Positions 1 to 64,000 of a DNA stretch of 64,000 nucleotides are shown in pieces. This DNA is from Jiangella sp. DSM 45060. Its GTDB lineage: Bacteria > Actinomycetota > Actinomycetes > Jiangellales > Jiangellaceae. The notes under the pieces are model-generated. The model saw only the letters and a program-made list of their open reading frames with translations, was not told where the DNA came from and searched no databases. A program made the position numbers and the translations under genes. How positions within the stretch are numbered: position 1 is the stretch's first letter; every line of letters begins with the position of its first letter. The stretch is from contig NZ_LT629771.1 in assembly GCF_900105175.1 (NCBI RefSeq), forward strand, positions 1,054,001 through 1,118,000, in the 5' to 3' direction.

Positions 1-630
1 CTGGCGATCAACCTGAAGGCGCGCGGCTGGGACGTCGTCACCGCCGCCGACGGACGGGGCGCGCTGGAGGCCGCCGCCCGCCGGCACCCCGACGTCGTCG
101 TGCTCGACCTCGGGCTGCCGGACCTGAGCGGCATCGACGTGATCGCCGGGCTGCGCGGCTGGACCAGCGTGCCGATCATCGTGCTGTCGGCGCGGCAGGA
201 CTCCGCCGACAAGGTGCGCGCCCTCGACGCCGGCGCCGACGACTACGTCACCAAGCCGTTCGACATGGAGGAGCTGCTGGCCCGGCTGCGCGCCGCCTGG
301 CGCCGCTCGCTGCCCGTCGCCGGCGGTGACGCCGTCGTCACCGCCGGCGAGCTGACCATCGACCTCGCCCGGAAGAAGGTCTCCCGGTCCGGCGCCGACG
401 TCCGCCTGACCCCGACCGAGTGGCACCTGCTGGAGGTGCTGGTCCGCAACGCCGGCACCCTGGTGTCGCGGCAGCAGCTGCTGCGGGAGGTCTGGGGGCC
501 GGCGTACTCGAAGGAGACCGGCTACCTGCGCGTCTACACCGCGCAGCTGCGGCGCAAGCTGGAGCCCGACCCGTCCCACCCGGTGCACCTCATCACCGAG
601 CCGAGCATGGGCTACCGGTTCGAGCCGTGA
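1..630 (+). CDS. kdpE: KdpE-type response regulator, 5' end cut off by window
   Basis: OmpR-family two-component regulator, probably controlling the high-affinity Kdp potassium pump. The frame is open from base 1, so the N-terminal start of the receiver domain lies outside the window; 209 codons remain. Visible are the receiver phosphoacceptor region (VVVLDLGLPD), the conserved VTKPF lysine and a C-terminal winged helix (TPTEWHLLEVL, then RVYTAQLRRKLEPDP and MGYRFEP at the very end). The RVYxAQLRRKLEP and TEPxMGYRF signatures are typical of KdpE rather than other OmpR proteins. The partner kinase KdpD would be expected upstream, outside the window. The gene ends 4 bp before an 88-bp repeat. 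Confidence 0.8.
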   Translation: MAINLKARGWDVVTAADGRGALEAAARRHPDVVVLDLGLPDLSGIDVIAGLRGWTSVPIIVLSARQDSADKVRALDAGADDYVTKPFDMEELLARLRAAWRRSLPVAGGDAVVTAGELTIDLARKKVSRSGADVRLTPTEWHLLEVLVRNAGTLVSRQQLLREVWGPAYSKETGYLRVYTAQLRRKLEPDPSHPVHLITEPSMGYRFEP

Positions 631-633
631 CGC

Positions 634-721
634 CTTGGCACGGCGGGCGCACCCTTGGCACGCCGGGGTGCACCTGCCGCGCCCGTTTCGTCCCGTTTGT
701 GGAGCACGCCGGCGTGCCAAG
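634..721. repeat. 88-bp palindromic repeat, copy 1
   Basis: The core 654-721 begins CTTGGCACGCCGG and ends with the exact inverted copy CCGGCGTGCCAAG (13-bp perfect terminal inverted repeat, 42-bp centre). A further direct half copy (CTTGGCACGGCGG) sits at 634-646. The 68-bp core matches the copy at 1799-1866 at 64 of 68 positions, and all four differences are transitions. The arrangement of two direct and one inverted 13-mer is the same in both copies. It could be a MITE-like element, a strong hairpin terminator or a multi-site protein target. Confidence 0.85.
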
Positions 722-723
722 GC

Positions 724-785
724 CGGGCCTGTGGACAGCGAGGCGCACGATGCCCGGGCCTGTGGACAGCGAAACGCACGCATCG
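724..785. repeat. two tandem 31-bp units upstream of the AbiEi-like gene
   Basis: Units 724-754 and 755-785 share an identical first 18 bases (CGGGCCTGTGGACAGCGA) and a CGCACG block further on. They lie between the palindromic repeat and the GTG start at 811, so they may hold promoter or operator elements for that gene, but no clear -10 hexamer is seen. Confidence 0.6.
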
Positions 786-810
786 GTGAACTCGGGCAGG
801 CTGGGCCGAC

Positions 811-1770
811 GTGACCGTACGGATCGGCGTGGCCGGGGTGTGCACCATCGCGGAGCTGCGCGCTCGCGGCATGAGCGCGGGCGCGCAGCGGCACGCCGTC
901 GCGACCGGACGGCTGGTTCGTCTGCGCCGCGGCGTCTACTGCGACGGCGCCGTGTGGCGGGCCAGCGCGCGGCGACCGGCCGACCGGCATGTCGTCGAGG
1001 CGTGCGCGGCCTGGCTCGCACTCGGCCGGCGCGGCTGGGCGACGGGGTACTCCGCGGCCGTGATCGCCGGCCTGCCCGTGCCGCACGGCGAGCCGCGGCA
1101 GCTCCGGTTCTCGCTGCCCCGGCGCCCGCACGGCCGGCGTGCCTACCCCGGCATGCGGCTGCGCACCGCCGGGGTCGACGAGGCGGACGTGCTGCTGATC
1201 AACGGAGTGCCGGTGACGGCGCCCGCCCGCACGGCACTGGACGTCGCCCGCGAACACGGCTTCGCTGCCGGGCTGGTGCTGGCCGACGCCGCGTTGAGGG
1301 CGGGCATCGCCACCGCCGAAGAACTGCGCCGCGTCGCCGAGCGCCAGTCCGGCTGGCCGTCCGGCAGCCGCGCGGTGCTCGTCGCCACGCACGCCGACGG
1401 CGCCCGCGAGTCGCCCGCGGAATCCGTCTCGTACGCCGGGTTCGTGACCGCCGGGCTCCCGCTGCCGGCCTGCAACGCCTGGATCGTCGGCCATGGCGCC
1501 GGCGGAGTGCGGGCCGACTTCCTCTGGCGGCGGCACCGGCTGGTCGGCGAGGTCGACGGGCGGGTGAAGTACGCCGACCCGTTGCGGCCCGACCACGAGA
1601 ACGTGCTCGTCGACGAGAAGACGCGGCAGTTGCGGATCGAGGAGGCCGGCTACGTCGTCGTCCGCTGGACGGCGGCCGAGGCGATGGCCCGGCCGGAGGT
1701 CGTGCGGGCTCGCGTCGTGCGCCAGTCGCGGGTCGCGGCGCGGATGTACGGCGTCCCGCCCGTCGGCTGA
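811..1770 (+). CDS. AbiEi-like / DUF559-type protein of unknown role
   Basis: The 319-aa product has an N-terminal helix-turn-helix segment (about residues 10-45, ending in RLRRGVY) like the antitoxin domain of AbiEi-type type IV toxin-antitoxin proteins. A middle region contains TAPARTALDVAR. The C-terminal third (about residues 210-300, with FLWRRHRLVGEVDGRVKY and DEKTRQLRIEEAGY) resembles the DUF559/Vsr-like nuclease fold. Such proteins are common and multi-copy in actinobacteria, and none with this architecture has a firmly known function. No AbiEii-type nucleotidyltransferase toxin lies next to it. The GTG start at 811 keeps the whole HTH; the next ATG (871) would cut it. Copies of an 88-bp repeat lie 90 bp upstream and 8 bp downstream, which suggests the gene moved as a cassette. 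Confidence 0.7.
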   Translation: MTVRIGVAGVCTIAELRARGMSAGAQRHAVATGRLVRLRRGVYCDGAVWRASARRPADRHVVEACAAWLALGRRGWATGYSAAVIAGLPVPHGEPRQLRFSLPRRPHGRRAYPGMRLRTAGVDEADVLLINGVPVTAPARTALDVAREHGFAAGLVLADAALRAGIATAEELRRVAERQSGWPSGSRAVLVATHADGARESPAESVSYAGFVTAGLPLPACNAWIVGHGAGGVRADFLWRRHRLVGEVDGRVKYADPLRPDHENVLVDEKTRQLRIEEAGYVVVRWTAAEAMARPEVVRARVVRQSRVAARMYGVPPVG

Positions 1771-1777
1771 GGCGCCG

Positions 1778-1866
1778 CTAGGCACGCCGGGCAGCACCCT
1801 TGGCACGCCGGGGTGCACCTGTCGCGTCCGTTTCATCCCGTTTGTGGAGCGCGCCGGCGTGCCAAG
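1778..1866. repeat. 88-bp palindromic repeat, copy 2
   Basis: Second copy of the element at 634-721. The core 1799-1866 has the same 13-bp terminal inverted repeats (CTTGGCACGCCGG and CCGGCGTGCCAAG), and a direct half copy (CTAGGCACGCCGG) lies at 1778-1790. It starts 8 bp after the AbiEi-like stop and ends about 45 bp before the putative -10 box of gatC, so it could terminate one transcript or influence the next. Confidence 0.85.
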
Positions 1867-1910
1867 GACGCAACCTCGCACCTGGCGAGCGCGGGATCAC
1901 CCCATCGCCA

Positions 1911-1916
1911 TAGGAT
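1911..1916 (+). promoter_or_regulatory. putative -10 box of the gat operon
   Basis: TAGGAT stands 35 bp before the chosen gatC start. It fits the actinobacterial TAnnnT -10 pattern. No good -35 is visible, so the call rests mainly on position. Confidence 0.35.
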
Positions 1917-1945
1917 CGGACCCGTTCCCGACCATGGAGTCCGCC

Positions 1946-2245
1946 ATGCCCTCGATCAGCCGCGAGGAGGTCGCGCACCTCGCGCACCTCGCTCGCCTCG
2001 ACCTCGCCCCCGACGAGCTGGACCATCTGGCCGGCCAGCTCGACCAGATCCTCGGTGCGGTCGCGCAGGTCACCGAGGTCGCGGCCGACGACATCCCGCC
2101 GACGTCGCACGCGCTGCCGCTGACCAACGTGTACCGCGCCGACGAGCCGCGTCCGTGCCTGCCCGCCGAGGCCGTCCTGGCCGCCGCGCCCGCCGCCGAG
2201 GACGGCCGGTTCCGGGTGCCGCAGATCCTGGGGGAGGAGGCATGA
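1946..2245 (+). CDS. gatC: Asp/Glu-tRNA amidotransferase subunit C
   Basis: Small subunit (99 aa, the usual GatC length) of GatCAB. The complex amidates Glu-tRNA(Gln) and Asp-tRNA(Asn) in organisms lacking GlnRS or AsnRS, and GatC stabilises the A-B interface. The sequence opens with [17 protein letters not shown] and contains the conserved [15 protein letters not shown] segment. Two in-frame ATGs exist (1934 and 1946). The second is preferred because GGAG ends 7 bases before it. The stop overlaps the gatA start as ATGA, so translation is coupled. Confidence 0.95.
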
Positions 2246-3771
2246 GCGCGCTCACCCGCAAGACCGCCGCCGAGCTGGCCGCCGCCGTCAGGACCGGCGA
2301 GGTCAGCGCCGTCGAGGTCACGCAGGCGCACCTCGACCGCATCGCCGCCGTCGACGGCACCGCCGAGGCCGGCGTGCACGCGTTCCTGCACCTCGACGCC
2401 GACGGCGCGCTGGCCGCGGCCGCCGCCGTCGACGAGAAGCGCGCGGCCGGCGACGACCTCGGCCCGCTGGCCGGCGTCCCGCTGGCGCTGAAAGACGTCA
2501 TCGTCACGTCCGACATGCCCACGACCGTCGGCTCGAAGCTGCTCGAGGGCTGGCAGCCGCCGTACGACGCTACCGTCACGCGGCGGCTGCGCGAGGCCGG
2601 CATCGTCATCCTCGGCAAGACCAACCTCGACGAGTTCGCCATGGGCTCGTCCACCGAGAACTCCGCGTACGGCGTCACCCGCAACCCGTGGGACCTCACC
2701 CGGATCCCGGGCGGCTCCGGCGGCGGGTCGGCCGCGGCGCTGGCCGCTTTCGAGGCGCCGCTGGCCATCGGCACCGACACCGGCGGCTCGATCCGCCAGC
2801 CGGCCGCCGTCACCGGCACTGTCGGCGTGAAGCCGACGTACGGCGGGGTCAGCCGCTACGGCCTGGTGGCCTGCGCGTCCAGCCTCGACCAAGCCGGCCC
2901 GTGCGCGCGCACGGTGCTCGACGCCGCGCTGCTGCACACCGTCATCGCCGGTCACGACCCCCTCGACTCCACCAGCATCGACCAGCCGGTGCCCGACGTC
3001 GTCGCGGCGGCCCGGCGCGGCGCCGAGGGCGACCTCACCGGCCTTCGCGTCGGCGTCGTCAAGGAGCTCGGCGGCGAGGGCTACCAGGCCGGCGTCGAGG
3101 CGCGGTTCAACGACGCCGTGGCGCTGCTGTCGAAGCTGGGCGCCGAGGTGGTCGAGGTGTCGTGCCCGCACTTCAAGTACGGGCTGCCCGCCTACTACCT
3201 CATCCTGCCCAGCGAGGTCTCGTCGAACCTGGCCCGGTTCGACGCCATGCGCTACGGCCTGCGCGTCGGCGACGACGGCACCCGCAGCGCCGAAGAGGTC
3301 ATGAGCCTCACCCGCGGCCAGGGCTTCGGCGCCGAGGCCAAGCGGCGCATCATGCTCGGCACGTACGCGCTGTCGTCGGGCTACTACGACGCCTACTACG
3401 GCCAGGCGCAGAAGGTCCGCACGCTCATCGCGCGCGACTTCGAGGCCGCGTTCGCGCAGGTCGACGTGCTGGTGTCGCCCACGACGCCGACCACCGCGTT
3501 CCCCATCGGCGAGAAGGTCGACGACCCCCTCGCCATGTACATGAACGACCTCTGCACCATCCCGAGCAACCTCGCCGGCAACGCGTCGGCGTCGTTCCCG
3601 GCCGGTCTCGCCGACGAAGACGGCCTGCCGGTCGGCCTCCACGTCATGGCGCCGGTCATGGCCGACGACCGCCTGTATCTCGTCGGCGCGGCGGTCGAGG
3701 CCGCATACGCCTCGCAATGGGGGGGAACGTTGCTGGAACAGGCACCCGCGTTGGAGGGGATCGCACCGTGA
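2242..3771 (+). CDS. gatA: Asp/Glu-tRNA amidotransferase subunit A
   Basis: Amidase subunit (509 aa) that releases ammonia from glutamine for transamidation on GatB. The amidase-signature triad is visible: Lys84 (in LALKDVIVT), the cis-Ser in the Gly/Ser loop at 157-163 (GGSGGGS), and the nucleophile Ser183 ([11 protein letters not shown]). Length and order match bacterial GatA. GGGAGGAGG lies just upstream of the ATG. The stop overlaps a GTG start of a small membrane-protein gene, which separates gatA from gatB. Confidence 0.97.
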
Positions 3772-3989
3772 ACGTCAAATACCTGGCCAAGTTCGGCGGT
3801 TCGGCGCTGGGCGCGGTGGGCGCCGCGCGCAGCCTCACCAAGGCCCGTCGCGAGGGCGACAAGTTGCGCATGATCGACGCCGTCCTCAGCATCCTGTCGG
3901 TCGCCATCACCGTCGCGATCGTCGTGCGCGAGATCCGCGAGGCGCAGAACGACGACAAGCCCCTGGTCGAGCTGAAGGACGACGAATGA
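3768..3989 (+). CDS. 73-aa single-span membrane protein inside the gat operon
   Basis: Unrecognised small protein. Residues 36-53 form one hydrophobic helix ([18 protein letters not shown]), preceded by a basic stretch ([10 protein letters not shown]) and followed by an acidic tail (VELKDDE). By the positive-inside rule the N-terminus would be cytosolic. The GTG start overlaps the gatA stop (GTGA) and its own stop overlaps the gatB start (ATGA), so it is locked between two essential genes by coupled translation. It could be a membrane anchor or regulator of the amidotransferase, or an unrelated passenger; nothing in the sequence decides this. Confidence 0.8.
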
Positions 3990-5485
3990 CCGTCACCACG
4001 GCGCTGCCCTCGTTCGACGAGGCGATCGCGACGTACGAGCCCGTCATGGGCATGGAGGTGCACGTCGAGCTCGGCACCGCCACGAAGATGTTCTGCGGCT
4101 GTGCCACGGCGTTCGGCGGCGAGCCCAACTCGCAGGTCTGCCCGGTCTGCCTGGGTCTGCCCGGGTCGCTGCCGGTGGTCAACCGCACGGCCGTCGAGTC
4201 GGCCATCCGCATCGGCCTGGCGCTGAACTGCAGCATCGCCGAGTGGTGCCGGTTCGCCCGGAAGAACTACTTCTACCCGGACATGCCGAAGAACTTCCAG
4301 ACGTCGCAGTACGACGAGCCCATCGCGTTCGACGGCTGGATGGACGTCACCGTCGACGGCGTCGAATACCGCATCGGCATCGAGCGGGCGCACATGGAGG
4401 AGGACACCGGCAAGTCGCTGCACGTCGGCGGCGCCACCGGCCGCATCCACGGCGCGTCGCACTCGCTGCTCGACTACAACCGGTCCGGCATCCCGCTGAT
4501 CGAGATCGTCACCAAGCCGATCGAGGTGCCGCCTGCCGTCGCGCCCGCCGTCGCGCGGGCGTACGTCACCGAGCTGCGCGAGCTGATCCGCGCGCTCGGG
4601 GTCTCCGAGGCGCGCATGGAGCTGGGCCAGCTGCGGTGTGACGCCAACGTGTCGCTGCGGCTGCCCGGTGCCGCGTTCGGCACGCGCACCGAGACGAAGA
4701 ACGTCAACTCGCTGCGGTCGGTCGAGCGGGCCGTCACGTACGAGATCCGCCGCCAGGCTTCGGTGCTGTCGTCGGGCGGGACGATCGTGCAGGAGACGCG
4801 GCACTGGCACGAGGACACCGGCGAGACCACGTCCGGGCGGGTCAAGGAGGAGGCCGAGGACTACCGGTACTTCCCCGAGCCCGACCTCGTCCCCGTCGCG
4901 CCGTCCCGCGAGTGGGTCGAGTCGCTGCGTCAGACCCTGCCGGAGCCGCCGTCGGTCCGACGGGCCCGGCTGCAGGCCGAGTGGGGCTTCACCGACCTCG
5001 AGATGCGCGACGTCGTCAACGCCGGCGCCCTGTCGCTGGTCGTCGACACCGTCGCCGCGGGCGCGTCGGCCGGCGGGGCGAAGAAGTGGTGGCTCGGCGA
5101 GGTCGCCCGGGTCGCCAATGAGCGCGGCGTGGCGTTGGAGGACGCGGGGATCGGCCCGGTCGAGGTCGCGCGGGTCGAGTCGCTGATCGCCGAGGGGTCG
5201 CTCAACGACAAGCTGGCCCGTCAGGTGGTCGAGGGCGTGCTGGCCGGCGAGGGCGCCCCTGATGACGTCGTCGCCGCCCGCGGCCTCGCCGTCGTCTCCG
5301 ACGACTCCGCCCTCGGCGCCGCCGTCGACGACGCCATCGCCGCCCAGCCCGACGTCGCCGACAAGATCCGCGGCGGCAACCTGGGCGCGGTGGGGGCGCT
5401 GATCGGCGCCATCATGAAGGCCACCAAGGGCCAGGCCGACGCCAAGCGGGCGCGCGAGCTCATCCTGGAGCGGCTGCAGGGCTGA
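3986..5485 (+). CDS. gatB: Asp/Glu-tRNA amidotransferase subunit B
   Basis: The 499-aa GatB phosphorylates the tRNA-bound Glu/Asp and transfers ammonia to it. Visible are the N-terminal GMEVHVEL motif, the four zinc-binding cysteines Cys37, Cys39, Cys52 and Cys55 (FCGCA and VCPVC), the [15 protein letters not shown] signature, and the C-terminal YqeY-like tRNA-binding tail ([18 protein letters not shown]). Its ATG overlaps the stop of the small membrane protein. It is the last gene of the operon, and a convergent gene follows after 140 bp. Confidence 0.97.
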
Positions 5486-5568
5486 CCGCTCGGGCATCGT
5501 CGTGACCTTTCACCGGCCGGCGCCGAGGACCCCCTCGGCACCGGCCGGGCGGCGTGTGCACGTGGTCC

Positions 5569-5586
5569 GGCCGGTGATCACCGGCC
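5569..5586. terminator. 18-bp perfect palindrome between convergent genes
   Basis: GGCCGGTGATCACCGGCC is its own reverse complement and lies midway between the ends of gatB and the metallophosphoesterase gene. The RNA would fold into a GC stem with a very tight loop. There is no U-tract, as is usual in high-GC actinobacteria. Likely a bidirectional terminator. Confidence 0.5.
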
Positions 5587-5625
5587 CGGCCGAGTGCTCC
5601 GTCGCGTGGGTGTGTCCCCGCCCGG

Positions 5626-7419
5626 TCAGCCGACGGGGCGGCCGTCGGGGGCGATGTCGATGACGATCTGGTCGCCGTAGGTGCGCCGCTCGGTCCGCGT
5701 CACCGTCAGCTCGTCGTCGAGCACGGGGAAGACGTGCACCGGGGTGAGGGTGATCCGGGCGATCTCGTCGCCGCCGCGGAGCCGCTCGATGTCGATCTCG
5801 AGGTGGCCGTAGTGCTTGCCGCCCGCCTCCAGCCGTGGGACGACGTCGCCGGCCACCCACTGCTCGGTCTCGCTCTGGTCGGCGGTCCACCGGCTGAACG
5901 GGTTGTAGCGCAGTGGCGCGGTGTCGAGCGTCGCGCCCTCACGGCGGACGCCGCGCAGGCCGTCGCCGGCCACACCGACGTCGTAGTAGTGGACGCCGGT
6001 GCCGTCGCCGTCCTCGTCGACGAAGCTGCGCTCGAACATCTCGCTGTGCCCGGAGATGACCGCCGCGACGCCGTACCGCTCGAACAGCGGGTGGTAGACC
6101 CGCATCGGCGTGCCGCCCTGGCCGGACGTGAGCGCGTGGTTCATCGGCAGGCCGTGCTCGCCGGAGCTGTACGGGACGTGGTGGAACTGGACGACGACGA
6201 TCTGCCCGGCCGCGCGTGCCTCGGCCAGCTGTCGTTCCGCCCACGTCCACTGGACGCTGCCGGGCCCGAAGTCGGACAGGTCGGTGCCGCCGGCCGCCTC
6301 GTACTGCTCGCGGGTGAAGTTCTCCTGTGTGTCGGTGCCCGGCCCGGTGTACTCGCGGCCGGTCAGCTTGTCGTCGGCCGCGTAGTTCACCGCGGCGTCG
6401 TCGGGCTGGCCGTTGTTGCTGTCCAGCGTCAGGACGGTGACCGGGCCGTAGTCGACCCGGTAGTAGTTGTCCTGGTGCGCCGGTGTGCCGTTCGCGGGCC
6501 CGTCGAAGTAGGCGTGGAACTTCGCCCGCGACCGCACGACCGGGCTCCGGTCGTCGGGCGTGCCGTAGCCGCCGTTGAGCGCGCCGAAGCTCTCCCAGTT
6601 GCCGAACGCGGGCAGGATCGGCACCGACGTCAGCAGGTCGCCGCCGTCGCCGGCCGTGCTGCGGAAGAACTCGTCCCAGCCGGGCTGGTAGCCGCCGCCC
6701 TGGACGAGGTCGCCGGTGAACAGGACGGCGTCGGGGGAGCGCTGTTCGATGACGGCGAGGTTGCGGCGCAGCCCCTCGTCCTCGGTCAGTGGGTAGCGCA
6801 GCACCCGGGTGCCGGACAGGGTCGTCGTCCCGTGCGCCTGGTCCCAGGCCGACCCCGCCTCGGCCGACGGACGGCCGTCGGCGCCCGCGCCGGGCGCCCA
6901 CTCGCGCTTCTGCACCCGTCCCAGCGGCTCGGTCTCGGAGTCGGACAGCGCGATCAGCCGGATCTGCCGCCAGTCGTCGGCCGTCGGCGCCGTCTCGAAC
7001 CGGCCGCGGAAGGTCGAGCCGCCCTGCTCGACGGTGTACGTGTAGCGGGTGCCCGGCCGCAGCCCGTCGATCAGCTCGGTGTGCTTGTAGTTGTCGGCGC
7101 CGAGCAGCCACGAGCCCGGCTCCAGGCCGGGGATCAGCTGCGCCCGCTCGGCGTCGGTGTAGGCGAGCTCCGGCAGCAGCTCCCCGCCGACCTCGGTGGT
7201 CAGGCTGCCGCGGATGCCGGGGCCGCGGACGGTGAGCCGCCCGGGCTCGTCGGTCTCGGTGAACCAGGTGATCCGGATGCCCTCGCTGCTCGGACTCTGC
7301 AGGTAGGGCAGGACGCGGAAGTCGTCGGCCGGCCCCGCCCCGCCGGCCGGCGCCACGGCGCCGGCCAGCAGGATCAGGGTGGCGACCCCCGCAGCCGCGA
7401 GTCGTCCGCTCTGCCGCAT
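5626..7419 (-). CDS. secreted metallophosphoesterase, purple-acid-phosphatase-like
   Basis: The 597-aa protein has a signal peptide (MRQSGRLAAAGVATLILLAG, cleavage near AGGAG) and an N-terminal Fn3-like domain (about 35-150) seen in purple acid phosphatases. A calcineurin-like phosphoesterase domain follows. Motif order fits the family: IALSDSETEP, FTGDLVQGGGY, AFGNWESFG, QFHHVPYSSGEHG and SGHSEMFER. Several normal ligand positions differ: the usual GNH is GNW and the usual GHxH is GHSE, so metal use or substrate may be unusual. GGAG stands before the ATG at 7419. The gene starts 11 bp after the EEP gene, so the two form an operon likely under the HutC-type site at 8519. Substrate not predictable. 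Confidence 0.85.
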   Translation of the reverse strand: MRQSGRLAAAGVATLILLAGAVAPAGGAGPADDFRVLPYLQSPSSEGIRITWFTETDEPGRLTVRGPGIRGSLTTEVGGELLPELAYTDAERAQLIPGLEPGSWLLGADNYKHTELIDGLRPGTRYTYTVEQGGSTFRGRFETAPTADDWRQIRLIALSDSETEPLGRVQKREWAPGAGADGRPSAEAGSAWDQAHGTTTLSGTRVLRYPLTEDEGLRRNLAVIEQRSPDAVLFTGDLVQGGGYQPGWDEFFRSTAGDGGDLLTSVPILPAFGNWESFGALNGGYGTPDDRSPVVRSRAKFHAYFDGPANGTPAHQDNYYRVDYGPVTVLTLDSNNGQPDDAAVNYAADDKLTGREYTGPGTDTQENFTREQYEAAGGTDLSDFGPGSVQWTWAERQLAEARAAGQIVVVQFHHVPYSSGEHGLPMNHALTSGQGGTPMRVYHPLFERYGVAAVISGHSEMFERSFVDEDGDGTGVHYYDVGVAGDGLRGVRREGATLDTAPLRYNPFSRWTADQSETEQWVAGDVVPRLEAGGKHYGHLEIDIERLRGGDEIARITLTPVHVFPVLDDELTVTRTERRTYGDQIVIDIAPDGRPVG

Positions 7420-7430
7420 GGTCGCTCCTC

Positions 7431-8495
7431 TCAGTGCACCAGGGTGACGTCGCCGACGACGATGCGGTGGTCGGAGAACGGCGTGGAGATCACTCGGCCG
7501 GACTCCGGGCCGACCACGAAGTGCCGGGTGTCGACGAAAATGTAGTCGATCTTCCGGTTGCTCTCGTACGGCTTGTCGTAGTTGTCGGGCAGCCCCTCCT
7601 TGCCCATCGTCCACTCGCCCTGGCGGTGCGGGCACGCCTCGGTGCCGAGGTTGAACCGGCGGATCACCGGCCACCGCACGTCGCGCCCGTCGACCTCCTC
7701 GAAGACGCCGTTGCCGCCGCAGCGCCGGTAGAAGAAGTCCAGCGACGGCAGGAACGGCAGCTCGTTGAGGTCGCCCATCAGCGCGACCGGCATCTCCTCG
7801 GCCATCGGCGTGATCGCCTCCGCGATGACCTTCGCCTGCGCGTAGTTGATCGACCGCCCGTACAGCGGGTCGTCGGCGATGTCGGGGTCGTTCGGGAACG
7901 ACGTCTCGTTGATCAGCGGGAGCGGCACCTCGGTGTGCGTGACGCAGGCACGGACCGCGGTGGCGCCCGGGATGGCGACGTCGCCGCAGACCAGCTTCCG
8001 GAACCGCTGCCGGTAGTGGTAGCCGAGGTCGAGGTACGGGGTGTCGCCGAACATGACCTGCTCGGACTCGTACTTGCTGAACAGGCCCATCACGTACCAG
8101 CCGCCGGGGTTGACGACCGGGTCGTAGCAGTTCGGGATGTCGTAGTTCGTGACGACGACGTGCTCGGTCAGGTTCTCATATCCGGGCTGCGCCTTCAGCT
8201 GGTCGCGCATCGCGACCCACTGCGTGTAGCACATCTCGTTCAGCCCGACGATCTCCGCCTGCTGCTCGACGACCTTGCTCACCGCGTCGGTGACGGGCGC
8301 GCCGGTGTCGCCGCCGTTGAACCCGTTGCCGGCGAAGTTGAAGTCGAGCATGCGGACGTTGGTCTCCTGCCGCGCCGTGGTCGTCGCCGGCGTGGTCGTC
8401 GCCAGCGCGGCCGGCGTCTCCGCGGCGGTGGCCGCGAGCGGTGCGACCAGGGCTGCGCAGGCGGTTGCCGCCAGCGCTACGAGCGTGATCCTCAC
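7431..8495 (-). CDS. secreted endonuclease/exonuclease/phosphatase (EEP) family protein
   Basis: The 354-aa protein has an N-terminal signal peptide (MRITLVALAATACAALVAPLA) and a Thr/Ala linker, then a DNase I-like domain. The metal-binding Glu87 (GLNEM), the GDLNE motif at 241-245 and the C-terminal SDHR with catalytic His343 are present. The family includes nucleases, sphingomyelinases and inositol phosphatases; which applies here cannot be told. A GTG start follows GGAGG by 4 bases. It is first in a two-gene operon with the metallophosphoesterase. A GTnTAnAC site 24-33 bp upstream suggests control by the nearby GntR/HutC protein. Confidence 0.85.
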   Translation of the reverse strand: MRITLVALAATACAALVAPLAATAAETPAALATTTPATTTARQETNVRMLDFNFAGNGFNGGDTGAPVTDAVSKVVEQQAEIVGLNEMCYTQWVAMRDQLKAQPGYENLTEHVVVTNYDIPNCYDPVVNPGGWYVMGLFSKYESEQVMFGDTPYLDLGYHYRQRFRKLVCGDVAIPGATAVRACVTHTEVPLPLINETSFPNDPDIADDPLYGRSINYAQAKVIAEAITPMAEEMPVALMGDLNELPFLPSLDFFYRRCGGNGVFEEVDGRDVRWPVIRRFNLGTEACPHRQGEWTMGKEGLPDNYDKPYESNRKIDYIFVDTRHFVVGPESGRVISTPFSDHRIVVGDVTLVH

Positions 8496-8518
8496 TCCGC
8501 CTCCAGGGTCTGGATTCC

Positions 8519-8528
8519 TGTCTAGACC
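8519..8528. promoter_or_regulatory. HutC/DasR-type operator upstream of the EEP gene
   Basis: TGTCTAGACC contains GTCTAGAC, a perfect match to the GTnTAnAC core bound by HutC-type GntR proteins and close to the DasR site (GGTCTAGACC). The 12-mer TAGACCGGTATT starting at 8523 is repeated exactly at 9979 in front of the ABC operon. It lies 24-33 bp before the GTG of the EEP gene. Confidence 0.6.
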
Positions 8529-8534
8529 GGTATT

Positions 8535-9111
8535 TTGGCGGGGAGCGTAACAGGGCGTGGCGGAGTTGACCAGAAGGGTCGCGACGGGGTGAGTCCGGCG
8601 GTCGCGGCGGGATCGCGTGGGTGGGCGGGGCGTTGGCGGCGGCCGGTGAGGGGATGTCGCCGCAGGTCAGCGTCGGTGGCGATGGCGGCGTGGTGGCGAC
8701 GGTGCCCGGTCGGGGCCGTTGCTGGCGGGCGGCACGGGGTGGCCGCGACGCGGTCGTGGTGTGGCCGCGGTATGGCGGCCGTGTGGTGGCCGTGTCGTGG
8801 CGGCGGCTGTGATGGGGCGATGCTGACGTGCGCCGCTGCGGCGGAGCGGGTGCGGTGGCGGCGCGCGGGTGCGGCGGGTGCGGCGCCCGGGTGCGAGGGG
8901 CGGGAGCGAGGGGCGGCAGCGAGGGGCGGCAGCCGTACCCGCGCCGGCGGGGTGCCGCCCCGGCCGTGGTCGAGCGGCGGGCGCAGAACCTGCCCGGTGA
9001 GCGGGCCGCCCGCCGGCCGGCTGGTGGGGGTGCGGTGGCGGCTGCCGGGCGGTGGGGTGGGCCGGCCGCAGGTGCGGGGTGAGCGCGATGCTCGCCGGGT
9101 GGTGGGGCGGG
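8535..9111. other. 577-bp non-coding, G-rich stretch
   Basis: This lies between the EEP gene and the GntR gene. The plus strand is strongly G-rich with many short GC-repeats. Open frames on both strands show Arg/Gly- or Pro/Arg-rich nonsense composition without domain signals, so no gene is called. It contains a three-unit 13-bp repeat (8895-8933). The GntR gene ends at its right edge. It resembles the other G-rich minisatellite DNA near 58.4 kb. Confidence 0.6.
8895..8933. repeat. three 13-bp tandem units
   Basis: Three consecutive units of GAGGGGCGGCAGC (the first has GA in place of CA) in the non-coding G-rich stretch. Confidence 0.75.
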
Positions 9112-9879
9112 TCAGCCGCCGGCCGGGCGGCTGACATGCATCTGGATGGCGTACCGGTCGCCGCGGTAGAGGGAGCGGCCGAACTCGACCACGTTGCCCA
9201 TGTTGTCGACCGAGCGGCGCTCGATGAGGAACGCCGGGTCGTATCCGGGGACCTCGAGCCGCTTGGCCTCGGCCGGGCTGAGCCGCGCGATCGACACCGT
9301 CTGCTCGGCCGACTCCAGTCGCACGCCGAACACCTTGGCCAGCACGTCGTACAGCGACTCGTCGCGGTTCATGACGTCGAGCAGGCCGCCGAACCGCGCG
9401 GCCGACAGGTTGGTCCGCTCCAAGGCCATCGGCGTGCCGTCGGCGGTGCGGATGCGCTCGATGGAGTGCACCGGTGCGCCGGTCTCGACGCCCAGGCGCT
9501 CGGCGATGTCGCGGGTCGCCGGGCGGGTGCGGGCCCGGTAACTGCGCGAGCCCGGCGTCATGCCGCGGTTGCGCATGTCCTGGCTGAACGACCGGAAGAT
9601 CTCCGAGTGGGTGAGCGTCGGCCGCTGCACGAACGTCCCCCGCCCGGACACCCGCCGGACGAGCCCACGCGACTCCAGCTCGTTGACGGCGCCGCGGACG
9701 GTCATGCGCGCCACCCCGAACCGCTCGGCCAGCACCCGCTCGGACGGCAGCAGCGCACCGTCGCGCGACCGCTGGACCAGCGATTCGAGCACGTCCTTGA
9801 TGTGCGCGCCCTTCGCGCGGTCTCCGGTCGTGAACACGTCCGGCGCGACGTCGTTGGGCTCGTGTCGCGGCCTTGGCAC
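9112..9879 (-). CDS. GntR/HutC-family regulator, DasR-like
   Basis: The 255-aa regulator has an N-terminal winged helix (about 25-90; LPSERVLAERFGVARMTVR and GRGTFVQRP) and a C-terminal UTRA ligand domain (about 105-245), as in DasR/NagR/HutC. DasR-type proteins sense phosphorylated amino sugars. The setting fits: the divergent operon encodes a sugar ABC transporter, a GlcNAc-type kinase and a SIS protein, and HutC-type GTnTAnAC sites sit before that operon and before the EEP gene. The GTG start at 9879 follows AGGGAG by about 8 bases. It is probably a repressor relieved by a sugar phosphate; the exact effector is inferred from context only. Confidence 0.88.
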   Translation of the reverse strand: MPRPRHEPNDVAPDVFTTGDRAKGAHIKDVLESLVQRSRDGALLPSERVLAERFGVARMTVRGAVNELESRGLVRRVSGRGTFVQRPTLTHSEIFRSFSQDMRNRGMTPGSRSYRARTRPATRDIAERLGVETGAPVHSIERIRTADGTPMALERTNLSAARFGGLLDVMNRDESLYDVLAKVFGVRLESAEQTVSIARLSPAEAKRLEVPGYDPAFLIERRSVDNMGNVVEFGRSLYRGDRYAIQMHVSRPAGG

Positions 9880-9966
9880 GGTGCGGCTCCCTCTTTCGGC
9901 CTTGCTCGACCAGGTTCACGTCATCCTACGTACCGCCTCCGACGACGCAGGTAGACGCGCCGGGGA

Positions 9967-9995
9967 TTGACAGCGGTATAGACCGGTATTACGGT
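9967..9995 (+). promoter_or_regulatory. promoter of the amino-sugar ABC operon
   Basis: Consensus -35 TTGACA (9967-9972), a 17-bp spacer and -10 TACGGT (9990-9995). The HutC-type operator lies inside the spacer, so bound regulator would block RNA polymerase. The coding start is about 35 bp beyond the expected transcription start. Confidence 0.65.
9975..9984. promoter_or_regulatory. HutC/DasR-type operator in the ABC-operon promoter
   Basis: GGTATAGACC contains GTATAGAC, matching GTnTAnAC, and differs from the core DasR palindrome GGTCTAGACC at one base. It lies between the -35 and -10 boxes, a repression position. It is the partner of the site at 8519. Confidence 0.65.
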
Positions 9996-10036
9996 CGGCG
10001 TCTCACCAGTCCCACCCATCCGACCAGGAGTCCCAC

Positions 10037-11329
10037 ATGATCGGCAGACGAAGCGGCGCGCTCGCCCTCCTCGGCACGCTGACGCTCGGCCTCGTGGCAT
10101 GCAGTCCCAGCGCGTCGGAGGGCGACTCCGGCACCAGCGGCGACGGCGACGAGGTCACGCTGGAGGTCTGGGGCTGGCGGCAGGAGGACGTCGCAGCCTA
10201 CGACAAGATCTTCCAGCTCTACGAGGACGCCAACCCGGGCGTCACCGTCGAGTACGTCCCCTACAAGGCCGACGAGTACGACACCATCCTGCGCACCGGC
10301 CTGGGCGACGCCAGCGGGCCGGACGTCGCGCAGTTGCGGTCGTACGGGCTGCTCCAGCCGCTGGTCGCGTCCGAGAGCCTGGTCCCGCTGGACGACGAGG
10401 TCGAGGCGCTGGCCGACTTCCCGGACGAGGTGATGGACGGCGCCCGCGGCGTCGCCGACGGCCAGGTGTACGGGGTGCCGTTCGCGCTGCAGACGCTGCA
10501 CGTCATCTACAACAAGGCGCTGTTCGACGAACACGGCCTCACGCCGCCGCAGACGTGGGACGACATGATCGCGGCGTTCACCGCGCTGCAGACCGCCGGG
10601 GTCACGCCGCTGGCGGCCACCGTCGCGGACACCTGGATGCTGCCGATCCAGCACGAGATCTTCGGCGCCAGCACCTACGGCGGCTACGACTACCTCGACC
10701 AGATGCTCACCGGTCAAACGGACTTCACCGGTCAGCCGTGGGTCGATTCGATGACGACCTGGCAGGGCACAAGCGAGTTCTGGGCGCCGCAGTTCCAGGG
10801 CGTGACGTACGCCGACGCGCAGGCGCTGTTCACCTCCGGCCAGGCGGCGATGTTCCCCGGCGGCATCTGGGAGCTGGCCGTGTTCGCGCAGGCCAACCCC
10901 GACCTCGAACTGGGCATCTTTAACGTGCCGCCGCCGCCCGGCGCCGCCGTCCAGGAGACGCTGGTGCCCGGCTACGTCGACGGCTCGTTCGGCGTCTCGG
11001 CGGCGTCGCCGGACCAGGAGGCCGCGCTCGACCTCGTCCGCTGGATGGCGTCGGAGGAGTTCGGCCAGGCGTTCACCGACGAGCTGCGCCAGATCAGCGC
11101 GGTGCCCGGCGTCGAGCCGGCCGACGAGCTGCTGGCCGAGGCGCTGGAGGCGCACCTGGCGCACCCGAGCCCGTACGTCACGTACGCCTACTTCTCCAGC
11201 GACCAGCCGACAGCGTGGGACCTCGCCTCCGAGGCGCTGTCCGACTTCGTCCTCGGCGGGTCCACCGCCGAGGAGGCCGCCGGTCACATCCAGCAGGGCG
11301 TCGGCCAGTGGTTCGAACCGCAGTCGTGA
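10037..11329 (+). CDS. sugar ABC transporter substrate-binding lipoprotein
   Basis: Family 1 extracellular sugar-binding protein, 430 aa. The signal peptide ends in a lipobox (LGLVAC, lipidated Cys22), followed by a Ser/Gly/Asp linker and the mature domain (VTLEVWGWRQEDVAAYDK onward). It captures sugars outside the membrane and delivers them to the two permeases encoded next. Gene order and linkage to a DasR-like regulator and a GlcNAc-type kinase suggest an amino sugar or chitooligosaccharide ligand, comparable to DasA or NgcE, but this is inference. AGGAG precedes the ATG by 6 bases. Its stop overlaps the next start as GTGA. Confidence 0.92.
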   Translation: MIGRRSGALALLGTLTLGLVACSPSASEGDSGTSGDGDEVTLEVWGWRQEDVAAYDKIFQLYEDANPGVTVEYVPYKADEYDTILRTGLGDASGPDVAQLRSYGLLQPLVASESLVPLDDEVEALADFPDEVMDGARGVADGQVYGVPFALQTLHVIYNKALFDEHGLTPPQTWDDMIAAFTALQTAGVTPLAATVADTWMLPIQHEIFGASTYGGYDYLDQMLTGQTDFTGQPWVDSMTTWQGTSEFWAPQFQGVTYADAQALFTSGQAAMFPGGIWELAVFAQANPDLELGIFNVPPPPGAAVQETLVPGYVDGSFGVSAASPDQEAALDLVRWMASEEFGQAFTDELRQISAVPGVEPADELLAEALEAHLAHPSPYVTYAYFSSDQPTAWDLASEALSDFVLGGSTAEEAAGHIQQGVGQWFEPQS

Positions 11330-12261
11330 CGTCCGGGCCGCGGCGGCCGGCGCGCTATCGCGCCGGCCGCACCGGCCTGGGCTGGATCGCCGGCTTCACG
11401 CTGCCGGCGCTGCTGCTGTACGGCCTGCTCATCGTCGTGCCGCTGGTGACGGCGTTCTACTACGGGTTCTTCCACTGGGAGGGCACGCAGCGGGCCGGGT
11501 TCGCGGGCCTGGGCAACTACCAGGAGGTGCTGACCCGGTACCCGCTCGGCGACGAGATCCCGGTCGCGCTCTGGCACAACGTGCTGTTCTTCGTGGGCAC
11601 GATGGCGATCCAGAACACCGTCGGCCTCGGTCTCGCGCTGCTGCTCTACCGCAACCCGCGGTGCAAGCGGTTCTTCCAGACGGTGTTCTCGCTGCCGTAC
11701 CTGATCAGCCCGCTGATCGTCGGTTATCTGTGGTCGCTGCTGCTGAGCCCGTCGTTCGGGCCGGTCAACTACGTGCTGCAGTCGGTCGGGCTCGACTCGT
11801 GGGCGCGGCCGTGGCTGGGCGACCCGGACACCGCGCTGCCGGTGCTGATCCTCGTCAACGCGTGGCAGTGGATCGGCGGGCCGATGCTGATCTTCCTCGC
11901 CGCGCTCGGCGGCATCCCGCGGGAGCTCGAAGAGGCGGCGGCGCTGGACGGCGCGTCGTCGGTGCGCGCGTTCTGGAGCGTGCGCTTCCCGCTGCTGATG
12001 CCGGCCGTCGGCGTCATCACCGTGCTCACGTTCATCGGCTGCTTCAACATCTTCGACCTGGTCTACGCGCTCGGCGGGTCCGACGGCGGCCCCGGCGGCG
12101 CCATGGACGTGCTCGGGCTGCTCTACTACCGCACCGCGTTCGAGGGCGGCACCAACGCGATCGGGGAGTCGTCGGCGCTGGCCATGATGATCTTCGTGCT
12201 GATCTTCGGCGTCGCGATCGTGCTCGAGCGGTTCCTGCGACGCCGGGAGGTGGCCTCGTGA
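11326..12261 (+). CDS. sugar ABC transporter permease, MalF-type
   Basis: The 311-aa inner-membrane component has about six predicted helices, the first at about residues 18-42 (IAGFTLPALLLYGLLIVVPL). The EAA loop that docks the ATPase is EEAAALDGASSVRAFWSVRFP. GTG start coupled to the binding-protein stop. No ATP-binding subunit is encoded in the operon, so a shared MsiK-like ATPase elsewhere is likely, as known for actinobacterial sugar importers. Confidence 0.93.
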   Translation: MTSGPRRPARYRAGRTGLGWIAGFTLPALLLYGLLIVVPLVTAFYYGFFHWEGTQRAGFAGLGNYQEVLTRYPLGDEIPVALWHNVLFFVGTMAIQNTVGLGLALLLYRNPRCKRFFQTVFSLPYLISPLIVGYLWSLLLSPSFGPVNYVLQSVGLDSWARPWLGDPDTALPVLILVNAWQWIGGPMLIFLAALGGIPRELEEAAALDGASSVRAFWSVRFPLLMPAVGVITVLTFIGCFNIFDLVYALGGSDGGPGGAMDVLGLLYYRTAFEGGTNAIGESSALAMMIFVLIFGVAIVLERFLRRREVAS

Positions 12262-13151
12262 CGTCGACCCTGACCCCGCAGCGGCGCACGCGCCCGTCGC
12301 CGGCCTCGACGGGTCCGGCGGCGGCGCACCGCGGCACTCCCCTGCGCCGGGCCGGTGTGCAGCTGCTGCTGTGGCTCTACGCCGCGCTCGCGTTCGGCCC
12401 GCTGGTGCTGGTGCTGATCGGCTCGTTCCGCGACAACGCCGACATCCTGCGCCAGCCGGTCGGGCTGCCGACGTCGCTGGGCCTGGACAACTACCAGCGG
12501 GCGTGGGAGACGGCGTCGCTGGGCACGTACTTCATGAACTCGGTGGTCGTGACGGTCGCGTCGGTGACGCTGTGCGTGGCGGTGTCGGCGATGGCCGCCT
12601 ACGCGTTGTCGCGCTGGCGGTTCCGCGGCCGGGCGCTGCTGGCCGCGTTGTTCATCTCAGGGCTGATGATTCCGGCGAAGCTGGGGCTGCTGCCGGTCTT
12701 CTACATGTACCAGTCGATGGGGCTGATCGACAGCCGGCTCGGCCTGGTGCTGCTCTACGCGGCCAGCGGCATCCCGTTCTCGATCTTCGTGATCATGGGA
12801 TTCATGCGAGGTCTCCCGACGGAGCTGGAGGAGGCGGCCAAGCTCGACGGCGCCCACGAGGGGCGCATGTTCGTCTCCGTCGTCCTGCCGCTCATGCGAC
12901 CGGCGCTGGCCGTCGTCACGGTATTCCAATTCGCTCCGACGTGGAACGATTTCTTCTACCCGCTGGTGCTGATGCGCAGCGACGACAAGTACACCGTGCC
13001 GGTCGGGCTGACCCGGTTCTTCGGCGAGTTCGCGGCCGACCGCGCGACGCTGTTCGCCGGGCTGGTCATCGCGCTGGTGCCGCTGGCCATCGTGTTCGCG
13101 TTCGCGACGAAGCACATCATCAGCGGGCTGACGGCGGGGATGTCGCGGTGA
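12258..13151 (+). CDS. sugar ABC transporter permease, MalG-type
   Basis: The 297-aa second permease has a basic N-terminal tail, about six membrane helices and the EAA loop EEAAKLDGAHEGRMFVSVVLP. The GTG start overlaps the previous stop, with GGGAGG upstream. It completes the membrane channel for the sugar importer. Its stop overlaps the kinase start, which supports co-expression of uptake and phosphorylation. Confidence 0.93.
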   Translation: MTSTLTPQRRTRPSPASTGPAAAHRGTPLRRAGVQLLLWLYAALAFGPLVLVLIGSFRDNADILRQPVGLPTSLGLDNYQRAWETASLGTYFMNSVVVTVASVTLCVAVSAMAAYALSRWRFRGRALLAALFISGLMIPAKLGLLPVFYMYQSMGLIDSRLGLVLLYAASGIPFSIFVIMGFMRGLPTELEEAAKLDGAHEGRMFVSVVLPLMRPALAVVTVFQFAPTWNDFFYPLVLMRSDDKYTVPVGLTRFFGEFAADRATLFAGLVIALVPLAIVFAFATKHIISGLTAGMSR

Positions 13152-14083
13152 CGGACACCTTCATCAGCATCGACGGCGGCAAGTCGGCGCTGCGGCTGCT
13201 GGCGGTGACGGGCGAGCGCCGGCAGGTCGGCGCCGGTCCGGGCATGAGCTACCGGCCGGGGGAGGACGGCGTCGAGCGCACGGTCGCGGCGGTGCGGGCG
13301 GCGGCCGCCGGCGTCGAGCTGCCGGACCGCGTGGCCGGCGTCATCGCCGGGCTGACGGCGGTGCCCGGCGAGCCCGGCCCGCGGCGCGAGCTGGCCCGGC
13401 GCATCGGCGCTGAACTGGGCGGCCCGGCGCTGGTGACCGACGACGTGCAGCTCGCGCACGCCGGAGCGCTGGCCGGTCCCGGCACCGTGCTGTGCCTCGG
13501 CACCGGTACGAACGTGCTGGCCATGGGCGCCGGCGGGGAGTACACGACGGTCGAGGGCTGGGGCCCGGCGCTCGGCGACCGCGGCAGCGGCTACGCCATC
13601 GGACTGGCCGGGCTGCGCGCGGCGACGGCGGCGCTGGATGGCGTCGGCCCGGACACCGTGCTGACCGAGCGGTTCCCGGACGCCGTCGGCGGCGCCGGTC
13701 TCGCCGCGTTGCAGCGGTTCTACCGCGACCCCGAGCTGGTGCCGCGGATCGCCGGGTTCGCGCCGGTCGTCGTCGCGGCGGCCGAGCACGACGACGTCGC
13801 GCGGGCGATCTGCGCGGCGGCGGTCGACGACCTCGTCGCACTGGCGGCGTCGGCCGCGCGGCGGCAGCCGGACGCCGGGCCGCGGGTGTCGTGGTCCGGC
13901 CGGCTGCTGGACGCGGGCGGGCCGCTGCTGGAACGGCTCGGCGACGGGCTGCGCGAGCACGGGCTGGAACCGGCCGCGCCGGCCGGGTCGTCGCTGGACG
14001 GCGGCCTGACGCTGCTGCGCGGGGCGGCGCCGTACACGCGCCTGCTGGCACGGCTACGGGAACAGGTGGGGGAGCACGGGTGA
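13148..14083 (+). CDS. N-acetylglucosamine-type kinase, BadF/BadG ATPase family
   Basis: The 311-aa ASKHA-fold kinase has the phosphate-1 loop IDGGKS (Asp9-Ser13) at the N-terminus and LGTGTNVLAMG in the second ATP motif region. A WGPALGDRGSGYAIGL segment resembles eukaryotic-type GlcNAc kinases. It probably phosphorylates the imported sugar at O6, trapping it and producing the effector of the DasR-like regulator. GTG start overlaps the permease stop. The 3' end (from 14065) is part of a tandem duplication that reaches into the next gene. Confidence 0.85.
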   Translation: MTDTFISIDGGKSALRLLAVTGERRQVGAGPGMSYRPGEDGVERTVAAVRAAAAGVELPDRVAGVIAGLTAVPGEPGPRRELARRIGAELGGPALVTDDVQLAHAGALAGPGTVLCLGTGTNVLAMGAGGEYTTVEGWGPALGDRGSGYAIGLAGLRAATAALDGVGPDTVLTERFPDAVGGAGLAALQRFYRDPELVPRIAGFAPVVVAAAEHDDVARAICAAAVDDLVALAASAARRQPDAGPRVSWSGRLLDAGGPLLERLGDGLREHGLEPAAPAGSSLDGGLTLLRGAAPYTRLLARLREQVGEHG

Positions 14084-14210
14084 GGATCGGCCACGGGGAG
14101 CAGGTGCTGGCGGTGCGGCCGAGTGGGCTGCTGCGCGGCTACGCCGACCGGGCGTTGCTGCGAGCACGGGTGGGGGAGCACGGGTGAGGATCGGCCACGG
14201 GGAGCAGGTG
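14065..14210. repeat. 104-bp-period tandem duplication across a gene junction
   Basis: The 42 bases at 14065-14106 recur exactly at 14169-14210. They span the end of one reading frame (QVGEHG or RVGEHG, stop) and the beginning of the next (RIGHGEQV). The remaining 62 bases of each period are diverged but still encode similar peptides (RPSGLLRGYADR and RPGEPMGGYADR). This is a duplicated start region of the ceramidase-like gene. Confidence 0.85.
14080..14187 (+). pseudogene. truncated duplicate N-terminus of the ceramidase-like gene
   Basis: GTG-initiated 35-codon frame whose first 9 residues are the same as those of the following gene (RIGHGEQV after the start) and whose next part is similar (RPSGLLRGYADR). 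It ends with VGEHG and a stop overlapping the real GTG start. It has GTGA overlaps on both sides, so it may be translated as a coupling peptide between the kinase and the downstream gene. Most simply a relic of tandem duplication. Confidence 0.65.
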
Positions 14211-15389
14211 TTCGAGGTCAGGCCGGGCGAGCCGATGGGTGGCTACGCCGATCGGTCGCACGGGGCCGGCGGCGTGCTGGACCCGCTGGAGGTGCACGTC
14301 GTGACGTTCGCCGCCGGCCGGCGCCGGTTCGCGCTGGTCGTGGCCGACCTCGTCTGCGTGAACGCCGACGTCGCCGGGCAGGTGCGCGACGCCCTGCGGG
14401 AGGTGCGGATCGACGACTGCTGGATCGCGGCCACGCACACGCACGCGAGCCCGGAGGCCGGCTGCACGCCGGGCGGCAGCCCGACCCCGCCGGACGTCGG
14501 GCGGCGCCTGGTCGCGGCCGCGGTCAGCGCGGCCACGGCGGCCGTCGTCGACGAGCGGGACGCGGCGCTGACCCGCGTCCGGGCGGAGGTCCCGGGCCTG
14601 GCCGGGCGCCGGATCGCCGGCGCCGCCGAGCGGCTGGACGTGCCGGTCGACGCGCTGGTCGTCTCGGCCGCGGCGGGCGTCACCGGCGTCGTCACCGTCT
14701 CGCCCGTGCACCCGACGGTGCTGCCGGCCGGCAACAGCGACGTCTCCGCGGACCTCAACGGCGCGATCCGCCGCGCGCTCGAGGCGCCGGGGCGCTGGGC
14801 GGTCGCGGCGACAGGCGCCGCGGGCGACATCAGCACCCGGCACACGCGCCGCGGCCGCAGCCCGGCCGAGCTGGCCCGGCTGGCGTCGCTGGTGGCCGGC
14901 GCGCTGCCGCTCACGCCGTCCCCCGAGCCCGGCCCGGACACCGTCCACCTGCCGGTGTCGCGGCGGGTCCGGCTGGAGCCGAAGACCGCGGCCGAGGTGG
15001 ACGCCGCGACGCGGGCGACCGCCGGCGCCGCCGCCGACGCGCGCACCCGGCAGGTGTTCGAGCAGGGCCGGCGCATCGCCGGCGAGCTCGCGGACCGCGG
15101 CGAGCCGTACGACGTCGACGTCCAGGCGGTCCGGCTCGGCGGCGTGACGCTGGTGGCCGTCCCCGGCGAGCTCTTCCTCGAGCTGGGCGAGGCGATCCGC
15201 GCGGCCGCCGGCCCGGACGTCATCGTCGTCGGCTACGCCAACGGCTACCTCGGCTACCTGCCCAGCCGCGGCACGCCCCCCACGTACGAGACGCTCGTCA
15301 GCCCGGTCCGGCCGGGCAGCGGCGAGCGGGTCGCCGACGTCGCCGTCCAGGTGGCGCGGATCGTCGCAGCAGCGGAGGAGAGCACGTGA
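14184..15389 (+). CDS. neutral/alkaline ceramidase N-terminal-domain-like hydrolase
   Basis: The 401-aa protein carries the neutral-ceramidase N-terminal fold. Evidence is YADRSHGAGGVLDPLEV near the start, ALVVADLVCV and the zinc-binding THTHASPEAG motif (His85 and His87), AATGAAGDISTRH, and a C-terminal GYANGYLGYLP segment typical of the family. It has no signal peptide and lacks the C-terminal domain of true ceramidases. Many bacterial homologues lie in carbohydrate operons, so an amide or ester hydrolase acting on a sugar derivative, for example an N-acyl sugar, is plausible. GTG start coupled to the duplicated fragment; stop coupled to the SIS gene. Confidence 0.75.
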   Translation: MRIGHGEQVFEVRPGEPMGGYADRSHGAGGVLDPLEVHVVTFAAGRRRFALVVADLVCVNADVAGQVRDALREVRIDDCWIAATHTHASPEAGCTPGGSPTPPDVGRRLVAAAVSAATAAVVDERDAALTRVRAEVPGLAGRRIAGAAERLDVPVDALVVSAAAGVTGVVTVSPVHPTVLPAGNSDVSADLNGAIRRALEAPGRWAVAATGAAGDISTRHTRRGRSPAELARLASLVAGALPLTPSPEPGPDTVHLPVSRRVRLEPKTAAEVDAATRATAGAAADARTRQVFEQGRRIAGELADRGEPYDVDVQAVRLGGVTLVAVPGELFLELGEAIRAAAGPDVIVVGYANGYLGYLPSRGTPPTYETLVSPVRPGSGERVADVAVQVARIVAAAEEST

Positions 15390-16135
15390 TCGCATCCGAG
15401 TACGCCGCCCGGGCCGCCGGGCTGGTCGAGCACGTCGTCGAGACGCAGCTGCCGGCCCTGCGGGAGGCGGCCACGATGGTGGCCGGCTCGATCGCGGCCG
15501 GCGGCGTGCTGCAGGCGTTCGGGACCGGGCACTCGCGCATCGTGACGCTGGAGCTGGCCGGCCGCGCGGGCGGGCTGGTCCCCGTCGGCATGCTCGCCGT
15601 GAAGGACCTGGTGATGTTCGGGGGCGAGGATCCCGCAGCGATCCTCGACCCGACCTACGAGCGCGAGTCCGGCCTGGCCGGGCGCGTCTACGGGCTGGCC
15701 CGCCCGCGGCCGGAGGACGTGTTCCTCATCGTGTCGAACTCCGGCCTCAACGCGGCGGTCGTCGAGATGGCCCAGCTGGCGCGCGAGCACGGGCACGGCC
15801 TGATCGCGATCACGTCGCTGGCGCACACCCGGTCGGCGGCCGCCCGGAGCGCCGACGGCCCGCGCCTGGCCGACCTCGCCGACGTCGTCATCGACAACGG
15901 CGCGCCGGAGGGCGACGCGGCGATCGAGCTGACGCCCGGCGTGCGGATCGGCGCGGTGTCGTCGCTGACCGGGGTGCTGGCGGCGCAGATCCTCACCGAG
16001 CTGGTCTGCCGGGAGCTGCTGGAGCGGGACGAGGAACCGCCGGTCTACATCTCGGCAAACCTCGCGGCGGGCGACGAGCACAACCGTAGGATCCTGGAGC
16101 GCTACCACGACCGCGTGCGCCCGATCGAGCCCTAG
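15386..16135 (+). CDS. SIS-domain sugar-phosphate protein (UPF0309-like)
   Basis: The 249-aa protein has a sugar isomerase fold: QAFGTGHSR at 44-51 and the phosphosugar-binding SNSG at 117-120. Overall it resembles the UPF0309 family, which occurs with DasR-type amino-sugar genes in streptomycetes. Likely an amino-sugar-phosphate isomerase, etherase or lyase acting after the kinase. GTG start overlaps the ceramidase-like stop, with GGAGGAG upstream. Last gene of the sugar operon. Confidence 0.82.
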   Translation: MIASEYAARAAGLVEHVVETQLPALREAATMVAGSIAAGGVLQAFGTGHSRIVTLELAGRAGGLVPVGMLAVKDLVMFGGEDPAAILDPTYERESGLAGRVYGLARPRPEDVFLIVSNSGLNAAVVEMAQLAREHGHGLIAITSLAHTRSAAARSADGPRLADLADVVIDNGAPEGDAAIELTPGVRIGAVSSLTGVLAAQILTELVCRELLERDEEPPVYISANLAAGDEHNRRILERYHDRVRPIEP

Positions 16136-16145
16136 GAGAAACCAG

Positions 16146-17516
16146 GTGCAGGACGCCCGCACCGTGCCGGTCGCGGCGCCGGGCGTCGCCGTCCGGGCCG
16201 GATGGCTGGTGCTGCTGGCGCTGGTCTGCCTCATGCTGGCCGTGCCGCTGGGCGCGCTGACCGGGTGGGACCCCGACGAGCTGTGGGACGCCGGCACCCG
16301 CGCGCTGACGCTCACCGCCGCGGCGTTCGTCCTGCTGCTGATGGCGTTGACGGCGCGGACGGTGTTCCGGCTGCCGGGCGCGACGAACCGGCGGGAGCTG
16401 GTGGTCGGCGCCGAGGGGATGGACGTCGTCGAGCACCCGAAGTGGTGGCACCGGGGCGGCCGGGCCCGCGTCGGCTGGGACGACGTGCAGGTCGTCAATG
16501 CGCCGGGCCCCGGCGAGCTGCTCGAGCTGTACCTCACCCGCGACGTGCCCCGCCTGCCGGCGTTCGCCGCGGCCGAGATCGCCGTCGAGGCGGACACGTC
16601 GATCGAGGGCGTCCGGATCCCGGCCCCGCGGCTGCGGTTCGGCGAGCCGGTCTCACGCGACGTCGCCGAAGCGGTGGCGGCGTGGCGGCCGGACCTGTTC
16701 TACGCGGGCACCGGTGTGGACCAGTGGTTCACGCCGCCACAGGCCGCCGGGCCGCGTCCCGTCGCGCTGCCGAGGCCGGACCGTCCCGCGGCAGCGACGT
16801 CGCCGGAGCCGCCGGAGGTGCCGCGCTCGGCCGGACCGGTCTGGCTGGACCACGGCGAGCCATGGCCGCGGCTGCTGCTGGCGATCCTGGCGCAGGTCGC
16901 GGTCCTCGCCGGCGGCGTCTACCTGATGAACGACCCGTTCGGCCTGCCGACGGTCGCGGCCGGGCTGGTCGCGCTGGTGCTGCTGGTGCCGGTGCTGTTC
17001 TGCTGCCTGACGCTGCCGGTCACGCTGTGGCTGCTGCCGCGGGCCACGGCCGGCGTCGGGATCCTGGTGTCGGCCGACGGGCTGCAGATCGTCCGCAAGC
17101 GGCGGTGGCGGCCGCGGGCGCTGGAGCGCAGCACCGTCGGCTGGGACTGGGTGCAGGCCGCCGTCACGCGGCGCGCCTTCGACGCCGTCCCCTCTCGGGC
17201 CGGTCGCCGCCGCGTCGTCGACCTCTACCTGCACGAGAACCCGCCGCTGCCGGTGCCGCTGCCCGGCGTCGGCGCCGACGCGGCGGCGTCCGAGCACGCC
17301 GGGCCGGACGCCGTCGGCACCGGGCGGCTGGTCGGCTACCCGGCGACCCGGCTGCGGCTGACCTACCGGCACGACCTCGAACCGCGCGGCCGGGACGCGT
17401 GGCCGGGCAACGGGTCGCCCGTGCGGATGCCGGCGCACCAGCTGCGGCCCGCGCTGCTGGCGTTCCGGCCGCAGCTCTGCCACGGCTTCGACGACCTCTG
17501 GGAGGGAACGGGTTAG
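16146..17516 (+). CDS. membrane protein with two tandem (2-helix + PH-like) units
   Basis: Unrecognised 456-aa protein. It consists of two similar halves. Each has two membrane helices (about 20-41 and 53-70; about 240-263 and 270-297), then a WDDVQVV- or WDWVQAA-like turn and a beta-rich region with LELYLT or VDLYLH and a motif ending in PxxRLRF or PATRLRL. The halves are joined by a Pro-rich linker (about 205-230). The soluble parts look PH-domain-like. A GTG start 8 bases after AGGAG begins just 10 bp after the SIS gene. It may be read through from that operon, but its role looks independent. No clear function. Confidence 0.75.
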   Translation: MQDARTVPVAAPGVAVRAGWLVLLALVCLMLAVPLGALTGWDPDELWDAGTRALTLTAAAFVLLLMALTARTVFRLPGATNRRELVVGAEGMDVVEHPKWWHRGGRARVGWDDVQVVNAPGPGELLELYLTRDVPRLPAFAAAEIAVEADTSIEGVRIPAPRLRFGEPVSRDVAEAVAAWRPDLFYAGTGVDQWFTPPQAAGPRPVALPRPDRPAAATSPEPPEVPRSAGPVWLDHGEPWPRLLLAILAQVAVLAGGVYLMNDPFGLPTVAAGLVALVLLVPVLFCCLTLPVTLWLLPRATAGVGILVSADGLQIVRKRRWRPRALERSTVGWDWVQAAVTRRAFDAVPSRAGRRRVVDLYLHENPPLPVPLPGVGADAAASEHAGPDAVGTGRLVGYPATRLRLTYRHDLEPRGRDAWPGNGSPVRMPAHQLRPALLAFRPQLCHGFDDLWEGTG

Positions 17517-17519
17517 GGT
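17514..17519 (+). promoter_or_regulatory. possible -10 box for a leaderless M50 transcript
   Basis: TAGGGT begins on the stop codon of the previous gene and lies 6 bases before the GTG at 17526. No Shine-Dalgarno sequence precedes that start, which fits leaderless initiation. Confidence 0.35.
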
Positions 17520-17525
17520 CGGGCG

Positions 17526-18260
17526 GTGATGGCGGAGGCGACCGACGGTGTGCGTGGCTGGTTCGCGGACGTCCGGGTCGACGAGACGCTGGCGACCATG
17601 CCGTCGTCCGTCGTGCTGGGGTTCGCGCTGGCAGGCGTCGTGCTGGCGGTGTACGGGCCGGCCTGGCGGCTGGCCGGGTACCCGGTCACGATCGTGCACG
17701 AGCTTGGCCACGTCGTCGCGGCGCTGACGGCCGGGTTCCGGCTGCGCGGCGTGACGGTGCGCGGCGACCTCTCCGGCGCCACGAACTTCTGGTCGCACAG
17801 CACGCCCGGCACGCTCTGGACGATGTGGTGGGGCTACCCGGCCCCGGCCGTCGTCGGGTGGGCGCTGGTGTGGTCGGCCACGCACGGGTGGGCGCGGCTG
17901 GCGCTCGGTGTGCTGGTGGTCTGCCTCGCGCTGGTGTTCCTGCTGTCGCGCAGCTGGCTGACGGTGGCCGTCGTGCTCACGACGGGGGTCGCGTTCGGGC
18001 TGGTCGGCTGGTACGGGTCGGCCTGGCTGTGCACGGTGGTGGTGTACGCGTTCGCCTGGCTGCTGACGGTGGGCGCGGTGCGTGGCCTGTGGGCCGTCGT
18101 CCGGGCACACACCAGCGGCCGCGGCGTCCAGCAGAGCGACGCCTACCTCATGGGCCGCCGCACCGCCATCCCCGGCGGCGTCTGGCTGTTCACGTTCGCG
18201 CTGGTCATCGGCGCGTGCGTCTGGTTCAACGTCGCCTCGGTGCTCACGGCTCTCGACTAG
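17526..18260 (+). CDS. M50-type membrane zinc metalloprotease-like protein
   Basis: The 244-aa polytopic protein contains a membrane HExxH motif (HELGH, residues 58-62) at the end of a hydrophobic segment, as in M50 site-2 proteases and the related M50B family. Several further hydrophobic segments follow (from about 110). The second conserved motif (NPxG or LDG type) is not evident, so protease activity is unproven. Starts at GTG 17526 or ATG 17529; no strong ribosome site. Its last 17 bases overlap the convergent regulator gene. Substrate unknown. Confidence 0.78.
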   Translation: MMAEATDGVRGWFADVRVDETLATMPSSVVLGFALAGVVLAVYGPAWRLAGYPVTIVHELGHVVAALTAGFRLRGVTVRGDLSGATNFWSHSTPGTLWTMWWGYPAPAVVGWALVWSATHGWARLALGVLVVCLALVFLLSRSWLTVAVVLTTGVAFGLVGWYGSAWLCTVVVYAFAWLLTVGAVRGLWAVVRAHTSGRGVQQSDAYLMGRRTAIPGGVWLFTFALVIGACVWFNVASVLTALD

Positions 18261-18960
18261 GCCCGAGGACCTGGCGGGCCTGCTCGGCGGAGCGGGCGAT
18301 GCTCTCGCTGACGAAGTCGACGAAGCGGGCGATGTTCTCCAGCCGGACGCCGGCCGGGGTGTCGCGGCCGAGCACGCCGACGCCCTGCCGCGCGGTCTCG
18401 GCGAGCTGGGCGTTGGCCCGGGCGGTGGCGATCATCGACTGATACCAGACGTCGTTGTCGGCGACGTAGCGCTCGCGCCGGCCCTCGTCGCGCCGGCGGA
18501 CGACGAGGCCCTGGCGCTCCAGGAACGTGATGGCCTTCGACACCGAGGCTGGGCTGACCCGCAGCCGCCCGGCCAGCTCGGCTGCGGTGAGGCTGCCCGC
18601 GTCGGTGGTGAACAGGCAGGTCAGCACCTGGGCCGCGATGCGGGGGAGGCCCTGCTGCTGCAGCAGGGCGGTGAACGACTCTTCGTAGGCGCGGACGACG
18701 TCGGGGTCGCGCCCGTGCTCGGACGGCGCCGGCCGCGGCCCGGCCGGCACGGCCGGCTTGCTGCGATGCGCGCGCCGCTCGGTGGCCCGGTGGGCGACGT
18801 CGGCGCGGTAGCCGGTGGGACCGCCGTTGCGCATGACCTCGCGCGTGATCGTCGACGTCGGCCGGTCCAGCCGCCGGGCGATCTCGGCGTAGGGGAGGTC
18901 GTCGGCCAGGCCCTGCGCGATCTGCTGGCGTTCCCGCTGGGTGAGCCTGCCTCCCGGCAT
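18244..18960 (-). CDS. regulator fusing IS30-type HTH to a MarR-like winged helix
   Basis: The 238-aa protein has residues 1-60 (LTQRERQQIAQGLADDLPYA, then IARRLDRPTSTITREVMRN and GYRA) matching the N-terminal HTH of IS30-family transposases. Residues about 85-170 form a MarR/GbsR-like winged helix (LTAAELAGRLRVSPASVSKA, then FLERQGLVVRRRDEGRRERY). There is no transposase catalytic domain. GGAGGAGG precedes the ATG. It diverges from the DUF4097 gene across a region with three palindromes, one overlapping its own -35 box, which points to autoregulation and control of the neighbour. Confidence 0.82.
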   Translation of the reverse strand: MPGGRLTQRERQQIAQGLADDLPYAEIARRLDRPTSTITREVMRNGGPTGYRADVAHRATERRAHRSKPAVPAGPRPAPSEHGRDPDVVRAYEESFTALLQQQGLPRIAAQVLTCLFTTDAGSLTAAELAGRLRVSPASVSKAITFLERQGLVVRRRDEGRRERYVADNDVWYQSMIATARANAQLAETARQGVGVLGRDTPAGVRLENIARFVDFVSESIARSAEQARQVLGPSREP

Positions 18961-18983
18961 CGTGACCTCCTCCGTCGGCCGCC

Positions 18984-19012
18984 AGCATAGCGTTCACTTC
19001 TCGCCATTGCAA
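18984..19012 (-). promoter_or_regulatory. promoter of the HTH/MarR regulator
   Basis: On the minus strand: -35 TTGCAA (19012-19007), 17-bp spacer, -10 TATGCT (18989-18984). The -35 overlaps the palindrome at 19009-19025. Confidence 0.6.
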
Positions 19013-19025
19013 CGCGTCGCGTTGC
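19009..19025. promoter_or_regulatory. operator-like palindrome 1
   Basis: GCAACGCGTCGCGTTGC is symmetric except at the central base. It overlaps the -35 box of the regulator gene. Confidence 0.6.
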
Positions 19026-19039
19026 GTTAGTTCGTCAAC

Positions 19040-19049
19040 CGTTGCAACG
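19040..19049. promoter_or_regulatory. operator-like palindrome 2
   Basis: CGTTGCAACG, a perfect 10-bp palindrome sharing the GCAACG half-site with its neighbours. Confidence 0.55.
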
Positions 19050-19086
19050 ATTGTGGCTGATTGAACTGCACGAACGCGATCAACAT

Positions 19087-19102
19087 GCAACGACAGTGTT
19101 GC
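19087..19102. promoter_or_regulatory. operator-like inverted repeat 3
   Basis: GCAAC, six bases, GTTGC. It overlaps the -35 box of the DUF4097 promoter, and another half-site (TGCAACG) lies at 19115-19121. Confidence 0.5.
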
Positions 19103-19127
19103 CAAGATAGTGAATGCAACGTAGCGT
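19099..19127 (+). promoter_or_regulatory. promoter of the DUF4097 gene
   Basis: -35 TTGCCA (19099-19104), 17-bp spacer, -10 TAGCGT (19122-19127). Palindrome 3 covers the -35, so the divergent regulator probably represses it. Confidence 0.6.
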
Positions 19128-19166
19128 TTCCATTATCGGAAACAACGACACCAGGAGCTGAACACC

Positions 19167-19829
19167 ATGCAGACCTTCGACACCGCCACCCCGATCACGG
19201 CCGTCCTCGAGATCCCCGCGGGCCGCCTCCAGGTCATCGCCGCCGACCGCGCCGACACCGCTGTCGAGGTCCGGCCGATGGACCCCTCGAAGAACCGCGA
19301 CGTCAAGCAGGCCGAGCAGACCACGGTCGCCTACAGCGACGGCGTCCTGCGCGTCGAGACGGTCGTGAAGCACCGGATCCTCGGCAGCTCCGGCGCCGTC
19401 GAGGTGACGGTGCAGCTGCCCGCGGGCTCGCGGGTCGAGGCGACCGTCGCGGCCGCCGAGCTCCGCGGCGTCGGCCGGCTCGGCGACGTCACCTTCAAGG
19501 GCGCGGCCGGCGACATCAAGCTGGACGAGGCCGCGAACGTCCGCCTCGCCGTCCAGGCCGGCGACGTCAGCGTCGGCCGCCTCACCGGCAACGCCGAGGT
19601 CAGCGCGGCCAAGGGCGACATCGCGATCGCCGAGGCCGGCGAGGGCAGCGTCGTGCTGTCCACCCAGGTCGGCGACCTGTCGGTCGGCGCCGCCCCGGGC
19701 GTCTCCGCCGCGCTGGACGCCGGCACCACCGTCGGCCGGATCCAGAACTCGCTGAAGAACGACGGCGAGACCGCCCTGACCGTCCGCGCCACCACCATCA
19801 CCGGCGACATCTCCGCGCACAGCCTCTGA
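19167..19829 (+). CDS. DUF4097 beta-helix-like protein, cytosolic
   Basis: The 220-aa protein is built of repeating short beta strands (AGDIKLDEA, AGDVSVGRL, KGDIAIAEA, VGDLSVGAA), characteristic of DUF4097 putative adhesin-type proteins. No signal peptide or membrane helix is seen, so despite the adhesin name it probably stays inside the cell. AGGAG lies about 10 bases before the ATG. Paired divergently with the IS30-HTH/MarR regulator. Function unknown; a second, membrane-anchored DUF4097 protein is encoded at 38 kb. Confidence 0.82.
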   Translation: MQTFDTATPITAVLEIPAGRLQVIAADRADTAVEVRPMDPSKNRDVKQAEQTTVAYSDGVLRVETVVKHRILGSSGAVEVTVQLPAGSRVEATVAAAELRGVGRLGDVTFKGAAGDIKLDEAANVRLAVQAGDVSVGRLTGNAEVSAAKGDIAIAEAGEGSVVLSTQVGDLSVGAAPGVSAALDAGTTVGRIQNSLKNDGETALTVRATTITGDISAHSL

Positions 19830-19842
19830 GCGGTGCGCAGCC

Positions 19843-19873
19843 CGGGCCGGCGGAGCACGTCTCCGCCGGCCCG
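19843..19873. terminator. strong bidirectional hairpin
   Basis: A 13-bp perfect GC-rich stem (arms 19843-19855 and 19861-19873) with a 5-base loop CACGT, located between two convergent genes. A textbook factor-independent hairpin apart from the missing U-tract. Confidence 0.8.
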
Positions 19874-19881
19874 ACGCACGT

Positions 19882-21021
19882 TCACCAGTTCGTGTAGGCG
19901 CCGTCCGGGGTGCGCAGGTGCGGCCGCTCGGCCGGGGCCGCCCGCAGCTTTCGGGCGGCCTCGCGGTCGATGTCGACGCCGAGGCCGGGCAGCTCGCTGC
20001 GCTCCACCCAGCCCGGGCGCACCGTCGGCCGGGCGGTGAACAGCGCGGCCGTCGCCGGCTCGGGCGCCACCTGGTGCTCCTGGACGCCGACGTTCGGGCA
20101 GGCCAGGTTGAGGTGCAGCGACGCGGCCGCCGTGACGGGGCCGAGCGGGTTGTGGGTGGCCAGCTTGACGTAGTGGGTCTCGGCCAACGCGGCGATCTTC
20201 TTCGCCTCGGTCAGCCCGGCCGCCACCGCGACGTCGACCCGCGCGTAGTCGATGAGGTCGCGCTCGATCAGCCGCTGGAACTCCCACTTCGAGCCGTACA
20301 CCTCGCCGGTGGCCAGCGGCACGCCGGTGCGCAGCCGCAGCATCTCGTAGCTGTCCAGCGACTCCGACCGCAGCGGGTCCTCGACGAAGTACGGCCGGGC
20401 CGCCTCGATCTCGCGGCACAGCGTCACCGCCTCCGGCGGGTCCAGCCGGGTGTGAACGTCGAGGATCAGCTCGATCTCGTCACCCAGCGCCTCGCGGGCC
20501 GCGTGCATCATCGCGATCGACGCGCGCATGCTGGCCCGCTGGTCCAGGACGCCGTCGTCGTGCGGCGCGGCGAAGCGCAGGTGCCGCCAGCCGTCCTCGA
20601 CCAGCTGCCGGCAGCGGTCCAGGAACGCCGGCAGCTCGCGGTGCTGGTCGCCGACATGGACGTAGCACGGCACCGCGTCGCGGACCTGGCCGCCGAGCAG
20701 CTCGTACACCGGCACGCCCAGCGCCTTGCCGCGGATGTCCCAGAGAGCGACGTCGATGGCGGCGATCGCGGCGGACAGGAACCGGTCGGACGGGAAGAAC
20801 CCGCGCCGGAACATGACCTGCCACAGGTGCTCGATGCGGGTGGGGTCCTCGCCGACGACCAGTTCGGCCAGGTGCTCGATGCCGCCGGCCACCGCGCGCT
20901 GCCGGGTCCGGATGCCGACCTCACCCAGGCCGTGGATGCCCTCGTCGGTGTCGACCGCGACCAGCATCATGCTGTCGCCGTGGTCGGGGAGGGTGAGCAC
21001 TTCGCACCCGGTGATCTTCAT
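19882..21021 (-). CDS. ManD-like enolase-superfamily sugar-acid dehydratase
   Basis: The 379-aa mandelate racemase/muconate lactonising enzyme family member has an N-terminal capping domain (1-110) and a barrel with likely Mg ligands Asp188 (LDVHTR), Glu214 (FVEDPL) and Glu240 (ATGEVYGSKWEF). His290 lies in KLATHNPLGPVTAAASLHL. DVHxR plus HNPLGP are hallmarks of the D-mannonate/D-gluconate dehydratase branch. It probably dehydrates an aldonic acid to a 2-keto-3-deoxy acid. ATG 21021 begins the conserved domain; an earlier in-frame start would add 14 unrelated residues. Divergent from a LacI regulator and likely part of its regulon. Confidence 0.85.
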   Translation of the reverse strand: MKITGCEVLTLPDHGDSMMLVAVDTDEGIHGLGEVGIRTRQRAVAGGIEHLAELVVGEDPTRIEHLWQVMFRRGFFPSDRFLSAAIAAIDVALWDIRGKALGVPVYELLGGQVRDAVPCYVHVGDQHRELPAFLDRCRQLVEDGWRHLRFAAPHDDGVLDQRASMRASIAMMHAAREALGDEIELILDVHTRLDPPEAVTLCREIEAARPYFVEDPLRSESLDSYEMLRLRTGVPLATGEVYGSKWEFQRLIERDLIDYARVDVAVAAGLTEAKKIAALAETHYVKLATHNPLGPVTAAASLHLNLACPNVGVQEHQVAPEPATAALFTARPTVRPGWVERSELPGLGVDIDREAARKLRAAPAERPHLRTPDGAYTNW

Positions 21022-21118
21022 GGGCTTCGGCGTCCCTTCGTTGAAAACGATCCCGCAAATCACTCATCGCGGCGGTCAGCACCGTACCCTATGCGTCAGT
21101 TCACTGCATAGACACCTC

Positions 21119-21147
21119 TTGACACACATCAGAAACGTTTGCAATGC
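21119..21147 (+). promoter_or_regulatory. lacI promoter with overlapping LacI-type operator
   Basis: TTGACA (21119-21124) is followed by AGAAACGTTTGCA (21131-21143), whose centre AAACGTTT is a perfect palindrome of the kind bound by LacI proteins, lying in the spacer. The -10 (CAATGC, 21142) is weak. A second AAACG half-site occurs at 21045, nearer the dehydratase gene. Confidence 0.5.
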
Positions 21148-21190
21148 TGCCGCCGCGTCACCCGTCCACCCAGCGTCGAGGAGGAGCCAC

Positions 21191-22183
21191 ATGGCCGTCA
21201 CTATCGGCGCGGTCGCCAAGGCCGCCGGGGTCTCCGTCTCGACGGTGTCCCGCGCGCTCAACACGCCGGACCTCGTCAACGCCACCACCCGGCAGCGGGT
21301 CGTGGCCGCCGCCGAGAAGCTCGGCTACACGCCCAACCAGGCGGCGCGGTCGCTGCGCGAGGGCCGCACCGAAACGCTGGGGCTGCTGATCCCGGACATC
21401 ACCAACCCGTTCTTCCCGCCGATCTTCAAGGCGATGCAGGAGCGGGCCAAGCGGCTGGGCTACACCCTGCTGGTGGCCGACAGCGACGAGCGCGAGGCCG
21501 ACGAGCTCGAGACCATCGCCGCGGTGTCGAAGAAGGTCGACGGGCTGGTGCTCTGGGCGTCGATGCTGCCGGAGGACCGCCTCGCCGAGCTGGCCGAGCG
21601 GATGCCCGTCGTGCTGGTCAACCGCCAGGTGCCGGGCGTCAGCGAGGTGCACGTCTCGCTCACCGACGGCATGGCGCAGGCCGCCGAGCACCTCAAGGCG
21701 TACGGCCACCAGCGGTGCGTCTTCGTCGACGGCAACGGCAACCGGCCGGACCAGTCGCGGTCGAAGTCGATCCGGGCCGCGTTCGACGCGCACGGCCTGT
21801 CGCTGATCGAGATCGGCCCGTACGAGCCCCGGTTCGAGACCGGGGTGCACGCCGCGCCGCTGGTCCTCGCCCACCAGGCGACCGCGGTGCTGGCGCACAA
21901 CGACCTCGTCGCGATGGGCGTGCTGCACCAGCTCGCCGCGCTCGGCGCCGCCGTGCCGGGCGACGTCAGCGTGGTCGGCATCGACGACACGCTGCTGGCG
22001 TCGGTGTCCACGCCGTCGCTGACGACCATCCGCATCGACCCGGACGAGATCGCCAGCCGGGCGGTCGACCTGCTCATCGGGCTCGTGCATGAGCGCGAGC
22101 CCGCCACGCCGGTGGTCCAGGTCGGGTCGCGGCTGATCCCGCGCGGCACGACCGGGCCGGTCCGGCGCGATCCGCAGCGGTAA
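21191..22183 (+). CDS. LacI-family transcriptional regulator
   Basis: The 330-aa protein has an N-terminal LacI HTH (TIGAVAKAAGVSVSTVSRAL) with hinge helix (TPNQAARSLREG), then a periplasmic-binding-like effector domain (TLGLLIPDITNPFFPPIFK; GIDDTLLASVSTPSLTTI). GAGGAG precedes the ATG. It sits between the divergent dehydratase and the downstream sugar transporter operon and probably represses both until an inducer, likely a sugar or sugar acid released by the encoded enzymes, binds. Confidence 0.93.
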   Translation: MAVTIGAVAKAAGVSVSTVSRALNTPDLVNATTRQRVVAAAEKLGYTPNQAARSLREGRTETLGLLIPDITNPFFPPIFKAMQERAKRLGYTLLVADSDEREADELETIAAVSKKVDGLVLWASMLPEDRLAELAERMPVVLVNRQVPGVSEVHVSLTDGMAQAAEHLKAYGHQRCVFVDGNGNRPDQSRSKSIRAAFDAHGLSLIEIGPYEPRFETGVHAAPLVLAHQATAVLAHNDLVAMGVLHQLAALGAAVPGDVSVVGIDDTLLASVSTPSLTTIRIDPDEIASRAVDLLIGLVHEREPATPVVQVGSRLIPRGTTGPVRRDPQR

Positions 22184-22260
22184 TCCACCGGCGCCCGCGC
22201 CGGCCCCACTCCAGATAGCAGAGTCCATCTCCAGGTACGAGGAAGTCCTTGGGAGCGCAC

Positions 22261-23655
22261 ATGACATCCATGGCCAGACCACGCCCGCTTCGCCTCGGCG
22301 CGCTGCTGCTGAGCAGCGTCGCCCTGCTCGCCGCCTGTGGCGGTGACGACAACGCCGGCGGCAGCGGCGACGGCGACGGCGGCACCGTCACCATCCGCGT
22401 CCAGGGCCTGCCGCCGGGCACCGACCAGGCCGGGCAGGACCAGTTCAACGCGAAGATCGCCGAGTTCGAGGAACTGCACCCGGACATCCAGATCGAGGCG
22501 TCGACCAACGAGTACGACCCGCAGACGTTCTCCGCGCTGCTGGCCGGCGGTGGCGTCGAGGACGTCATCAGGGTGCCGCTGACCGAGCCGCAGGGCCTGA
22601 TCCAGCGCGGCCAGGTGCAGCCGATCACGCAGTACCTCGACGAGTGGGAGCACGCCGACGAGATCAACCCGCAGGTGCTGGAGCCCATCTCCGACGCCGA
22701 GGGCGACGTCTACGGCATCCCGCGCTCGCCGTTCGCGCTGGGCCTGGTCTACAACCGGGCGCTGTTCGAGCAGGCCGGCCTCGACCCGGACACCCCGCCG
22801 GCGACCTGGGACGACGTCCGCACCGCCGCGCAGGCCATCAGCGCCGCGACCGGCGTGGCCGGCTTCGTGCACGAGTCGAAGGACGGCCAGGGCGGCTGGC
22901 AGCTGACGATGATGGCGTACGCGCACGGCGGCGAGCTGGAGAAGGCCGACGGCGACACCTACGTCGCGGACTTCCAGAACGACGCCGTCCGCGACTCGCT
23001 CGGCCTGCTGCGCGAGATGCGCTGGACCGACCAGTCGATGGGCGAGACGCAGCTGCTCAACCAGGACGACGTCATCCGCCAGTTCGCGGCCGGGCAGGTC
23101 GGCATGTTCATGGGCACGCCGGGCACCTACCGGCTGGCGAAGCAGAACTTCGGCATGGAGGACACCGCGAACTACGGCGTCACGTCGATGCCGCAGGCCG
23201 GCGGCGACGCCACCATGAGCGGCGGCGAGATCTTCATGGTCCCGGCGTCGGTGCCGGAGGACCGCGCCGCGGCCGCCGTCGAGTGGATGGTGTTCTACTA
23301 CGCCGAGCCGCAGTACGACCCGGAGACCGCGGCCGCCGAGGCCGAGGCGCTGGCGCAGGACCCGGCCGCCGCGGTCGGCGTCCCGGTGCTGCCGATGTTC
23401 GACGACGCGCAGCAGCAGCTGATCAACGAGGCCGTCGCGCCGTTCGTCAACGTCGAGCTGGAGAACTTCCAGCCGTACCTCACCGGCACGCCGGAGCTGG
23501 AGCTCAAGCCGGAGCCGCCGCTCAACGCGCAGGGGCTCTACCAGGTGCTCGACCCGGTCGTGCAGGCCGTGCTGACCGACCCCGACGCCGACGTCGACGC
23601 GCTGCTCGCGGCGGCCGAGGACGAGGCCAACCGGCAGCTCGAAGCCGCCCAGTAA
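22261..23655 (+). CDS. sugar ABC transporter substrate-binding lipoprotein
   Basis: The 464-aa lipoprotein has lipobox LLAAC (lipidated Cys26), a Gly/Asp-rich linker, then a family 1 solute-binding domain (VTIRVQGLPPGTDQ onward). ATG 22261 is chosen because GGGAG ends 5 bases upstream; an ATG at 22270 and a TTG at 22249 also lie in frame. It probably captures the sugar liberated by the locus enzymes. First gene of a tightly packed operon of about 13 kb reaching 35.2 kb. Confidence 0.92.
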   Translation: MTSMARPRPLRLGALLLSSVALLAACGGDDNAGGSGDGDGGTVTIRVQGLPPGTDQAGQDQFNAKIAEFEELHPDIQIEASTNEYDPQTFSALLAGGGVEDVIRVPLTEPQGLIQRGQVQPITQYLDEWEHADEINPQVLEPISDAEGDVYGIPRSPFALGLVYNRALFEQAGLDPDTPPATWDDVRTAAQAISAATGVAGFVHESKDGQGGWQLTMMAYAHGGELEKADGDTYVADFQNDAVRDSLGLLREMRWTDQSMGETQLLNQDDVIRQFAAGQVGMFMGTPGTYRLAKQNFGMEDTANYGVTSMPQAGGDATMSGGEIFMVPASVPEDRAAAAVEWMVFYYAEPQYDPETAAAEAEALAQDPAAAVGVPVLPMFDDAQQQLINEAVAPFVNVELENFQPYLTGTPELELKPEPPLNAQGLYQVLDPVVQAVLTDPDADVDALLAAAEDEANRQLEAAQ

Positions 23656-23675
23656 CCCACGGGAGACGAGAACCA

Positions 23676-24623
23676 GTGACGACGGCGACGGTCACCCGTC
23701 CGGACGAGGAGCAGGCGGACCGGCAGGTCCGGGCCGCCCGCTCCCGCCGGTGGCGGGCCGGCGGGCGCAGGGAGCTCACCGGGCTGCTGTTCCTGCTCCC
23801 CGCGATCGCGATCTTCGGCCTGTTCGCGTGGTGGCCGATCGTCCGCGGGCTGATCATCAGCTTCCAGCGGACCGACCTGATGGGCAGCAGCGAGTGGGTC
23901 GGCCTGGACAACTTCCAGGCGCTGTTCGCCGACCCGCTGCTGGGCACGGCGGTGCAGAACACGCTGCTGTTCGTCGGGCTGGGTGTGCTGATCGGGTTCC
24001 CGGCGCCGCTGATCCTGGCGTCGGTGCTGTCGACGGTGCGCCGGCTCGGCGGGATGTACCGGTTCCTCGTCTACCTGCCGGTGGTGATCCCGCCGGTGGT
24101 GTCGGTGCTGCTGTGGAAGTGGTTCTACGACCCGGGCGCCGGCCTGTTCAACGAGCTGCTCGGCAAGGTCGGGCTGGGGCCGTACCCGTGGCTGGAGTCG
24201 CCGGACACCGCGATGCTCAGCCTGGTGCTGGAGTCGACCTGGGCCGGCATGGGCGGCACCGTCCTCATCTACCTGGCCGCGATGGTCGGCATCCCGCAGG
24301 AGCTGTACGAGGCGGCCGAGATCGACGGCGCCAACCTGTGGCAGCGCATCTGGCACGTCATGCTGCCGCAGCTGCGCACGGTGATCGCGCTGCTGCTGCT
24401 CTGGCAGCTGATCAACACCGTGCAGGTGTTCACCGAGCCGTACGTGTTCACCGGCGGCGGGCCGCAGAACTCCACCACCACCGTCCTCCTGCTGATCTTC
24501 CGCTACGGGTTCCAGCAGGGCAACTACGGGCAGGCCGCGGCGCTGGCCTTCCTGCTCGCCCTCGCGCTCGCCCTGATGTCGGCGGTGTACCTGCGGGCCA
24601 CCCGGAGCTGGAGCAAGTCATGA
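23676..24623 (+). CDS. sugar ABC transporter permease, MalF-type
   Basis: The 315-aa protein has a charged N-terminal tail (about 35 residues), about six membrane helices and the EAA loop YEAAEIDGANLWQRIWHVMLP. GTG start 10 bases after GGGAGA. No ATPase gene follows, so a shared ATPase is implied. Its stop overlaps the next permease start. Confidence 0.93.
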   Translation: MTTATVTRPDEEQADRQVRAARSRRWRAGGRRELTGLLFLLPAIAIFGLFAWWPIVRGLIISFQRTDLMGSSEWVGLDNFQALFADPLLGTAVQNTLLFVGLGVLIGFPAPLILASVLSTVRRLGGMYRFLVYLPVVIPPVVSVLLWKWFYDPGAGLFNELLGKVGLGPYPWLESPDTAMLSLVLESTWAGMGGTVLIYLAAMVGIPQELYEAAEIDGANLWQRIWHVMLPQLRTVIALLLLWQLINTVQVFTEPYVFTGGGPQNSTTTVLLLIFRYGFQQGNYGQAAALAFLLALALALMSAVYLRATRSWSKS

Positions 24624-25489
24624 GCGGATTCGTCTCCGAGACCAGCCGCCGCCGGCCGGGCACCCGCCGCGCGCTGTTCACCGTCCACGGCCTCACCCTG
24701 ATCGCGCTGGTGCTGATCGGGCTCGGACCGCTGTACTGGGCGTTCAAGGGCGCGGTGTCGTCGCCGACCGAGCTGGTGACGAACCCGCTGGCGCTGTGGC
24801 CGGCCGACGCGCGCTGGGCCAACTTCTCGCTGGCGTGGGACGACCTGGAGGTCGGCCGGTACGTGCTGAACAGCTTCTGGATCGTGCTCGGCTCGTGGGC
24901 CGTGCAGCTGTTCGTGGCGGCGACGGCTGGGTTCGCGCTGTCGGTGCTGCGGCCGAGGATCGGCCCGTACGTGTACGGCGCGATCCTGGCCACGATGTTC
25001 GTGCCGTACACGGTGTCGATGGTCAGCCTGTTCCTCACCATCATCGACCTGCCGATCCTGGGCATCAACATCGCCAACTCGTACTGGGCGATCTGGCTGC
25101 CGGCCGGCGCCAACGCGTTCAACGTGCTGCTGGCGAAGGGGTTCTTCGACGCGCTGCCGAAGGAGCTGTTCGACGCGGCGAAGGTCGACGGCGCCGGCAC
25201 CTGGCGGCTGCTGTGGAGCATCGTGCTGCCGATGAGCCGGCCGATCCTCGCCGTCATCAGCCTGCTCGCCGTCATGCACTCGTGGAAGGACTTCATCTGG
25301 CCGCTGGTCGCGATCGCCGACCCGCAGAAGCAGCCGATCGCCGTCGCGCTGACGGTGCTGGCCGGCCAGGCGCCACAGGACCAGCTGATCGCCGCGATGG
25401 TGCTCGCGCTGGTCCCGCCGGTGCTCGTCTTCCTGGCCTTCCAGCGCCAGATCGTCGCCGGCCTCGGTTTCACGGGGGTGAAGGGCTGA
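24620..25489 (+). CDS. sugar ABC transporter permease, MalG-type
   Basis: The 289-aa protein has about six helices and the EAA loop FDAAKVDGAGTWRLLWSIVLP. The ATG overlaps the previous stop (ATGA). It completes the importer. A 55-bp gap leads to the first exported glycosidase-like gene. Confidence 0.93.
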   Translation: MSGFVSETSRRRPGTRRALFTVHGLTLIALVLIGLGPLYWAFKGAVSSPTELVTNPLALWPADARWANFSLAWDDLEVGRYVLNSFWIVLGSWAVQLFVAATAGFALSVLRPRIGPYVYGAILATMFVPYTVSMVSLFLTIIDLPILGINIANSYWAIWLPAGANAFNVLLAKGFFDALPKELFDAAKVDGAGTWRLLWSIVLPMSRPILAVISLLAVMHSWKDFIWPLVAIADPQKQPIAVALTVLAGQAPQDQLIAAMVLALVPPVLVFLAFQRQIVAGLGFTGVKG

Positions 25490-25544
25490 CTCAGCCCGTG
25501 CTGTAGGCACCGTCCGCACTTCGACGAAGAAGAAGGGACGCACC

Positions 25545-27839
25545 ATGCCCGAGGTATCCCGACGCACGTTCGTCCGCGGCTCGCTCGCGGCCGGCGGCGG
25601 TGGCCTGCTGGCCGCGTCGCTGCCGGCCACGGCGCACGCCGCCGAGGTCACCGTCACCGACCCCGCCGGCACCGTCACGCTGGCCGCCGACACCGCGAGC
25701 GGCGCGATCCGTCTGCTCGACGCCGGTGGGGTGCACCGGCTGACGCTCACGCACTTCAAGTACTCCAACAGCGCCCGCACGTTCGGCGCCTCGTCGGTGA
25801 CGACGAACGGCGGCACCGAGCTGACCGTCGTGTACGTCACCCAGGATCCGTCCGTGACGGTGCGCGCGGTGGCCGTCGTGGGGTTGCGCAAGGCGCGGAT
25901 CCGCTGGGAGGTCGCGGGCGCCGGGGCAGCGCCGGACCAGTTCGCGATCGCCCGCACCACGGTCGGCGCCACGATGACGTACCGGCCGGTGGCGCTGTGG
26001 AACCGCGAGCCCGGCGGTGGCATCCCGTACGAGACCACGCACGGCGCCGGCTACGCGTTCGACTACGCCGACACCCGGCTGCTGCTGCGGCTGCGCGACA
26101 GCACGCCCGGGTTCGGCGACGACACCTGGCTGAACGCGCCCGGCGTCGCGTCCGGCGGCGGGTACGTCACCGAGGCGGTGCTGGTGCCCGGCCTGATGCG
26201 CCCGCACGCGGCCGGCGTCATCGCCCGCGACATCGTCACCCCGCTCGGCGTCGAGTTGTGGGCGGACCAGCCGTTCCACGTCTGGCCGTCGGGTGGCGCG
26301 AAGACGGTGAACGCGCAGGTGGTGAACTCGGAGAGCGCCGACCGCGAGGTCCGGCTGTCCTGGACCGCCCGCACGTGGGACGGCGCGGTGCAGAGCGGGA
26401 CGGCCGGACCGGTGACGGTGTCGCCGCGGACGGTCTGGAACACGTCGTTCGACGTGGTTCTGGGCGGCCGCGACATCGCGTTCGTCGAGGCGGAGGTGAC
26501 CGACGGGACCGCGACGGCCTTCACCCGCACCAACCTGGCGGTGCTGGCGCCGTTCACCTACCAGGCCGGCGCGGCCAGCAGGTTCGGCGTCTCGAACTAC
26601 CCGTGGCTGCTCAGCGGCCCGGGTCCGGACGAGACCGCCGCGCTGCTGAAGCTGATCGGGATGAAGTGGGTGCGCACCGCGTACGCCGGCGCACCCGGCA
26701 TCCCGCCGGCCGACCTCGACCGGCACGGGCTGCTGCACAACGTCCAGCTCGGCGACTTCGACGAGGGCATGCCCGCCGACCCCGCGGCCTGGGCGGGGAG
26801 CATGGTCGACCTGTGCGTGGCCGCCGGCGCCCGCTACTACGAGTGCGGCAACGAGCTGAACCTCCCCTCGCCGGGGGTCAGCCCCGCGGCGTACGTCGAC
26901 GGGGCGCTGCGCCCGCTGCGCTCCGTCATGCGGAACCGGCCCGACGCCACCTTCAAGGTGATGACCTGCGGTCTCGCCGGGATGGACTCGGTCTGGCTGG
27001 ACGGGTTCGGCGCGGCCGGCGGCTGGGGCGAGGTCGACGTGTTCGCGTACCACCCGGGCCGCGGCAACTACGTCGCCGACTACTCCCCGCCGGAGCCGTG
27101 GCTCGAGCCCGACGGCGACCGCCTGCCGGTGTTCTGGAACTTCATCGGCTCGCTGCGCAAGGCTGACGCCGCACGCGCGAGCACGCCGGACGGTCGCAAG
27201 GAGCTGTGGCTGACCGAGGCGTACGCGTCGACGCTGCCGAACCGCTGGTGGACCGACACCTACCGGCACGCCGCCGAGAACGTGCTGCTGCAGCTGATGT
27301 TCGCCCGGGCGTACGACGTCCGGTGCGTCACCTGGTACACCCTCGACGACGGCATCGAGCAGCAGCCGCGCGAGGCGCACCCCGGCGACATCGAGTACCA
27401 CTTCGGCCTGCTGGTCCGCGACCGCAGCCCGAAGCCGTCGCTGCTGGCCTTCGCTACGGCGGCCCGCTTCATCGACCAGGCCGAGTACCTCGGGCGGGTC
27501 ACGTTCAGCGACCCCGAGGTCAAGGGCCTGCTGTTCGACACGTTCGCGGTGCTGTGGACCCGCCACGACGGCTACGTGCTCAACAACGACCCGGCCCGCC
27601 GCGACCCCGCCAACCCGGACTACTACCGCACCCCCGAGCCGTGGCTGGACCCGTGGCCGACGAAGACCCCGGTGTCGCTGCCCACCCCCGCCGCGACCAC
27701 CACCGTCCGCGAAGTGAACGCGATCGGCCAGGAGACCCTGCACACCGCCGCCGGCGGGCGCGTCACCGTCACCCTCGACGGCGCGCCGCGCATCGTCGTC
27801 GGCCTCGAACTGACCACCACCGCCACGTACCCCGTTTGA
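25545..27839 (+). CDS. Tat-exported glycosidase-like protein A, unassigned family
   Basis: The 764-aa protein has a twin-arginine signal peptide (SRRTFVRG, hydrophobic stretch, cleavage near AHA-AEV). Residues about 35-330 look like beta-sandwich domains. Residues about 345-640 look like a TIM barrel, with YYECGNELN (Glu437) and LWLTEAYAS (Glu558) at the positions expected for the acid/base and nucleophile of clan GH-A glycosidases. A short beta domain ends the protein. I do not recognise a named GH family. It lies 11 bp before a paralogue and behind a sugar importer, so it probably cleaves an extracellular glycan. Confidence 0.75.
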   Translation: MPEVSRRTFVRGSLAAGGGGLLAASLPATAHAAEVTVTDPAGTVTLAADTASGAIRLLDAGGVHRLTLTHFKYSNSARTFGASSVTTNGGTELTVVYVTQDPSVTVRAVAVVGLRKARIRWEVAGAGAAPDQFAIARTTVGATMTYRPVALWNREPGGGIPYETTHGAGYAFDYADTRLLLRLRDSTPGFGDDTWLNAPGVASGGGYVTEAVLVPGLMRPHAAGVIARDIVTPLGVELWADQPFHVWPSGGAKTVNAQVVNSESADREVRLSWTARTWDGAVQSGTAGPVTVSPRTVWNTSFDVVLGGRDIAFVEAEVTDGTATAFTRTNLAVLAPFTYQAGAASRFGVSNYPWLLSGPGPDETAALLKLIGMKWVRTAYAGAPGIPPADLDRHGLLHNVQLGDFDEGMPADPAAWAGSMVDLCVAAGARYYECGNELNLPSPGVSPAAYVDGALRPLRSVMRNRPDATFKVMTCGLAGMDSVWLDGFGAAGGWGEVDVFAYHPGRGNYVADYSPPEPWLEPDGDRLPVFWNFIGSLRKADAARASTPDGRKELWLTEAYASTLPNRWWTDTYRHAAENVLLQLMFARAYDVRCVTWYTLDDGIEQQPREAHPGDIEYHFGLLVRDRSPKPSLLAFATAARFIDQAEYLGRVTFSDPEVKGLLFDTFAVLWTRHDGYVLNNDPARRDPANPDYYRTPEPWLDPWPTKTPVSLPTPAATTTVREVNAIGQETLHTAAGGRVTVTLDGAPRIVVGLELTTTATYPV

Positions 27840-27850
27840 GAGGACCTGAC

Positions 27851-30169
27851 ATGGGAGAACTCCACCTGACCCGCCGGACGTTCGTCGGCGCCGCGGGATC
27901 GGTGGCCGTCGGCGCCGGGCTGCTGCCGGGGGTGGTCGCGCAGGCGGCCGCCGCCGAGCCCGTCACGATCGGCGCGGACGGCATCGTCGTCACCGCGGGG
28001 ACCGACGGCGCGGTGACGGTCGCCGACGGCGCCGGCGTGCAGCGGCTGAAGCTGGCGCACTTCATGGTCAAAGACACCGTGCTCGGGCAGCAGCGCACCT
28101 ACAGCGGCACGCCGTCGGCGATCACGCTGCCGGACGGGCGCCCGGCGATCCGGGTCGACTACCGCATGGGCAGCACCGGCGTGGGCATCGCCGTCCGCGC
28201 CACGTTCGACGTCACCGCGCACCGCCTGCACGTGCGCTGGGAGGCCACCAGCGGCAACCAGCTGTACCTGAACTCGCAGTTCCACCGCGTGGCCGTCGGC
28301 GACGCCGGCCCGGAGACCACCAAGGCGCTGACCCGCTGGAACCGCGACAGCGGCGGCGGCGTGCCGTACGAGACCAACGACGGCGTCATCTACGCGCGCA
28401 GCTGGCCCGACACCGCCGGGTTCCTGCGCATCGCCGACAGCAACCCGGCCTGGAGCGCGGGCGAGTGGGTGCACGTCGCCGGCACGTACGACGGCGACGT
28501 GCTGGTGCACGACGTCGACGTCGTCATCGGCGACCTGCGCCCGGCCGCGGCGAACGCGCTGGCCCAGGCGCGACCGCTGGGCATCGACATCTGGACCGAC
28601 CAGCCGTTCAACCTGTGGGACGGCCCTGGTCACGCGATGGCCGTGCACGCGCAGGCCGTCAACGGCGGCGCCGCCGCGCGCGACGTCGAGCTGAGCTGGT
28701 GGGGCCGCGACTTCGACGGCGCCGTCGTCGCCAGCGGGCAGCAGACGCTGCGGCTTTCCGCAGGCGGGGTCGACCAGCGCACCGTCGAGTTCCCGTCGCC
28801 TGAGCAGGGCATCGTGTTCGTCGAGGTCCGGGTCGCCGCCGGCGACGACGAGGCGTTCGCGCGCACCACGCTGGCGTCGCTGCGTCCGTACGCGTACCAG
28901 CCGGGCGGCAGGGTCGGCATCGCCAACTACCCGTGGCTGCTGCAGCCGAGCAAGGACGACGTCGCCGCGCTGCTGAAGCGGATCGGAGTCGCGTCGGTGC
29001 GCATCGCCTACAACGGCGCGCCCGGCATCCCGCCGGCCGAGCTGGAGGCCATGGGCATCATGCCGAACATCCAGCACGGCGACGTCGTGTTCGACGCGCC
29101 GCCGGAGGAGGTCAAGGCCTGGGCGGCGGACCTGGTGGACGTCGTCGTCGACGCCGGCGCGCACTACTTCGAGGTCGACAACGAGCGCAACCAGCCGTGG
29201 ATGTCCGGTCAGTTCACCGAGGAGTACATCCGCGACGGCCTGCGCCCGGTGGTCGAGCGGCTGGCCGAGGTCGGCTCCGACGTCAAGGTGATGAACACCG
29301 GCCTCGGCGGCATGGACGTCAACTGGCTGGACAACTTCCACGCCAACGGCGGCTGGGACCTCATCGACGTGTTCGCGTTCCACCCCGGCCGTGGCAACTT
29401 CACCCCGGACTACGCCCCGCCGCCGGAGGACTGGGAGCAGGGCAGCAACGGCAGCTACTGGAACTTCCTCGGCGGCCTGCGCGAGGCCCGCCGCCGCCTC
29501 GACGAGTACGGTGGCGACAAGGAGCTGTGGCTGACCGAGGCCTACTCGTGCACCCGGCCGAACCACTGGTGGAACGACACCATGCGCCAGTCGGCCGAGA
29601 ACGTGCTGCTCACGCTCGCGCTGGCCATGTCAGAGGGGGTCGACGGCGTCAACTGGTACCAGTTGCACGACAGCATCATCCACCAGCCGCAGAAGGCGAA
29701 CCCCACGAACCCGGAGTACCACTTCGGGCTGATGAACCGCGACACCAGCGCGAAGCCGTCGCTGCTCGCGTACGCCACCGCGACCCGGCTGCTGGAGGGC
29801 GCTACGTTCGTGCGGTGGTTGTCGTTCGACGACGAGGACGTGAAGGGGCTGCTGTTCGAGACACCGGACGGGCAGATGTCGATCCTGTGGACCCGCACGG
29901 ACGGCTACTTCCTCAACGCCGCGCACGGTGAGGACGCGTACTACCCGCACCCGGAGGCGTGGGAGGACGACTGGCCCACCAAGACCGACGTCGCGTTCCT
30001 GGGTGCGCGGCTGCGCGAGGTCGACGTGCTCGGCCGCGAGCGCACCGTCACCGCGTCGCGCGGCACCGTCGGCGTCGTCCTGGACGGCACCCCGCGGGTC
30101 TACTTCGGCCTCGGCGACCAGCCGGAGCGCCGGGTCTCGTCGATCACGCACCGTCCGGTGGAGGGCTGA
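27851..30169 (+). CDS. Tat-exported glycosidase-like protein B, paralogue of A
   Basis: The 772-aa protein has the same layout as its neighbour: twin-arginine signal (TRRTFVGA), beta-rich N-terminal half, and a barrel region with shared blocks (IANYPWLL; YNGAPGIPPAELE; FAFHPGRGNF; KELWLTEAYSC). The candidate catalytic pair is Glu445 (EVDNERNQP) and Glu563 (LTEAYS). The asparagine before the first glutamate is kept although the flanks differ (CGNELN in A, VDNERN in B), which suggests different specificity after duplication. ATG follows GAGAGGA. Five bases separate it from the FAD oxidoreductase gene. Confidence 0.75.
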   Translation: MGELHLTRRTFVGAAGSVAVGAGLLPGVVAQAAAAEPVTIGADGIVVTAGTDGAVTVADGAGVQRLKLAHFMVKDTVLGQQRTYSGTPSAITLPDGRPAIRVDYRMGSTGVGIAVRATFDVTAHRLHVRWEATSGNQLYLNSQFHRVAVGDAGPETTKALTRWNRDSGGGVPYETNDGVIYARSWPDTAGFLRIADSNPAWSAGEWVHVAGTYDGDVLVHDVDVVIGDLRPAAANALAQARPLGIDIWTDQPFNLWDGPGHAMAVHAQAVNGGAAARDVELSWWGRDFDGAVVASGQQTLRLSAGGVDQRTVEFPSPEQGIVFVEVRVAAGDDEAFARTTLASLRPYAYQPGGRVGIANYPWLLQPSKDDVAALLKRIGVASVRIAYNGAPGIPPAELEAMGIMPNIQHGDVVFDAPPEEVKAWAADLVDVVVDAGAHYFEVDNERNQPWMSGQFTEEYIRDGLRPVVERLAEVGSDVKVMNTGLGGMDVNWLDNFHANGGWDLIDVFAFHPGRGNFTPDYAPPPEDWEQGSNGSYWNFLGGLREARRRLDEYGGDKELWLTEAYSCTRPNHWWNDTMRQSAENVLLTLALAMSEGVDGVNWYQLHDSIIHQPQKANPTNPEYHFGLMNRDTSAKPSLLAYATATRLLEGATFVRWLSFDDEDVKGLLFETPDGQMSILWTRTDGYFLNAAHGEDAYYPHPEAWEDDWPTKTDVAFLGARLREVDVLGRERTVTASRGTVGVVLDGTPRVYFGLGDQPERRVSSITHRPVEG

Positions 30170-30174
30170 GCTCG

Positions 30175-32376
30175 ATGCGCGAACAGCAGGTCCGGCACGA
30201 CGTGACCGTGGTGGGCGGCGGGCTGGCGGGCGTGTGCGCCGCCATCGCCGCCGCCCGCCTCGGGCGCTCCGTCGCGCTGATCAACAACCGCCCGGTCCTG
30301 GGCGGCAACTCGTCCAGCGAGATCCGGGTGTGGGTGGTCGGCGCGACGGCGCACGGCCGCAACCACCACGCCCGCGAGACCGGCATCATGGGCGAGCTGT
30401 TCGTCGAGAACCAGTACCGCAACCCCGAGGGCAACCCGTACTACTGGGACGCGGTGGTGCTCGACGCCGTGCGGGCCGAGCCGAACATCTCGCTGTACCT
30501 CAACACGGACGTGCGCGAGGTGTCCGCGTCGGATGGCCGGATCGAGTCGGTGACCGGCTGGACCATGGGGTCGGAGCTGCTGACGACGTTCACCGGGCCG
30601 GTGTTCCTCGACTGCACGGGCGACGGGCTGGTCGGCGCGTTGGCCGGTGCGGAGTTCCGGATCGGCCGGGAGGCGCGCTCGGAGTACGACGAGCCGTGGG
30701 CGCCGGAGGTGGCAGACGAGATCACGCTGGGCAGCACGCTGCTGTTCTATTCGAAGGACGCGGGCGAGCCGAGCCGGTTCGTGCCGCCGTCGTTCACGAA
30801 GGACATCGCGGCGACGTCGATCCCGTCGCGCCGCGTCATCCGGGCGTCGGACAACGGCTGTGCGTACTGGTGGATCGAGTTCGGCGGCGAGCTGGACACC
30901 GTCCACGACAACGAGGCGATCCGCGACGAGCTGTGGGCCGTCGTGTACGGGATCTGGGACCACATCAAGAACTCGGGGTCGTTCTCCGACGTCGACAACC
31001 TGACGCTGGAGTGGGTCGGGTCCGTGCCCGGCAAGCGGGAGTACCGGCGCTTCGTCGGCGACTACGTGCTCACCCAGCACGACGTGCTGCAGCAGACCGA
31101 GTTCGACGACCGCGTCGCGTTCGGCGGCTGGTCCATCGACCTGCACCCGCCCGGCGGCATGTACGCGCAAGAGGAGGGCGCGAAGCAGCGCTACGCCGAC
31201 GGGATCTACCACATCCCGTACCGCATCCTGTACTCGAAGAACGTCACGAACCTGCTGCTGGCGGGGCGCAACGTGTCCGCGTCGCACGTCGCGTTCGGCA
31301 CCACCCGGGTGCAGGCCACCACCGCCGTCATGGGCGAGGCGGCCGGCACGGCGGCGGCGCTCGCGGTCGCTTCTGACATCGAGCCGCGGGCCGTCGACGT
31401 CGGCGAGCTGCAGCGGACGCTGCTGCGCAACGACGCGGCGATCGTGGGGCTGCCGCTCGTCGATTCCTCCGACCTGGCCTCGGCTGCCACGGTGACGGCG
31501 TCAGGCGCCCTGTCGTCGCTGGCGGTGGAGGACGGGTCGTCGGCGTGGCCGCTGGACGCCGACGCGGGGCTGGTGCTGCCGGTGGACCCGTCGCTGCCGG
31601 TGCTGGAGCTGCTCGTCGACGCCGAGGCCGACACCTCGCTGACCGTCGAGCTGCACGACCCGGGGCCGGGGCAGAACTACGTGCCGCGGACGCTGGTGTC
31701 GACGCTTTCCGCGCCGGTGCCGGCCGGGTCGAAGCAGTGGGTCCGGTTCGACCTGGCGTGGGCGCCCGACACCCCGCGGAACGCGTTCGTGCTGGTCCGG
31801 GCCGCTTCCGGGGTGTCGCTGTACGTGGCCGACCGGCCGGCGCCGGGCGTGCTGAGCTTCACCCGGCGGCCGTTGCGCCCGCAGGACGAGCGGCCGCAGC
31901 CGCTGCGCGAGTGGACGAACCGCGAGCTGCTGCGGCGGACGTTCTGCTTCCGTGCGGGCGGCTCGTCCGCGTTCGCACCCGAGAAGGCCGTCGACGGGTA
32001 CCTGCGGCCGTTCGCCGGGCCGCACACCTGGGTGTCGTCTGGACTGCCGGCCTGGCTGCGGCTGACGTGGGAGTCGCCGGTGACCATCGGCCGGGTCGAG
32101 CTGATCGGCGACGACGACGTCGACGAGGACCTCATCAACCTGCACCGGCACCGCACGCCGTTCCCGGTGCCGCCGCCGCTGGTCCGCGACTACGTGGTCG
32201 AGGCGCTGGTGGACGGTGCGTGGGAGCCGGTGGTGTCGGTGACCTCGAACCGTCGCCGGCGGCGGGTGCACGAGCTGGCGACGGCGGTGACGTGCACCGC
32301 GCTGCGGGTGGTCGTGACGGCGACCAACGGCGCGCCCGACGCGCACGTCGTCGCGCTGCGGGCGTACGCGCCGTGA
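30175..32376 (+). CDS. FAD-dependent oxidoreductase with C-terminal discoidin-like domain
   Basis: The 733-aa protein has an N-terminal FAD-binding Rossmann motif (VTVVGGGLAGVCAAIAAARLG, glycines at 14-19). GGNSSSEIR, CTGDGLVGALAGA and the closing flavin motif (LLLAGRNVSASHVAFGTTRV, then GEAAGTAAALA) place it in the FAD_oxidored family. Residues about 600-733 (EKAVDGY, WLRLTWESPVTIGRVELI) resemble an F5/8-type carbohydrate-binding domain. No signal peptide is present. This fusion suggests oxidation of a glycan or sugar substrate. The stop overlaps the epimerase start. Confidence 0.82.
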   Translation: MREQQVRHDVTVVGGGLAGVCAAIAAARLGRSVALINNRPVLGGNSSSEIRVWVVGATAHGRNHHARETGIMGELFVENQYRNPEGNPYYWDAVVLDAVRAEPNISLYLNTDVREVSASDGRIESVTGWTMGSELLTTFTGPVFLDCTGDGLVGALAGAEFRIGREARSEYDEPWAPEVADEITLGSTLLFYSKDAGEPSRFVPPSFTKDIAATSIPSRRVIRASDNGCAYWWIEFGGELDTVHDNEAIRDELWAVVYGIWDHIKNSGSFSDVDNLTLEWVGSVPGKREYRRFVGDYVLTQHDVLQQTEFDDRVAFGGWSIDLHPPGGMYAQEEGAKQRYADGIYHIPYRILYSKNVTNLLLAGRNVSASHVAFGTTRVQATTAVMGEAAGTAAALAVASDIEPRAVDVGELQRTLLRNDAAIVGLPLVDSSDLASAATVTASGALSSLAVEDGSSAWPLDADAGLVLPVDPSLPVLELLVDAEADTSLTVELHDPGPGQNYVPRTLVSTLSAPVPAGSKQWVRFDLAWAPDTPRNAFVLVRAASGVSLYVADRPAPGVLSFTRRPLRPQDERPQPLREWTNRELLRRTFCFRAGGSSAFAPEKAVDGYLRPFAGPHTWVSSGLPAWLRLTWESPVTIGRVELIGDDDVDEDLINLHRHRTPFPVPPPLVRDYVVEALVDGAWEPVVSVTSNRRRRRVHELATAVTCTALRVVVTATNGAPDAHVVALRAYAP

Positions 32377-33236
32377 GGCACGTGCTGGTGACCGGCGCCG
32401 CCGGGCGCATCGGGCGCGCGGTGCTCTCGCTGCTGTCCTCCCGGGGCATCGAGGCGACGGCGCTGGTGCTGGGCGACCCGGGCGACCTGGAGGCGTCCCG
32501 GGTCGTCGTCGGGTCGGCGGAGGACGTCGCCGCCGTGGGCGCGGCGGTGGCCGGGGTGGATGCCGTCATCCACCTGGCCGCCCGCCCCGCGCCGCACTAC
32601 GACACCCCCGTCGAGGTGTTCGCCGGCAACACCCGGGCGACGTTCACCGTCCTGGAGGCGGCCGGTGCGGCGGGGGTGCGGCGGGCCGTGATCGCCAGCT
32701 CGTTCGGGGCGACCGGGCTGCCGTGGACGCGGACGTTCGTGCCGCCCGCGTACCTGCCGGTCGACGAGGCGCTGCCGGCCGTCGTCGAGGACCCGTACGG
32801 GCTGTCCAAGCAGGCCGACGAGCTGACCGCCGCGATGATGGCGCGGCGGCACGGGCTCACCGTCGTCGCCGTCCGGTACCCGTTCGTCGGCGGGGTGGAC
32901 GAGCGGCTGGCGGAGCACGCGCGGACGTTGACGGAGGATCCGTCGCGCGGGGTGCGGGACCTGTGGTCGTACCTGGACGTGCGCGACGCCGCCCTCTGTG
33001 CCCTCTCGGCGCTGGGTGTCGAGGACGGCCGGGCGCACGTCGTGCACGTGGCGGCGCCGTCGACCCTGGTGCCCGTGCCGACCGCCGAGCTGTTGCGGCG
33101 GTACCTGCCGGACGTTCCGGTGCGGCGGCCGCTGCCCGGGCGGGCGGTGCCGGTGGACACGTCGGCGGCGCGGCGGCTGTTCGGCTTCGCCGCTCGGTAC
33201 CCCTACCAGGATGGTTCTGAGCCCGCCGCTGGTTGA
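32373..33236 (+). CDS. NAD-dependent epimerase/dehydratase, extended SDR
   Basis: The 287-aa protein has an N-terminal VLVTGAAGRIGRAV (GxxGxxG) motif, and YGLSK supplies the catalytic Tyr-x-x-x-Lys. VIHLAA is the typical NAD-site strand. It probably oxidises, reduces or epimerises a sugar or uronate made in this locus. GTG start overlaps the FAD gene stop. Confidence 0.88.
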   Translation: MRHVLVTGAAGRIGRAVLSLLSSRGIEATALVLGDPGDLEASRVVVGSAEDVAAVGAAVAGVDAVIHLAARPAPHYDTPVEVFAGNTRATFTVLEAAGAAGVRRAVIASSFGATGLPWTRTFVPPAYLPVDEALPAVVEDPYGLSKQADELTAAMMARRHGLTVVAVRYPFVGGVDERLAEHARTLTEDPSRGVRDLWSYLDVRDAALCALSALGVEDGRAHVVHVAAPSTLVPVPTAELLRRYLPDVPVRRPLPGRAVPVDTSAARRLFGFAARYPYQDGSEPAAG

Positions 33237-34308
33237 CGTTGGTGTGGACGTGGTGGTGATCGGGGCCGGCCAGGCCGGGCTGTCGACGGCGTACCACCTG
33301 CAGCGGCTCGGGCTGTCGTTCGTCGTGTTCGACGGCTCGCCGGTGGCGGGCGGCGCGTGGGCGTCGCGGCCGCCGACCTTGACCATGGCCAAGGTGCACG
33401 GGGTGTTCGACCTGCCCGGCGCCCATCGCGTCGCTTCTTCTGATGAGGCCGCGCTGCCCGCGTCGGAGGTGGTCGGGCGGTACTACGCCGACTACGAGCG
33501 GCGGTTCGCGCTGCCCGTCCTGCGGCCGGTGCGGGTGACGTCGGTGCGTTCGCTGCCGGACGGGCGCCTGTCGGTCGTCGCCGCTGACGGCCGGTCGTGG
33601 ACGGCGCGGGCGATCGCGAACGCGACCGGCACCTGGACCCGTCCGCACTGGCCGTACTACCCGGGGGCGTCCTCTTTCCGGGGCCAGCAGCTGCACTCGT
33701 CGCAGTACCGCGGGCCGTCGTCGTTCGCCGGCGCTCGGGCGGTCGTGGTCGGCGGCGGGCATTCCGCGGCGCACGTCCTCTCCGAAGTCGCCGACGTCGC
33801 GGCCTCCGTCACGTGGGTGACCCGGCGCCCGCCGGACTTCCGCTCGGGTGACTTCACTCCGGCCGACGGCCGCGCCGTCATCGCCGACGTCGACGCCCGG
33901 GTCCGGGCCGGCCTCCCGCCCCTGAGCGTCGTCGCCGTCACCGGGCTCGGCTACACGTCCGTCGTCCGCGAGGCCATGGAGAAGGGGGTGCTGAACCCGC
34001 GGCCGATGTTCACCCGGCTGGTCCCGTCGGGCGTGCAGTTCGCCGACGGCTCCGTCGTGCCCGCGGACGTCATCGTGTGGGCGACCGGCTTCCGCGCCGC
34101 CCTGGGCCACCTCGCCCCGCTCCACCTGCGCGAACCCGGCGGCGGCGTCCGCATGTCCGCCACCCGCGTCGTGCGCGATCCCCGCATCCACCTGGTCGGC
34201 TACGGCCCCTCCGCCAGCACCGTCGGCGCCAACCGCGCCGGCCGCGACGCGGCGCTCGAGATCAAGGAGCTGCTGGAGCACTCGCCTTCGGACGTCACGG
34301 CTGCTTGA
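33211..34308 (+). CDS. flavin-containing monooxygenase-like NAD(P)/FAD oxidoreductase
   Basis: The 365-aa protein has two dinucleotide motifs, VVVIGAGQAGLSTAYHL near the N-terminus (FAD) and AVVVGGGHSAAHVL mid-protein (NADPH). The linker PHWPYYPGASSFRGQQLHSS, WATGFR and the C-terminal GYGPSASTVGANRAG fit FMO/CzcO-like reductases. ATG 33211 overlaps the upstream gene by 26 bp and has only a weak AGG upstream; GTG 33244 is an alternative that would lose 11 residues before the FAD strand. Substrate unknown. Confidence 0.83.
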   Translation: MVLSPPLVDVGVDVVVIGAGQAGLSTAYHLQRLGLSFVVFDGSPVAGGAWASRPPTLTMAKVHGVFDLPGAHRVASSDEAALPASEVVGRYYADYERRFALPVLRPVRVTSVRSLPDGRLSVVAADGRSWTARAIANATGTWTRPHWPYYPGASSFRGQQLHSSQYRGPSSFAGARAVVVGGGHSAAHVLSEVADVAASVTWVTRRPPDFRSGDFTPADGRAVIADVDARVRAGLPPLSVVAVTGLGYTSVVREAMEKGVLNPRPMFTRLVPSGVQFADGSVVPADVIVWATGFRAALGHLAPLHLREPGGGVRMSATRVVRDPRIHLVGYGPSASTVGANRAGRDAALEIKELLEHSPSDVTAA

Positions 34309-34316
34309 CTGGCGCG

Positions 34317-35156
34317 GTGCGCTACGGACTGAAGCTGAGCCAGCAGGCCCCCATCGACGAGTACCGCGCGGTGTGGCGGGTCGCCGACGACGCGGGCTTC
34401 GACCACGTGTGGAACATGGACCACTTCGCCACCATCGGCGACGACATCGACGGCGACATCTTCGACGCGTGGGCGCTGCTGGCCGCGATGGCCGAGGCGA
34501 CGTCGCGGGTGCGCATCGGCTGCATGGTCACCGGCAACACGTACCGGCATCCGGGCGTGCTCGCGAAGACGGCCACCACCGTCGACCACCTGTCCGGCGG
34601 GCGGCTGGAGTTCGGCCTCGGCGCGGCGTGGGCGGAGTACGAGCACACCATGTTCGGCCTGGAGTTCGGCACCGCGGGGGAGCGGCTGGGCCGCCTCGAG
34701 GAGGCCTGCCAGATCATCCGGTCGCTGTGGACCCAGCCGCGCACGACCTTCGCCGGCCGGCACTACACCATCGACGACGCCGTCGCCGAGCCGAAGCCGG
34801 TCCAGTCGCCGTACCCGCCGATCTGGATCGGCGGCACCGGGCGCAAGCGGACCCTGCGCATCACCGCCCAGTACGCCGACGCCTGGAACGCGAGCGCCGA
34901 CGTCGACCCCGAGACGTTCGCCGACCTGTCCGGCGTGCTCGACGCCCACTGCGCCGACGTCGGGCGCGATCCTGGGCAGATCCGGCGGACGGTGCAGCGG
35001 CCGCTCGGCGCCGAGCCCGACGCCGTCCTCGCCGAGGTCGAGGCGTACGCCCGGGCCGGCGCCGACGACGTCATCCTCATCACGCAGGCGGGCACCGCCG
35101 AGGCGCAGGCCACCGCGGCCGCCGAGCTGCTGCCGCGGCTGCGGTCGATCGGCTGA
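34317..35156 (+). CDS. luciferase-like (LLM) F420-dependent oxidoreductase
   Basis: The 279-aa LLM-class flavin/F420 enzyme shows the N-terminal strand YGLKLSQQAP, RIGCMVTGNTYRHPGVLAKT and LEFGLGAAW, with YPPIWIGGTGRKRTLR later, as in F420-dependent sugar-phosphate or alkanal oxidoreductases. Starts at GTG, 8 bases after the previous stop, with no clear Shine-Dalgarno. A hairpin follows its stop, so it seems to close the operon. Confidence 0.87.
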   Translation: MRYGLKLSQQAPIDEYRAVWRVADDAGFDHVWNMDHFATIGDDIDGDIFDAWALLAAMAEATSRVRIGCMVTGNTYRHPGVLAKTATTVDHLSGGRLEFGLGAAWAEYEHTMFGLEFGTAGERLGRLEEACQIIRSLWTQPRTTFAGRHYTIDDAVAEPKPVQSPYPPIWIGGTGRKRTLRITAQYADAWNASADVDPETFADLSGVLDAHCADVGRDPGQIRRTVQRPLGAEPDAVLAEVEAYARAGADDVILITQAGTAEAQATAAAELLPRLRSIG

Positions 35157-35160
35157 CGCC

Positions 35161-35176
35161 CGGGAGTAGGCTCCCG
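35161..35176 (+). terminator. hairpin at the end of the long operon
   Basis: CGGGAG, loop TAGG, CTCCCG, then TTCGT, 5 bases after the LLM stop codon. Short but perfect stem. Confidence 0.55.
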
Positions 35177-35195
35177 TTCGTAGGAGGTGAGCGTC

Positions 35196-35582
35196 ATGAG
35201 CGCCTTCACCATCGAGTTCCAGGACCATCCCGGGCGGCTCGCCGACGTCTGTGAGGTGATGGCCGCGCGCGACGTCAACCTGGTGATCTGCGGGCTGGCG
35301 CACGGCGACTCCGGCACGGTGGCGTTCATCGCCGACGACGAGGCCGCGGCGCGGTCGGCGCTGCGCGACGCGGGGCTCGACGCGACCGAGCGCGACGCGT
35401 TGACGGTGCGGCTGAAGAACGCTCCCGGCGCCGGCGCCGCGACGTTCCGCAAGCTCGCCGACGCCGGGGTGAACGTCGAGGTGTTCCTGCCAGTGCGGGT
35501 GTCCGACTCCCAGTTCGTCGCCGTCCTGTGCGTCGACGATCACGAGGCGGCCGCCCAGGTGCTCGGCAGCGCCGTCGCCTGA
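35196..35582 (+). CDS. tandem ACT-domain protein
   Basis: The 128-aa protein is made of two ACT-like ligand domains (MSAFTIEFQDHPGRLADVCE at 1-20; second from LTVRLKNAPGAGAATFRKLA). Such stand-alone ACT pairs bind amino acids and regulate partner proteins. ATG 35196 is chosen over GTG 35187 because a full AGGAGGTGA Shine-Dalgarno ends 5 bases before it. Partner unknown. Confidence 0.85.
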   Translation: MSAFTIEFQDHPGRLADVCEVMAARDVNLVICGLAHGDSGTVAFIADDEAAARSALRDAGLDATERDALTVRLKNAPGAGAATFRKLADAGVNVEVFLPVRVSDSQFVAVLCVDDHEAAAQVLGSAVA

Positions 35583-35684
35583 CGCGGCCCAGCACGATCA
35601 GCGATCACCCGGGCGGCATCGGCACCTCGTCACGGCCGACGCATGCTGTGTCGGCAGCGTCGCCGGACTCGAGCGCGGCGGCCG

Positions 35685-35969
35685 TCAGTCGTCGTGCAGC
35701 AGGAAGGTCAGGTGCCGCCGCGCGTCGGCCAGCTGCCGCGCCGTCAGGGTGGCGACGTGCTGGGTGAGCCAGTGGCGCGGGTGCATCGCCAGCCGGTCCG
35801 CGAACACCGTCCCCGCGTCCGTGGCGACGGCGAACGGCTCGAACTGCTCCGGTGGCGGCCCGACGACGGCCGTGATGACCTGGTTGAGCTGGCTGGAGTT
35901 GTAGATCGCGTTGCTCAGCACGATGCGCAGCGACCCGTCCTCGAGCCGCCAGATCTCGCCCGGGTTCAC
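35685..35969 (-). CDS. PemK/MazF-like toxin of a type II TA pair
   Basis: The 94-aa protein begins NPGEIWRLEDGSLRIVLSNA, with YNSSQLNQVITAVV following. This matches the GEIW and SNxxYN pattern of the PemK/MazF/CcdB fold, whose members are mRNA interferases or gyrase poisons. GTG start overlaps the antitoxin stop (GTGA), the usual antitoxin-first order. A more divergent CcdB-like role is possible. Confidence 0.72.
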   Translation of the reverse strand: MNPGEIWRLEDGSLRIVLSNAIYNSSQLNQVITAVVGPPPEQFEPFAVATDAGTVFADRLAMHPRHWLTQHVATLTARQLADARRHLTFLLHDD

Positions 35970-36187
35970 GACGGGTTGCGCTGCCAGCTGAGGAGGTCGC
36001 GCAGCTGCCGCTCTTCTGCCGCGTCCGGCGTTGGGCGACTGACCCGCTCGAGGAGGCGGCGGTAGTGCTCGCGCCGCAGCGCCCGCTCGACGAACTCCGA
36101 CCGGTTCAGCCCCGCCTGCCGCGCATCGGCGTCGATGTCGGCCAGGGTCGACGGGTCGAGGGTGACGGTCATCTTCTCCTTGGCCAT
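35966..36187 (-). CDS. ribbon-helix-helix antitoxin
   Basis: The 73-aa protein has MTVTLDPSTLADIDADARQA and NRSEFVERALRREHY, the classical RHH (MetJ/Arc/CopG) DNA-binding fold. The C-terminal half (RPTPDAAEERQLRDLL) would wrap the toxin. The ATG at 36187 lies 6 bases after a -10 box, so the mRNA is probably leaderless. Likely autoregulated with the toxin. Confidence 0.8.
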   Translation of the reverse strand: MAKEKMTVTLDPSTLADIDADARQAGLNRSEFVERALRREHYRRLLERVSRPTPDAAEERQLRDLLSWQRNPS

Positions 36188-36193
36188 ACCAGC

Positions 36194-36199
36194 ATCTTA
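36194..36199 (-). promoter_or_regulatory. -10 box for leaderless TA transcript
   Basis: Minus-strand TAAGAT, 6 bases before the antitoxin ATG. This places the transcription start on or next to the A of ATG and decides the start codon. Confidence 0.55.
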
Positions 36200-36311
36200 T
36201 CCATCGTCGTACCGCTTGTGCCAGGGTGGCTGTCACGTTCGGGCTCCGGAAAGCACCTATAGATGACAGGACGGTTGCTCGGGGTGCTGCTCGTTGCCGC
36301 GAGGGCCGCCG

Positions 36312-36317
36312 TAAGAT
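36312..36317 (+). promoter_or_regulatory. -10 box of the lipoprotein gene
   Basis: TAAGAT 33 bp before the ATG at 36351. No convincing -35 is seen. Confidence 0.4.
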
Positions 36318-36350
36318 CATCCGCCCGGCCGTGGTCACAGGAGTGCGCGA

Positions 36351-36983
36351 ATGCTCGCAACACAACGCCTGACGATGGTGGTGGCGGTCGTCCTGCTCGC
36401 CGCCGCCTGCAGCGACGGCGGCGGTGGCGGCGCGTCTGCGCCGTCCTCTCCCGCGACGACGGAGCCGGCCATCACCGCGCCGCCGACGCTCACGCCGGAG
36501 AAACAGGCTGAGGCCGACATCCAGGCGACGTTCGAGGAGCTGATCGCCGCCTGGGACGACTTCAAGGCCAACGCCAGCGACTACGGCGGCACCTCTGGCT
36601 GGAACGTCGATCTCGTGGGGAGTTGGCGAGTGCAGGACGCCGCCGATGCCGACCTGGCGAACTGGATCGCCGCATGGCGGGCCTCGGAGATCGAGCAGGT
36701 CGGCCGCACGTCGGTTGCCACGCATTCGGTGCCTGGTGTCGACCTTGATGTCACGGCGCAAGGTGTCCACCAGGCGACTTCGGTTGCGTGCCTTGATATG
36801 TCACGGCTGGGCTATGTGAACTACGACGGCTCAGCAGCTGAACTGTCCGTGCCGCCGTCGGAGTACCAGGTTTGGCGAATGACCTGGGTTCATGCCCCCG
36901 CCGCGGATCCTGAATCGGGAACGGAGATCGCCGGCTGGCACCTGGAGCGGATTGATGTGTCGCTGGACGAGCCGTGTTCATGA
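36351..36983 (+). CDS. hypothetical lipoprotein
   Basis: The 210-aa protein has signal peptide MLATQRLTMVVAVVLLAAAC with lipobox LAAAC (Cys20), a Gly/Ser/Pro/Thr linker, and a mature domain starting KQAEADIQATFEELIAAWDD. It resembles actinobacterial lipoproteins of unknown role that pair with an exported PKD-like protein, as here. GGAG precedes the ATG. The stop overlaps the next start. Confidence 0.78.
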   Translation: MLATQRLTMVVAVVLLAAACSDGGGGGASAPSSPATTEPAITAPPTLTPEKQAEADIQATFEELIAAWDDFKANASDYGGTSGWNVDLVGSWRVQDAADADLANWIAAWRASEIEQVGRTSVATHSVPGVDLDVTAQGVHQATSVACLDMSRLGYVNYDGSAAELSVPPSEYQVWRMTWVHAPAADPESGTEIAGWHLERIDVSLDEPCS

Positions 36984-37924
36984 GACCGGCCCTAGCCGTG
37001 ATCGTCCTCTCGGTCTTCGGTGCGCACGCCTCGCCGGATGTCAGGCAGACGGACTGCCCGCCGGGCACCTCATGGAATGGCGCCTTCTGTGAGGAGATCC
37101 TTGGCCCGCCGGACGAGACTGTGACCGGTTGCAGCCAGCATGATCCCTTGGTTCTTAATGTTCCTTGTGAGGTCTATGGTTTTGTGTTCATGCCCGAGTT
37201 GGATCAGTATCTACGGGCGTTGGCGCCGGCTCACAACGAGCGGTATCGACCCCCAGATGGTGACTTGAGCAATCTCGGCTATTGGGCAGGGTCGGTAAGC
37301 CAGGGCTGGATGTACGAGTGGCGGAAGCTGGCTGGCAGCTGGTCCCTCGGTTCAGTTGCTTGGGGTGCACGAGGCCTGATGTGGCTCGCCGACGCGCCGG
37401 GAGAACAGCCGGTGGTGGTGGATCCGGAGGCGGTCGCGCAGCAGGTGCTCGAGGGCATGACCTTCGAGGAGCCGGAGCTGGGGCTGGCGCCGCGGCCGGT
37501 GGAGGAGGCACCCGGCAGCATCGGGCTGGTCGGCGCGCCGGTGTGGATGTGGGTGGCGAACCCTGGGCCGACGACGTGGGGGCCGGTGGAGGAATCGCGC
37601 ACGGTCGGGGGAGTGATGGTGACTGTGGTGGCCGAGGTCGAGAGCGTCACCTGGGACATGGGCGACGGACGGCGGGTGAGGTGTGGGTCGGCCGGGGACG
37701 TGTATGCGCCGCGGCTCGGGGTCAGGGCATCGCCGAGTTGCGGGCACGTCTACACGCAGACCAGCGGCGACCAGCCCGACGCGGCGTATGCGGTCACGGC
37801 CACGGCGAACTGGACGGCGACGTGGACGGCGTCCACCGGGGCGGAGGGGACGCTCGAACCACCGCGACCGGCGGCGACCGCGCACGTGCGCATCGGCGAG
37901 CGGCAGGTGATCGAGACCGACTGA
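36980..37924 (+). CDS. exported protein with PKD-like domain
   Basis: The 314-aa protein has a short signal peptide (RPALAVIVLSVFGAHA). The C-terminal region has VESVTWDMGDGRRVRCG, CGHVY and alternating Thr-rich strands (TATANWTATWTAS), like a PKD-type Ig domain. ATG 36980 overlaps the lipoprotein stop; GTG 36974 is an alternative. Codons in about 37090-37300 use A/T at the third position far more than neighbours (for example CTT AAT GTT CCT TGT), which suggests acquisition from a lower-GC source. Function unknown. Confidence 0.72.
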   Translation: MRPALAVIVLSVFGAHASPDVRQTDCPPGTSWNGAFCEEILGPPDETVTGCSQHDPLVLNVPCEVYGFVFMPELDQYLRALAPAHNERYRPPDGDLSNLGYWAGSVSQGWMYEWRKLAGSWSLGSVAWGARGLMWLADAPGEQPVVVDPEAVAQQVLEGMTFEEPELGLAPRPVEEAPGSIGLVGAPVWMWVANPGPTTWGPVEESRTVGGVMVTVVAEVESVTWDMGDGRRVRCGSAGDVYAPRLGVRASPSCGHVYTQTSGDQPDAAYAVTATANWTATWTASTGAEGTLEPPRPAATAHVRIGERQVIETD

Positions 37925-37948
37925 CGCGGACGGGAGCGGGCGTCACGG

Positions 37949-37968
37949 CGACGGCTGAGGGGCCGTCG
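37949..37968. terminator. hairpin between convergent genes
   Basis: CGACGGC, loop TGAGGG, GCCGTCG: a 7-bp stem. A weaker second copy (ACGGC, TGAGGG, GCCGT) follows at about 37983-37998. Both lie between the stops at 37924 and 38024. Confidence 0.55.
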
Positions 37969-38023
37969 ACGGGCCAGCGGCCACGGCTGAGGGGCCGTCG
38001 CGGGCAAGCGGCGACGGCGAACG

Positions 38024-38893
38024 TCAGCGGCGGCCGGTGACCTCGACGGCGCCGGCGCTGGAGAAGGCGCGCACTTCGTGGCGGGCACCCGGCACCGAAT
38101 CGACCGTGACGAGCTCGCGCCCCACCGCGGAGTCGGTCTCGACGTCGTAGGACACGTCGGTGGGCAGGGACACCAGCACGGAGCCGGCGCTGGACTCCGC
38201 GTCCAGCGACCGCGGCGGCGACACCGCCGAGATCTCCACGTCGCCCGCACTCGACGTCGCCTTGACGACGTCGGCGTCGAGGCCGGTCACGCGGACGGAG
38301 CCGGCGGCCGAGTGGACGGTCAGCGGGCCACGCTGGTCCGACACCTCGATCGAGCCGGCGTCGGAGGTCAGCGACGTCTCGCCGGACAGCCCCGACACCA
38401 CCAGCGTCCCGGCGGACGCGTCGGCCGTGACGGAGGCCGACGCCGGGACGGTGATCGTGACGTCGGACTCGCACCAGATGCCCGGGAACACCCCCGAGTC
38501 GCAGCCGCCGGTCACCCGCAGCACGCCGCCGGACACCGCGTGGTCGATGCCGCCGTCGCGGCTCCACCCCGACTTGACGGAGAAGTCCAGCCGCGTCTCA
38601 CCCGACGGCGACCCGACGATCTCGACGCGGCCGGACGAGATGTCGATCTCGACGCGGTCGACCCGCTCGTCGACGGTGACGGAGTCCTGCGAGTGGGTGA
38701 TCCACGACACCGCGGTCAGGCCGGCGAACGCGACGGCGGCGATCCCGGCGACCGACAACCCCCGCCGCATCGGCCGCCGGCGAACCCCAGCGCCCGGCGA
38801 GCCCGCGCCCGGCGAGCCAGCACCCGGCGAGCTCGCGCCCGCCCCCACCCCCGCCGGCGCACCCCCGCCCGCCGGTCTCGTCTCGTTGGCCAT
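38024..38893 (-). CDS. membrane-anchored DUF4097 beta-repeat protein
   Basis: The 289-aa protein begins with a Gly/Ala/Pro-rich tail containing three SPGAG units. A single hydrophobic helix (about 46-64, LSVAGIAAVAFAGLTAVSW) follows, then DUF4097-type strands (VEIDISSGRVEIVGSPSGET; SAGTLVVSG; DAGSIEVSD; AAGSVRVTG; SAGDVEISA). The helix after a basic stretch (RRRPMRRG) puts the beta domain outside the cell. The tail is encoded by 15-bp tandem repeats. Function unknown; related in fold to the cytosolic protein at 19.2 kb. Confidence 0.8.
   Translation of the reverse strand: MANETRPAGGGAPAGVGAGASSPGAGSPGAGSPGAGVRRRPMRRGLSVAGIAAVAFAGLTAVSWITHSQDSVTVDERVDRVEIDISSGRVEIVGSPSGETRLDFSVKSGWSRDGGIDHAVSGGVLRVTGGCDSGVFPGIWCESDVTITVPASASVTADASAGTLVVSGLSGETSLTSDAGSIEVSDQRGPLTVHSAAGSVRVTGLDADVVKATSSAGDVEISAVSPPRSLDAESSAGSVLVSLPTDVSYDVETDSAVGRELVTVDSVPGARHEVRAFSSAGAVEVTGRR
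38790..38834. repeat. three 15-bp tandem units in a coding region
   Basis: Units of GCGCCCGGCGAGCCC (the second and third with one and two substitutions) encode the SPGAG repeats of the DUF4097 protein tail. Confidence 0.8.
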
Positions 38894-39019
38894 GCCCCCA
38901 CGCTAGAACCGAATCGATCACTTGCGGCTCCGACTCGGTGACGATCGTCCCCTGATTCCGGGACCGGGGACCACCCTGACCGCGATCTCCCGAAACGTCC
39001 CCCGACCAGGCCGAAGAAC

Positions 39020-40159
39020 CTAGGGCGCCAGCGTCAGCCGCAGGATCCGGTCGTCGCCGGGCCGGGCGTCGCCGCGGCCGTCGGTGTTGTTCGTCAGCAC
39101 CCACAGGGTGCCGTCGGGGGCGACCACGGCGTCGCGCAGGCGCCCGTGGTCGGTGACGAACGCGGCGGGCTCGCCCGCGGAGCCGTCGAGAACAGGCACC
39201 TGCCACAACCGCTCACCCCGCAGCGCCGCCACGAACAGCGTGTCGCGCACGTACGCGAGCCCGCTCGGCGACGCCTCGGAGGTGGGCCGCCACTCGACGA
39301 CGGGGTCGACGTAGTCGGGCGCGCCGCCGATGCCCTCGACGAACGGCCAGCCGTAGTTCTGGCCGGGCGAGATGAGGTTCAGCTCGTCCGCCGACCGGTC
39401 GCCGAACTCCGACGCCCACAGCCGGCCCGCGTCGTCGAACGCGAGGCCCTCGACGTTGCGGTGGCCGTACGACCACACCGGCGACCCGTCGAACGGGTTG
39501 TCGGCCGGAACGTCACCGGACGGCGTGATGCGCAGGATCTTCCCGCCCAGGCTGCCGATGTCCTGGGCGTCGTCCGGCACCCCGCTCTCGCCGGTCGAGA
39601 TGTACAGCATGCCGTCCGGCCCGAACGCGAGCCGCCCGCCGTCGTGCCGCGTCCCCGCCGGAATGCCGTCCAGGACCAGCGAGAACGGCCCGAGCGCACC
39701 GTTCGCGTAGGTCGTCCGCTGCACCACGTTCTGCGACCCCATGGTCGCGTAGACGTAGAGGTCCGACGGCGACGCGGGGTCGAACGCGAGCCCCAGCAGG
39801 CCGCCCTCGCCGCTGCCGTCGACCCCGGGCACCGGCCCGACCGGCGTCACCGTCCCGGCCGCGTCGACAAGCACGATGGTGCCCTCGTCGCGCTGCGTCA
39901 CCAGCGCCTGTCCGTCGCCACCGGGGACGAACGCGATGCTCCACGGCGCGGCCAGCCCGGTCACGATCTCCTCCACCGCGGACGGCGTGACGGGCCCGGG
40001 CTGCGCGGCGGGCGTCGCCGGGGTCGGCGTGACGGGCGTCAGCGAGGCCGACAGAGAGGGAGAGGGAGACGACGACGGAGACGGGGACGACGATCCCGAG
40101 CAGGACGCGCCCGCCACGGCCAGCGCCGCCACGGCCGCGATCATCCGCCGGATGGACAC
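39020..40159 (-). CDS. PQQ-type glucose/sorbosone dehydrogenase lipoprotein
   Basis: The 379-aa protein has a signal peptide ending AGASC (lipid Cys20), a Ser/Pro linker (about 21-50), then a six-bladed propeller of the GSDH family. Visible are LAAPWSIAFVPGG, GSGEGGLLGLAFDP, RHDGGRLAFGPDGMLYIS and YGHRNVEGLAFD, including the His of the RHDGG and GHRN motifs that bind PQQ or the substrate. It would oxidise aldoses outside the membrane. Starts at GTG 40159; ATG 40144 is also possible. Confidence 0.87.
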   Translation of the reverse strand: MSIRRMIAAVAALAVAGASCSGSSSPSPSSSPSPSLSASLTPVTPTPATPAAQPGPVTPSAVEEIVTGLAAPWSIAFVPGGDGQALVTQRDEGTIVLVDAAGTVTPVGPVPGVDGSGEGGLLGLAFDPASPSDLYVYATMGSQNVVQRTTYANGALGPFSLVLDGIPAGTRHDGGRLAFGPDGMLYISTGESGVPDDAQDIGSLGGKILRITPSGDVPADNPFDGSPVWSYGHRNVEGLAFDDAGRLWASEFGDRSADELNLISPGQNYGWPFVEGIGGAPDYVDPVVEWRPTSEASPSGLAYVRDTLFVAALRGERLWQVPVLDGSAGEPAAFVTDHGRLRDAVVAPDGTLWVLTNNTDGRGDARPGDDRILRLTLAP

Positions 40160-40186
40160 CGCCCCATCGTGTCACGCGCGGAGCGG

Positions 40187-40192
40187 TAGGTT
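40187..40192 (+). promoter_or_regulatory. possible -10 box for a leaderless dehydrogenase transcript
   Basis: TAGGTT, 8 bases before the ATG at 40201. GAGG at 40194-40197 is too close to serve as a normal ribosome site. Confidence 0.4.
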
Positions 40193-40200
40193 CGAGGACC

Positions 40201-41160
40201 ATGGTGGACGTCCTGATTCCGTTCTGCGCCGACTCGTTGACGCCGCCGCCCGGCCTCGACGTGCACGTCTGGGCCGGCGAGCCGACGGTGACGACCGGGC
40301 CCGACATGCTGACCAGCGCCGACACCTCGGACATCCCGGGGCAGGACGTGCTCGACCGGGTCGAGTACTACGTCATGCCGTACGGCTTCCCGTCGGCGTC
40401 GGTGAACCTCATCGAGCGGATGCCGAAGCTGCGCGCCGTCCAGACGCTGACCGCCGGCTACGAGCACGTCGTCCCGTACCTGCGCGACGGCCTCACACTG
40501 TGCAACGCGCGCGGCGTGCACGACGCCAGCACCGCCGAGCTCGCGGTGACGCTGACCCTGTCGACGCTGCGCGGCATCCCGGCGTTCGTCCGCGCCGCGC
40601 CCGAGGGCGAATGGCTGCAGGGCTGGTACGACTCCCTGGCCGACCGCACCGTGCTGATCGTCGGGTACGGCGCCATCGGCCGGGCGATCGAGGCGCGGCT
40701 GCTGCCGTTCGAGTGCGACGTGCTCAAGGTCGCCCGCACGGCGCGCGAGGGCGTCGCGGGGTTCGACGCGCTGCCCGAGCTGCTCGGCCGGGCCGACGTC
40801 GTCATGCTCATCCTGCCGCTGACGGACGAGACGCGCGGCATGGTCGACGCGCGGTTCCTGAGCCGCATGCGCGACGGCGCGGTGCTGGTCAACGTCGCGC
40901 GCGGGCCGATCGTCGACACCGACGCGCTGGTCGCCGAGGTCGGGTCGGGCCGCATCCGCGCCGCCATGGACGTCACCGACCCCGAGCCGCTGCCGCCCGG
41001 CCACCCGCTGTGGACGCTGCCCGGCGCGCTGATCTCGCCGCACGTCGGCGGCCTGTCGTCGGCGTTCCTGCCGCGGGCGCGGCGGCTGGTGCGGTCGCAG
41101 CTGACGCGGCTCGCGGCCGGCGAGCCGCTGGCGAACGTCGTCGTCGGCCCGGGAGCCTGA
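40201..41160 (+). CDS. D-isomer-specific 2-hydroxyacid dehydrogenase
   Basis: The 319-aa protein has the NAD motif VLIVGYGAIGRAIEARL mid-sequence, the catalytic Arg in NVARGPIVDTDAL, Glu in DVTDPEPLPPGHPLW and His in LISPHVGGLS. Reduces 2-keto acids or oxidises D-2-hydroxyacids; the substrate is not evident. It could supply a dehydrogenase step for the acid-sugar locus downstream, but it is separately transcribed. Confidence 0.9.
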   Translation: MVDVLIPFCADSLTPPPGLDVHVWAGEPTVTTGPDMLTSADTSDIPGQDVLDRVEYYVMPYGFPSASVNLIERMPKLRAVQTLTAGYEHVVPYLRDGLTLCNARGVHDASTAELAVTLTLSTLRGIPAFVRAAPEGEWLQGWYDSLADRTVLIVGYGAIGRAIEARLLPFECDVLKVARTAREGVAGFDALPELLGRADVVMLILPLTDETRGMVDARFLSRMRDGAVLVNVARGPIVDTDALVAEVGSGRIRAAMDVTDPEPLPPGHPLWTLPGALISPHVGGLSSAFLPRARRLVRSQLTRLAAGEPLANVVVGPGA

Positions 41161-41199
41161 GCCGAACCGGCGTAACGTGGGACGCCGGGAGGCGATCGC

Positions 41200-42291
41200 A
41201 TGAACGACGTCCTGCTCGCCGTCGGCACGAAGAAGGGGCTGTGGCTGCTGCGCAGCGCCGACCGCCGCACGTGGTCGGTCGACGGCCCGCACTTCCTGAT
41301 GAACTCGATCGCCGCGTGCGCCATCGACACCCGCGGCGGGCGCACCCGGCTGCTGGTCGGCGCCAGCAGTTCGCACTGGGGTCCGGGCGTCTCGTGGTCC
41401 GACGACCTCGGCGCCACCTGGACCGAGGCGGCCGACGGCAGCGGCATACGGTTCCCGGCGGACGCCGGCGCGTCGGTCGAGGCGGTCTGGCAGCTGCGGC
41501 CCGACACCGAGGCCCGGCCGGGCGTCGTCTGGGCCGGGTCGCAGCCGTCGGCGCTCTGGCGCTCTGACGACGGCGGCGAGACGTTCGCGCTGGTCGAGTC
41601 GCTGTGGAACCATCCGCACCGGCCGACGTGGGCGCCCGGGTTCGGTGGCCAGGCCATCCACACCGTCCTGCCGCACCCGTCCGACGACCAGCGCGTGCTG
41701 GTCGCGATGTCGACCGGCGGGGTGTACGTCACCGACGACGGCGCCGCCAGCTGGACGCCGTCGAACACCGGCATCCGCGCCGACTTCCTGCCCGGCGACC
41801 CGCCCGAGTACGGGCAGTGCGTGCACAAGGTGTCGCGCGACCCCATCGACCCGGACCGGCTGTACGCCCAGAACCACGGCGGCGTGTACCGCTCCGCCGA
41901 CGGCGGCGCGACGTGGCAGCCGATCGACGGCGGGCTGCCGGCCGACTTCGGCTTCCCGGTCGTCGCGCACCCGCACCGTCCCGCGACCGCCTGGGTCGCG
42001 CCGCTCATCGCCGACGGCGAGCGCACCCCGCCGGGGCGGCAGCTGCAGGTCTGGCGCACCGACGACGCCGGTGGGACGTGGGAGCGGTCGGCGGACGGGC
42101 TGCCCGGCGGGTTCTTCGGGGTGGTGCTGCGCGACGCGATGTGCGTGGACGACGCCGACGGCGCGGCCGGCGTGTACGTCGGCACGCGGGACGGGTCGGT
42201 GTACGCAAGCGCCGACGAGGGCGTCACCTGGGCCGAGGTGATCAAGCACCTGCCCGACGTGCTCTGCGTCCGCGCCGCGACGGTGGGCTGA
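41200..42291 (+). CDS. BNR/sortilin-like beta-propeller protein
   Basis: The 363-aa protein has repeated Asp-box/BNR motifs (SWSDDLGATWTEA; LWRSDDGGETFAL; YVTDDGAASWTP; YRSADGGATWQP; WRTDDAGGTWERS; YASADEGVTWAEV), so about six to seven blades. No signal peptide, so probably cytosolic. Similar proteins are annotated as exo-sialidase-like or YCF48-like but usually lack proven activity. GGGAGG precedes the ATG. Its stop lies 15 bp from the convergent glycosidase stop. Confidence 0.83.
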   Translation: MNDVLLAVGTKKGLWLLRSADRRTWSVDGPHFLMNSIAACAIDTRGGRTRLLVGASSSHWGPGVSWSDDLGATWTEAADGSGIRFPADAGASVEAVWQLRPDTEARPGVVWAGSQPSALWRSDDGGETFALVESLWNHPHRPTWAPGFGGQAIHTVLPHPSDDQRVLVAMSTGGVYVTDDGAASWTPSNTGIRADFLPGDPPEYGQCVHKVSRDPIDPDRLYAQNHGGVYRSADGGATWQPIDGGLPADFGFPVVAHPHRPATAWVAPLIADGERTPPGRQLQVWRTDDAGGTWERSADGLPGGFFGVVLRDAMCVDDADGAAGVYVGTRDGSVYASADEGVTWAEVIKHLPDVLCVRAATVG

Positions 42292-42306
42292 CGGCCCGGT
42301 TCGGCG

Positions 42307-44721
42307 TCAGGTCAGCGTGACGGTGAGCGGGGTCAGCCCCGCAGCCGCGGCGGCTTCGACGCCGTCGAGCGAGACCCGCAGCCCTCGCCGGGTGTCGAAC
42401 GCGATGTCGACGGTGTGCCCGGCGACCCGCACCCCGCGCAGCTCGAACCACGTCAGCCCGATGTCGAGGGGGTCGACGGTGACGGCGCCGGGCCCGGCCT
42501 CCAGCCCCGCGACATAGCGGACCATTAGGTCGATGACGTAGGAGTGCAGGTAGTCGACCTCGTCGCTGATCGCCTCGCCGGTCTCGCTGTTGTAGTGCTC
42601 GACGAGGTACGGGGTGCGGCCGTCGCGCTGCTGGAAGTGCAGCAGGGCGTACGAGCGCAGCAGCCGGCCGAACTCGGCGTCGTAGCGGTGGCCGAACCGC
42701 CGGCTGGTGGCGCCGACGCCGTCGATGACGACGCTGTTGGTGTAGGGCCACGTCGGGCCGTTCCAGGAGCAGCCGTTGCGGCCCTTGACGAACACGCCGC
42801 GCCAGTCGCCGGTGGGGCTGTAGACGGGGGAGTCGGGCGCGGTGGACGGCAGCGGCGCACCGGTGTCGAACAGCCGCAGCGCCGCCTCGAAACCGGGCAG
42901 GTGGTCGGCGCCGACGATGCCGGCCCAGTACGGATAGAACCCGACGACGTTGCGCACCATCGCCTTCTCGTCGGTGCGGTGGTGCAGGTCGTAGAAGAAC
43001 CCGGTAGCGGGGTCCCACTGCTTCGCCAGCACGTCGGCCGCGACGGCGTCGGCGAGCGCGTCGAACTCGGCGGCGGAGCCGTTGCCGCCGTCGCCGCCGG
43101 TGTCGCCGCCGAGCAGCCGCGTCAGGCCGGCGACCCCGCGGGCATTGCGGTAGTGGTAGATGGCGCGGTCGACCCGTTTCAGCGGCGTGTACCCGGACCG
43201 GTCGCGAGGATCGGCAGGGTAGTCGTGGAAGGCCCAGTAGCTGGGTTGGTACTCCTTGCCGGTGAGGATGTGCTCGATTTCGACCGGCAGTTCGTCGCCG
43301 CCGGTGGCGAGCTTCACGCGTTCGCCGCGTACCTGCGCCGCCAGGGAGTCGCGCATGGCCGCCGCCCCGTCGGCGTCGCGGTGCACGAGGGCGTACTGGT
43401 AGCTCGCCCAGCCGAGGAAGTTCGCGTACGCGTGGAACTCGTCGGCGACCGTGCGGCTGCGATAGAGCCCGTCGTCGCCCTGGGCGGCTCGGAGCGTGCG
43501 CCAGAGGCCGGCGCCGAGTGACGGGTCGGGATGCCAGCGCGCCTCGAGCAGGTGCATCGGGCTGGACAGCGGGATCAGCTTGCTGAACTCCCAGCCGGCC
43601 GGCTGCCACGGCGTCTTCGTCATCTTGTGCGCGCGGCCCTCGTAGAACAGGGCGTCGGGCAGCCCGCCGATGCCAGGGAAGGCGAGGTTGTGCCGCAGCA
43701 GGAACCAGCGGTAGGCCCACGTGCGGGTGAGGAGCGGGTCGCTGCAGCTGAACGACGGGACGGGGTCGAACCAGCGCTGGTAGTGCTCCTCCTGCCGATG
43801 GATGACGGGGTGAGAGGACGCCGGCGCCGGGATGCGGCCGGCCGCCGCCGCGTGACCGTCGCCTCCCGCTGCCAGTTCGGCCGTGTCGTGCGCTGGCCGG
43901 GTGGCTGTGCCGGTCGCGGGGGCGTCCTTGTCGTCGGCGGGAGTGGCGGTGCCCGTCGCCGGCGTGGTGACACTGGTCGCGGAGGCGTCGGTCCCGTCGG
44001 CCGGAGTGGCGGTGCCGGTCGCGGGGATGGTTGTGCCGATCGCTGGGGTGGCGAGCACGCCGTCGGCGGGAGTGGTTGTGCCGCCGGCGGTGACGGCCGT
44101 GCCGGTCGCGGGGTCGGTTGTGCCGCTCAAGGTGTCGGCGAGCACGCCGTCGAGCCGGCCGGCGAGGTCGTCGCGGGTGGCCGTCTCCGCCAGCCCCAAC
44201 GCCGCCGCGACGACGACGTCCAGCCGGCCGCCGGGCGGGATCGTCAGGCCGTTCCACAGCGCCGGCTCGGACGAGCGCACGAGCGCGACGACCGTGAAGC
44301 CGTGCCGTTCGACCGGCCGCGAGCCGAAGCCGCCGGCGCCGATCCAGGAGCGGTCGACGTCGAGGCGCAGCGTCACCGGATCGGCGCCCCGGTTGGTCCA
44401 CAACTGTCGCGACACCGCGCAGTCGTCCCAGGTGACGAACTTGTCCTCGACCAGTTCGACGCCGCCGGTGGAGACCGCCGACACCGTGAGCCGGCTCGGC
44501 CGCCAGTGCGCCTCCCACGGCGCGGGCAGCTCCACGCCGGACACCGTGAACAGCAGCGGGATGTTGAGCTTGTGCACGAGATCGATCGCGCCGACGAAAC
44601 CGGGCCGTTCGTCGAGGTAGTCGGCCCAGAGCCGGGCGCCGGTGGGCCCGAGCAGCAGCGTGCCGGGCCGGGTGCGCAGCCCGCGCCGCCCGGTGACCAG
44701 CGCGTCGTCGATCGATCTCAT
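42307..44721 (-). CDS. MGH1/GH63-like alpha/alpha-barrel glycosidase with low-complexity insert
   Basis: The 804-aa protein has an N-terminal beta domain (1-195) and an (alpha/alpha)6 barrel from about 320 (GLPDALFYEGRAHKMTKTPW; DEFHAYANFLGWASYQYALV; NGCSWNGPTWPYTNSVV; HYNSETGEAISDEVDYLHSY). Glu of SETGE and the Asp/Glu of the earlier motifs are candidate catalytic acids. Residues 199-302 are a Thr/Ala/Pro/Gly repeat not expected in the family. No signal peptide, so it acts on an imported glycoside. Last gene of the eight-gene minus-strand operon that starts with the Opp binding protein; HpcH stops 8 bp upstream. Confidence 0.82.
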   Translation of the reverse strand: MRSIDDALVTGRRGLRTRPGTLLLGPTGARLWADYLDERPGFVGAIDLVHKLNIPLLFTVSGVELPAPWEAHWRPSRLTVSAVSTGGVELVEDKFVTWDDCAVSRQLWTNRGADPVTLRLDVDRSWIGAGGFGSRPVERHGFTVVALVRSSEPALWNGLTIPPGGRLDVVVAAALGLAETATRDDLAGRLDGVLADTLSGTTDPATGTAVTAGGTTTPADGVLATPAIGTTIPATGTATPADGTDASATSVTTPATGTATPADDKDAPATGTATRPAHDTAELAAGGDGHAAAAGRIPAPASSHPVIHRQEEHYQRWFDPVPSFSCSDPLLTRTWAYRWFLLRHNLAFPGIGGLPDALFYEGRAHKMTKTPWQPAGWEFSKLIPLSSPMHLLEARWHPDPSLGAGLWRTLRAAQGDDGLYRSRTVADEFHAYANFLGWASYQYALVHRDADGAAAMRDSLAAQVRGERVKLATGGDELPVEIEHILTGKEYQPSYWAFHDYPADPRDRSGYTPLKRVDRAIYHYRNARGVAGLTRLLGGDTGGDGGNGSAAEFDALADAVAADVLAKQWDPATGFFYDLHHRTDEKAMVRNVVGFYPYWAGIVGADHLPGFEAALRLFDTGAPLPSTAPDSPVYSPTGDWRGVFVKGRNGCSWNGPTWPYTNSVVIDGVGATSRRFGHRYDAEFGRLLRSYALLHFQQRDGRTPYLVEHYNSETGEAISDEVDYLHSYVIDLMVRYVAGLEAGPGAVTVDPLDIGLTWFELRGVRVAGHTVDIAFDTRRGLRVSLDGVEAAAAAGLTPLTVTLT
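43816..44127. repeat. in-frame low-complexity repeat in the glycosidase gene
   Basis: About 312 bp of degenerate short repeats encode variations of GTATPADG and TTPATGTATPAD, placed exactly between the N-terminal beta domain and the catalytic barrel. The reading frame is kept throughout. Confidence 0.75.
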
Positions 44722-44729
44722 GGCAGGCC

Positions 44730-45500
44730 TCAGTTCCGCGCCGCCGCCAGGTGCGCGGCCGCCGCCTGCTCGAGGTGCACGAGGTCGGAGCTGACCGTCG
44801 CGAACGTGAACCCCTGCGCCAGCCGGCGGTGCGCCGTAGCGCCGTCGGGGCAGTGGATGCCCGCCGCGATGCCGCGCGCCGACGCCACGGCGGCGACCCG
44901 GCCGGCCGCCGCGTCGAGCTGGTCGGCCACCGCCGGATCGGTGGACGACGCGCCGCCGAGCGCCAGGGTGAGGTCGGACGGCCCGACGTAGACGCCGTCG
45001 AGGCCGGGTGTCGCCGCGATGGCCTCGACGTTCTCGAGCGCGGTCAGCGTCTCGATCATCACCGCGCAGAACACGTGCGCGTTGGCCTCGGCCGGGGCCG
45101 GGCCGATGCGCAGGCCTGCCCGCATGGGCCCGTAGCTGCGGCCGCCGTCGGGTGGGTAGCGGCAGGCCCGGACGGCGGCCGCGGCCTGCTCGGCGGTGTC
45201 GACCAGCGGCACGATGACGCCGTGGGCGCCGGCGTCGAGCGCCTGCCCGATGAAGGTGAGGTCGTTGGCCGGCACCCGGACCAGGCCCGCGCTGCGTCCT
45301 CCGGCCTCGATCGCCAGCAGCGCGGCCAGCCAGCCACGGTAGTCGAGCAGGCCGTGCTGCGCGTCGATGCCGACGTAGTCGTAGCCGAGCCGGGCGATGC
45401 GCTCGGTGCCGACCGGGTTGTCGGTGGCGATCCAGTAGCCGACGGAGCGCTCGCGGCGGCGCAGGCGCCCGACGGCGTCGAAGGCGGCGGAGGTGGTCAC
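44730..45500 (-). CDS. HpcH/HpaI-family class II aldolase
   Basis: The 256-aa protein opens YWIATDNPVGTERIARLGYD, with GIDAQHGLLDY (catalytic His region), MIET supplying a metal-ligand Glu, and YVGPSDLTLALG. The family splits 2-keto-3-deoxy or 4-hydroxy-2-keto acids to pyruvate plus an aldehyde. GTG start at 45500. Between the aldo/keto reductase and the glycosidase in the operon; likely cleaves a sugar-acid product. Confidence 0.9.
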   Translation of the reverse strand: MTTSAAFDAVGRLRRRERSVGYWIATDNPVGTERIARLGYDYVGIDAQHGLLDYRGWLAALLAIEAGGRSAGLVRVPANDLTFIGQALDAGAHGVIVPLVDTAEQAAAAVRACRYPPDGGRSYGPMRAGLRIGPAPAEANAHVFCAVMIETLTALENVEAIAATPGLDGVYVGPSDLTLALGGASSTDPAVADQLDAAAGRVAAVASARGIAAGIHCPDGATAHRRLAQGFTFATVSSDLVHLEQAAAAHLAAARN

Positions 45501-45518
45501 AAGCGGGACTCCAGACTC

Positions 45519-46466
45519 TCAGCGGTTGTAGGCGGGCATCGGGCCGCGCAGCCGCCGGCCCACATCGTCGCAGTGGTCCACGACGTCGGCGGGCAGCGGC
45601 CCGCGCGCCAACGCCGCCAGGTTCGCCGTCAGGTGCGCCGGCTTCGACGCGCCCAGCAGCACCGACGCGACCACCGGCCGCGAGGCCAGCCAGCGCAGCG
45701 CCAGCTCGGGCAACGACACCCCGGCGTCGGCCGCGATGGCCGACAGCGCGCCGACCGCCTCGAACATGCGCGGGTCCCAGTAGCGCTCGCGGTACATCGG
45801 CGACAGCCGGGAGGTGGCGAACCGGCCCTCGCCGGGCGCCGTCTCGAAGCTGTACCGGCCGGACAGCAGGCCTCCGCCCAGTGGGTTGTACACCATGGTC
45901 TCGATGCCGCTGGTCCGGGCGAACCCGGCGTACTCGTCGTCGATGCGGCGGGCGACGAGGTTGTAGAGCTGCTGCGCGACGACCGGGCCGGGAAGACCGG
46001 CGGCGGCGAACAACTGGCGCAGTTCGGCGATCTGCCAGGCGGCGAAGTTGGACACTCCGACGCGGCCGATCAGCCCCTCTTGCGCCAGTGCGGCGACCTC
46101 GCCGACGGTCTCGGCCGGCGGCGTGGCGGGATCGGGCTGGTGCAGGTAGAACAGGTCGACGTGGTCGAGGCGCAGGCGTCGCAGGCTGCCCTCGAGGCAG
46201 GCCCGGACGGCCCGCGGCGACAGCGGCGGCGCGTCGCCGGCATCGGGGTGTGGCATGCCGGCCTTCGTCGCGACGGTGAACCGGCCCGGCCGCCTGGCCA
46301 GGAGGTCGCCGAGCATTTCCTCGGTGGCGCCGCCGGCGTACGCGTTGGCGGTGTCGATCTCGGTGACGCCGGCGTCGAGGGCGAGGTCGAGCATGCCGGC
46401 CGCGGTGTCGTGGTCGACGGTGTCGCCGAAGGTCATGGTGCCGAGTACGGCGCGGGGGATGGTCAC
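45519..46466 (-). CDS. aldo/keto reductase
   Basis: The 315-aa NADPH-dependent barrel reductase has EIDTANAYAGGATEEMLG with Asp and Tyr, Lys in VATKAG and His in LFYLHQPDP forming the AKR tetrad. GRVGVSNFAAW is also conserved. GTG start overlaps the stop of the upstream ATPase gene. It may oxidise or reduce a sugar during breakdown of the imported compound. Confidence 0.92.
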   Translation of the reverse strand: MTIPRAVLGTMTFGDTVDHDTAAGMLDLALDAGVTEIDTANAYAGGATEEMLGDLLARRPGRFTVATKAGMPHPDAGDAPPLSPRAVRACLEGSLRRLRLDHVDLFYLHQPDPATPPAETVGEVAALAQEGLIGRVGVSNFAAWQIAELRQLFAAAGLPGPVVAQQLYNLVARRIDDEYAGFARTSGIETMVYNPLGGGLLSGRYSFETAPGEGRFATSRLSPMYRERYWDPRMFEAVGALSAIAADAGVSLPELALRWLASRPVVASVLLGASKPAHLTANLAALARGPLPADVVDHCDDVGRRLRGPMPAYNR

Positions 46467-47302
46467 GAGACGGCTCCTGCACTGGTCGCGGGGGCGAACA
46501 GCCGTGGCTTGCGCCCGGTGATGAGTGCGGGGTCGAGCGCCGCGCGGCGCAGCCGGCGGGTGTAGTCGTGCTGCGGCCGGGCCAGCACCTCCTCGGTGGG
46601 ACCGTGCTCGACGAACCGTCCCTCGGACATGACGGCGACCTCCTGGCTGATCTCGCGGACCACACCGAGGTTGTGCGAGATGAACAGGTAGGCGATGCCC
46701 TCCTGCTGCTGCAGCTCGCGCAGGAGATCGAGCACCTGAGCCTGCACCGAGACGTCCAGGGCACTGGTGGCTTCGTCGCAGATGAGGACCTTCGGCCGGC
46801 TGGCCAGCGCTCGCGCGATGCCGATGCGTTGTCGCTGGCCACCGGAGAACTCGGGCGGCCGCCGGTGGGCGTGCTCGGGCTTCAGGCCGACCCGTTCCAG
46901 CAGTTCGACGGCCTGCCGGCGGCGCTCGGCGCGGTCGCCGACGCCGCGCAGCCGGAGCGGCTCGGCGACGATACCGGCCGCCGTGAGGTGTGGGTCGAGT
47001 GAACCGTAAGGATCCTGGAAGATCATCTGGATGTCGCCGCGGAGCGGCCGCAGTTCCTTCTCGGTGAGCGCGGCGAGGTCGCGCCCGGCGTAGCGGATCG
47101 ATCCCGCGGCCGGGGTCTCGAGCCGCACCAGCGTGCGGGCCAGCGTCGATTTCCCGCAGCCCGACTCGCCGACGACGGCCAGCGTGCGGCCGGCCGCGAG
47201 GTCGAAGCCGACGCCGTCGACGACGCGGTGGCGCTGACCGTGGGTGGTGAACTCGACGGCGAGGTCGCGTACGGAGAGCAGGGGGTCGTTCCTGCTGGTC
47301 AT
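46463..47302 (-). CDS. oligopeptide-type ABC transporter ATPase, OppF-like
   Basis: The 279-aa protein has Walker A GESGCGKST, the signature FSGGQRQR, Walker B VLICDEATSALD and the H-loop FISHN. A C-terminal extension (HDYTRRLRRAALDP) is typical of OppF/DppF. ATG 47302 follows AAGGAG by 5 bases; a longer open frame upstream is out of phase with its neighbour's coding and ignored. Its stop overlaps the aldo/keto reductase start. Confidence 0.93.
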   Translation of the reverse strand: MTSRNDPLLSVRDLAVEFTTHGQRHRVVDGVGFDLAAGRTLAVVGESGCGKSTLARTLVRLETPAAGSIRYAGRDLAALTEKELRPLRGDIQMIFQDPYGSLDPHLTAAGIVAEPLRLRGVGDRAERRRQAVELLERVGLKPEHAHRRPPEFSGGQRQRIGIARALASRPKVLICDEATSALDVSVQAQVLDLLRELQQQEGIAYLFISHNLGVVREISQEVAVMSEGRFVEHGPTEEVLARPQHDYTRRLRRAALDPALITGRKPRLFAPATSAGAVS

Positions 47303-47303
47303 C

Positions 47304-48104
47304 TCAGTCTCCTTCCCAGGCGCCCAGCCGCGGCACGGCGTCGAGCAGCCGGCGGGTGTACTGCTGCTCCGGCGCGCCGACGACGGCCTCGACCTCGCCG
47401 CTCTCGACGAACCGGCCGTCGCGCATGACGTGGACGCGGTCGCTGACCAGCCGGGCCACACCGATGTCGTGGGTGATCATCAGGATGCCGGCCGACGTGC
47501 GGTCCTGGAGGTCCATCAGGAGGTCGAGGATGCCGGCCTGCACGGTGACGTCGAGCGCGCTGGTGGGCTCGTCGGCGACCAGGAGGTGGGGGTCGATGGC
47601 CAGCGCCATCGCGATGAGCACCCGCTGCAGCATGCCGCCGGACAGCTGGTGCGGGTAGGCGTCGAGGCGGCGCCGCGGTTCGGTGATGCGCACGGCCCCG
47701 AGCAGATCGGCGGCGTGCTCGCGGCGGGCCGTCCGGGACAGCGACGGGTCGTTGCGGGCGAGCACCTCGCCGAGCTGGCGGCCGACGGTCGCCACGGGGC
47801 TGAGTGCGGTCATCGGGTCCTGCGGGATCATCGCCAGCGTCCGCCCGCGCAGCTTCGCCGCCTCGCGCGGCCGCGCGACCACGTCGACGCCGTCGACGAG
47901 ACAGCGCCCGGACACGACGGCGAGGTTGGGCGGCAGCAGCGCCTGGACCGCCATGGCGGTGGTCGACTTGCCGCTGCCGGACTCGCCGATCAGCGTGACG
48001 GTCTCGGACCGGCCGACCGTGAACGAGACGCCGTCGACCGCGCGGACCACCCCGCCGGGCGTCATCAGCTCGACCTGCAACTCCTGGACGTCGAGCAACG
48101 TCAT
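47304..48104 (-). CDS. oligopeptide-type ABC transporter ATPase, OppD-like
   Basis: The 266-aa protein has Walker A GESGSGKSTTA, the Opp-specific IPQDPMTALSPVATV, signature LSGGMLQR, Walker B LLVADEPTSALD and ITHD. The ATG overlaps the permease stop. It pairs with the OppF-like ATPase to drive the importer. Confidence 0.94.
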   Translation of the reverse strand: MTLLDVQELQVELMTPGGVVRAVDGVSFTVGRSETVTLIGESGSGKSTTAMAVQALLPPNLAVVSGRCLVDGVDVVARPREAAKLRGRTLAMIPQDPMTALSPVATVGRQLGEVLARNDPSLSRTARREHAADLLGAVRITEPRRRLDAYPHQLSGGMLQRVLIAMALAIDPHLLVADEPTSALDVTVQAGILDLLMDLQDRTSAGILMITHDIGVARLVSDRVHVMRDGRFVESGEVEAVVGAPEQQYTRRLLDAVPRLGAWEGD

Positions 48105-49009
48105 TGCGACTCTCCCTTCGCCGCACGCGACCGGGACACGCGGTCGCGCAGCCCGTCGCCGAGGAGGTTGACGCCGACCACCAGGAGCACGATGACCAGG
48201 CCGGTCAGCGTGACCAGCCACCACGAGGTGGTGATGTAGCCCTGGCCGTCGGAGATGATGCGCCCCCACGTCGGGTGTGGCCGCTCGACCCCGGCGCCGA
48301 GGAAGCTCAGCGCGCTCTCCAGGAGCACCGCCTGCGCCAGGAGCAGCAGCATGACCACGACGACCTGGTTGACGATGTTCGGGACGACGTGGCGCATCAG
48401 CACCGCCGCCCGCCGCAGGCCGAGCACCCGCGCCGCGGCGACGTACGGCTTCTCGCGTTCGACCAGCACCATCGCGCGGGTGAGCCGGGCCGGCTCGGGC
48501 CACTGCGCGAACGCGATGACGAGCGTGATGACGGTGATGGACGGGCCGAACAGTGCCACCACGAGCAGCAACAGCAGGAGCAGCGGCACCGACATCTGCG
48601 CCTCGAGCAGCCGCGACACGACGGCGTCGACCCGGCGGCCGTAGTAGCCCGCCGCCGCACCGGCGACGACGCCGACCACACCGGACACCAGCACCGCCAG
48701 CACGCCGATGGTGAGCGACACCTGGCCGCCGTGCAGGATGCGCGAGAGGAGGTCGCGGCCGAGCTGGTCGGTGCCGAACAGGTGGCCGTCGGTGAACGGC
48801 GGCAGCCGGCGCTGGGAGAGGTCCTGCGCCAGTGGGTCGGGCAGCGGCAGCACGTTGGCCAGGAGGATCGGCACGACCACGATGCCGGCCAGCACCGCCC
48901 CGAGCACGATCTTGAGCCGGCTGGCCCGGCGGCGCAGCGCCGCGGCGGAGGACTTGAGCCGGTCGGCCGTGACGGCGCTCGGCCGGGTGGCCTGTGCCTG
49001 CGTCGTCAT
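48101..49009 (-). CDS. oligopeptide-type ABC transporter permease, OppC-like
   Basis: The 302-aa protein has a first helix at about 33-52, then the periplasmic loop with HLFGTDQLGRDLLSRILHGG (an OppC hallmark), further helices and the EAA loop YVAAARVLGLRRAAVLMRHV. The ATG overlaps the OppB-like stop. Confidence 0.94.
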   Translation of the reverse strand: MTTQAQATRPSAVTADRLKSSAAALRRRASRLKIVLGAVLAGIVVVPILLANVLPLPDPLAQDLSQRRLPPFTDGHLFGTDQLGRDLLSRILHGGQVSLTIGVLAVLVSGVVGVVAGAAAGYYGRRVDAVVSRLLEAQMSVPLLLLLLLVVALFGPSITVITLVIAFAQWPEPARLTRAMVLVEREKPYVAAARVLGLRRAAVLMRHVVPNIVNQVVVVMLLLLAQAVLLESALSFLGAGVERPHPTWGRIISDGQGYITTSWWLVTLTGLVIVLLVVGVNLLGDGLRDRVSRSRAAKGESQ

Positions 49010-49941
49010 CGCGACACCGCCTTTCCGACACGCACCCGCGGATCGAACAGCGGGTACAGGAGATCGACGAGCAACTGGACGCCGATGGCCAGCAGGCTGG
49101 TCACCAGCACGGTCGCCTGGATGAGGGGGTAGTCGCGGGTCTCCAGCGCCCGGACCACCAACGAGCCGATGCCGGGCCAGGCGAACACCACCTCGACCAC
49201 CACGACGCCGTTGAGCATGGCGGCGAACCTCGTGCCCAACGCCGTCACCACCGGGATGGAGGAGTTGGCGAAGGCGTAGCGCCACGTCAGCGCGCGTTCG
49301 GCGACGCCGCGGGACCGCGCCACCGTGACGTACGGCGCGGCGAGGTTGCCGGCCATCTCGCGATGCACCAGCCGGGAGATCAGCGCGATCTGCAACAGCG
49401 CGATGGTGACCGCCGGCAGCACCAGCGCGGACCACGACGTGAACCCGGACGCCGGGAAGATCGGCACCACGACGGACAGCAGCGTGAGCAGCATGATGCC
49501 GGTCCAGAACTCCGGCATGGACTGTCCGGCGATGGTGCCGATGTTGGCGCCGACGTCCCAGCCGCTGTTGGCGCGGCGGGCGGTGAAGATGCCCAGCGGG
49601 ATGGCGATGAGCGCCGTCAGCAGGATGGCCGCGCCCGCCAGGGTGATGGTGTAGGGCAGGCGGTCGAGGACGACCTCGAGCGCCGGCTGGCGGAACGAGT
49701 AGGACAGGCCGAGGTCGCCCTGCACCAGCCCGGTGATGAAGTGCCAGTACTGCTGCGGGACCGAGCCGGTCAGCCCGAGCTCCTCGCGGATGGCCTGGAG
49801 GTCCGCCGTCGTCGCCGTGGGCCCGCCGATGGCGGCGGCAGGGTCGCCCGGCGCCAGCCGGACCAGCACGAACACCGTCGAGACGATGAGGAACACCGTG
49901 AGCAGGCTCTGCGCGACCCGCAAGGCCAGATAGCGCGCCAT
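49006..49941 (-). CDS. oligopeptide-type ABC transporter permease, OppB-like
   Basis: The 311-aa protein starts RYLALRVAQSLLTVFLIVST with VRLAPGDPA and LGLTGSVPQQYWHF, typical of OppB/DppB. The EAA-like loop is YVTVARSRGVAERALTWRYA. ATG 49941 is spaced correctly from GAGGGG; GTG 49947, overlapping the upstream stop, is possible. Confidence 0.93.
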   Translation of the reverse strand: MARYLALRVAQSLLTVFLIVSTVFVLVRLAPGDPAAAIGGPTATTADLQAIREELGLTGSVPQQYWHFITGLVQGDLGLSYSFRQPALEVVLDRLPYTITLAGAAILLTALIAIPLGIFTARRANSGWDVGANIGTIAGQSMPEFWTGIMLLTLLSVVVPIFPASGFTSWSALVLPAVTIALLQIALISRLVHREMAGNLAAPYVTVARSRGVAERALTWRYAFANSSIPVVTALGTRFAAMLNGVVVVEVVFAWPGIGSLVVRALETRDYPLIQATVLVTSLLAIGVQLLVDLLYPLFDPRVRVGKAVSR

Positions 49942-49943
49942 GG

Positions 49944-51527
49944 TCACCCCTCCTCGAGCCGCACGGCGGCGAGGTCGTAGGAGTTGATGGGCAGCAGGTC
50001 GAGGCCGCTCACGGTGTCGCGATGGGCGAGCAGGACGTCCTGCGTGAACGCCCACATGGCCGGCCAGAGGTCCCAGATGGACTGCTGGACGTCCTGCAGC
50101 AGCGTGGAGCGACGCTGGTCGTCGGTCTCGGCCGCCGCCGCGGTGATGCCGGAGGCGATGTCGTCGTAGACGAAGCCCATGAACGCGTCGCCGGTCTGCT
50201 CCATCTCGGGGGTGCCTGCGAACAGGCCCTGCAGGCTGGTGAGCGCCAGGCCGGTCTGGTTGCCGTAGCCGTTGCCGATGATGTCGAAGTCGCCGCCGCG
50301 GCCCTGCCGCCAGGTGGGGAGGTCGCCACCGGGCTCGAACTGGCGCAGGTGCACCCGGACGCCGACATCGCCGAGCATCTGCGCGACCGCCTCCATGACA
50401 TAGGCGTCGGAGGCGAACTCGCCGGACTCCCAGATGACCGTCAGCTCGAGGTCGTCGACGCCCTCGGCGTCGAGCATCTGCTTGGCCTTGCGGGGGTCGA
50501 ACGCGAACTGCCCGACCTCGACCGCGCCGTCGAGGCTGAGTGGGACGACGCCGTTCGTAGGCGTGACGCTGTCGAGCAGGACATCGCGCACGATGCTCTC
50601 GCCGTCGATGGCCAGGCTCAGTGCCTGTCGCACCGACGCCTTCGACAGCGGATGCTCGGGCGGTTTGCGGAAGTTGTAGAACAGCTGCACCAGGCGGGTG
50701 CCCTCGGCCTGCAGCAGGCTGATGCCCGGCAGGCCGTCGAGCTGCTCGGCGGAGTCGGGTGAGATGGAGTCGATGACGTCGACCTCGCCGCTGCGCAGCG
50801 CCAGCACCCGGCTGGTCTCCTCGGGCAGGAACCGGATGCGCACCTGGTCGACCCCCGGCGCCGGGCCCCAGTAGCCGGGGTTCGCCGCCAGCGTGTAGTC
50901 GCCGGTGCCGCGGTTGGCGTTGGCGACCACGTACGGGCCGCTGCCGACACCGTCGGCCAGCTCTTCGGGCAGGTTGGTGGCCGCCGGGGAGATGAGGATG
51001 TTGCTCATGAGGGAGTCGAGCCCCACCAACGGACGCTGCGTGACGAGGTCGAACGTTCGGTCGTCGACCTGCCGCACCGTCGGCCACTCGGGGAACTGGT
51101 TGCCGACGAACGACGCCTCGACCTGCTGGTACATCTGCAAGGCCGTGTCGACGTCGGCCACCGTGACCGGTGAGCCGTCGGAATACACCGCCTCGGGACG
51201 CAGCCGCACCCGCCACGCCGTCGGCGAGACGAGTTCGAAGCTCTCGGCCAGCACCGGCTCGGCGCGCAGGCCGTCGCCGATGCGGGTGAGCGCCTGCCGC
51301 ACGGCCCGCTGGACCGTGACGTGCGCGTCGAACTGGTTGAGCTTGTTGTCCAGGCTGACCAGCGATCGGTTCAGCGCCAGCGTCAAGGTGCCGGCGCCGG
51401 ACGTGCCGGTGGGGCCGGCACAGGCCGCGAGCGCCGGGCCGAGCGCGATGCCGGCGCCGGCCGCGAAGCCGGCCCGCAGCAGCTCGCGGCGGCTGAGGCC
51501 GCGGCGCTGCCGTGCGTTGCCGTTCAT
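49944..51527 (-). CDS. ABC transporter substrate-binding protein, family 5, Tat lipoprotein
   Basis: The 527-aa protein has a signal peptide with a twin arginine (LSRRELLRAG) and a lipobox-like ALAAC, so export is probably by Tat followed by lipidation. The mature region is SBP_bac_5 type (FELVSPTAWRVRLRPEAVYS; LANPGYWGPAPGVDQVRIRF equivalents). The family binds peptides but also oligosaccharides, opines and sugar acids. ATG 51527 is 5 bases after GGAGG; a GTG two codons upstream is too close to it. First gene of the operon running down to 42.3 kb. Confidence 0.92.
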   Translation of the reverse strand: MNGNARQRRGLSRRELLRAGFAAGAGIALGPALAACAGPTGTSGAGTLTLALNRSLVSLDNKLNQFDAHVTVQRAVRQALTRIGDGLRAEPVLAESFELVSPTAWRVRLRPEAVYSDGSPVTVADVDTALQMYQQVEASFVGNQFPEWPTVRQVDDRTFDLVTQRPLVGLDSLMSNILISPAATNLPEELADGVGSGPYVVANANRGTGDYTLAANPGYWGPAPGVDQVRIRFLPEETSRVLALRSGEVDVIDSISPDSAEQLDGLPGISLLQAEGTRLVQLFYNFRKPPEHPLSKASVRQALSLAIDGESIVRDVLLDSVTPTNGVVPLSLDGAVEVGQFAFDPRKAKQMLDAEGVDDLELTVIWESGEFASDAYVMEAVAQMLGDVGVRVHLRQFEPGGDLPTWRQGRGGDFDIIGNGYGNQTGLALTSLQGLFAGTPEMEQTGDAFMGFVYDDIASGITAAAAETDDQRRSTLLQDVQQSIWDLWPAMWAFTQDVLLAHRDTVSGLDLLPINSYDLAAVRLEEG

Positions 51528-51574
51528 CGTCACCTCCGGGTGTCCGCGAAGTTGTGCGGATCACACTTGCACCT

Positions 51575-51591
51575 TTGCGCGAAACGCGCAA
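51575..51591. promoter_or_regulatory. palindromic operator in the divergent control region
   Basis: TTGCGCG, AAA, CGCGCAA: a perfect 7-bp inverted repeat flanked by an outer ACTTGC (51565) and GCAAGT (51588). It covers the -35 and spacer of the kinase promoter and is the best candidate target of the DeoR regulator encoded at 54.5 kb. Confidence 0.6.
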
Positions 51592-51603
51592 GTAACGTAG
51601 CGT
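51575..51603 (+). promoter_or_regulatory. promoter of the acid-sugar kinase operon
   Basis: -35 TTGCGC (51575-51580), 17-bp spacer, -10 TAGCGT (51598-51603). The operator overlaps the -35 and spacer. Confidence 0.5.
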
Positions 51604-51694
51604 TCATTCATGCCGGGAAGATTCATCCCGGCGCAGGGTTCCGACCGGCCGCTTCCGTATCGACGGCCGTATCGACGCAGGAAGGAGTGTGTTC

Positions 51695-53485
51695 ATGGAA
51701 GAAACAGTGGTGCTGCTCGCCGACGATCTGACCGGTGCGGCGGAAGCCGCCGCCGCCTTCGCCATGCGCACTCCGCGCATCGTCAGTCTCGACGCACTGC
51801 GCTCCCTGCGCGCATCGCACACAGTCGGCGTGGTCGCCGTCGACACCGACTCACGCTATGTCAGCCCGGAGCTGGCCGCCGAACGGTGCCGCGCGGCGCT
51901 CGCGCTGCTGCCGCCCGGCCTCGTGGTCAAGAAGATCGACTCGACGCTGCGCGGGCCGCTGGCGGCCGAGGTGGCGGCGCTGCGCGAGCTGGGCGGGCTG
52001 CTCGTGGTCTCGCCCGCGCTGCCCGCGCTGGGGCGCACGGTCGTCGGCGGCGTGGTCCTGGTCGACGGCGTGCCGCTCGACCGGTCCGCGGCATGGGCGG
52101 CCGAGGCGCGGCCGGCGCCCACGTCGGTGGCCGAGGCGCTGGCGCCGCTGCCGGTGGTGACGGTCTCGCTCGCCGCGGTGCGCGGCGGCGTGGACGCTCT
52201 GGCGACGGCGCTGCGCGTGGCGGCTGACCGCCGCCAGGTCGCGGTCTGCGACGCCGAGACCGACGACGACCTCGACCGTATCGTCGTGGCCGCGCTGGCG
52301 GCCGCCGCCGGTGACCTGCCGGTCCGATGGGCCGGATCGGCCGGTCTGGCGCATGCGCTGGCCCGCGCGCAGGTGGCGGCGGACGCCTCGCCGTCGGGCG
52401 GGTCGCAGGGTGGGGTGGCGTCGGTTGGTGGGCGGCCGGGTTCGCCACCGGGAGGGGTGGCGTCGGCTGCTGGACGGACGGGGTTGCCGCCGGGAGGGGT
52501 GGCGTCGGCTGCTGGACGGACGGGATCCCCACCGGGGGTGGCGTCGGCTGGTGAGCAGACGGGGTTGCCGCCGGGTCGGGTGGCGTCGGCTGCTGGACGG
52601 ACGGGGTTGCCGCCGGGAGGGGTGGCGTCGGTTGGTGAGCAGACGGGATCCCCACCGGGGGTGGCGTCGGCTGGTGAGCAGACGGGGTTGCCGGGGGTGG
52701 CGGCCGGCGGGGGTGGCCAGCTCGGGCCGCTGTCGGCCGGGCCGATCCTGTTCGTCGTCGGCACGGCGGCAGCGGCGGCGCGCGCCCAGCTGGCGGCGCT
52801 GGCCGAGCACGTCGAGACCGTGGTCGAGCTCGATCCCGGCGAACTCGCCCGTCTCGCCGGCATCGCCGATCCGCCGGGCATCGCTGGTCCGGCCGAACCT
52901 GCTGGTCCTGCCGGGCCTGTTGGTCCTGCCGGGCCCGGTGGTCCGGCCGGGCCTGTTGGTCCCGTTGGGCCCGGTGGTCCGGCCGAGCCTGCTGGCCCCG
53001 TCGGGCCCGGTGGTCCTGCCGCGCCCGGTGGTCCGGCCGAGCCTGCTGGCCCCGTCGGGCCCGGTGGTCCTGCCGCGCCCGCTGGTCCCGCCGGCCTGGC
53101 CGAAGTCGCGCACGACCTCGCCGTCCGCGCCGACGGCCGCACGGCCGTCGTCCATCTTGCTGACGCCGCCGGGGCGGCACGGTCGCCGATGGCGGTGGAG
53201 GCGTTGGCGCGGGTGGTCGCGCCGGCCGCCCGTGAGCATCCGGCGCTCGTGCTCACCGGCGGCGAGACCGCGCGCGCCGTCCTCGTCGCCATCGGTGCCG
53301 GCGAGCTGCACGTCCGCGAAGCGTGGGACGACGGCGTCGTCGTCAGCGCCACGCCCGACGGCCGGATCGTCGTCACCAAACCCGGCGCGTTCGGCGGTCC
53401 GCACGCGCTCGTGCGCATCGCCGAGCGCCTCTCCGGCACCCGGCACCCGCACGTCGAGCACAGCCCGCACGAGGAGGACACATGA
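51695..53485 (+). CDS. DUF1537 four-carbon acid-sugar kinase with two repeat inserts
   Basis: The 596-aa protein is long for a family of about 400-450 aa. The N-terminal domain has [15 protein letters not shown] (substrate-binding Asp10, Asp11), VDTDSR and [10 protein letters not shown]. The C-terminal nucleotide domain has [27 protein letters not shown] and TKPGAFGGP. Relatives phosphorylate threonate or erythronate at O4. The excess length is two in-frame repeat blocks: about seven 14-residue units (residues 239-338) in the interdomain linker and a collagen-like Gly-Pro-rich block (395-468) inside the second domain. ATG 51695 is 7 bases after AAGGAG. Coupled to pdxA by an ATGA overlap. Confidence 0.85.
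52408..52706. repeat. in-frame minisatellite, about seven 39-42-bp units
   Basis: Units encode [14 protein letters not shown] and close variants ([27 protein letters not shown]). Unit lengths are multiples of three, so the frame is preserved. Neighbouring units are nearly identical in DNA, which suggests recent expansion. Confidence 0.9.
52876..53099. repeat. in-frame collagen-like repeat with two perfect 54-bp copies
   Basis: Gly-x-y triplets rich in Pro and Ala ([19 protein letters not shown] pattern) run for about 74 residues. Within it, 52973-53026 is repeated exactly at 53027-53080. Confidence 0.9.
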
Positions 53486-54474
53486 AGACACCCCTGGTCG
53501 CCGTCACCATGGGCGACGGCGCCGGCGTCGGCCCCGAGGTCGTCGTACGGGCGCTGGCCGACCCAGAGGTGCGGTCGCTGTGCCGGCCGGTGGTCGTCGG
53601 CGATCTCCGGCGGTTGCGCGACGCCGCCCGCATCACCGGGGTCGAGGTCGAGGTGCGGGCGATCGGCGGGCCGGAGGATGCCGCGTTCGAGCCGGGCACG
53701 ATCGACGTCATCGATCTCGGGCTGCTGCCGGACGATCTTCCGTACGGCGTGCTGTCGGCGGTCGCGGGCGACGCGGCGTACCAGTACGTGAAGGTGGCCA
53801 GCGAGCTGGCCGTCGCCGGGCGCGTGCAGGCCATCTGCACGGCACCGCTCAACAAGGAGGCGCTGCACGCGGGCGGTCATCCGTACCCCGGACACACCGA
53901 GTTGCTGGCCGAGCTGTGTGGCGTCGACGAAGTGTCGATGATGCTGTCGACGCCCACGGTGAAGGTCATCCACGTCACCACCCACATCGGGCTGGTCGAC
54001 GCCATCGAGCGCATCGACGACGCGCTGGTCGAGCGGACCATCCGGCGCGGCGACGCGACCCTGCGCGACGCCGGCCTGGCCAGGCCACGGCTCGGCGTGT
54101 GCGGCATCAACCCGCACGCCGGCGAGAACGGGTTGTTCGGCCGCGGCGAGGAGGCCGAGAAGATCGTCCCGGCGGTGGAACGGTGCCGTGCCGACGGCCT
54201 CGACGTGCACGGCCCGCTGCCCGCCGACACCGCGTTCTTCCTGGCCGGCCGCGGCGACTACGACCTCATCGTGGCGATGTACCACGACCAGGGGCACGGC
54301 CCGGTGAAGGTGCTCGGGCTCGAGGCGGGCGTGAACATCAGCGTCGGGCTGCCGGTCATCCGCACGTCCGTCGACCACGGCACGGCGTTCGACATCGCCG
54401 GCACCGGCCGCGCCGACGCCGGTAGCATGATCGAGGCTCTGCGCCAGGCGGCCGCGCTCGCGCCGAGCCCGTAG
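53482..54474 (+). CDS. pdxA: PdxA2-type 4-phospho-acid dehydrogenase
   Basis: The 330-aa member of the PdxA family has metal ligands His168 (VTTHIG), His212 (NPHAGENG) and His268 (MYHDQGHGP), plus APLNKEAL. True PdxA serves vitamin B6 synthesis; copies next to DUF1537 kinases (PdxA2) oxidatively decarboxylate 3-keto or 4-phospho C4 acids to dihydroxyacetone phosphate. The context here favours the PdxA2 role. ATG overlaps the kinase stop. Confidence 0.9.
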
Positions 54475-54489
54475 CGAGCGAGGTGGGGG

Positions 54490-55278
54490 ATGAACGACCG
54501 GCTGACCGCACGCGACCGGCGACGCGCCATCGTCGACATGGCGTGGACCGACGGGCGGGCCGGGGTCGGCCAGCTGGCGGTGCACTTCGGCGTCACCGAG
54601 TCGACCATCCGCCGCGACCTCGCGCTGCTCACGTCACAGGGCCAGCTCGCCCGCACCTACGGCGGCGCCATGGCGCACGGTCTCGTCTACGAGGCCTCAC
54701 TGGGCCAGCGGGCACGGGAAGGGTTCCGGCAGAAGCAGTCCATCGCCGCCTGGGCGGCCGAGCAGATCGGCCCCGGCGAGACCGTCCTCCTCGACGCCGG
54801 CACCACCACCGGGCAACTCGCTCGTGAGCTGCGCGAACGCGATCAGCTCACGGTCGTCACCATCGGGCTGACGGTGCTCAACGAGCTGGCCGACGCTGAC
54901 GGCGTCGACGTGCTGTGCCTGGGCGGGCGGCTGCGGCACATCAGCCAGGGCCTGGTCGGGCCGTTCGCCGAGGCGGCGCTGGAACGCATCACGGCCGACC
55001 GCGCCTTCCTCGGCGCCGACGCCGTCACCGTCGAGAACGGGATCTGCGAGGCCAACCTCGAACAGACCCGCCTCAAGGAGATGATGATGACGCGCGCCGA
55101 GCAGGTGTACGTGCTGGCCGACGCCAGCAAGCTCGGACAGCGTCCGTTCCACGCGTGGGCGCGCATGCCCCCGTCGTGGACACTGGTCACAGACGACGGC
55201 GCCGCACGCGCCGAAGTGGAGCGATTCCGCGCGGCGGGCGTCGAGGTGATCGTCACCGGCACCAAGGTCGCGACCTGA
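54490..55278 (+). CDS. DeoR-family transcriptional regulator
   Basis: The 262-aa protein has an N-terminal HTH (about 25-46; [19 protein letters not shown]) with the wing RTYGGA, then a DeoRC sensor domain ([38 protein letters not shown]). GAGGTGGGG lies before the ATG. Members sense phosphorylated sugars; here probably the product of the kinase, acting at the palindrome at 51575. Confidence 0.92.
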
Positions 55279-55293
55279 CCGACGGGAGGCCCC

Positions 55294-55671
55294 ATGACCG
55301 GCACACACGCGCACAGGCGCCGTTTCCCCGGTGACGCAGTGGGTAACGCTGACGACATGACGTTGCTGACGATCGGGGCCGGGCAACTCGACGAAGCCCG
55401 GCTCTCGTCCGCCGGACGGGCGTCGCGGACCCTGCACAGCGGCTCCCGGTTGCGCCAGACCCTCATCGCGCTCACCGCAGGCACGCGCATGAACGAGCAC
55501 CAGAGCCCCGGCGACGCGACCGTGCACTGCCTGCAAGGCCACGTCACGTTGCGCACGCGCGACCGCGTCATCGCCGTCGGCGCCGGTCAGCTCGTCGACG
55601 CGCCGCCGGAACGGCACGACGTCCTCGCCGACGAGGACTCCCTGATCATCCTCACCGTCGGCGTTGTCTGA
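55294..55671 (+). CDS. small cupin-domain protein
   Basis: The 125-aa protein has a single beta-barrel cupin: MNEHQSPGDATVHCLQGHVT (motif 1, His and Glu metal ligands) and PPERHDVLADEDSLIILT (motif 2). ATG 55294 follows GGGAGG by 4 bases; a second ATG at 55357 would lack a ribosome site. May be an isomerase or sensor for the acid-sugar pathway, or an unrelated stress protein. Confidence 0.8.
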   Translation: MTGTHAHRRRFPGDAVGNADDMTLLTIGAGQLDEARLSSAGRASRTLHSGSRLRQTLIALTAGTRMNEHQSPGDATVHCLQGHVTLRTRDRVIAVGAGQLVDAPPERHDVLADEDSLIILTVGVV

Positions 55672-55687
55672 CCCCGGCCACGCGTCG

Positions 55688-56728
55688 TCAGTCGCGGCGC
55701 GGACGGGCCGCCCGGCCCCAGGCGTCGAGCAGCCGCGCGGCCGACCCGCCGACCGGGCCGACGACGTCCTCGAGGTCCCCCGGCAGCGTCGCCGACTCGA
55801 CCGCCGGCAGCGCCTGCGCGGCGTCGTCGATCAGCGACGAGCACACCGCCAGCAGGTACTCGGGCACGACGAGGCGCGGGTCGACGCAGCCGACGACGGG
55901 AACGCCGGCCGCCGCGATGAGCGGGAACACCGTCCCCGGGATGCCGATGGCAACTTCGGCCCGCGCCGACGCCTGCAGCGACGAGACCGCGCTGATCTCG
56001 TAGCGGCTCCACAGCGCCGGGTTCTCCCGCGGGTGCAGGCCGACGAGGACGTGCTTGCCGGCCGCCTCGAGCGCAGCCGCGGCGTCGAGCAGCAGCTGCG
56101 TGCCGGGCGCGGCGCCACCGGTCTGGTCGGGGTAGGTGACGCTGGTGAGGACGAGGACGGTGCCCGGCTCCGGCGCCGGCGTCGGCAGCGTGTCGGTCTG
56201 CGGCGAGCCGACGACGCGGACCCGGCGGTGGGTGCCGAGGTGCCCGGCGAACGACCGGCCCTCCGCCGCCGACGAGGACGTGACCAGCCGTAGCCGCCGC
56301 TCGAACTCGTGCGCCCGGGCCGCCTCCGTGGCGTTGAGGTAGGCCAGCGACGACGCGGCCAGCGGCGTGTGCCGGCCGGCCGCCGCGGCGCAGTCGGCGG
56401 GCCAGTCGGTCGCCCCGGTGACGACGAGCAGGTCGGCCGCCGGGTCGTCGTCGGGTGTGACGACCGGGACGGTCTCGCCGGGCGCGACCTGCGACAGGTC
56501 CGGGACCAGCTGCCGGACGTCCCAGCGGCGGCGCGCGATCTCGGCCAGCAGTGGCCGCACGTGGTATGTGCCCCACGGCTCGTTCGTGGCGACGAGGATC
56601 CGCGGCGGCCGGACGGCGGCGGACGCCGCGGGCACACCGGCGGCGGCCATACCGAGGCCGCCCAGGCCGAGGCCGGCCAGCGAACCGGCGACGAAGGAAC
56701 GACGGGACGGGCGGGACGAAACGGTCAT
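55688..56728 (-). CDS. Tat-exported Rossmann/GT-B-like protein of unknown function
   Basis: The 346-aa protein has a twin-arginine signal (SRRSFVAGSLAGLGLGGLGM, cleavage near ASA-AVR). The mature part (RILVATNEPWGTYHVRPLLA; VLVGLHPRENPALW; EVAIGIPGTVFPLIAAAGVP) resembles GT-B or CDP-glycerol-transferase-type nucleotide-sugar enzymes. A nucleotide-dependent fold outside the membrane is odd; it may have lost catalysis or bind glycans. ATG 56728 has no obvious Shine-Dalgarno. Function not recognised. Confidence 0.65.
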   Translation of the reverse strand: MTVSSRPSRRSFVAGSLAGLGLGGLGMAAAGVPAASAAVRPPRILVATNEPWGTYHVRPLLAEIARRRWDVRQLVPDLSQVAPGETVPVVTPDDDPAADLLVVTGATDWPADCAAAAGRHTPLAASSLAYLNATEAARAHEFERRLRLVTSSSAAEGRSFAGHLGTHRRVRVVGSPQTDTLPTPAPEPGTVLVLTSVTYPDQTGGAAPGTQLLLDAAAALEAAGKHVLVGLHPRENPALWSRYEISAVSSLQASARAEVAIGIPGTVFPLIAAAGVPVVGCVDPRLVVPEYLLAVCSSLIDDAAQALPAVESATLPGDLEDVVGPVGGSAARLLDAWGRAARPRRD

Positions 56729-56871
56729 GCGGCGCACCGTACCCACTCCGGCCGGCGCCGGCGTGAACGCTCGGTGAACCGCCCTGGCCAGGCCCGGCGG
56801 GGCGTGGTGAGGAGGAGGCGTGATGAGGAGGGGCGTGGGTGAGGAGGGCGTGGGAGCGAGCAGGGGCGACG

Positions 56872-56947
56872 GCTAGCGGGGCGGAGCGGGCAGGCGGGAG
56901 TGGGCAGCGGGAGTGGGCAGCGGGAGTGGCAGGGCGGGAGTGGCAGG
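56872..56947. repeat. G-rich minisatellite, left part (interrupted by the IS)
   Basis: Short units (GGGAGTGGGCAGC, GGCGGGAGTGGCAGG) repeat up to the left end of the IS element. They continue on the other side from 58369, so the insertion split one array. Confidence 0.8.
56940..56947. repeat. IS target-site duplication, left
   Basis: GTGGCAGG, identical to 58369-58376. Eight-base duplications are standard for IS256-family insertions. Confidence 0.85.
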
Positions 56948-56975
56948 GGTGACGTCCCTTGGCGTGGTGGAGTTC
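56948..56975. repeat. left inverted repeat of the IS
   Basis: Begins GGTGACGTCCC and ends GGTGGAGTTC; 23 of 28 bases match the right repeat. Confidence 0.88.
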
Positions 56976-57079
56976 CCGGCCCGCTTGAGCGTCGTCGTGT
57001 CGACGGTGGCGTAGGGCGGCCATCGTGCGACGGTCAGTGAGACCTGACTAGGGATCTCACGAGAGGACACGAACGCACG

Positions 57080-58309
57080 ATGGCCTTGGACCATGCTGCC
57101 CTACTTGAGGTGCTCGAGGCGATGCGGGCCGCTGACGTGGACGATCGGGTTCGCACCGCGGCGCAGGCGATGTATCAGGCGTTGATCGAGGCCGAGGCGA
57201 CGGCGGTGATCGGCGCCGGTCCGTGGGAACGCAGCGCGGATCGGACCGCGCACCGCAACGGCTCGCGACCGCGGACCCTGTCGACCACGGCCGGGGATCT
57301 GGAGTTGCGCATTCCCAAGTTGCGCACCGGGTCGTTCTTCCCCTCCCTGTTGGAGCGGCGCCGCCGAGTCGACCAGGCGTTGTTCGCCGTGATCATGGAG
57401 GCCTACCTGCACGGGGTGTCGACCCGCAAGGTCGACGACCTGGTCAAGGCGCTGGGCGCGGACAGCGGGATCTCCAAGTCGGAGGTGTCGCGGATCTGCG
57501 CCGACCTCGACGCCGAGGTCTCCAGCTTCCGGGACCGGTCGCTGGCCGATCAGGCCTATCCGTACGTGTTCCTCGACGCCACCTACTGCAAGGCTCGGGT
57601 GAACCGCCGCGTGGTGTCCCAGGCGGTGGTCATCGCCACCGGCGTCACCGCCGACGGGCGCCGCGAGGTGCTCGGATTCGACGTCGGTGACAGCGAGGAC
57701 GGCGCGTTCTGGACCGCGTTCCTGCGCTCGTTGAAGGCCCGCGGGCTGGGCGGTGTCCAGCTGGTCATCTCCGACGCCCACACCGGCCTCAAGCACGCCA
57801 TCGCCTCGGTGCTGCTCGGGGCGGCCTGGCAGCGCTGCCGGGTGCACTTCCTACGCAACGTGCTCGCCCAGGTCCCCAAGGGCAACGCCGAGATGGTGGC
57901 CGCGGCGATCCGCACCATCTTCGCCCAGCCCGACGCCGAGCACGTGCACGAGCAGTTCGACGTCATCGCCACCATGCTCGGCCGGCAACTACCCAAGGTC
58001 GAACAGATGCTGCGCGACGCCAGTAACGATCTCCTCGCGTTCGCGGCGTTCCCGATCAGTCACTGGAAGAAGATCTGGTCGACCAACCCGCTGGAACGGC
58101 TGAACAAGGAGGTCAAACGCCGCACCGACGTCGTCGGAGTGTTCCCCAACCCCGCCGCCCTGCTCCGCCTGGCCGGCGCTGTCCTGGTGGAGGCCCACGA
58201 TGAATGGCAGGTCGCCGCCGAACGCCGCTACCTCTCCGAAGCCTCCATGGCGCTACTCACCACACCCACCACCAAGGAGGTGGCCAAACCCGAACTCATG
58301 ACGGCATGA
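57080..58309 (+). CDS. IS256/Mutator-type transposase
   Basis: The 409-aa DDE transposase, full length for the family. Catalytic residues appear as Asp166 (FLDATYCKARV), Asp232 (VISDAHTGLKHAI) and Glu339 (STNPLERLNKEVKRRT). The CRVHFLRN motif lies between the second Asp and Glu, as in all IS256 members. N-terminal part has HRNGSRPRTLSTTAG DNA-binding features. GAGAGGA lies about 12 bases before the ATG. No frameshift or stop. Confidence 0.96.
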   Translation: MALDHAALLEVLEAMRAADVDDRVRTAAQAMYQALIEAEATAVIGAGPWERSADRTAHRNGSRPRTLSTTAGDLELRIPKLRTGSFFPSLLERRRRVDQALFAVIMEAYLHGVSTRKVDDLVKALGADSGISKSEVSRICADLDAEVSSFRDRSLADQAYPYVFLDATYCKARVNRRVVSQAVVIATGVTADGRREVLGFDVGDSEDGAFWTAFLRSLKARGLGGVQLVISDAHTGLKHAIASVLLGAAWQRCRVHFLRNVLAQVPKGNAEMVAAAIRTIFAQPDAEHVHEQFDVIATMLGRQLPKVEQMLRDASNDLLAFAAFPISHWKKIWSTNPLERLNKEVKRRTDVVGVFPNPAALLRLAGAVLVEAHDEWQVAAERRYLSEASMALLTTPTTKEVAKPELMTA

Positions 58310-58340
58310 TCTAACCCACTGACCCCGCACAGTGGTCGAA

Positions 58341-58368
58341 GAACTCCACCTCTCAGCGGGACGTCACC
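58341..58368. repeat. right inverted repeat of the IS
   Basis: Inverse of the left end: GAACTCCACC, seven bases, GGGACGTCACC. Confidence 0.88.
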
Positions 58369-58376
58369 GTGGCAGG
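58369..58376. repeat. IS target-site duplication, right
   Basis: GTGGCAGG, the same as 56940-56947. Confidence 0.85.
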
Positions 58377-58840
58377 GCGAGGGCTAGCGGGGCGGAGCGG
58401 GCAAGCGGGGCGGAGCGGGCAAGCGGGAGCAGGGCGGGAGCGGCAGGCGGGAGCGGGCGGGGCGGGAGCGGCTGGCGGGAGTGGGCGGGGCGAGGGCTAG
58501 CGGGGCGGAGCGGGCAAGCGGGAGCAGGGCGGGAGCGGCTGGCGGGAGTGGGCGGGGCGAGGGCTAGCGGGGCGGAGCGGGCAAGCGGGAGCAGGGCGGG
58601 AGCGGCAGGCGGGAGCGGGCGGGGCGGGAGCGGCTGGCGGGAGTGGGCGGGGCTGGGAGTGGGCGGGGCGGGAGTGGGCGGGGCGGGAGTGGGCGGGGCT
58701 GGGAGTGGGCGGGGCGGGAGTGGGCGGGGCTGGGAGTGGGCGGGGCTGGGAGTGGGCGGGGCTGGGAGTGGGCGGGGCTGGGAGTGGGCGGGGCGGGAGT
58801 GGGCGGGGCTGGGAGTGGGCAGGGCGGGAGCGAGCACGAG
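58369..58840. repeat. G-rich minisatellite, right part, about 470 bp
   Basis: It starts with a longer higher-order unit of about 68-80 bp (GCGAGGGCTAGCGGGGCGGAG and following) repeated three times. From about 58640 it turns into a dense run of 12-17-bp units of GGGAGTGGGCGGGG(CT), around a dozen copies. Runs of G at regular spacing would allow quadruplex folding. No gene is called here, since open frames are Gly/Arg/Trp-rich and repeat-driven. It ends at the SDR stop codon. Confidence 0.9.
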
Positions 58841-59548
58841 CTACCAGGAGACCGGGCGGCCGTCGCGGAAGAAGGCGCCCGTCGGGCCGTCGTCGGGGAG
58901 GGTGGCTGCCCAGACGATGCCGGCCGCGCCGGACTCGACCGGCCGCCCGCCCGGCCCGCCCATGTCGGTCGCCACCCAGCCGGGACAGATCGAGTTGACC
59001 AGGATCCGGTCGCGCCGCAGCTCGTCGGCCAGCATCCGCGTCACCGCGTTGAGCGCCGCCTTCGTCATGCTGTAGGCGGGCGTGCCGCCGCCCATGCTCG
59101 CCAGCGACCCGCCCTCGCTGGACACGTTGACGATGCGCGGATGGGCGCTCGCGCGCAGCAGCGGGAGCAGCGTCATCGCCAGCCGCCAGGGACCGTAGAC
59201 GTTGGTCTCGGCGGCCTCGCGGACGACGTCGAGGTCGGCGGAGGCGGCGCGCTGCCAGGTGTCGTAGTGGATGGCGGCGTTGTTGACGAGGACGTCGACG
59301 CGGGCGAACTCGGCCGACAGGAACCGGGCCAGCTCGTCCGCGTGCGACGGTACGGTGACGTCGAGGCGGACGGGGACGACGTCACCGGCCAGCCCCGCGG
59401 CCGCCGACCGGGCCGCCTCCGGCGAACGGGCCGTCAGCACGACGGTGTGCCCGCGGGCGGCCAGCTGCCGGCACACCTCCAGGCCGATGCCGCGGTTGCC
59501 GCCCGTGACGACGGCGACCGGCGGCGTCCGCGGTCCGGTCGCGGTCAA
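58841..59548 (-). CDS. short-chain dehydrogenase/reductase
   Basis: The 235-aa classical SDR has VAVVTGGNRGIGLEV (TGxxxGIG), LVNNAA, the catalytic Ser region VNVSSEGG and YSMTK (Tyr-x-x-x-Lys). Start taken as TTG at 59548, which overlaps the previous stop as TTGA and puts 10 residues before the NAD strand; no better start exists in frame. Third gene of an AraC-SnoaL-SDR operon. Substrate unknown. Confidence 0.88.
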   Translation of the reverse strand: MTATGPRTPPVAVVTGGNRGIGLEVCRQLAARGHTVVLTARSPEAARSAAAGLAGDVVPVRLDVTVPSHADELARFLSAEFARVDVLVNNAAIHYDTWQRAASADLDVVREAAETNVYGPWRLAMTLLPLLRASAHPRIVNVSSEGGSLASMGGGTPAYSMTKAALNAVTRMLADELRRDRILVNSICPGWVATDMGGPGGRPVESGAAGIVWAATLPDDGPTGAFFRDGRPVSW

Positions 59549-59976
59549 GCGACCCGCCCGCCCGCGCCGGCCTCGCACCGCGCCGTGGCGGCCTCGGTCA
59601 GCGCGCGGTCGCCCTCCTCGTACGTGGCGTGCAGCGTGATGGCGGCGATGCGGTCGCCGGAAACACGGACGTCGTACCAGCCGGCCACCATCCAGGTGGA
59701 GCGGCGCTCGCCGTCGACGAGGTGGTGGTACCCGCGGACGGTGGTGGTGCGGCGGTCGCCGTCGGCGAGGACGGGGCCGGTCAGGTGCTGCGTCGCGTCG
59801 AAGCCGGGCAGCAGCGCACGCCAGCGCGCCACCACCTCGGGGCCGGCCACGGTTTCGGGCGAGCCGCCCCACAACGAGGTGTAGTCGAGCCGCACCTCGT
59901 CGGCGAGGACGGCCAGCACGCCGTCCCAGTCCAGCGTGTCGACGGCGTGCAGCAGGGAGGTCACCGAGTCGGTCAT
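59545..59976 (-). CDS. SnoaL/NTF2-like protein
   Basis: The 143-aa cone-fold protein has LLHAVDTLDWDGVLAVLADE, YTSLWGGSPETVAGPEVVAR, TVRGYHHLVDGERRSTWMVA and GWYDVRVSGDRIAAIT, typical of SnoaL-like ketosteroid-isomerase relatives. ATG overlaps the AraC stop. Probably a small-molecule-binding or isomerase partner of the SDR. Confidence 0.85.
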   Translation of the reverse strand: MTDSVTSLLHAVDTLDWDGVLAVLADEVRLDYTSLWGGSPETVAGPEVVARWRALLPGFDATQHLTGPVLADGDRRTTTVRGYHHLVDGERRSTWMVAGWYDVRVSGDRIAAITLHATYEEGDRALTEAATARCEAGAGGRVA

Positions 59977-60881
59977 GACGCCGAGCCTGCCAAACGCCCG
60001 GCCGGCGGCGGAGGGTCCGATCCTGCGGTCCTCGCCGGGCGCAGGTCGGACGGCAGGAAGCCGGTGTGCCGGCGGAACACCCGGCGGAAGTGGCTGACGT
60101 TCGTGAGGCCGACCGCGTAGGCGACCTCCGGCACGCTCAACCGGCTGCCGAGCAGCAGCGACTTGGCCCGTTCCATGCGCCGCGACGTGACGTACTCGTG
60201 CGGCGCGAGGCCGGTGGACGCCTTGAAGGCGCGGGCGAAGTGGAACGGGCTCAGCGTCGCGGCGGCGGCGAGGTCGTCGACGGTGAGAGCGTCACCCAGG
60301 CGCGCCTCGACGACGTCGGCGACGCGGCCGAGCAGCACGCGGTCCAGCCGCCCGGCGGCGGCCCGCCCGGCGGCGGCCCGCCCGGCAGCGGCCCGCCCGG
60401 ACGGCACCAGACCCGCGTAGTACCCGACGACGTGCTCGGCCAGCCGGTGCGCGAGCACCCCGGCCCGCACGTCGTCGACGTCGGCGAGGCCCAGGTGGGC
60501 GCGCTTGAGGATGGACGCGGTCCCGAGCACGACGGCGTCGCGCACGCCACGCAGCGGCTCGATCTCCGGCGTACGCGACGACCCCGCCGCGGCCCGCAGC
60601 AGCGCGTCGTCCGGGTAGATCTCGACCAGCTCGTCGGTGCGGGTGACCTCGCTCCAGTACACCCGCGACCGCCCGTTCGCGAACACGTCGCCGGGTCGGA
60701 TGTCGAACCGGTCGCGCCGTCCGTCGGACTCGGTGACGACGCCGTCGTGCTCGGCGAACGTGACGCCGATCTGCTGCTCGCCGCTGACCGTCACCTCGCC
60801 GCTGGGCGGGTGCCAGCAGTACACCGACCGCAGCCCCGGCCAGCGCAGCTCCGAGCGCCGAGCGTGCGGTCCTGGGTCCAT
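59973..60881 (-). CDS. AraC-family transcriptional regulator
   Basis: The 302-aa protein has an N-terminal cupin-like effector domain (about 1-130; FDIRPGDVFANG) and C-terminal double HTH (about 190-290; LTVDDLAAAATLSPFHFARAF; VPEVAYAVGLTNVSHFRRVF; RRHTGFLPSDLR). A linker at about 161-177 carries GRAAA repeats encoded by 15-bp units. First gene of the operon with the SnoaL and SDR genes, which it probably controls; divergent from ilvD by 72 bp. Confidence 0.9.
   Translation of the reverse strand: MDPGPHARRSELRWPGLRSVYCWHPPSGEVTVSGEQQIGVTFAEHDGVVTESDGRRDRFDIRPGDVFANGRSRVYWSEVTRTDELVEIYPDDALLRAAAGSSRTPEIEPLRGVRDAVVLGTASILKRAHLGLADVDDVRAGVLAHRLAEHVVGYYAGLVPSGRAAAGRAAAGRAAAGRLDRVLLGRVADVVEARLGDALTVDDLAAAATLSPFHFARAFKASTGLAPHEYVTSRRMERAKSLLLGSRLSVPEVAYAVGLTNVSHFRRVFRRHTGFLPSDLRPARTAGSDPPPPAGRLAGSAS
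60351..60400. repeat. 15-bp tandem repeat in the AraC gene
   Basis: Three and a third copies of CCCGGCGGCGGCCCG, one with a single substitution, encoding GRAAA repeats in the interdomain linker. Confidence 0.85.
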
Positions 60882-60938
60882 GTCCCCAGTATCGGACGTC
60901 CCGGATTCCGGACCCACGTCTCTCCAGCCGGACGACGG

Positions 60939-60944
60939 TACTAG
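60939..60944 (+). promoter_or_regulatory. -10 box for a leaderless ilvD transcript
   Basis: TACTAG lies 9 bases before the ilvD ATG, and no Shine-Dalgarno is present between them. The expected transcription start falls at or next to the ATG. Confidence 0.5.
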
Positions 60945-60953
60945 CGTGGCTCC

Positions 60954-62645
60954 ATGACCGTGACACCCTCGAAGCCCGACCTGAAGCCACACTCCCGGGC
61001 GGTCACCGACGGTCTCGAACGCGCCGCCGCCCGTGGGATGCTGCGCGCCGTCGGCATGGGCGATGACGACTGGGAGAAGCCGCAGATCGGGGTCGCCTCG
61101 TCCTGGAACGAGATCACGCCCTGCAACCTGTCCCTCGACCGCCTCGCGAAGGCGTCGAAGGAAGGGGTACACGCCGGCGGCGGTTTCCCGCTCGAGTTCG
61201 GCACCATCTCGGTGTCCGACGGCATCTCCATGGGCCACGAGGGCATGCACTACTCGCTGGTGTCGCGCGAGGTCATCGCCGACTCCGTCGAGACGGTCTT
61301 CGGCGCCGAGCGGCTCGACGGCGCCGTGCTGCTGGCCGGCTGCGACAAGTCCGCTCCGGCCATGCTCATGGCGGCCGCGCGGCTCGATGTCGCGGCCACG
61401 TTCCTGTACGCGGGGTCGATCCTGCCGGGCAAGGTCGGCGACCGCGACGTCACCATCATCGACGCGTTCGAGGCGGTCGGCGCGTGCGCCCGCGGGCTCA
61501 TCACCCGCGAGGAGGTCGACGAGATCGAGCGGGCCATCTGTCCCGGCGAGGGCGCCTGCGGCGGCATGTACACCGCCAACACCATGGCCAGCGCCGCCGA
61601 GGCGCTCGGCATGTCGCTGCCGGGCAGCGCCGCGCCGCCCGCCGTCGACCGCCGCCGCGACGGCTACGCGCGCAAGTCCGGCGAGGCCGTCGTTGAGCTG
61701 CTGCGCCGCGGCATCACCACCCGCGACATCCTGACGAAGGAGGCGTTCGAGAACGCCATCGCCGTCGTCATGGCGGTCGGCGGGTCCACCAACGCCGTCC
61801 TGCACCTCATGGCCATCGCCTACGAGGCCGGGGTGAAGCTCGAGCTCGACGACTTCAACCGCATCGGCGACCGCGTCCCGCACCTCGCCGACGTCAAGCC
61901 GTTCGGCCGCTACGTCATGACCGACGTCGACCGCGTCGGCGGCGTGCCGGTCATCATGAAGGCGCTGCTCGACGCCGGTCTCATGCACGGCGACGCGCTC
62001 ACCGTCACCGGGAAGACGCTGGCCGAGAACCTCGCCGACATCGCGCCGCCCGACGTCGACGGCAAGATCATCCACGCCATGGGCGACCCCATCCACCAGA
62101 CCGGCGGCCTGACCATCCTGCGCGGCTCGCTCGCGCCCGACGGCGCCGTCGTCAAGTCGGCAGGCTTCGACACCGCCGTCTTCGAGGGCACCGCCAAGGT
62201 GTTCGACGGCGAGCGCGGCGCCATGGACGCCGTCGAGAACAACACGCTGGAGAAGGGCGACGTCATCGTCATCCGCTACGAGGGCCCGAAGGGCGGCCCC
62301 GGCATGCGCGAGATGCTCGCCGTCACCGGCGCCATCAAGGGCGCCGGCCTGGGCAAGGACGTCCTGCTGGTCACCGACGGCCGGTTCTCCGGCGGCACCA
62401 CCGGCCCGTGCATCGGCCACGTCGCGCCCGAGGCCGTCGACGGCGGGCCCATCGCGTTCGTCCAGAACGGCGACCGCATCCGGCTCGACCTCGCCGCCCG
62501 CACGCTCGAGCTGCTGGTCGACGACGACGAGCTGGCGCGCCGCCGGGCCGGCTGGACGCCGCCGGCGCCGAAGCACGAGCGCGGCGTGCTGGCGAAGTAC
62601 GCGAAGCTGGTCGGCTCGGCCGCCAACGGCGCCGTCTGCGACTAA
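60954..62645 (+). CDS. ilvD: dihydroxy-acid dehydratase
   Basis: The 563-aa enzyme of valine, isoleucine and leucine synthesis dehydrates 2,3-dihydroxy-isovalerate or -methylvalerate. Iron-sulfur cysteines are Cys57 (ITPCNLS), Cys130 (LAGCDKS) and Cys202 ([13 protein letters not shown]). The three-Cys pattern fits the [2Fe-2S] type known from mycobacteria and plants. [18 protein letters not shown] near the C-terminus is the family signature. Because sugar-acid dehydratases (EDD, aldonate) share this fold, a sugar-acid role is possible, but length and motifs favour IlvD. Overlaps the convergent TetR gene by 4 bp. Confidence 0.93.
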
Positions 62646-63295
62646 GCGGTAGCGCCCTGGTCCTCGTCGGGCCGCAACCCGTCGAGGATCAGGGCGAGAC
62701 CGAACGCGAACTCGTCGCCGTAGTCGTAGCCGGGCGCCAGCACGTGCGCCGTCATCAGCTCCATGAGGTGCGGATACGCGCCCTCCGGCAGGCCGGCCCT
62801 GATGCCGTCGGTCACCTCGCCGATGTCGCCGTCTCCGGTGAACGGCAGGCTCAGCTCCTGCAGCACGAACCCGTAGAGATAGCTGTCGATGACGGAGACG
62901 GCGTGCGCGGCCAGCACGACGGAGAAGCCGCCGGCCCGCAGCGCGCCGAGCACGGCGTCGTGGTGGCGCAACGTCGCGGGTCCGGGGTGGCCGCGGGAGT
63001 CCATCAGCCCGACGGCCCACGGGTGCCGCTTCAGGGCGGCCCGCGCCGAGGCCGCGCGGTCGCGCATGGCCGCCTTCCACTCGGCGCCGTCGGCCGGTAG
63101 CGCGATCTCCGCGAACACCGCGTCGACCATGCCGTCGAGGAGGTCGTCGCGCCCGGCGACGTGGTTGTAGAGCGACATCGCCTCGACCCCGAGCCGCCCG
63201 GCGATGGCCCGCATGCTCGCGCCGGCCTGGCCCTTCTCGTCGGCCAGCGCGACGGCCGCCGCGATGACGCGGTCGCGGGTGAGCGGCGCTCGCAC
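62642..63295 (-). CDS. TetR-family transcriptional repressor
   Basis: The 217-aa protein has an N-terminal HTH (about 5-50; [46 protein letters not shown]). The C-terminal ligand domain (about 75-210) resembles TetR_C of tetracycline-repressor-like proteins. GTG 63295 follows GGAG by 8 bases. Divergent from an NmrA-like reductase across 81 bp holding two palindromic operators, so it likely represses that gene and itself. Confidence 0.92.
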
Positions 63296-63314
63296 CGTGT
63301 GGTCTCCTCGCCCC

Positions 63315-63343
63315 TTGACGTACTTACAGTGTAAGCCTAGCGT
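63315..63343 (+). promoter_or_regulatory. promoter of the NmrA-like gene
   Basis: -35 TTGACG (63315-63320), 17-bp spacer, -10 TAGCGT (63338-63343). The first TetR operator fills the spacer. Confidence 0.65.
63323..63335. promoter_or_regulatory. TetR operator 1
   Basis: CTTACAGTGTAAG, palindromic around the centre, placed between -35 and -10. Confidence 0.75.
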
Positions 63344-63345
63344 GT

Positions 63346-63360
63346 ACTTACGGTGTAAGT
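63346..63360. promoter_or_regulatory. TetR operator 2
   Basis: ACTTACGGTGTAAGT, the same palindrome with longer arms; centre 24 bp from operator 1. Confidence 0.75.
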
Positions 63361-63376
63361 ATGGAGGGAGCCGGAC

Positions 63377-64000
63377 ATGAAGGTGTGCGTCGTCGGGGCG
63401 TCGGGGAAGCTGGGGCAGTACCTCGTGCGCCACGCGCTGGACCGCGGCTACGAGGTGGTCGGCGTGTGCCGCGAGAAGAGCGTGCCGAAGCTGGCCGCGC
63501 TGGCCGACCGCATGACGATCGTGCCGGGGCCGACGAACGACAGCGAGGTCATCGGCCGGGCCGTCGCCGGCTGCGACGGCGTGCTGAGCGTGCTCGTCCC
63601 GTGGGGCGTCCAGCAGTACTCGTCCGGCACGGCGCAGGCGGTGCTCGATCTCGCCGAGCCGGACGCGCGGCTGGTCTTCTCCTGCGGCTGGCACATCTCG
63701 CGCGACGGCCAGGACCGGTACTCGTGGCGGTTCCGGACGGCGTTGCGCGTCGCCGCCCGCGTGGGGAAGCTGCTGCGCGCCGTCGAGATCGACGACCAGG
63801 ACGAGGCGTGCCGGCGCATCTTCGCCAGCGACCGCCGCTGGACCGTCGTCCGCGGCAGCGACCTCGAGGAGGGCGAGAGCCAGGGCCTGCCGGTGTGGAG
63901 CCGGCACGTCGGCGACCCGGTGCTGGAGAGCAACCTCACCCGGCGCACCGACTTCGCACTGTTCATGATCGAGGCGCTGACGGACGACTCGCTGGTGCGC
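63377..64000 (+). CDS. NmrA-like NAD(P)-binding reductase, 3' end beyond window
   Basis: 208 codons are present and the frame is still open at base 64000. The N-terminus KVCVVGASGKLGQYLVRHAL holds GxSGxLG, the atypical-SDR NAD(P) motif. VLSVLVPWGVQQY and WTVVRGSDL fit NmrA/SDR_a5-like proteins. ATG 63377 is 6 bases after GGAGGGAG; an upstream ATG at 63361 lacks a ribosome site. Expression is probably induced when the TetR ligand binds. Confidence 0.85.
   Translation, partial: MKVCVVGASGKLGQYLVRHALDRGYEVVGVCREKSVPKLAALADRMTIVPGPTNDSEVIGRAVAGCDGVLSVLVPWGVQQYSSGTAQAVLDLAEPDARLVFSCGWHISRDGQDRYSWRFRTALRVAARVGKLLRAVEIDDQDEACRRIFASDRRWTVVRGSDLEEGESQGLPVWSRHVGDPVLESNLTRRTDFALFMIEALTDDSLVR

Follow-up and report, generated by a model that had tools for sequence, protein, structure and literature searches.

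The locus lies in a 64,000-nucleotide stretch of the genome of the soil actinobacterium Jiangella sp. DSM 45060 (contig NZ_LT629771.1, positions 1,054,001 to 1,118,000), hereafter the window. A gene for a LacI-family repressor precedes nine tightly spaced genes, with gaps from lacI onward of 77, 20, -4, 55, 11, 5, 5, -26 and 8 bases, and a dehydratase gene diverges from it (Table 1). Gene families were assigned with Pfam and NCBIfam, and the layout read from the DNA in a preliminary description is borne out: all nine genes lie where it placed them, all on the + strand, lacI and the divergent ManD-like dehydratase are recovered by both gene calls and family matches, and the proposed sugar importer is evident as a solute-binding lipoprotein (SBP) with two permeases. 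No ATPase gene for the importer is encoded at the locus, and no tRNAs or RNA families were found in the window.

Table 1 Genes and putative regulatory elements of the locus (positions within the window).
Feature	Position	Strand	Basis
ManD/GalD-like acid-sugar dehydratase (enolase superfamily)	19882..21021	-	MR_MLE_N and MR_MLE_C; divergent from lacI
Putative operator O2, LacI type, GAAAACGATCCC (also given as GAAAACGWTCCC)	21043..21054	.	Just upstream of dehydratase gene; 13-locus alignment
TTGACA, candidate -35 box for lacI and operon	21119..21124	+	Conserved in 13-locus alignment; under promoter-scan threshold
Putative operator O1, LacI type, AGAAACGTTTGC (also given as RGRAACGTTYGC)	21131..21142	.	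Downstream of TTGACA; alignment
LacI-family repressor	21191..22183	+	PF00356 and PF13377
ABC solute-binding lipoprotein, sugar-type	22261..23655	+	PF01547 (SBP_bac_1) and PF13416; LLAACGG lipobox at N-terminus
ABC permease 1	23676..24623	+	PF00528 (BPD_transp_1)
ABC permease 2	24620..25489	+	PF00528 (BPD_transp_1)
GH1, predicted Tat-exported glycosidase, clan GH-A, GH39-like	25545..27839	+	Model, fold match, invariant residues
GH2, paralogue of GH1	27851..30169	+	Identity to GH1; tree
PF12831 FAD oxidoreductase with C-terminal CBM32-like (discoidin) domain	30175..32376	+	Pfam score; tail fold; 8 orthologues
NAD-dependent extended SDR (epimerase and sugar dehydrogenase both candidates)	32382..33236	+	PF01370
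FMO/ArsO-like flavoprotein	33211..34308	+	ArsO-like score; Pyr_redox/FMO-type
LLM F420-dependent oxidoreductase	34317..35156	+	TIGR03560, 286.9 bits against a cut-off of 231.4

The exported proteins GH1 and GH2 are 43% identical over their length. Neither matched a Pfam or NCBIfam model, and a relaxed scan of 19 members found no match to Pfam glycosidase families at E up to 1. A profile built from 19 homologues matched the GH39 structures 5jvk (E 6.6e-6) and PslG (E 0.034). The predicted structure (mean pLDDT 75, lower near both glutamate sites) consists of a barrel between N-terminal and C-terminal beta domains, and aligns best with 5jvk (Z 26.5 over 432 residues) and PslG (Z 22.6), followed by members of GH30, GH79 and GH51. 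In the GH1 model, N436-E437 stands just after strand 4 (431-434) and a T-E pair with E558 just after strand 7 (553-556), the Asn-Glu and Glu placement on a (beta/alpha)8 barrel that characterizes clan GH-A; each of the 76 homologue rows retains E437, E558 and the twin arginine. The profile alignment sets E558 against position 250 of the PslG chain, which corresponds, by construct count and with an inferred offset, to E276, one of two key PslG residues (PMC9075953). On this model E437 is a candidate acid/base and E558 a candidate nucleophile. Given the GH-A fold, the invariant glutamates and the alignment of E558 with a catalytic glutamate of PslG, the exported proteins are likely to be retaining glycosidases. 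The idea of two Tat-exported, paralogous glycosidase-like proteins thus draws its support from fold and motifs and not from any Pfam family. The nearest folds of the modelled protein are GH39, as judged by structure and not by CAZy sequence criteria, and the family, found in none of the domain libraries that we searched, is apparently undescribed there.

The FAD oxidoreductase scores 333.0 bits against PF12831 (FAD_oxidored; cut-off 27), GMC domains are absent among its eight matching Pfam families, and no signal peptide is apparent. Its tail is CBM32 by fold and weakly F5_F8_type_C_2 by sequence (E 0.054), in keeping with the earlier reading of a large FAD oxidoreductase with a discoidin-like tail. 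Apart from this CBM32-like tail, a fold search returned nothing but matches to generic FAD domains, fumarate reductase among them. We gave up locating a substrate site in the model because confidence in its catalytic part is too low (pLDDT 58.9, and under 50 over much of residues 181-351). The window's own genome (7.49 Mb) carries 14 PF12831 genes of full length, and such enzymes are common in its sugar loci; at other loci, in Streptomyces, PF12831 genes are found near GH35 and AXE1 enzymes. The literature searched held no paper on PF12831 proteins as glycan enzymes, and to our knowledge this family, though widespread, has no known sugar reaction.

The dehydratase reaches 304.8 bits against the D-galactonate dehydratase equivalog NF010624 (cut-off 311) and 292.9 bits against the D-mannonate dehydratase ManD equivalog NF043051 (cut-off 550). 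Its domains, together with the D-x-H, E-D-P, G-E and H-N-P-L-G-P motifs (metal-ligand and histidine) that align with 3rr1, place it among the acid-sugar dehydratases of the enolase superfamily. The best PDB matches of the SDR are 4id9 (71.6 bits) and NDP-sugar epimerases, which outrank the uronate dehydrogenase 3rft (only 32.9 bits) and leave an assignment as uronate dehydrogenase unsupported. The initial label of epimerase is compatible with PF01370 and with the epimerases among these best matches, but the protein is a generic extended SDR that also weakly resembles uronate dehydrogenase. Both remaining oxidoreductases of the preliminary description are present in the window but prove peripheral, and we rejected them as members of the conserved core: the FMO-like protein, which falls under the ArsO cut-off (304.5 bits against 425), is restricted to Jiangella and one Streptomyces, and the LLM gene is loosely placed, lying about 1.5-2.5 kb off the operon in several Jiangella and not being found in one locus (L023).

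The conserved operators that we found sit in the intergenic region between the dehydratase and lacI genes. Of 25 examined loci of the window's layout (type A, below), 23 have the O1 and O2 pair on either side of the divergent promoter, and in all 25 the dehydratase gene adjoins lacI. The GAAACGTTTGC core has one exact match in the whole genome. A generic scan returned no standard sigma-70 promoter over threshold. The pairing of the operators and the single genomic occurrence of this core argue for one repressor acting on both arms, and LacI, via these putative operators, probably co-regulates the dehydratase and the operon.

A scan of 84,980 species genomes, from which the window's own may be left out, yielded 68 loci in 14 actinobacterial genera: Jiangella, Kribbella, Streptomyces, Nonomuraea, Streptosporangium, Spongiactinospora, Embleya, Solihabitans, Glycomyces, Hamadaea, Microbacterium, Agromyces, Herbiconiux and Aeromicrobium. 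In 67 of the 68, the glycosidase has a PF12831 flavoenzyme within 10 kb (stop-to-stop frames, median separation about 0.4 kb); chance would place one within 10 kb on either side in about 4% of cases, as calculated from the 14 genes per 7.49 Mb of the window's own genome. In the single exception (L034), a FADA-type flavoenzyme gene is located elsewhere in the genome and not beside a glycosidase of the window's family. An ABC importer is present at all 68 loci and LacI at all but one that is cut by the contig start (L054). The constant core thus consists of exported glycosidase, importer, LacI and flavoenzyme.

A survey of 393 Streptomyces genomes provides a less biased test of linkage than the 68-locus set. 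The glycosidase occurs in 11 of these genomes, with a linked PF12831 flavoenzyme in every one. In eight, no more than about 20 bases separate the glycosidase from the start of a FADA orthologue (over 1230 bits); these eight are all such orthologues in the survey, and 22 lower-scoring FADA-like genes reside elsewhere than the glycosidase. Of the other three loci, two contain FADC and one a FADA that is broken into two frames. The co-occurrence of exported proteins and FAD oxidoreductase that the preliminary description had proposed to look for therefore extends well beyond the window, and homologues in other genomes are linked. Among 396 actinomycetote genomes, the only full-length match was in the window's own, with partial matches in three others, and the locus is thus rare and patchy.

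The loci fall into three layouts. In layout A (26 loci, counting L034, L035 (displaced FADA) and the truncated L054), the dehydratase diverges from LacI-SBP-permeases-glycosidase-FADA-SDR. In layout B (5 loci), which mixes modules of A and C, the glycosidase diverges from SBP-permeases-SDR-dehydratase, with LacI and a FADC of the C type. In layout C (37 loci), permeases-SBP-FADC-LacI diverge from the glycosidase or all genes run in one direction; a GH13 enzyme lies near 11 of these loci. The two flavoenzyme subfamilies are about 28% identical; FADA of type A has the CBM32-like tail, FADC does not. The dehydratase (strong scores in 30 loci) and the SDR (30 loci) travel together and only in layouts A and B. 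A DUF6351 gene, whose product is tannase-like according to Pfam, stands next to the dehydratase gene in type A loci of Streptomyces (12 loci) and also occurs in one Kribbella type C locus; our literature search on DUF6351 found no relevant paper, its only match being unrelated. Loci with two glycosidases are confined to Jiangella and two Kribbella, and the GH1 and GH2 branches are separate in the tree, where GH2, the more conserved of the two, groups with the single glycosidase of the other type A loci. As a system, then, what is conserved is the glycosidase-flavoenzyme link, whereas the paralogue pair that the preliminary description had joined to the flavoenzyme is itself lineage-restricted. 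Two layout changes suffice to explain the tree, and common descent of the 68 loci means that the 67 linkages are not independent events. Nevertheless, variation in gene order and flavoenzyme subfamily indicates that the association is more than one frozen operon.

We propose that these genes, under LacI control, allow a glycan or glycoside from outside the cell to be used oxidatively, a reading that we regard as reasonably probable. One or two exported GH39-like retaining glycosidases would release a small saccharide or glycoside, as suggested by the Tat signals, the fold and the invariant glutamates. The SBP and two permeases, judged by their families, would import the released product, probably powered by a shared ATPase, as no ATPase gene accompanies them. 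A cytoplasmic PF12831 flavoenzyme could then oxidize the imported sugar, a step suggested by the conserved linkage only; the partner is kept even though its subfamily changes (FADA or FADC). A further conversion, confined to layouts A and B, might take the product to an acid sugar and on to a 2-keto-3-deoxy acid through the SDR and the ManD/GalD-like dehydratase. LacI, bound at two operators in the divergent promoter, would repress both arms until an inducer is present. The acid-sugar steps would not be universal, because layout C is without dehydratase and SDR. They do receive support from the alignment of the dehydratase motifs with 3rr1 and from the enzyme set of a second locus of the same genome, about 0.2 Mb away (L116), which has a PF12831 enzyme, a related importer and SDRs without the glycosidase, and also carries ManD-like, galactarate-dehydratase-like and KdgD-subfamily enzymes. 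The SDR counterpart in L116 had no PDB match at 1e-15. The literature that we searched on flavin-dependent glycan pathways contained no description of the locus. As for the oxidative glycan-utilization system of the preliminary description, a linked and probably co-regulated locus stands (67 of 68 loci, paired operators), whereas cleavage outside the cell, oxidation and dehydration are chemistry that we infer.

Several alternatives deserve consideration. A special form of the proposed oxidative route would have a ring hydroxyl of the imported glycoside oxidized and the glycosidic bond broken by elimination instead of hydrolysis. Pathways through 3-keto intermediates are known, with an oxidase family different from PF12831. 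The cytoplasmic-looking flavoenzyme with its CBM32-like tail would suit such a reaction, as would the Gfo/Idh/MocA oxidoreductase beside the PF12831 enzyme in L116 and the fact that most type A and C loci have no second glycosidase among the families tracked. Nonetheless, Pfam identifies neither a 3-keto-glycoside lyase nor a DUF1080 protein in the window locus, and PF12831 is a family without known activity; we consider this variant unlikely. An ordinary sugar operon, in which the released sugar is imported and used by standard routes while the flavoenzyme is inherited alongside for an accessory purpose, would account for the familiar set of LacI, importer and secreted hydrolase, for the frequency of PF12831 in this genome's sugar loci and for the shared descent of the linked loci. 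It has more difficulty explaining why the flavoenzyme is found in every layout despite changes in gene order, subfamily and other enzymes, and hitch-hiking across 14 genera should have left more losses. This explanation seems to us quite improbable.

The locus could instead serve to degrade a natural product that bears sugars, such as a phenolic glycoside from plants, with the sugar removed or trimmed outside the cell and the flavoenzyme and FMO acting on the aglycone or on the whole imported glycoside. The tannase-like DUF6351 gene that follows the dehydratase in those 12 Streptomyces loci and the FMO-like and F420-dependent oxidoreductases added in Jiangella fit such a substrate, and flavin-dependent catabolism of C-glycosides has been described in soil bacteria (PMC10646112). 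However, the importer is of a sugar type, as are the regulators, the dehydratase comes from an acid-sugar family, the FMO and LLM proteins are not conserved, and some layout C loci carry GH13 enzymes instead (11 loci), all of which make a natural-product substrate a doubtful choice.

The near-constant linkage of glycosidase and flavoenzyme points to an undescribed pathway and offers a concrete handle on the role of PF12831 enzymes in sugar loci; from the proteins of this locus, both a reaction for a large uncharacterized family and a new glycosidase group could be defined. More broadly, and as a speculation to which we attach little weight, PF12831 enzymes may represent a further glycoside-oxidizing class beside GMC oxidases and NAD-dependent Gfo/Idh/MocA enzymes; in actinobacteria they would turn imported glycosides into keto-glycosides or lactones to be broken without ordinary hydrolysis, with the exported GH39-like family serving as a dedicated feeder. 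What is apparently new here is a glycosidase group outside the libraries searched together with its constant PF12831 partner; the LacI/ABC/glycosidase layout is already known.

Comparison with characterized proteins and pathways delimits these features. The window glycosidase shares with the GH39 enzymes 5jvk of Bacteroides cellulosilyticus and PslG of Pseudomonas aeruginosa a clan GH-A barrel, a C-terminal beta domain and catalytic-type glutamates in matching places. It differs from them in being only 19% identical in the structural alignment, in an additional beta domain, about 300 residues long, at the N-terminus, and in its predicted Tat export and lack of a Pfam glycosidase match. The dehydratase has the enolase-superfamily domains and the metal-ligand and histidine motifs of GalD/ManD dehydratases (3rr1, 3thu and relatives) but scores under both equivalog cut-offs. 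With the GMC glycoside 3-oxidases of C-glycoside catabolism (PMC10646112) the flavoenzyme would share flavin-dependent sugar oxidation in soil bacteria, but it belongs to PF12831 and has no GMC match. Non-phosphorylative oxidative sugar pathways (aldose or uronate dehydrogenase, acid-sugar dehydratase, keto-deoxy acid) have in common with the window locus the pairing of an SDR with an acid-sugar dehydratase, here probably governed by a single regulator, and a likeness in the KdgD-subfamily enzyme found in the related L116 locus; in contrast, kinase and aldolase steps are absent from the window locus and its conserved oxidoreductase is a flavoenzyme. LacI, importer and secreted hydrolase form the usual sugar-utilization layout, and loci of this kind in actinobacteria, with CUT1-type ABC importers, share with ours the regulator, SBP lipoprotein, two permeases, exported hydrolase and lack of an ATPase gene. 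The window type departs from them in a hydrolase that matches no Pfam family and in its constant PF12831 flavoenzyme, which an SDR and an acid-sugar dehydratase accompany in layouts A and B.

The genome that carries the window encodes, as judged from gene content, a second putative oxidative acid-sugar locus (L116), which combines an importer and LacI with two MR_MLE dehydratases, a KdgD-subfamily enzyme, SDRs, a Gfo/Idh/MocA enzyme and a PF12831 flavoenzyme; the Tat-exported candidate glycosidase of the window locus is absent from this gene set. Upstream of the L116 LacI gene lies an open frame, a candidate gene, with zero Pfam matches at E up to 1.

Coordinates of features in the related loci
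Feature	Location	Strand	Remark
L116	G000:C1:1295001-1315000		~0.2 Mb from window, same genome
Open frame	L116:16211-18730	-	839 codons
DUF6351	L036:1792-3942		Streptomyces type A locus
DUF6351	L088:12921		Kribbella type C locus
Split FADA	L045:about 12287-14658		two frames
Split FADA	L146		two frames

DUF6351, a tannase-like domain, adjoins the dehydratase in 12 Streptomyces type A loci (L036 and 11 more) and also occurs in one Kribbella locus of type C. The broken reading frames of FADA, the type A flavoenzyme subfamily, reflect either a frameshift or an assembly error.

More broadly, the window's genome holds 14 full-length PF12831 genes, many of them adjoined by LacI and ABC importers, and the family overall therefore looks like one of sugar-catabolism flavoenzymes.
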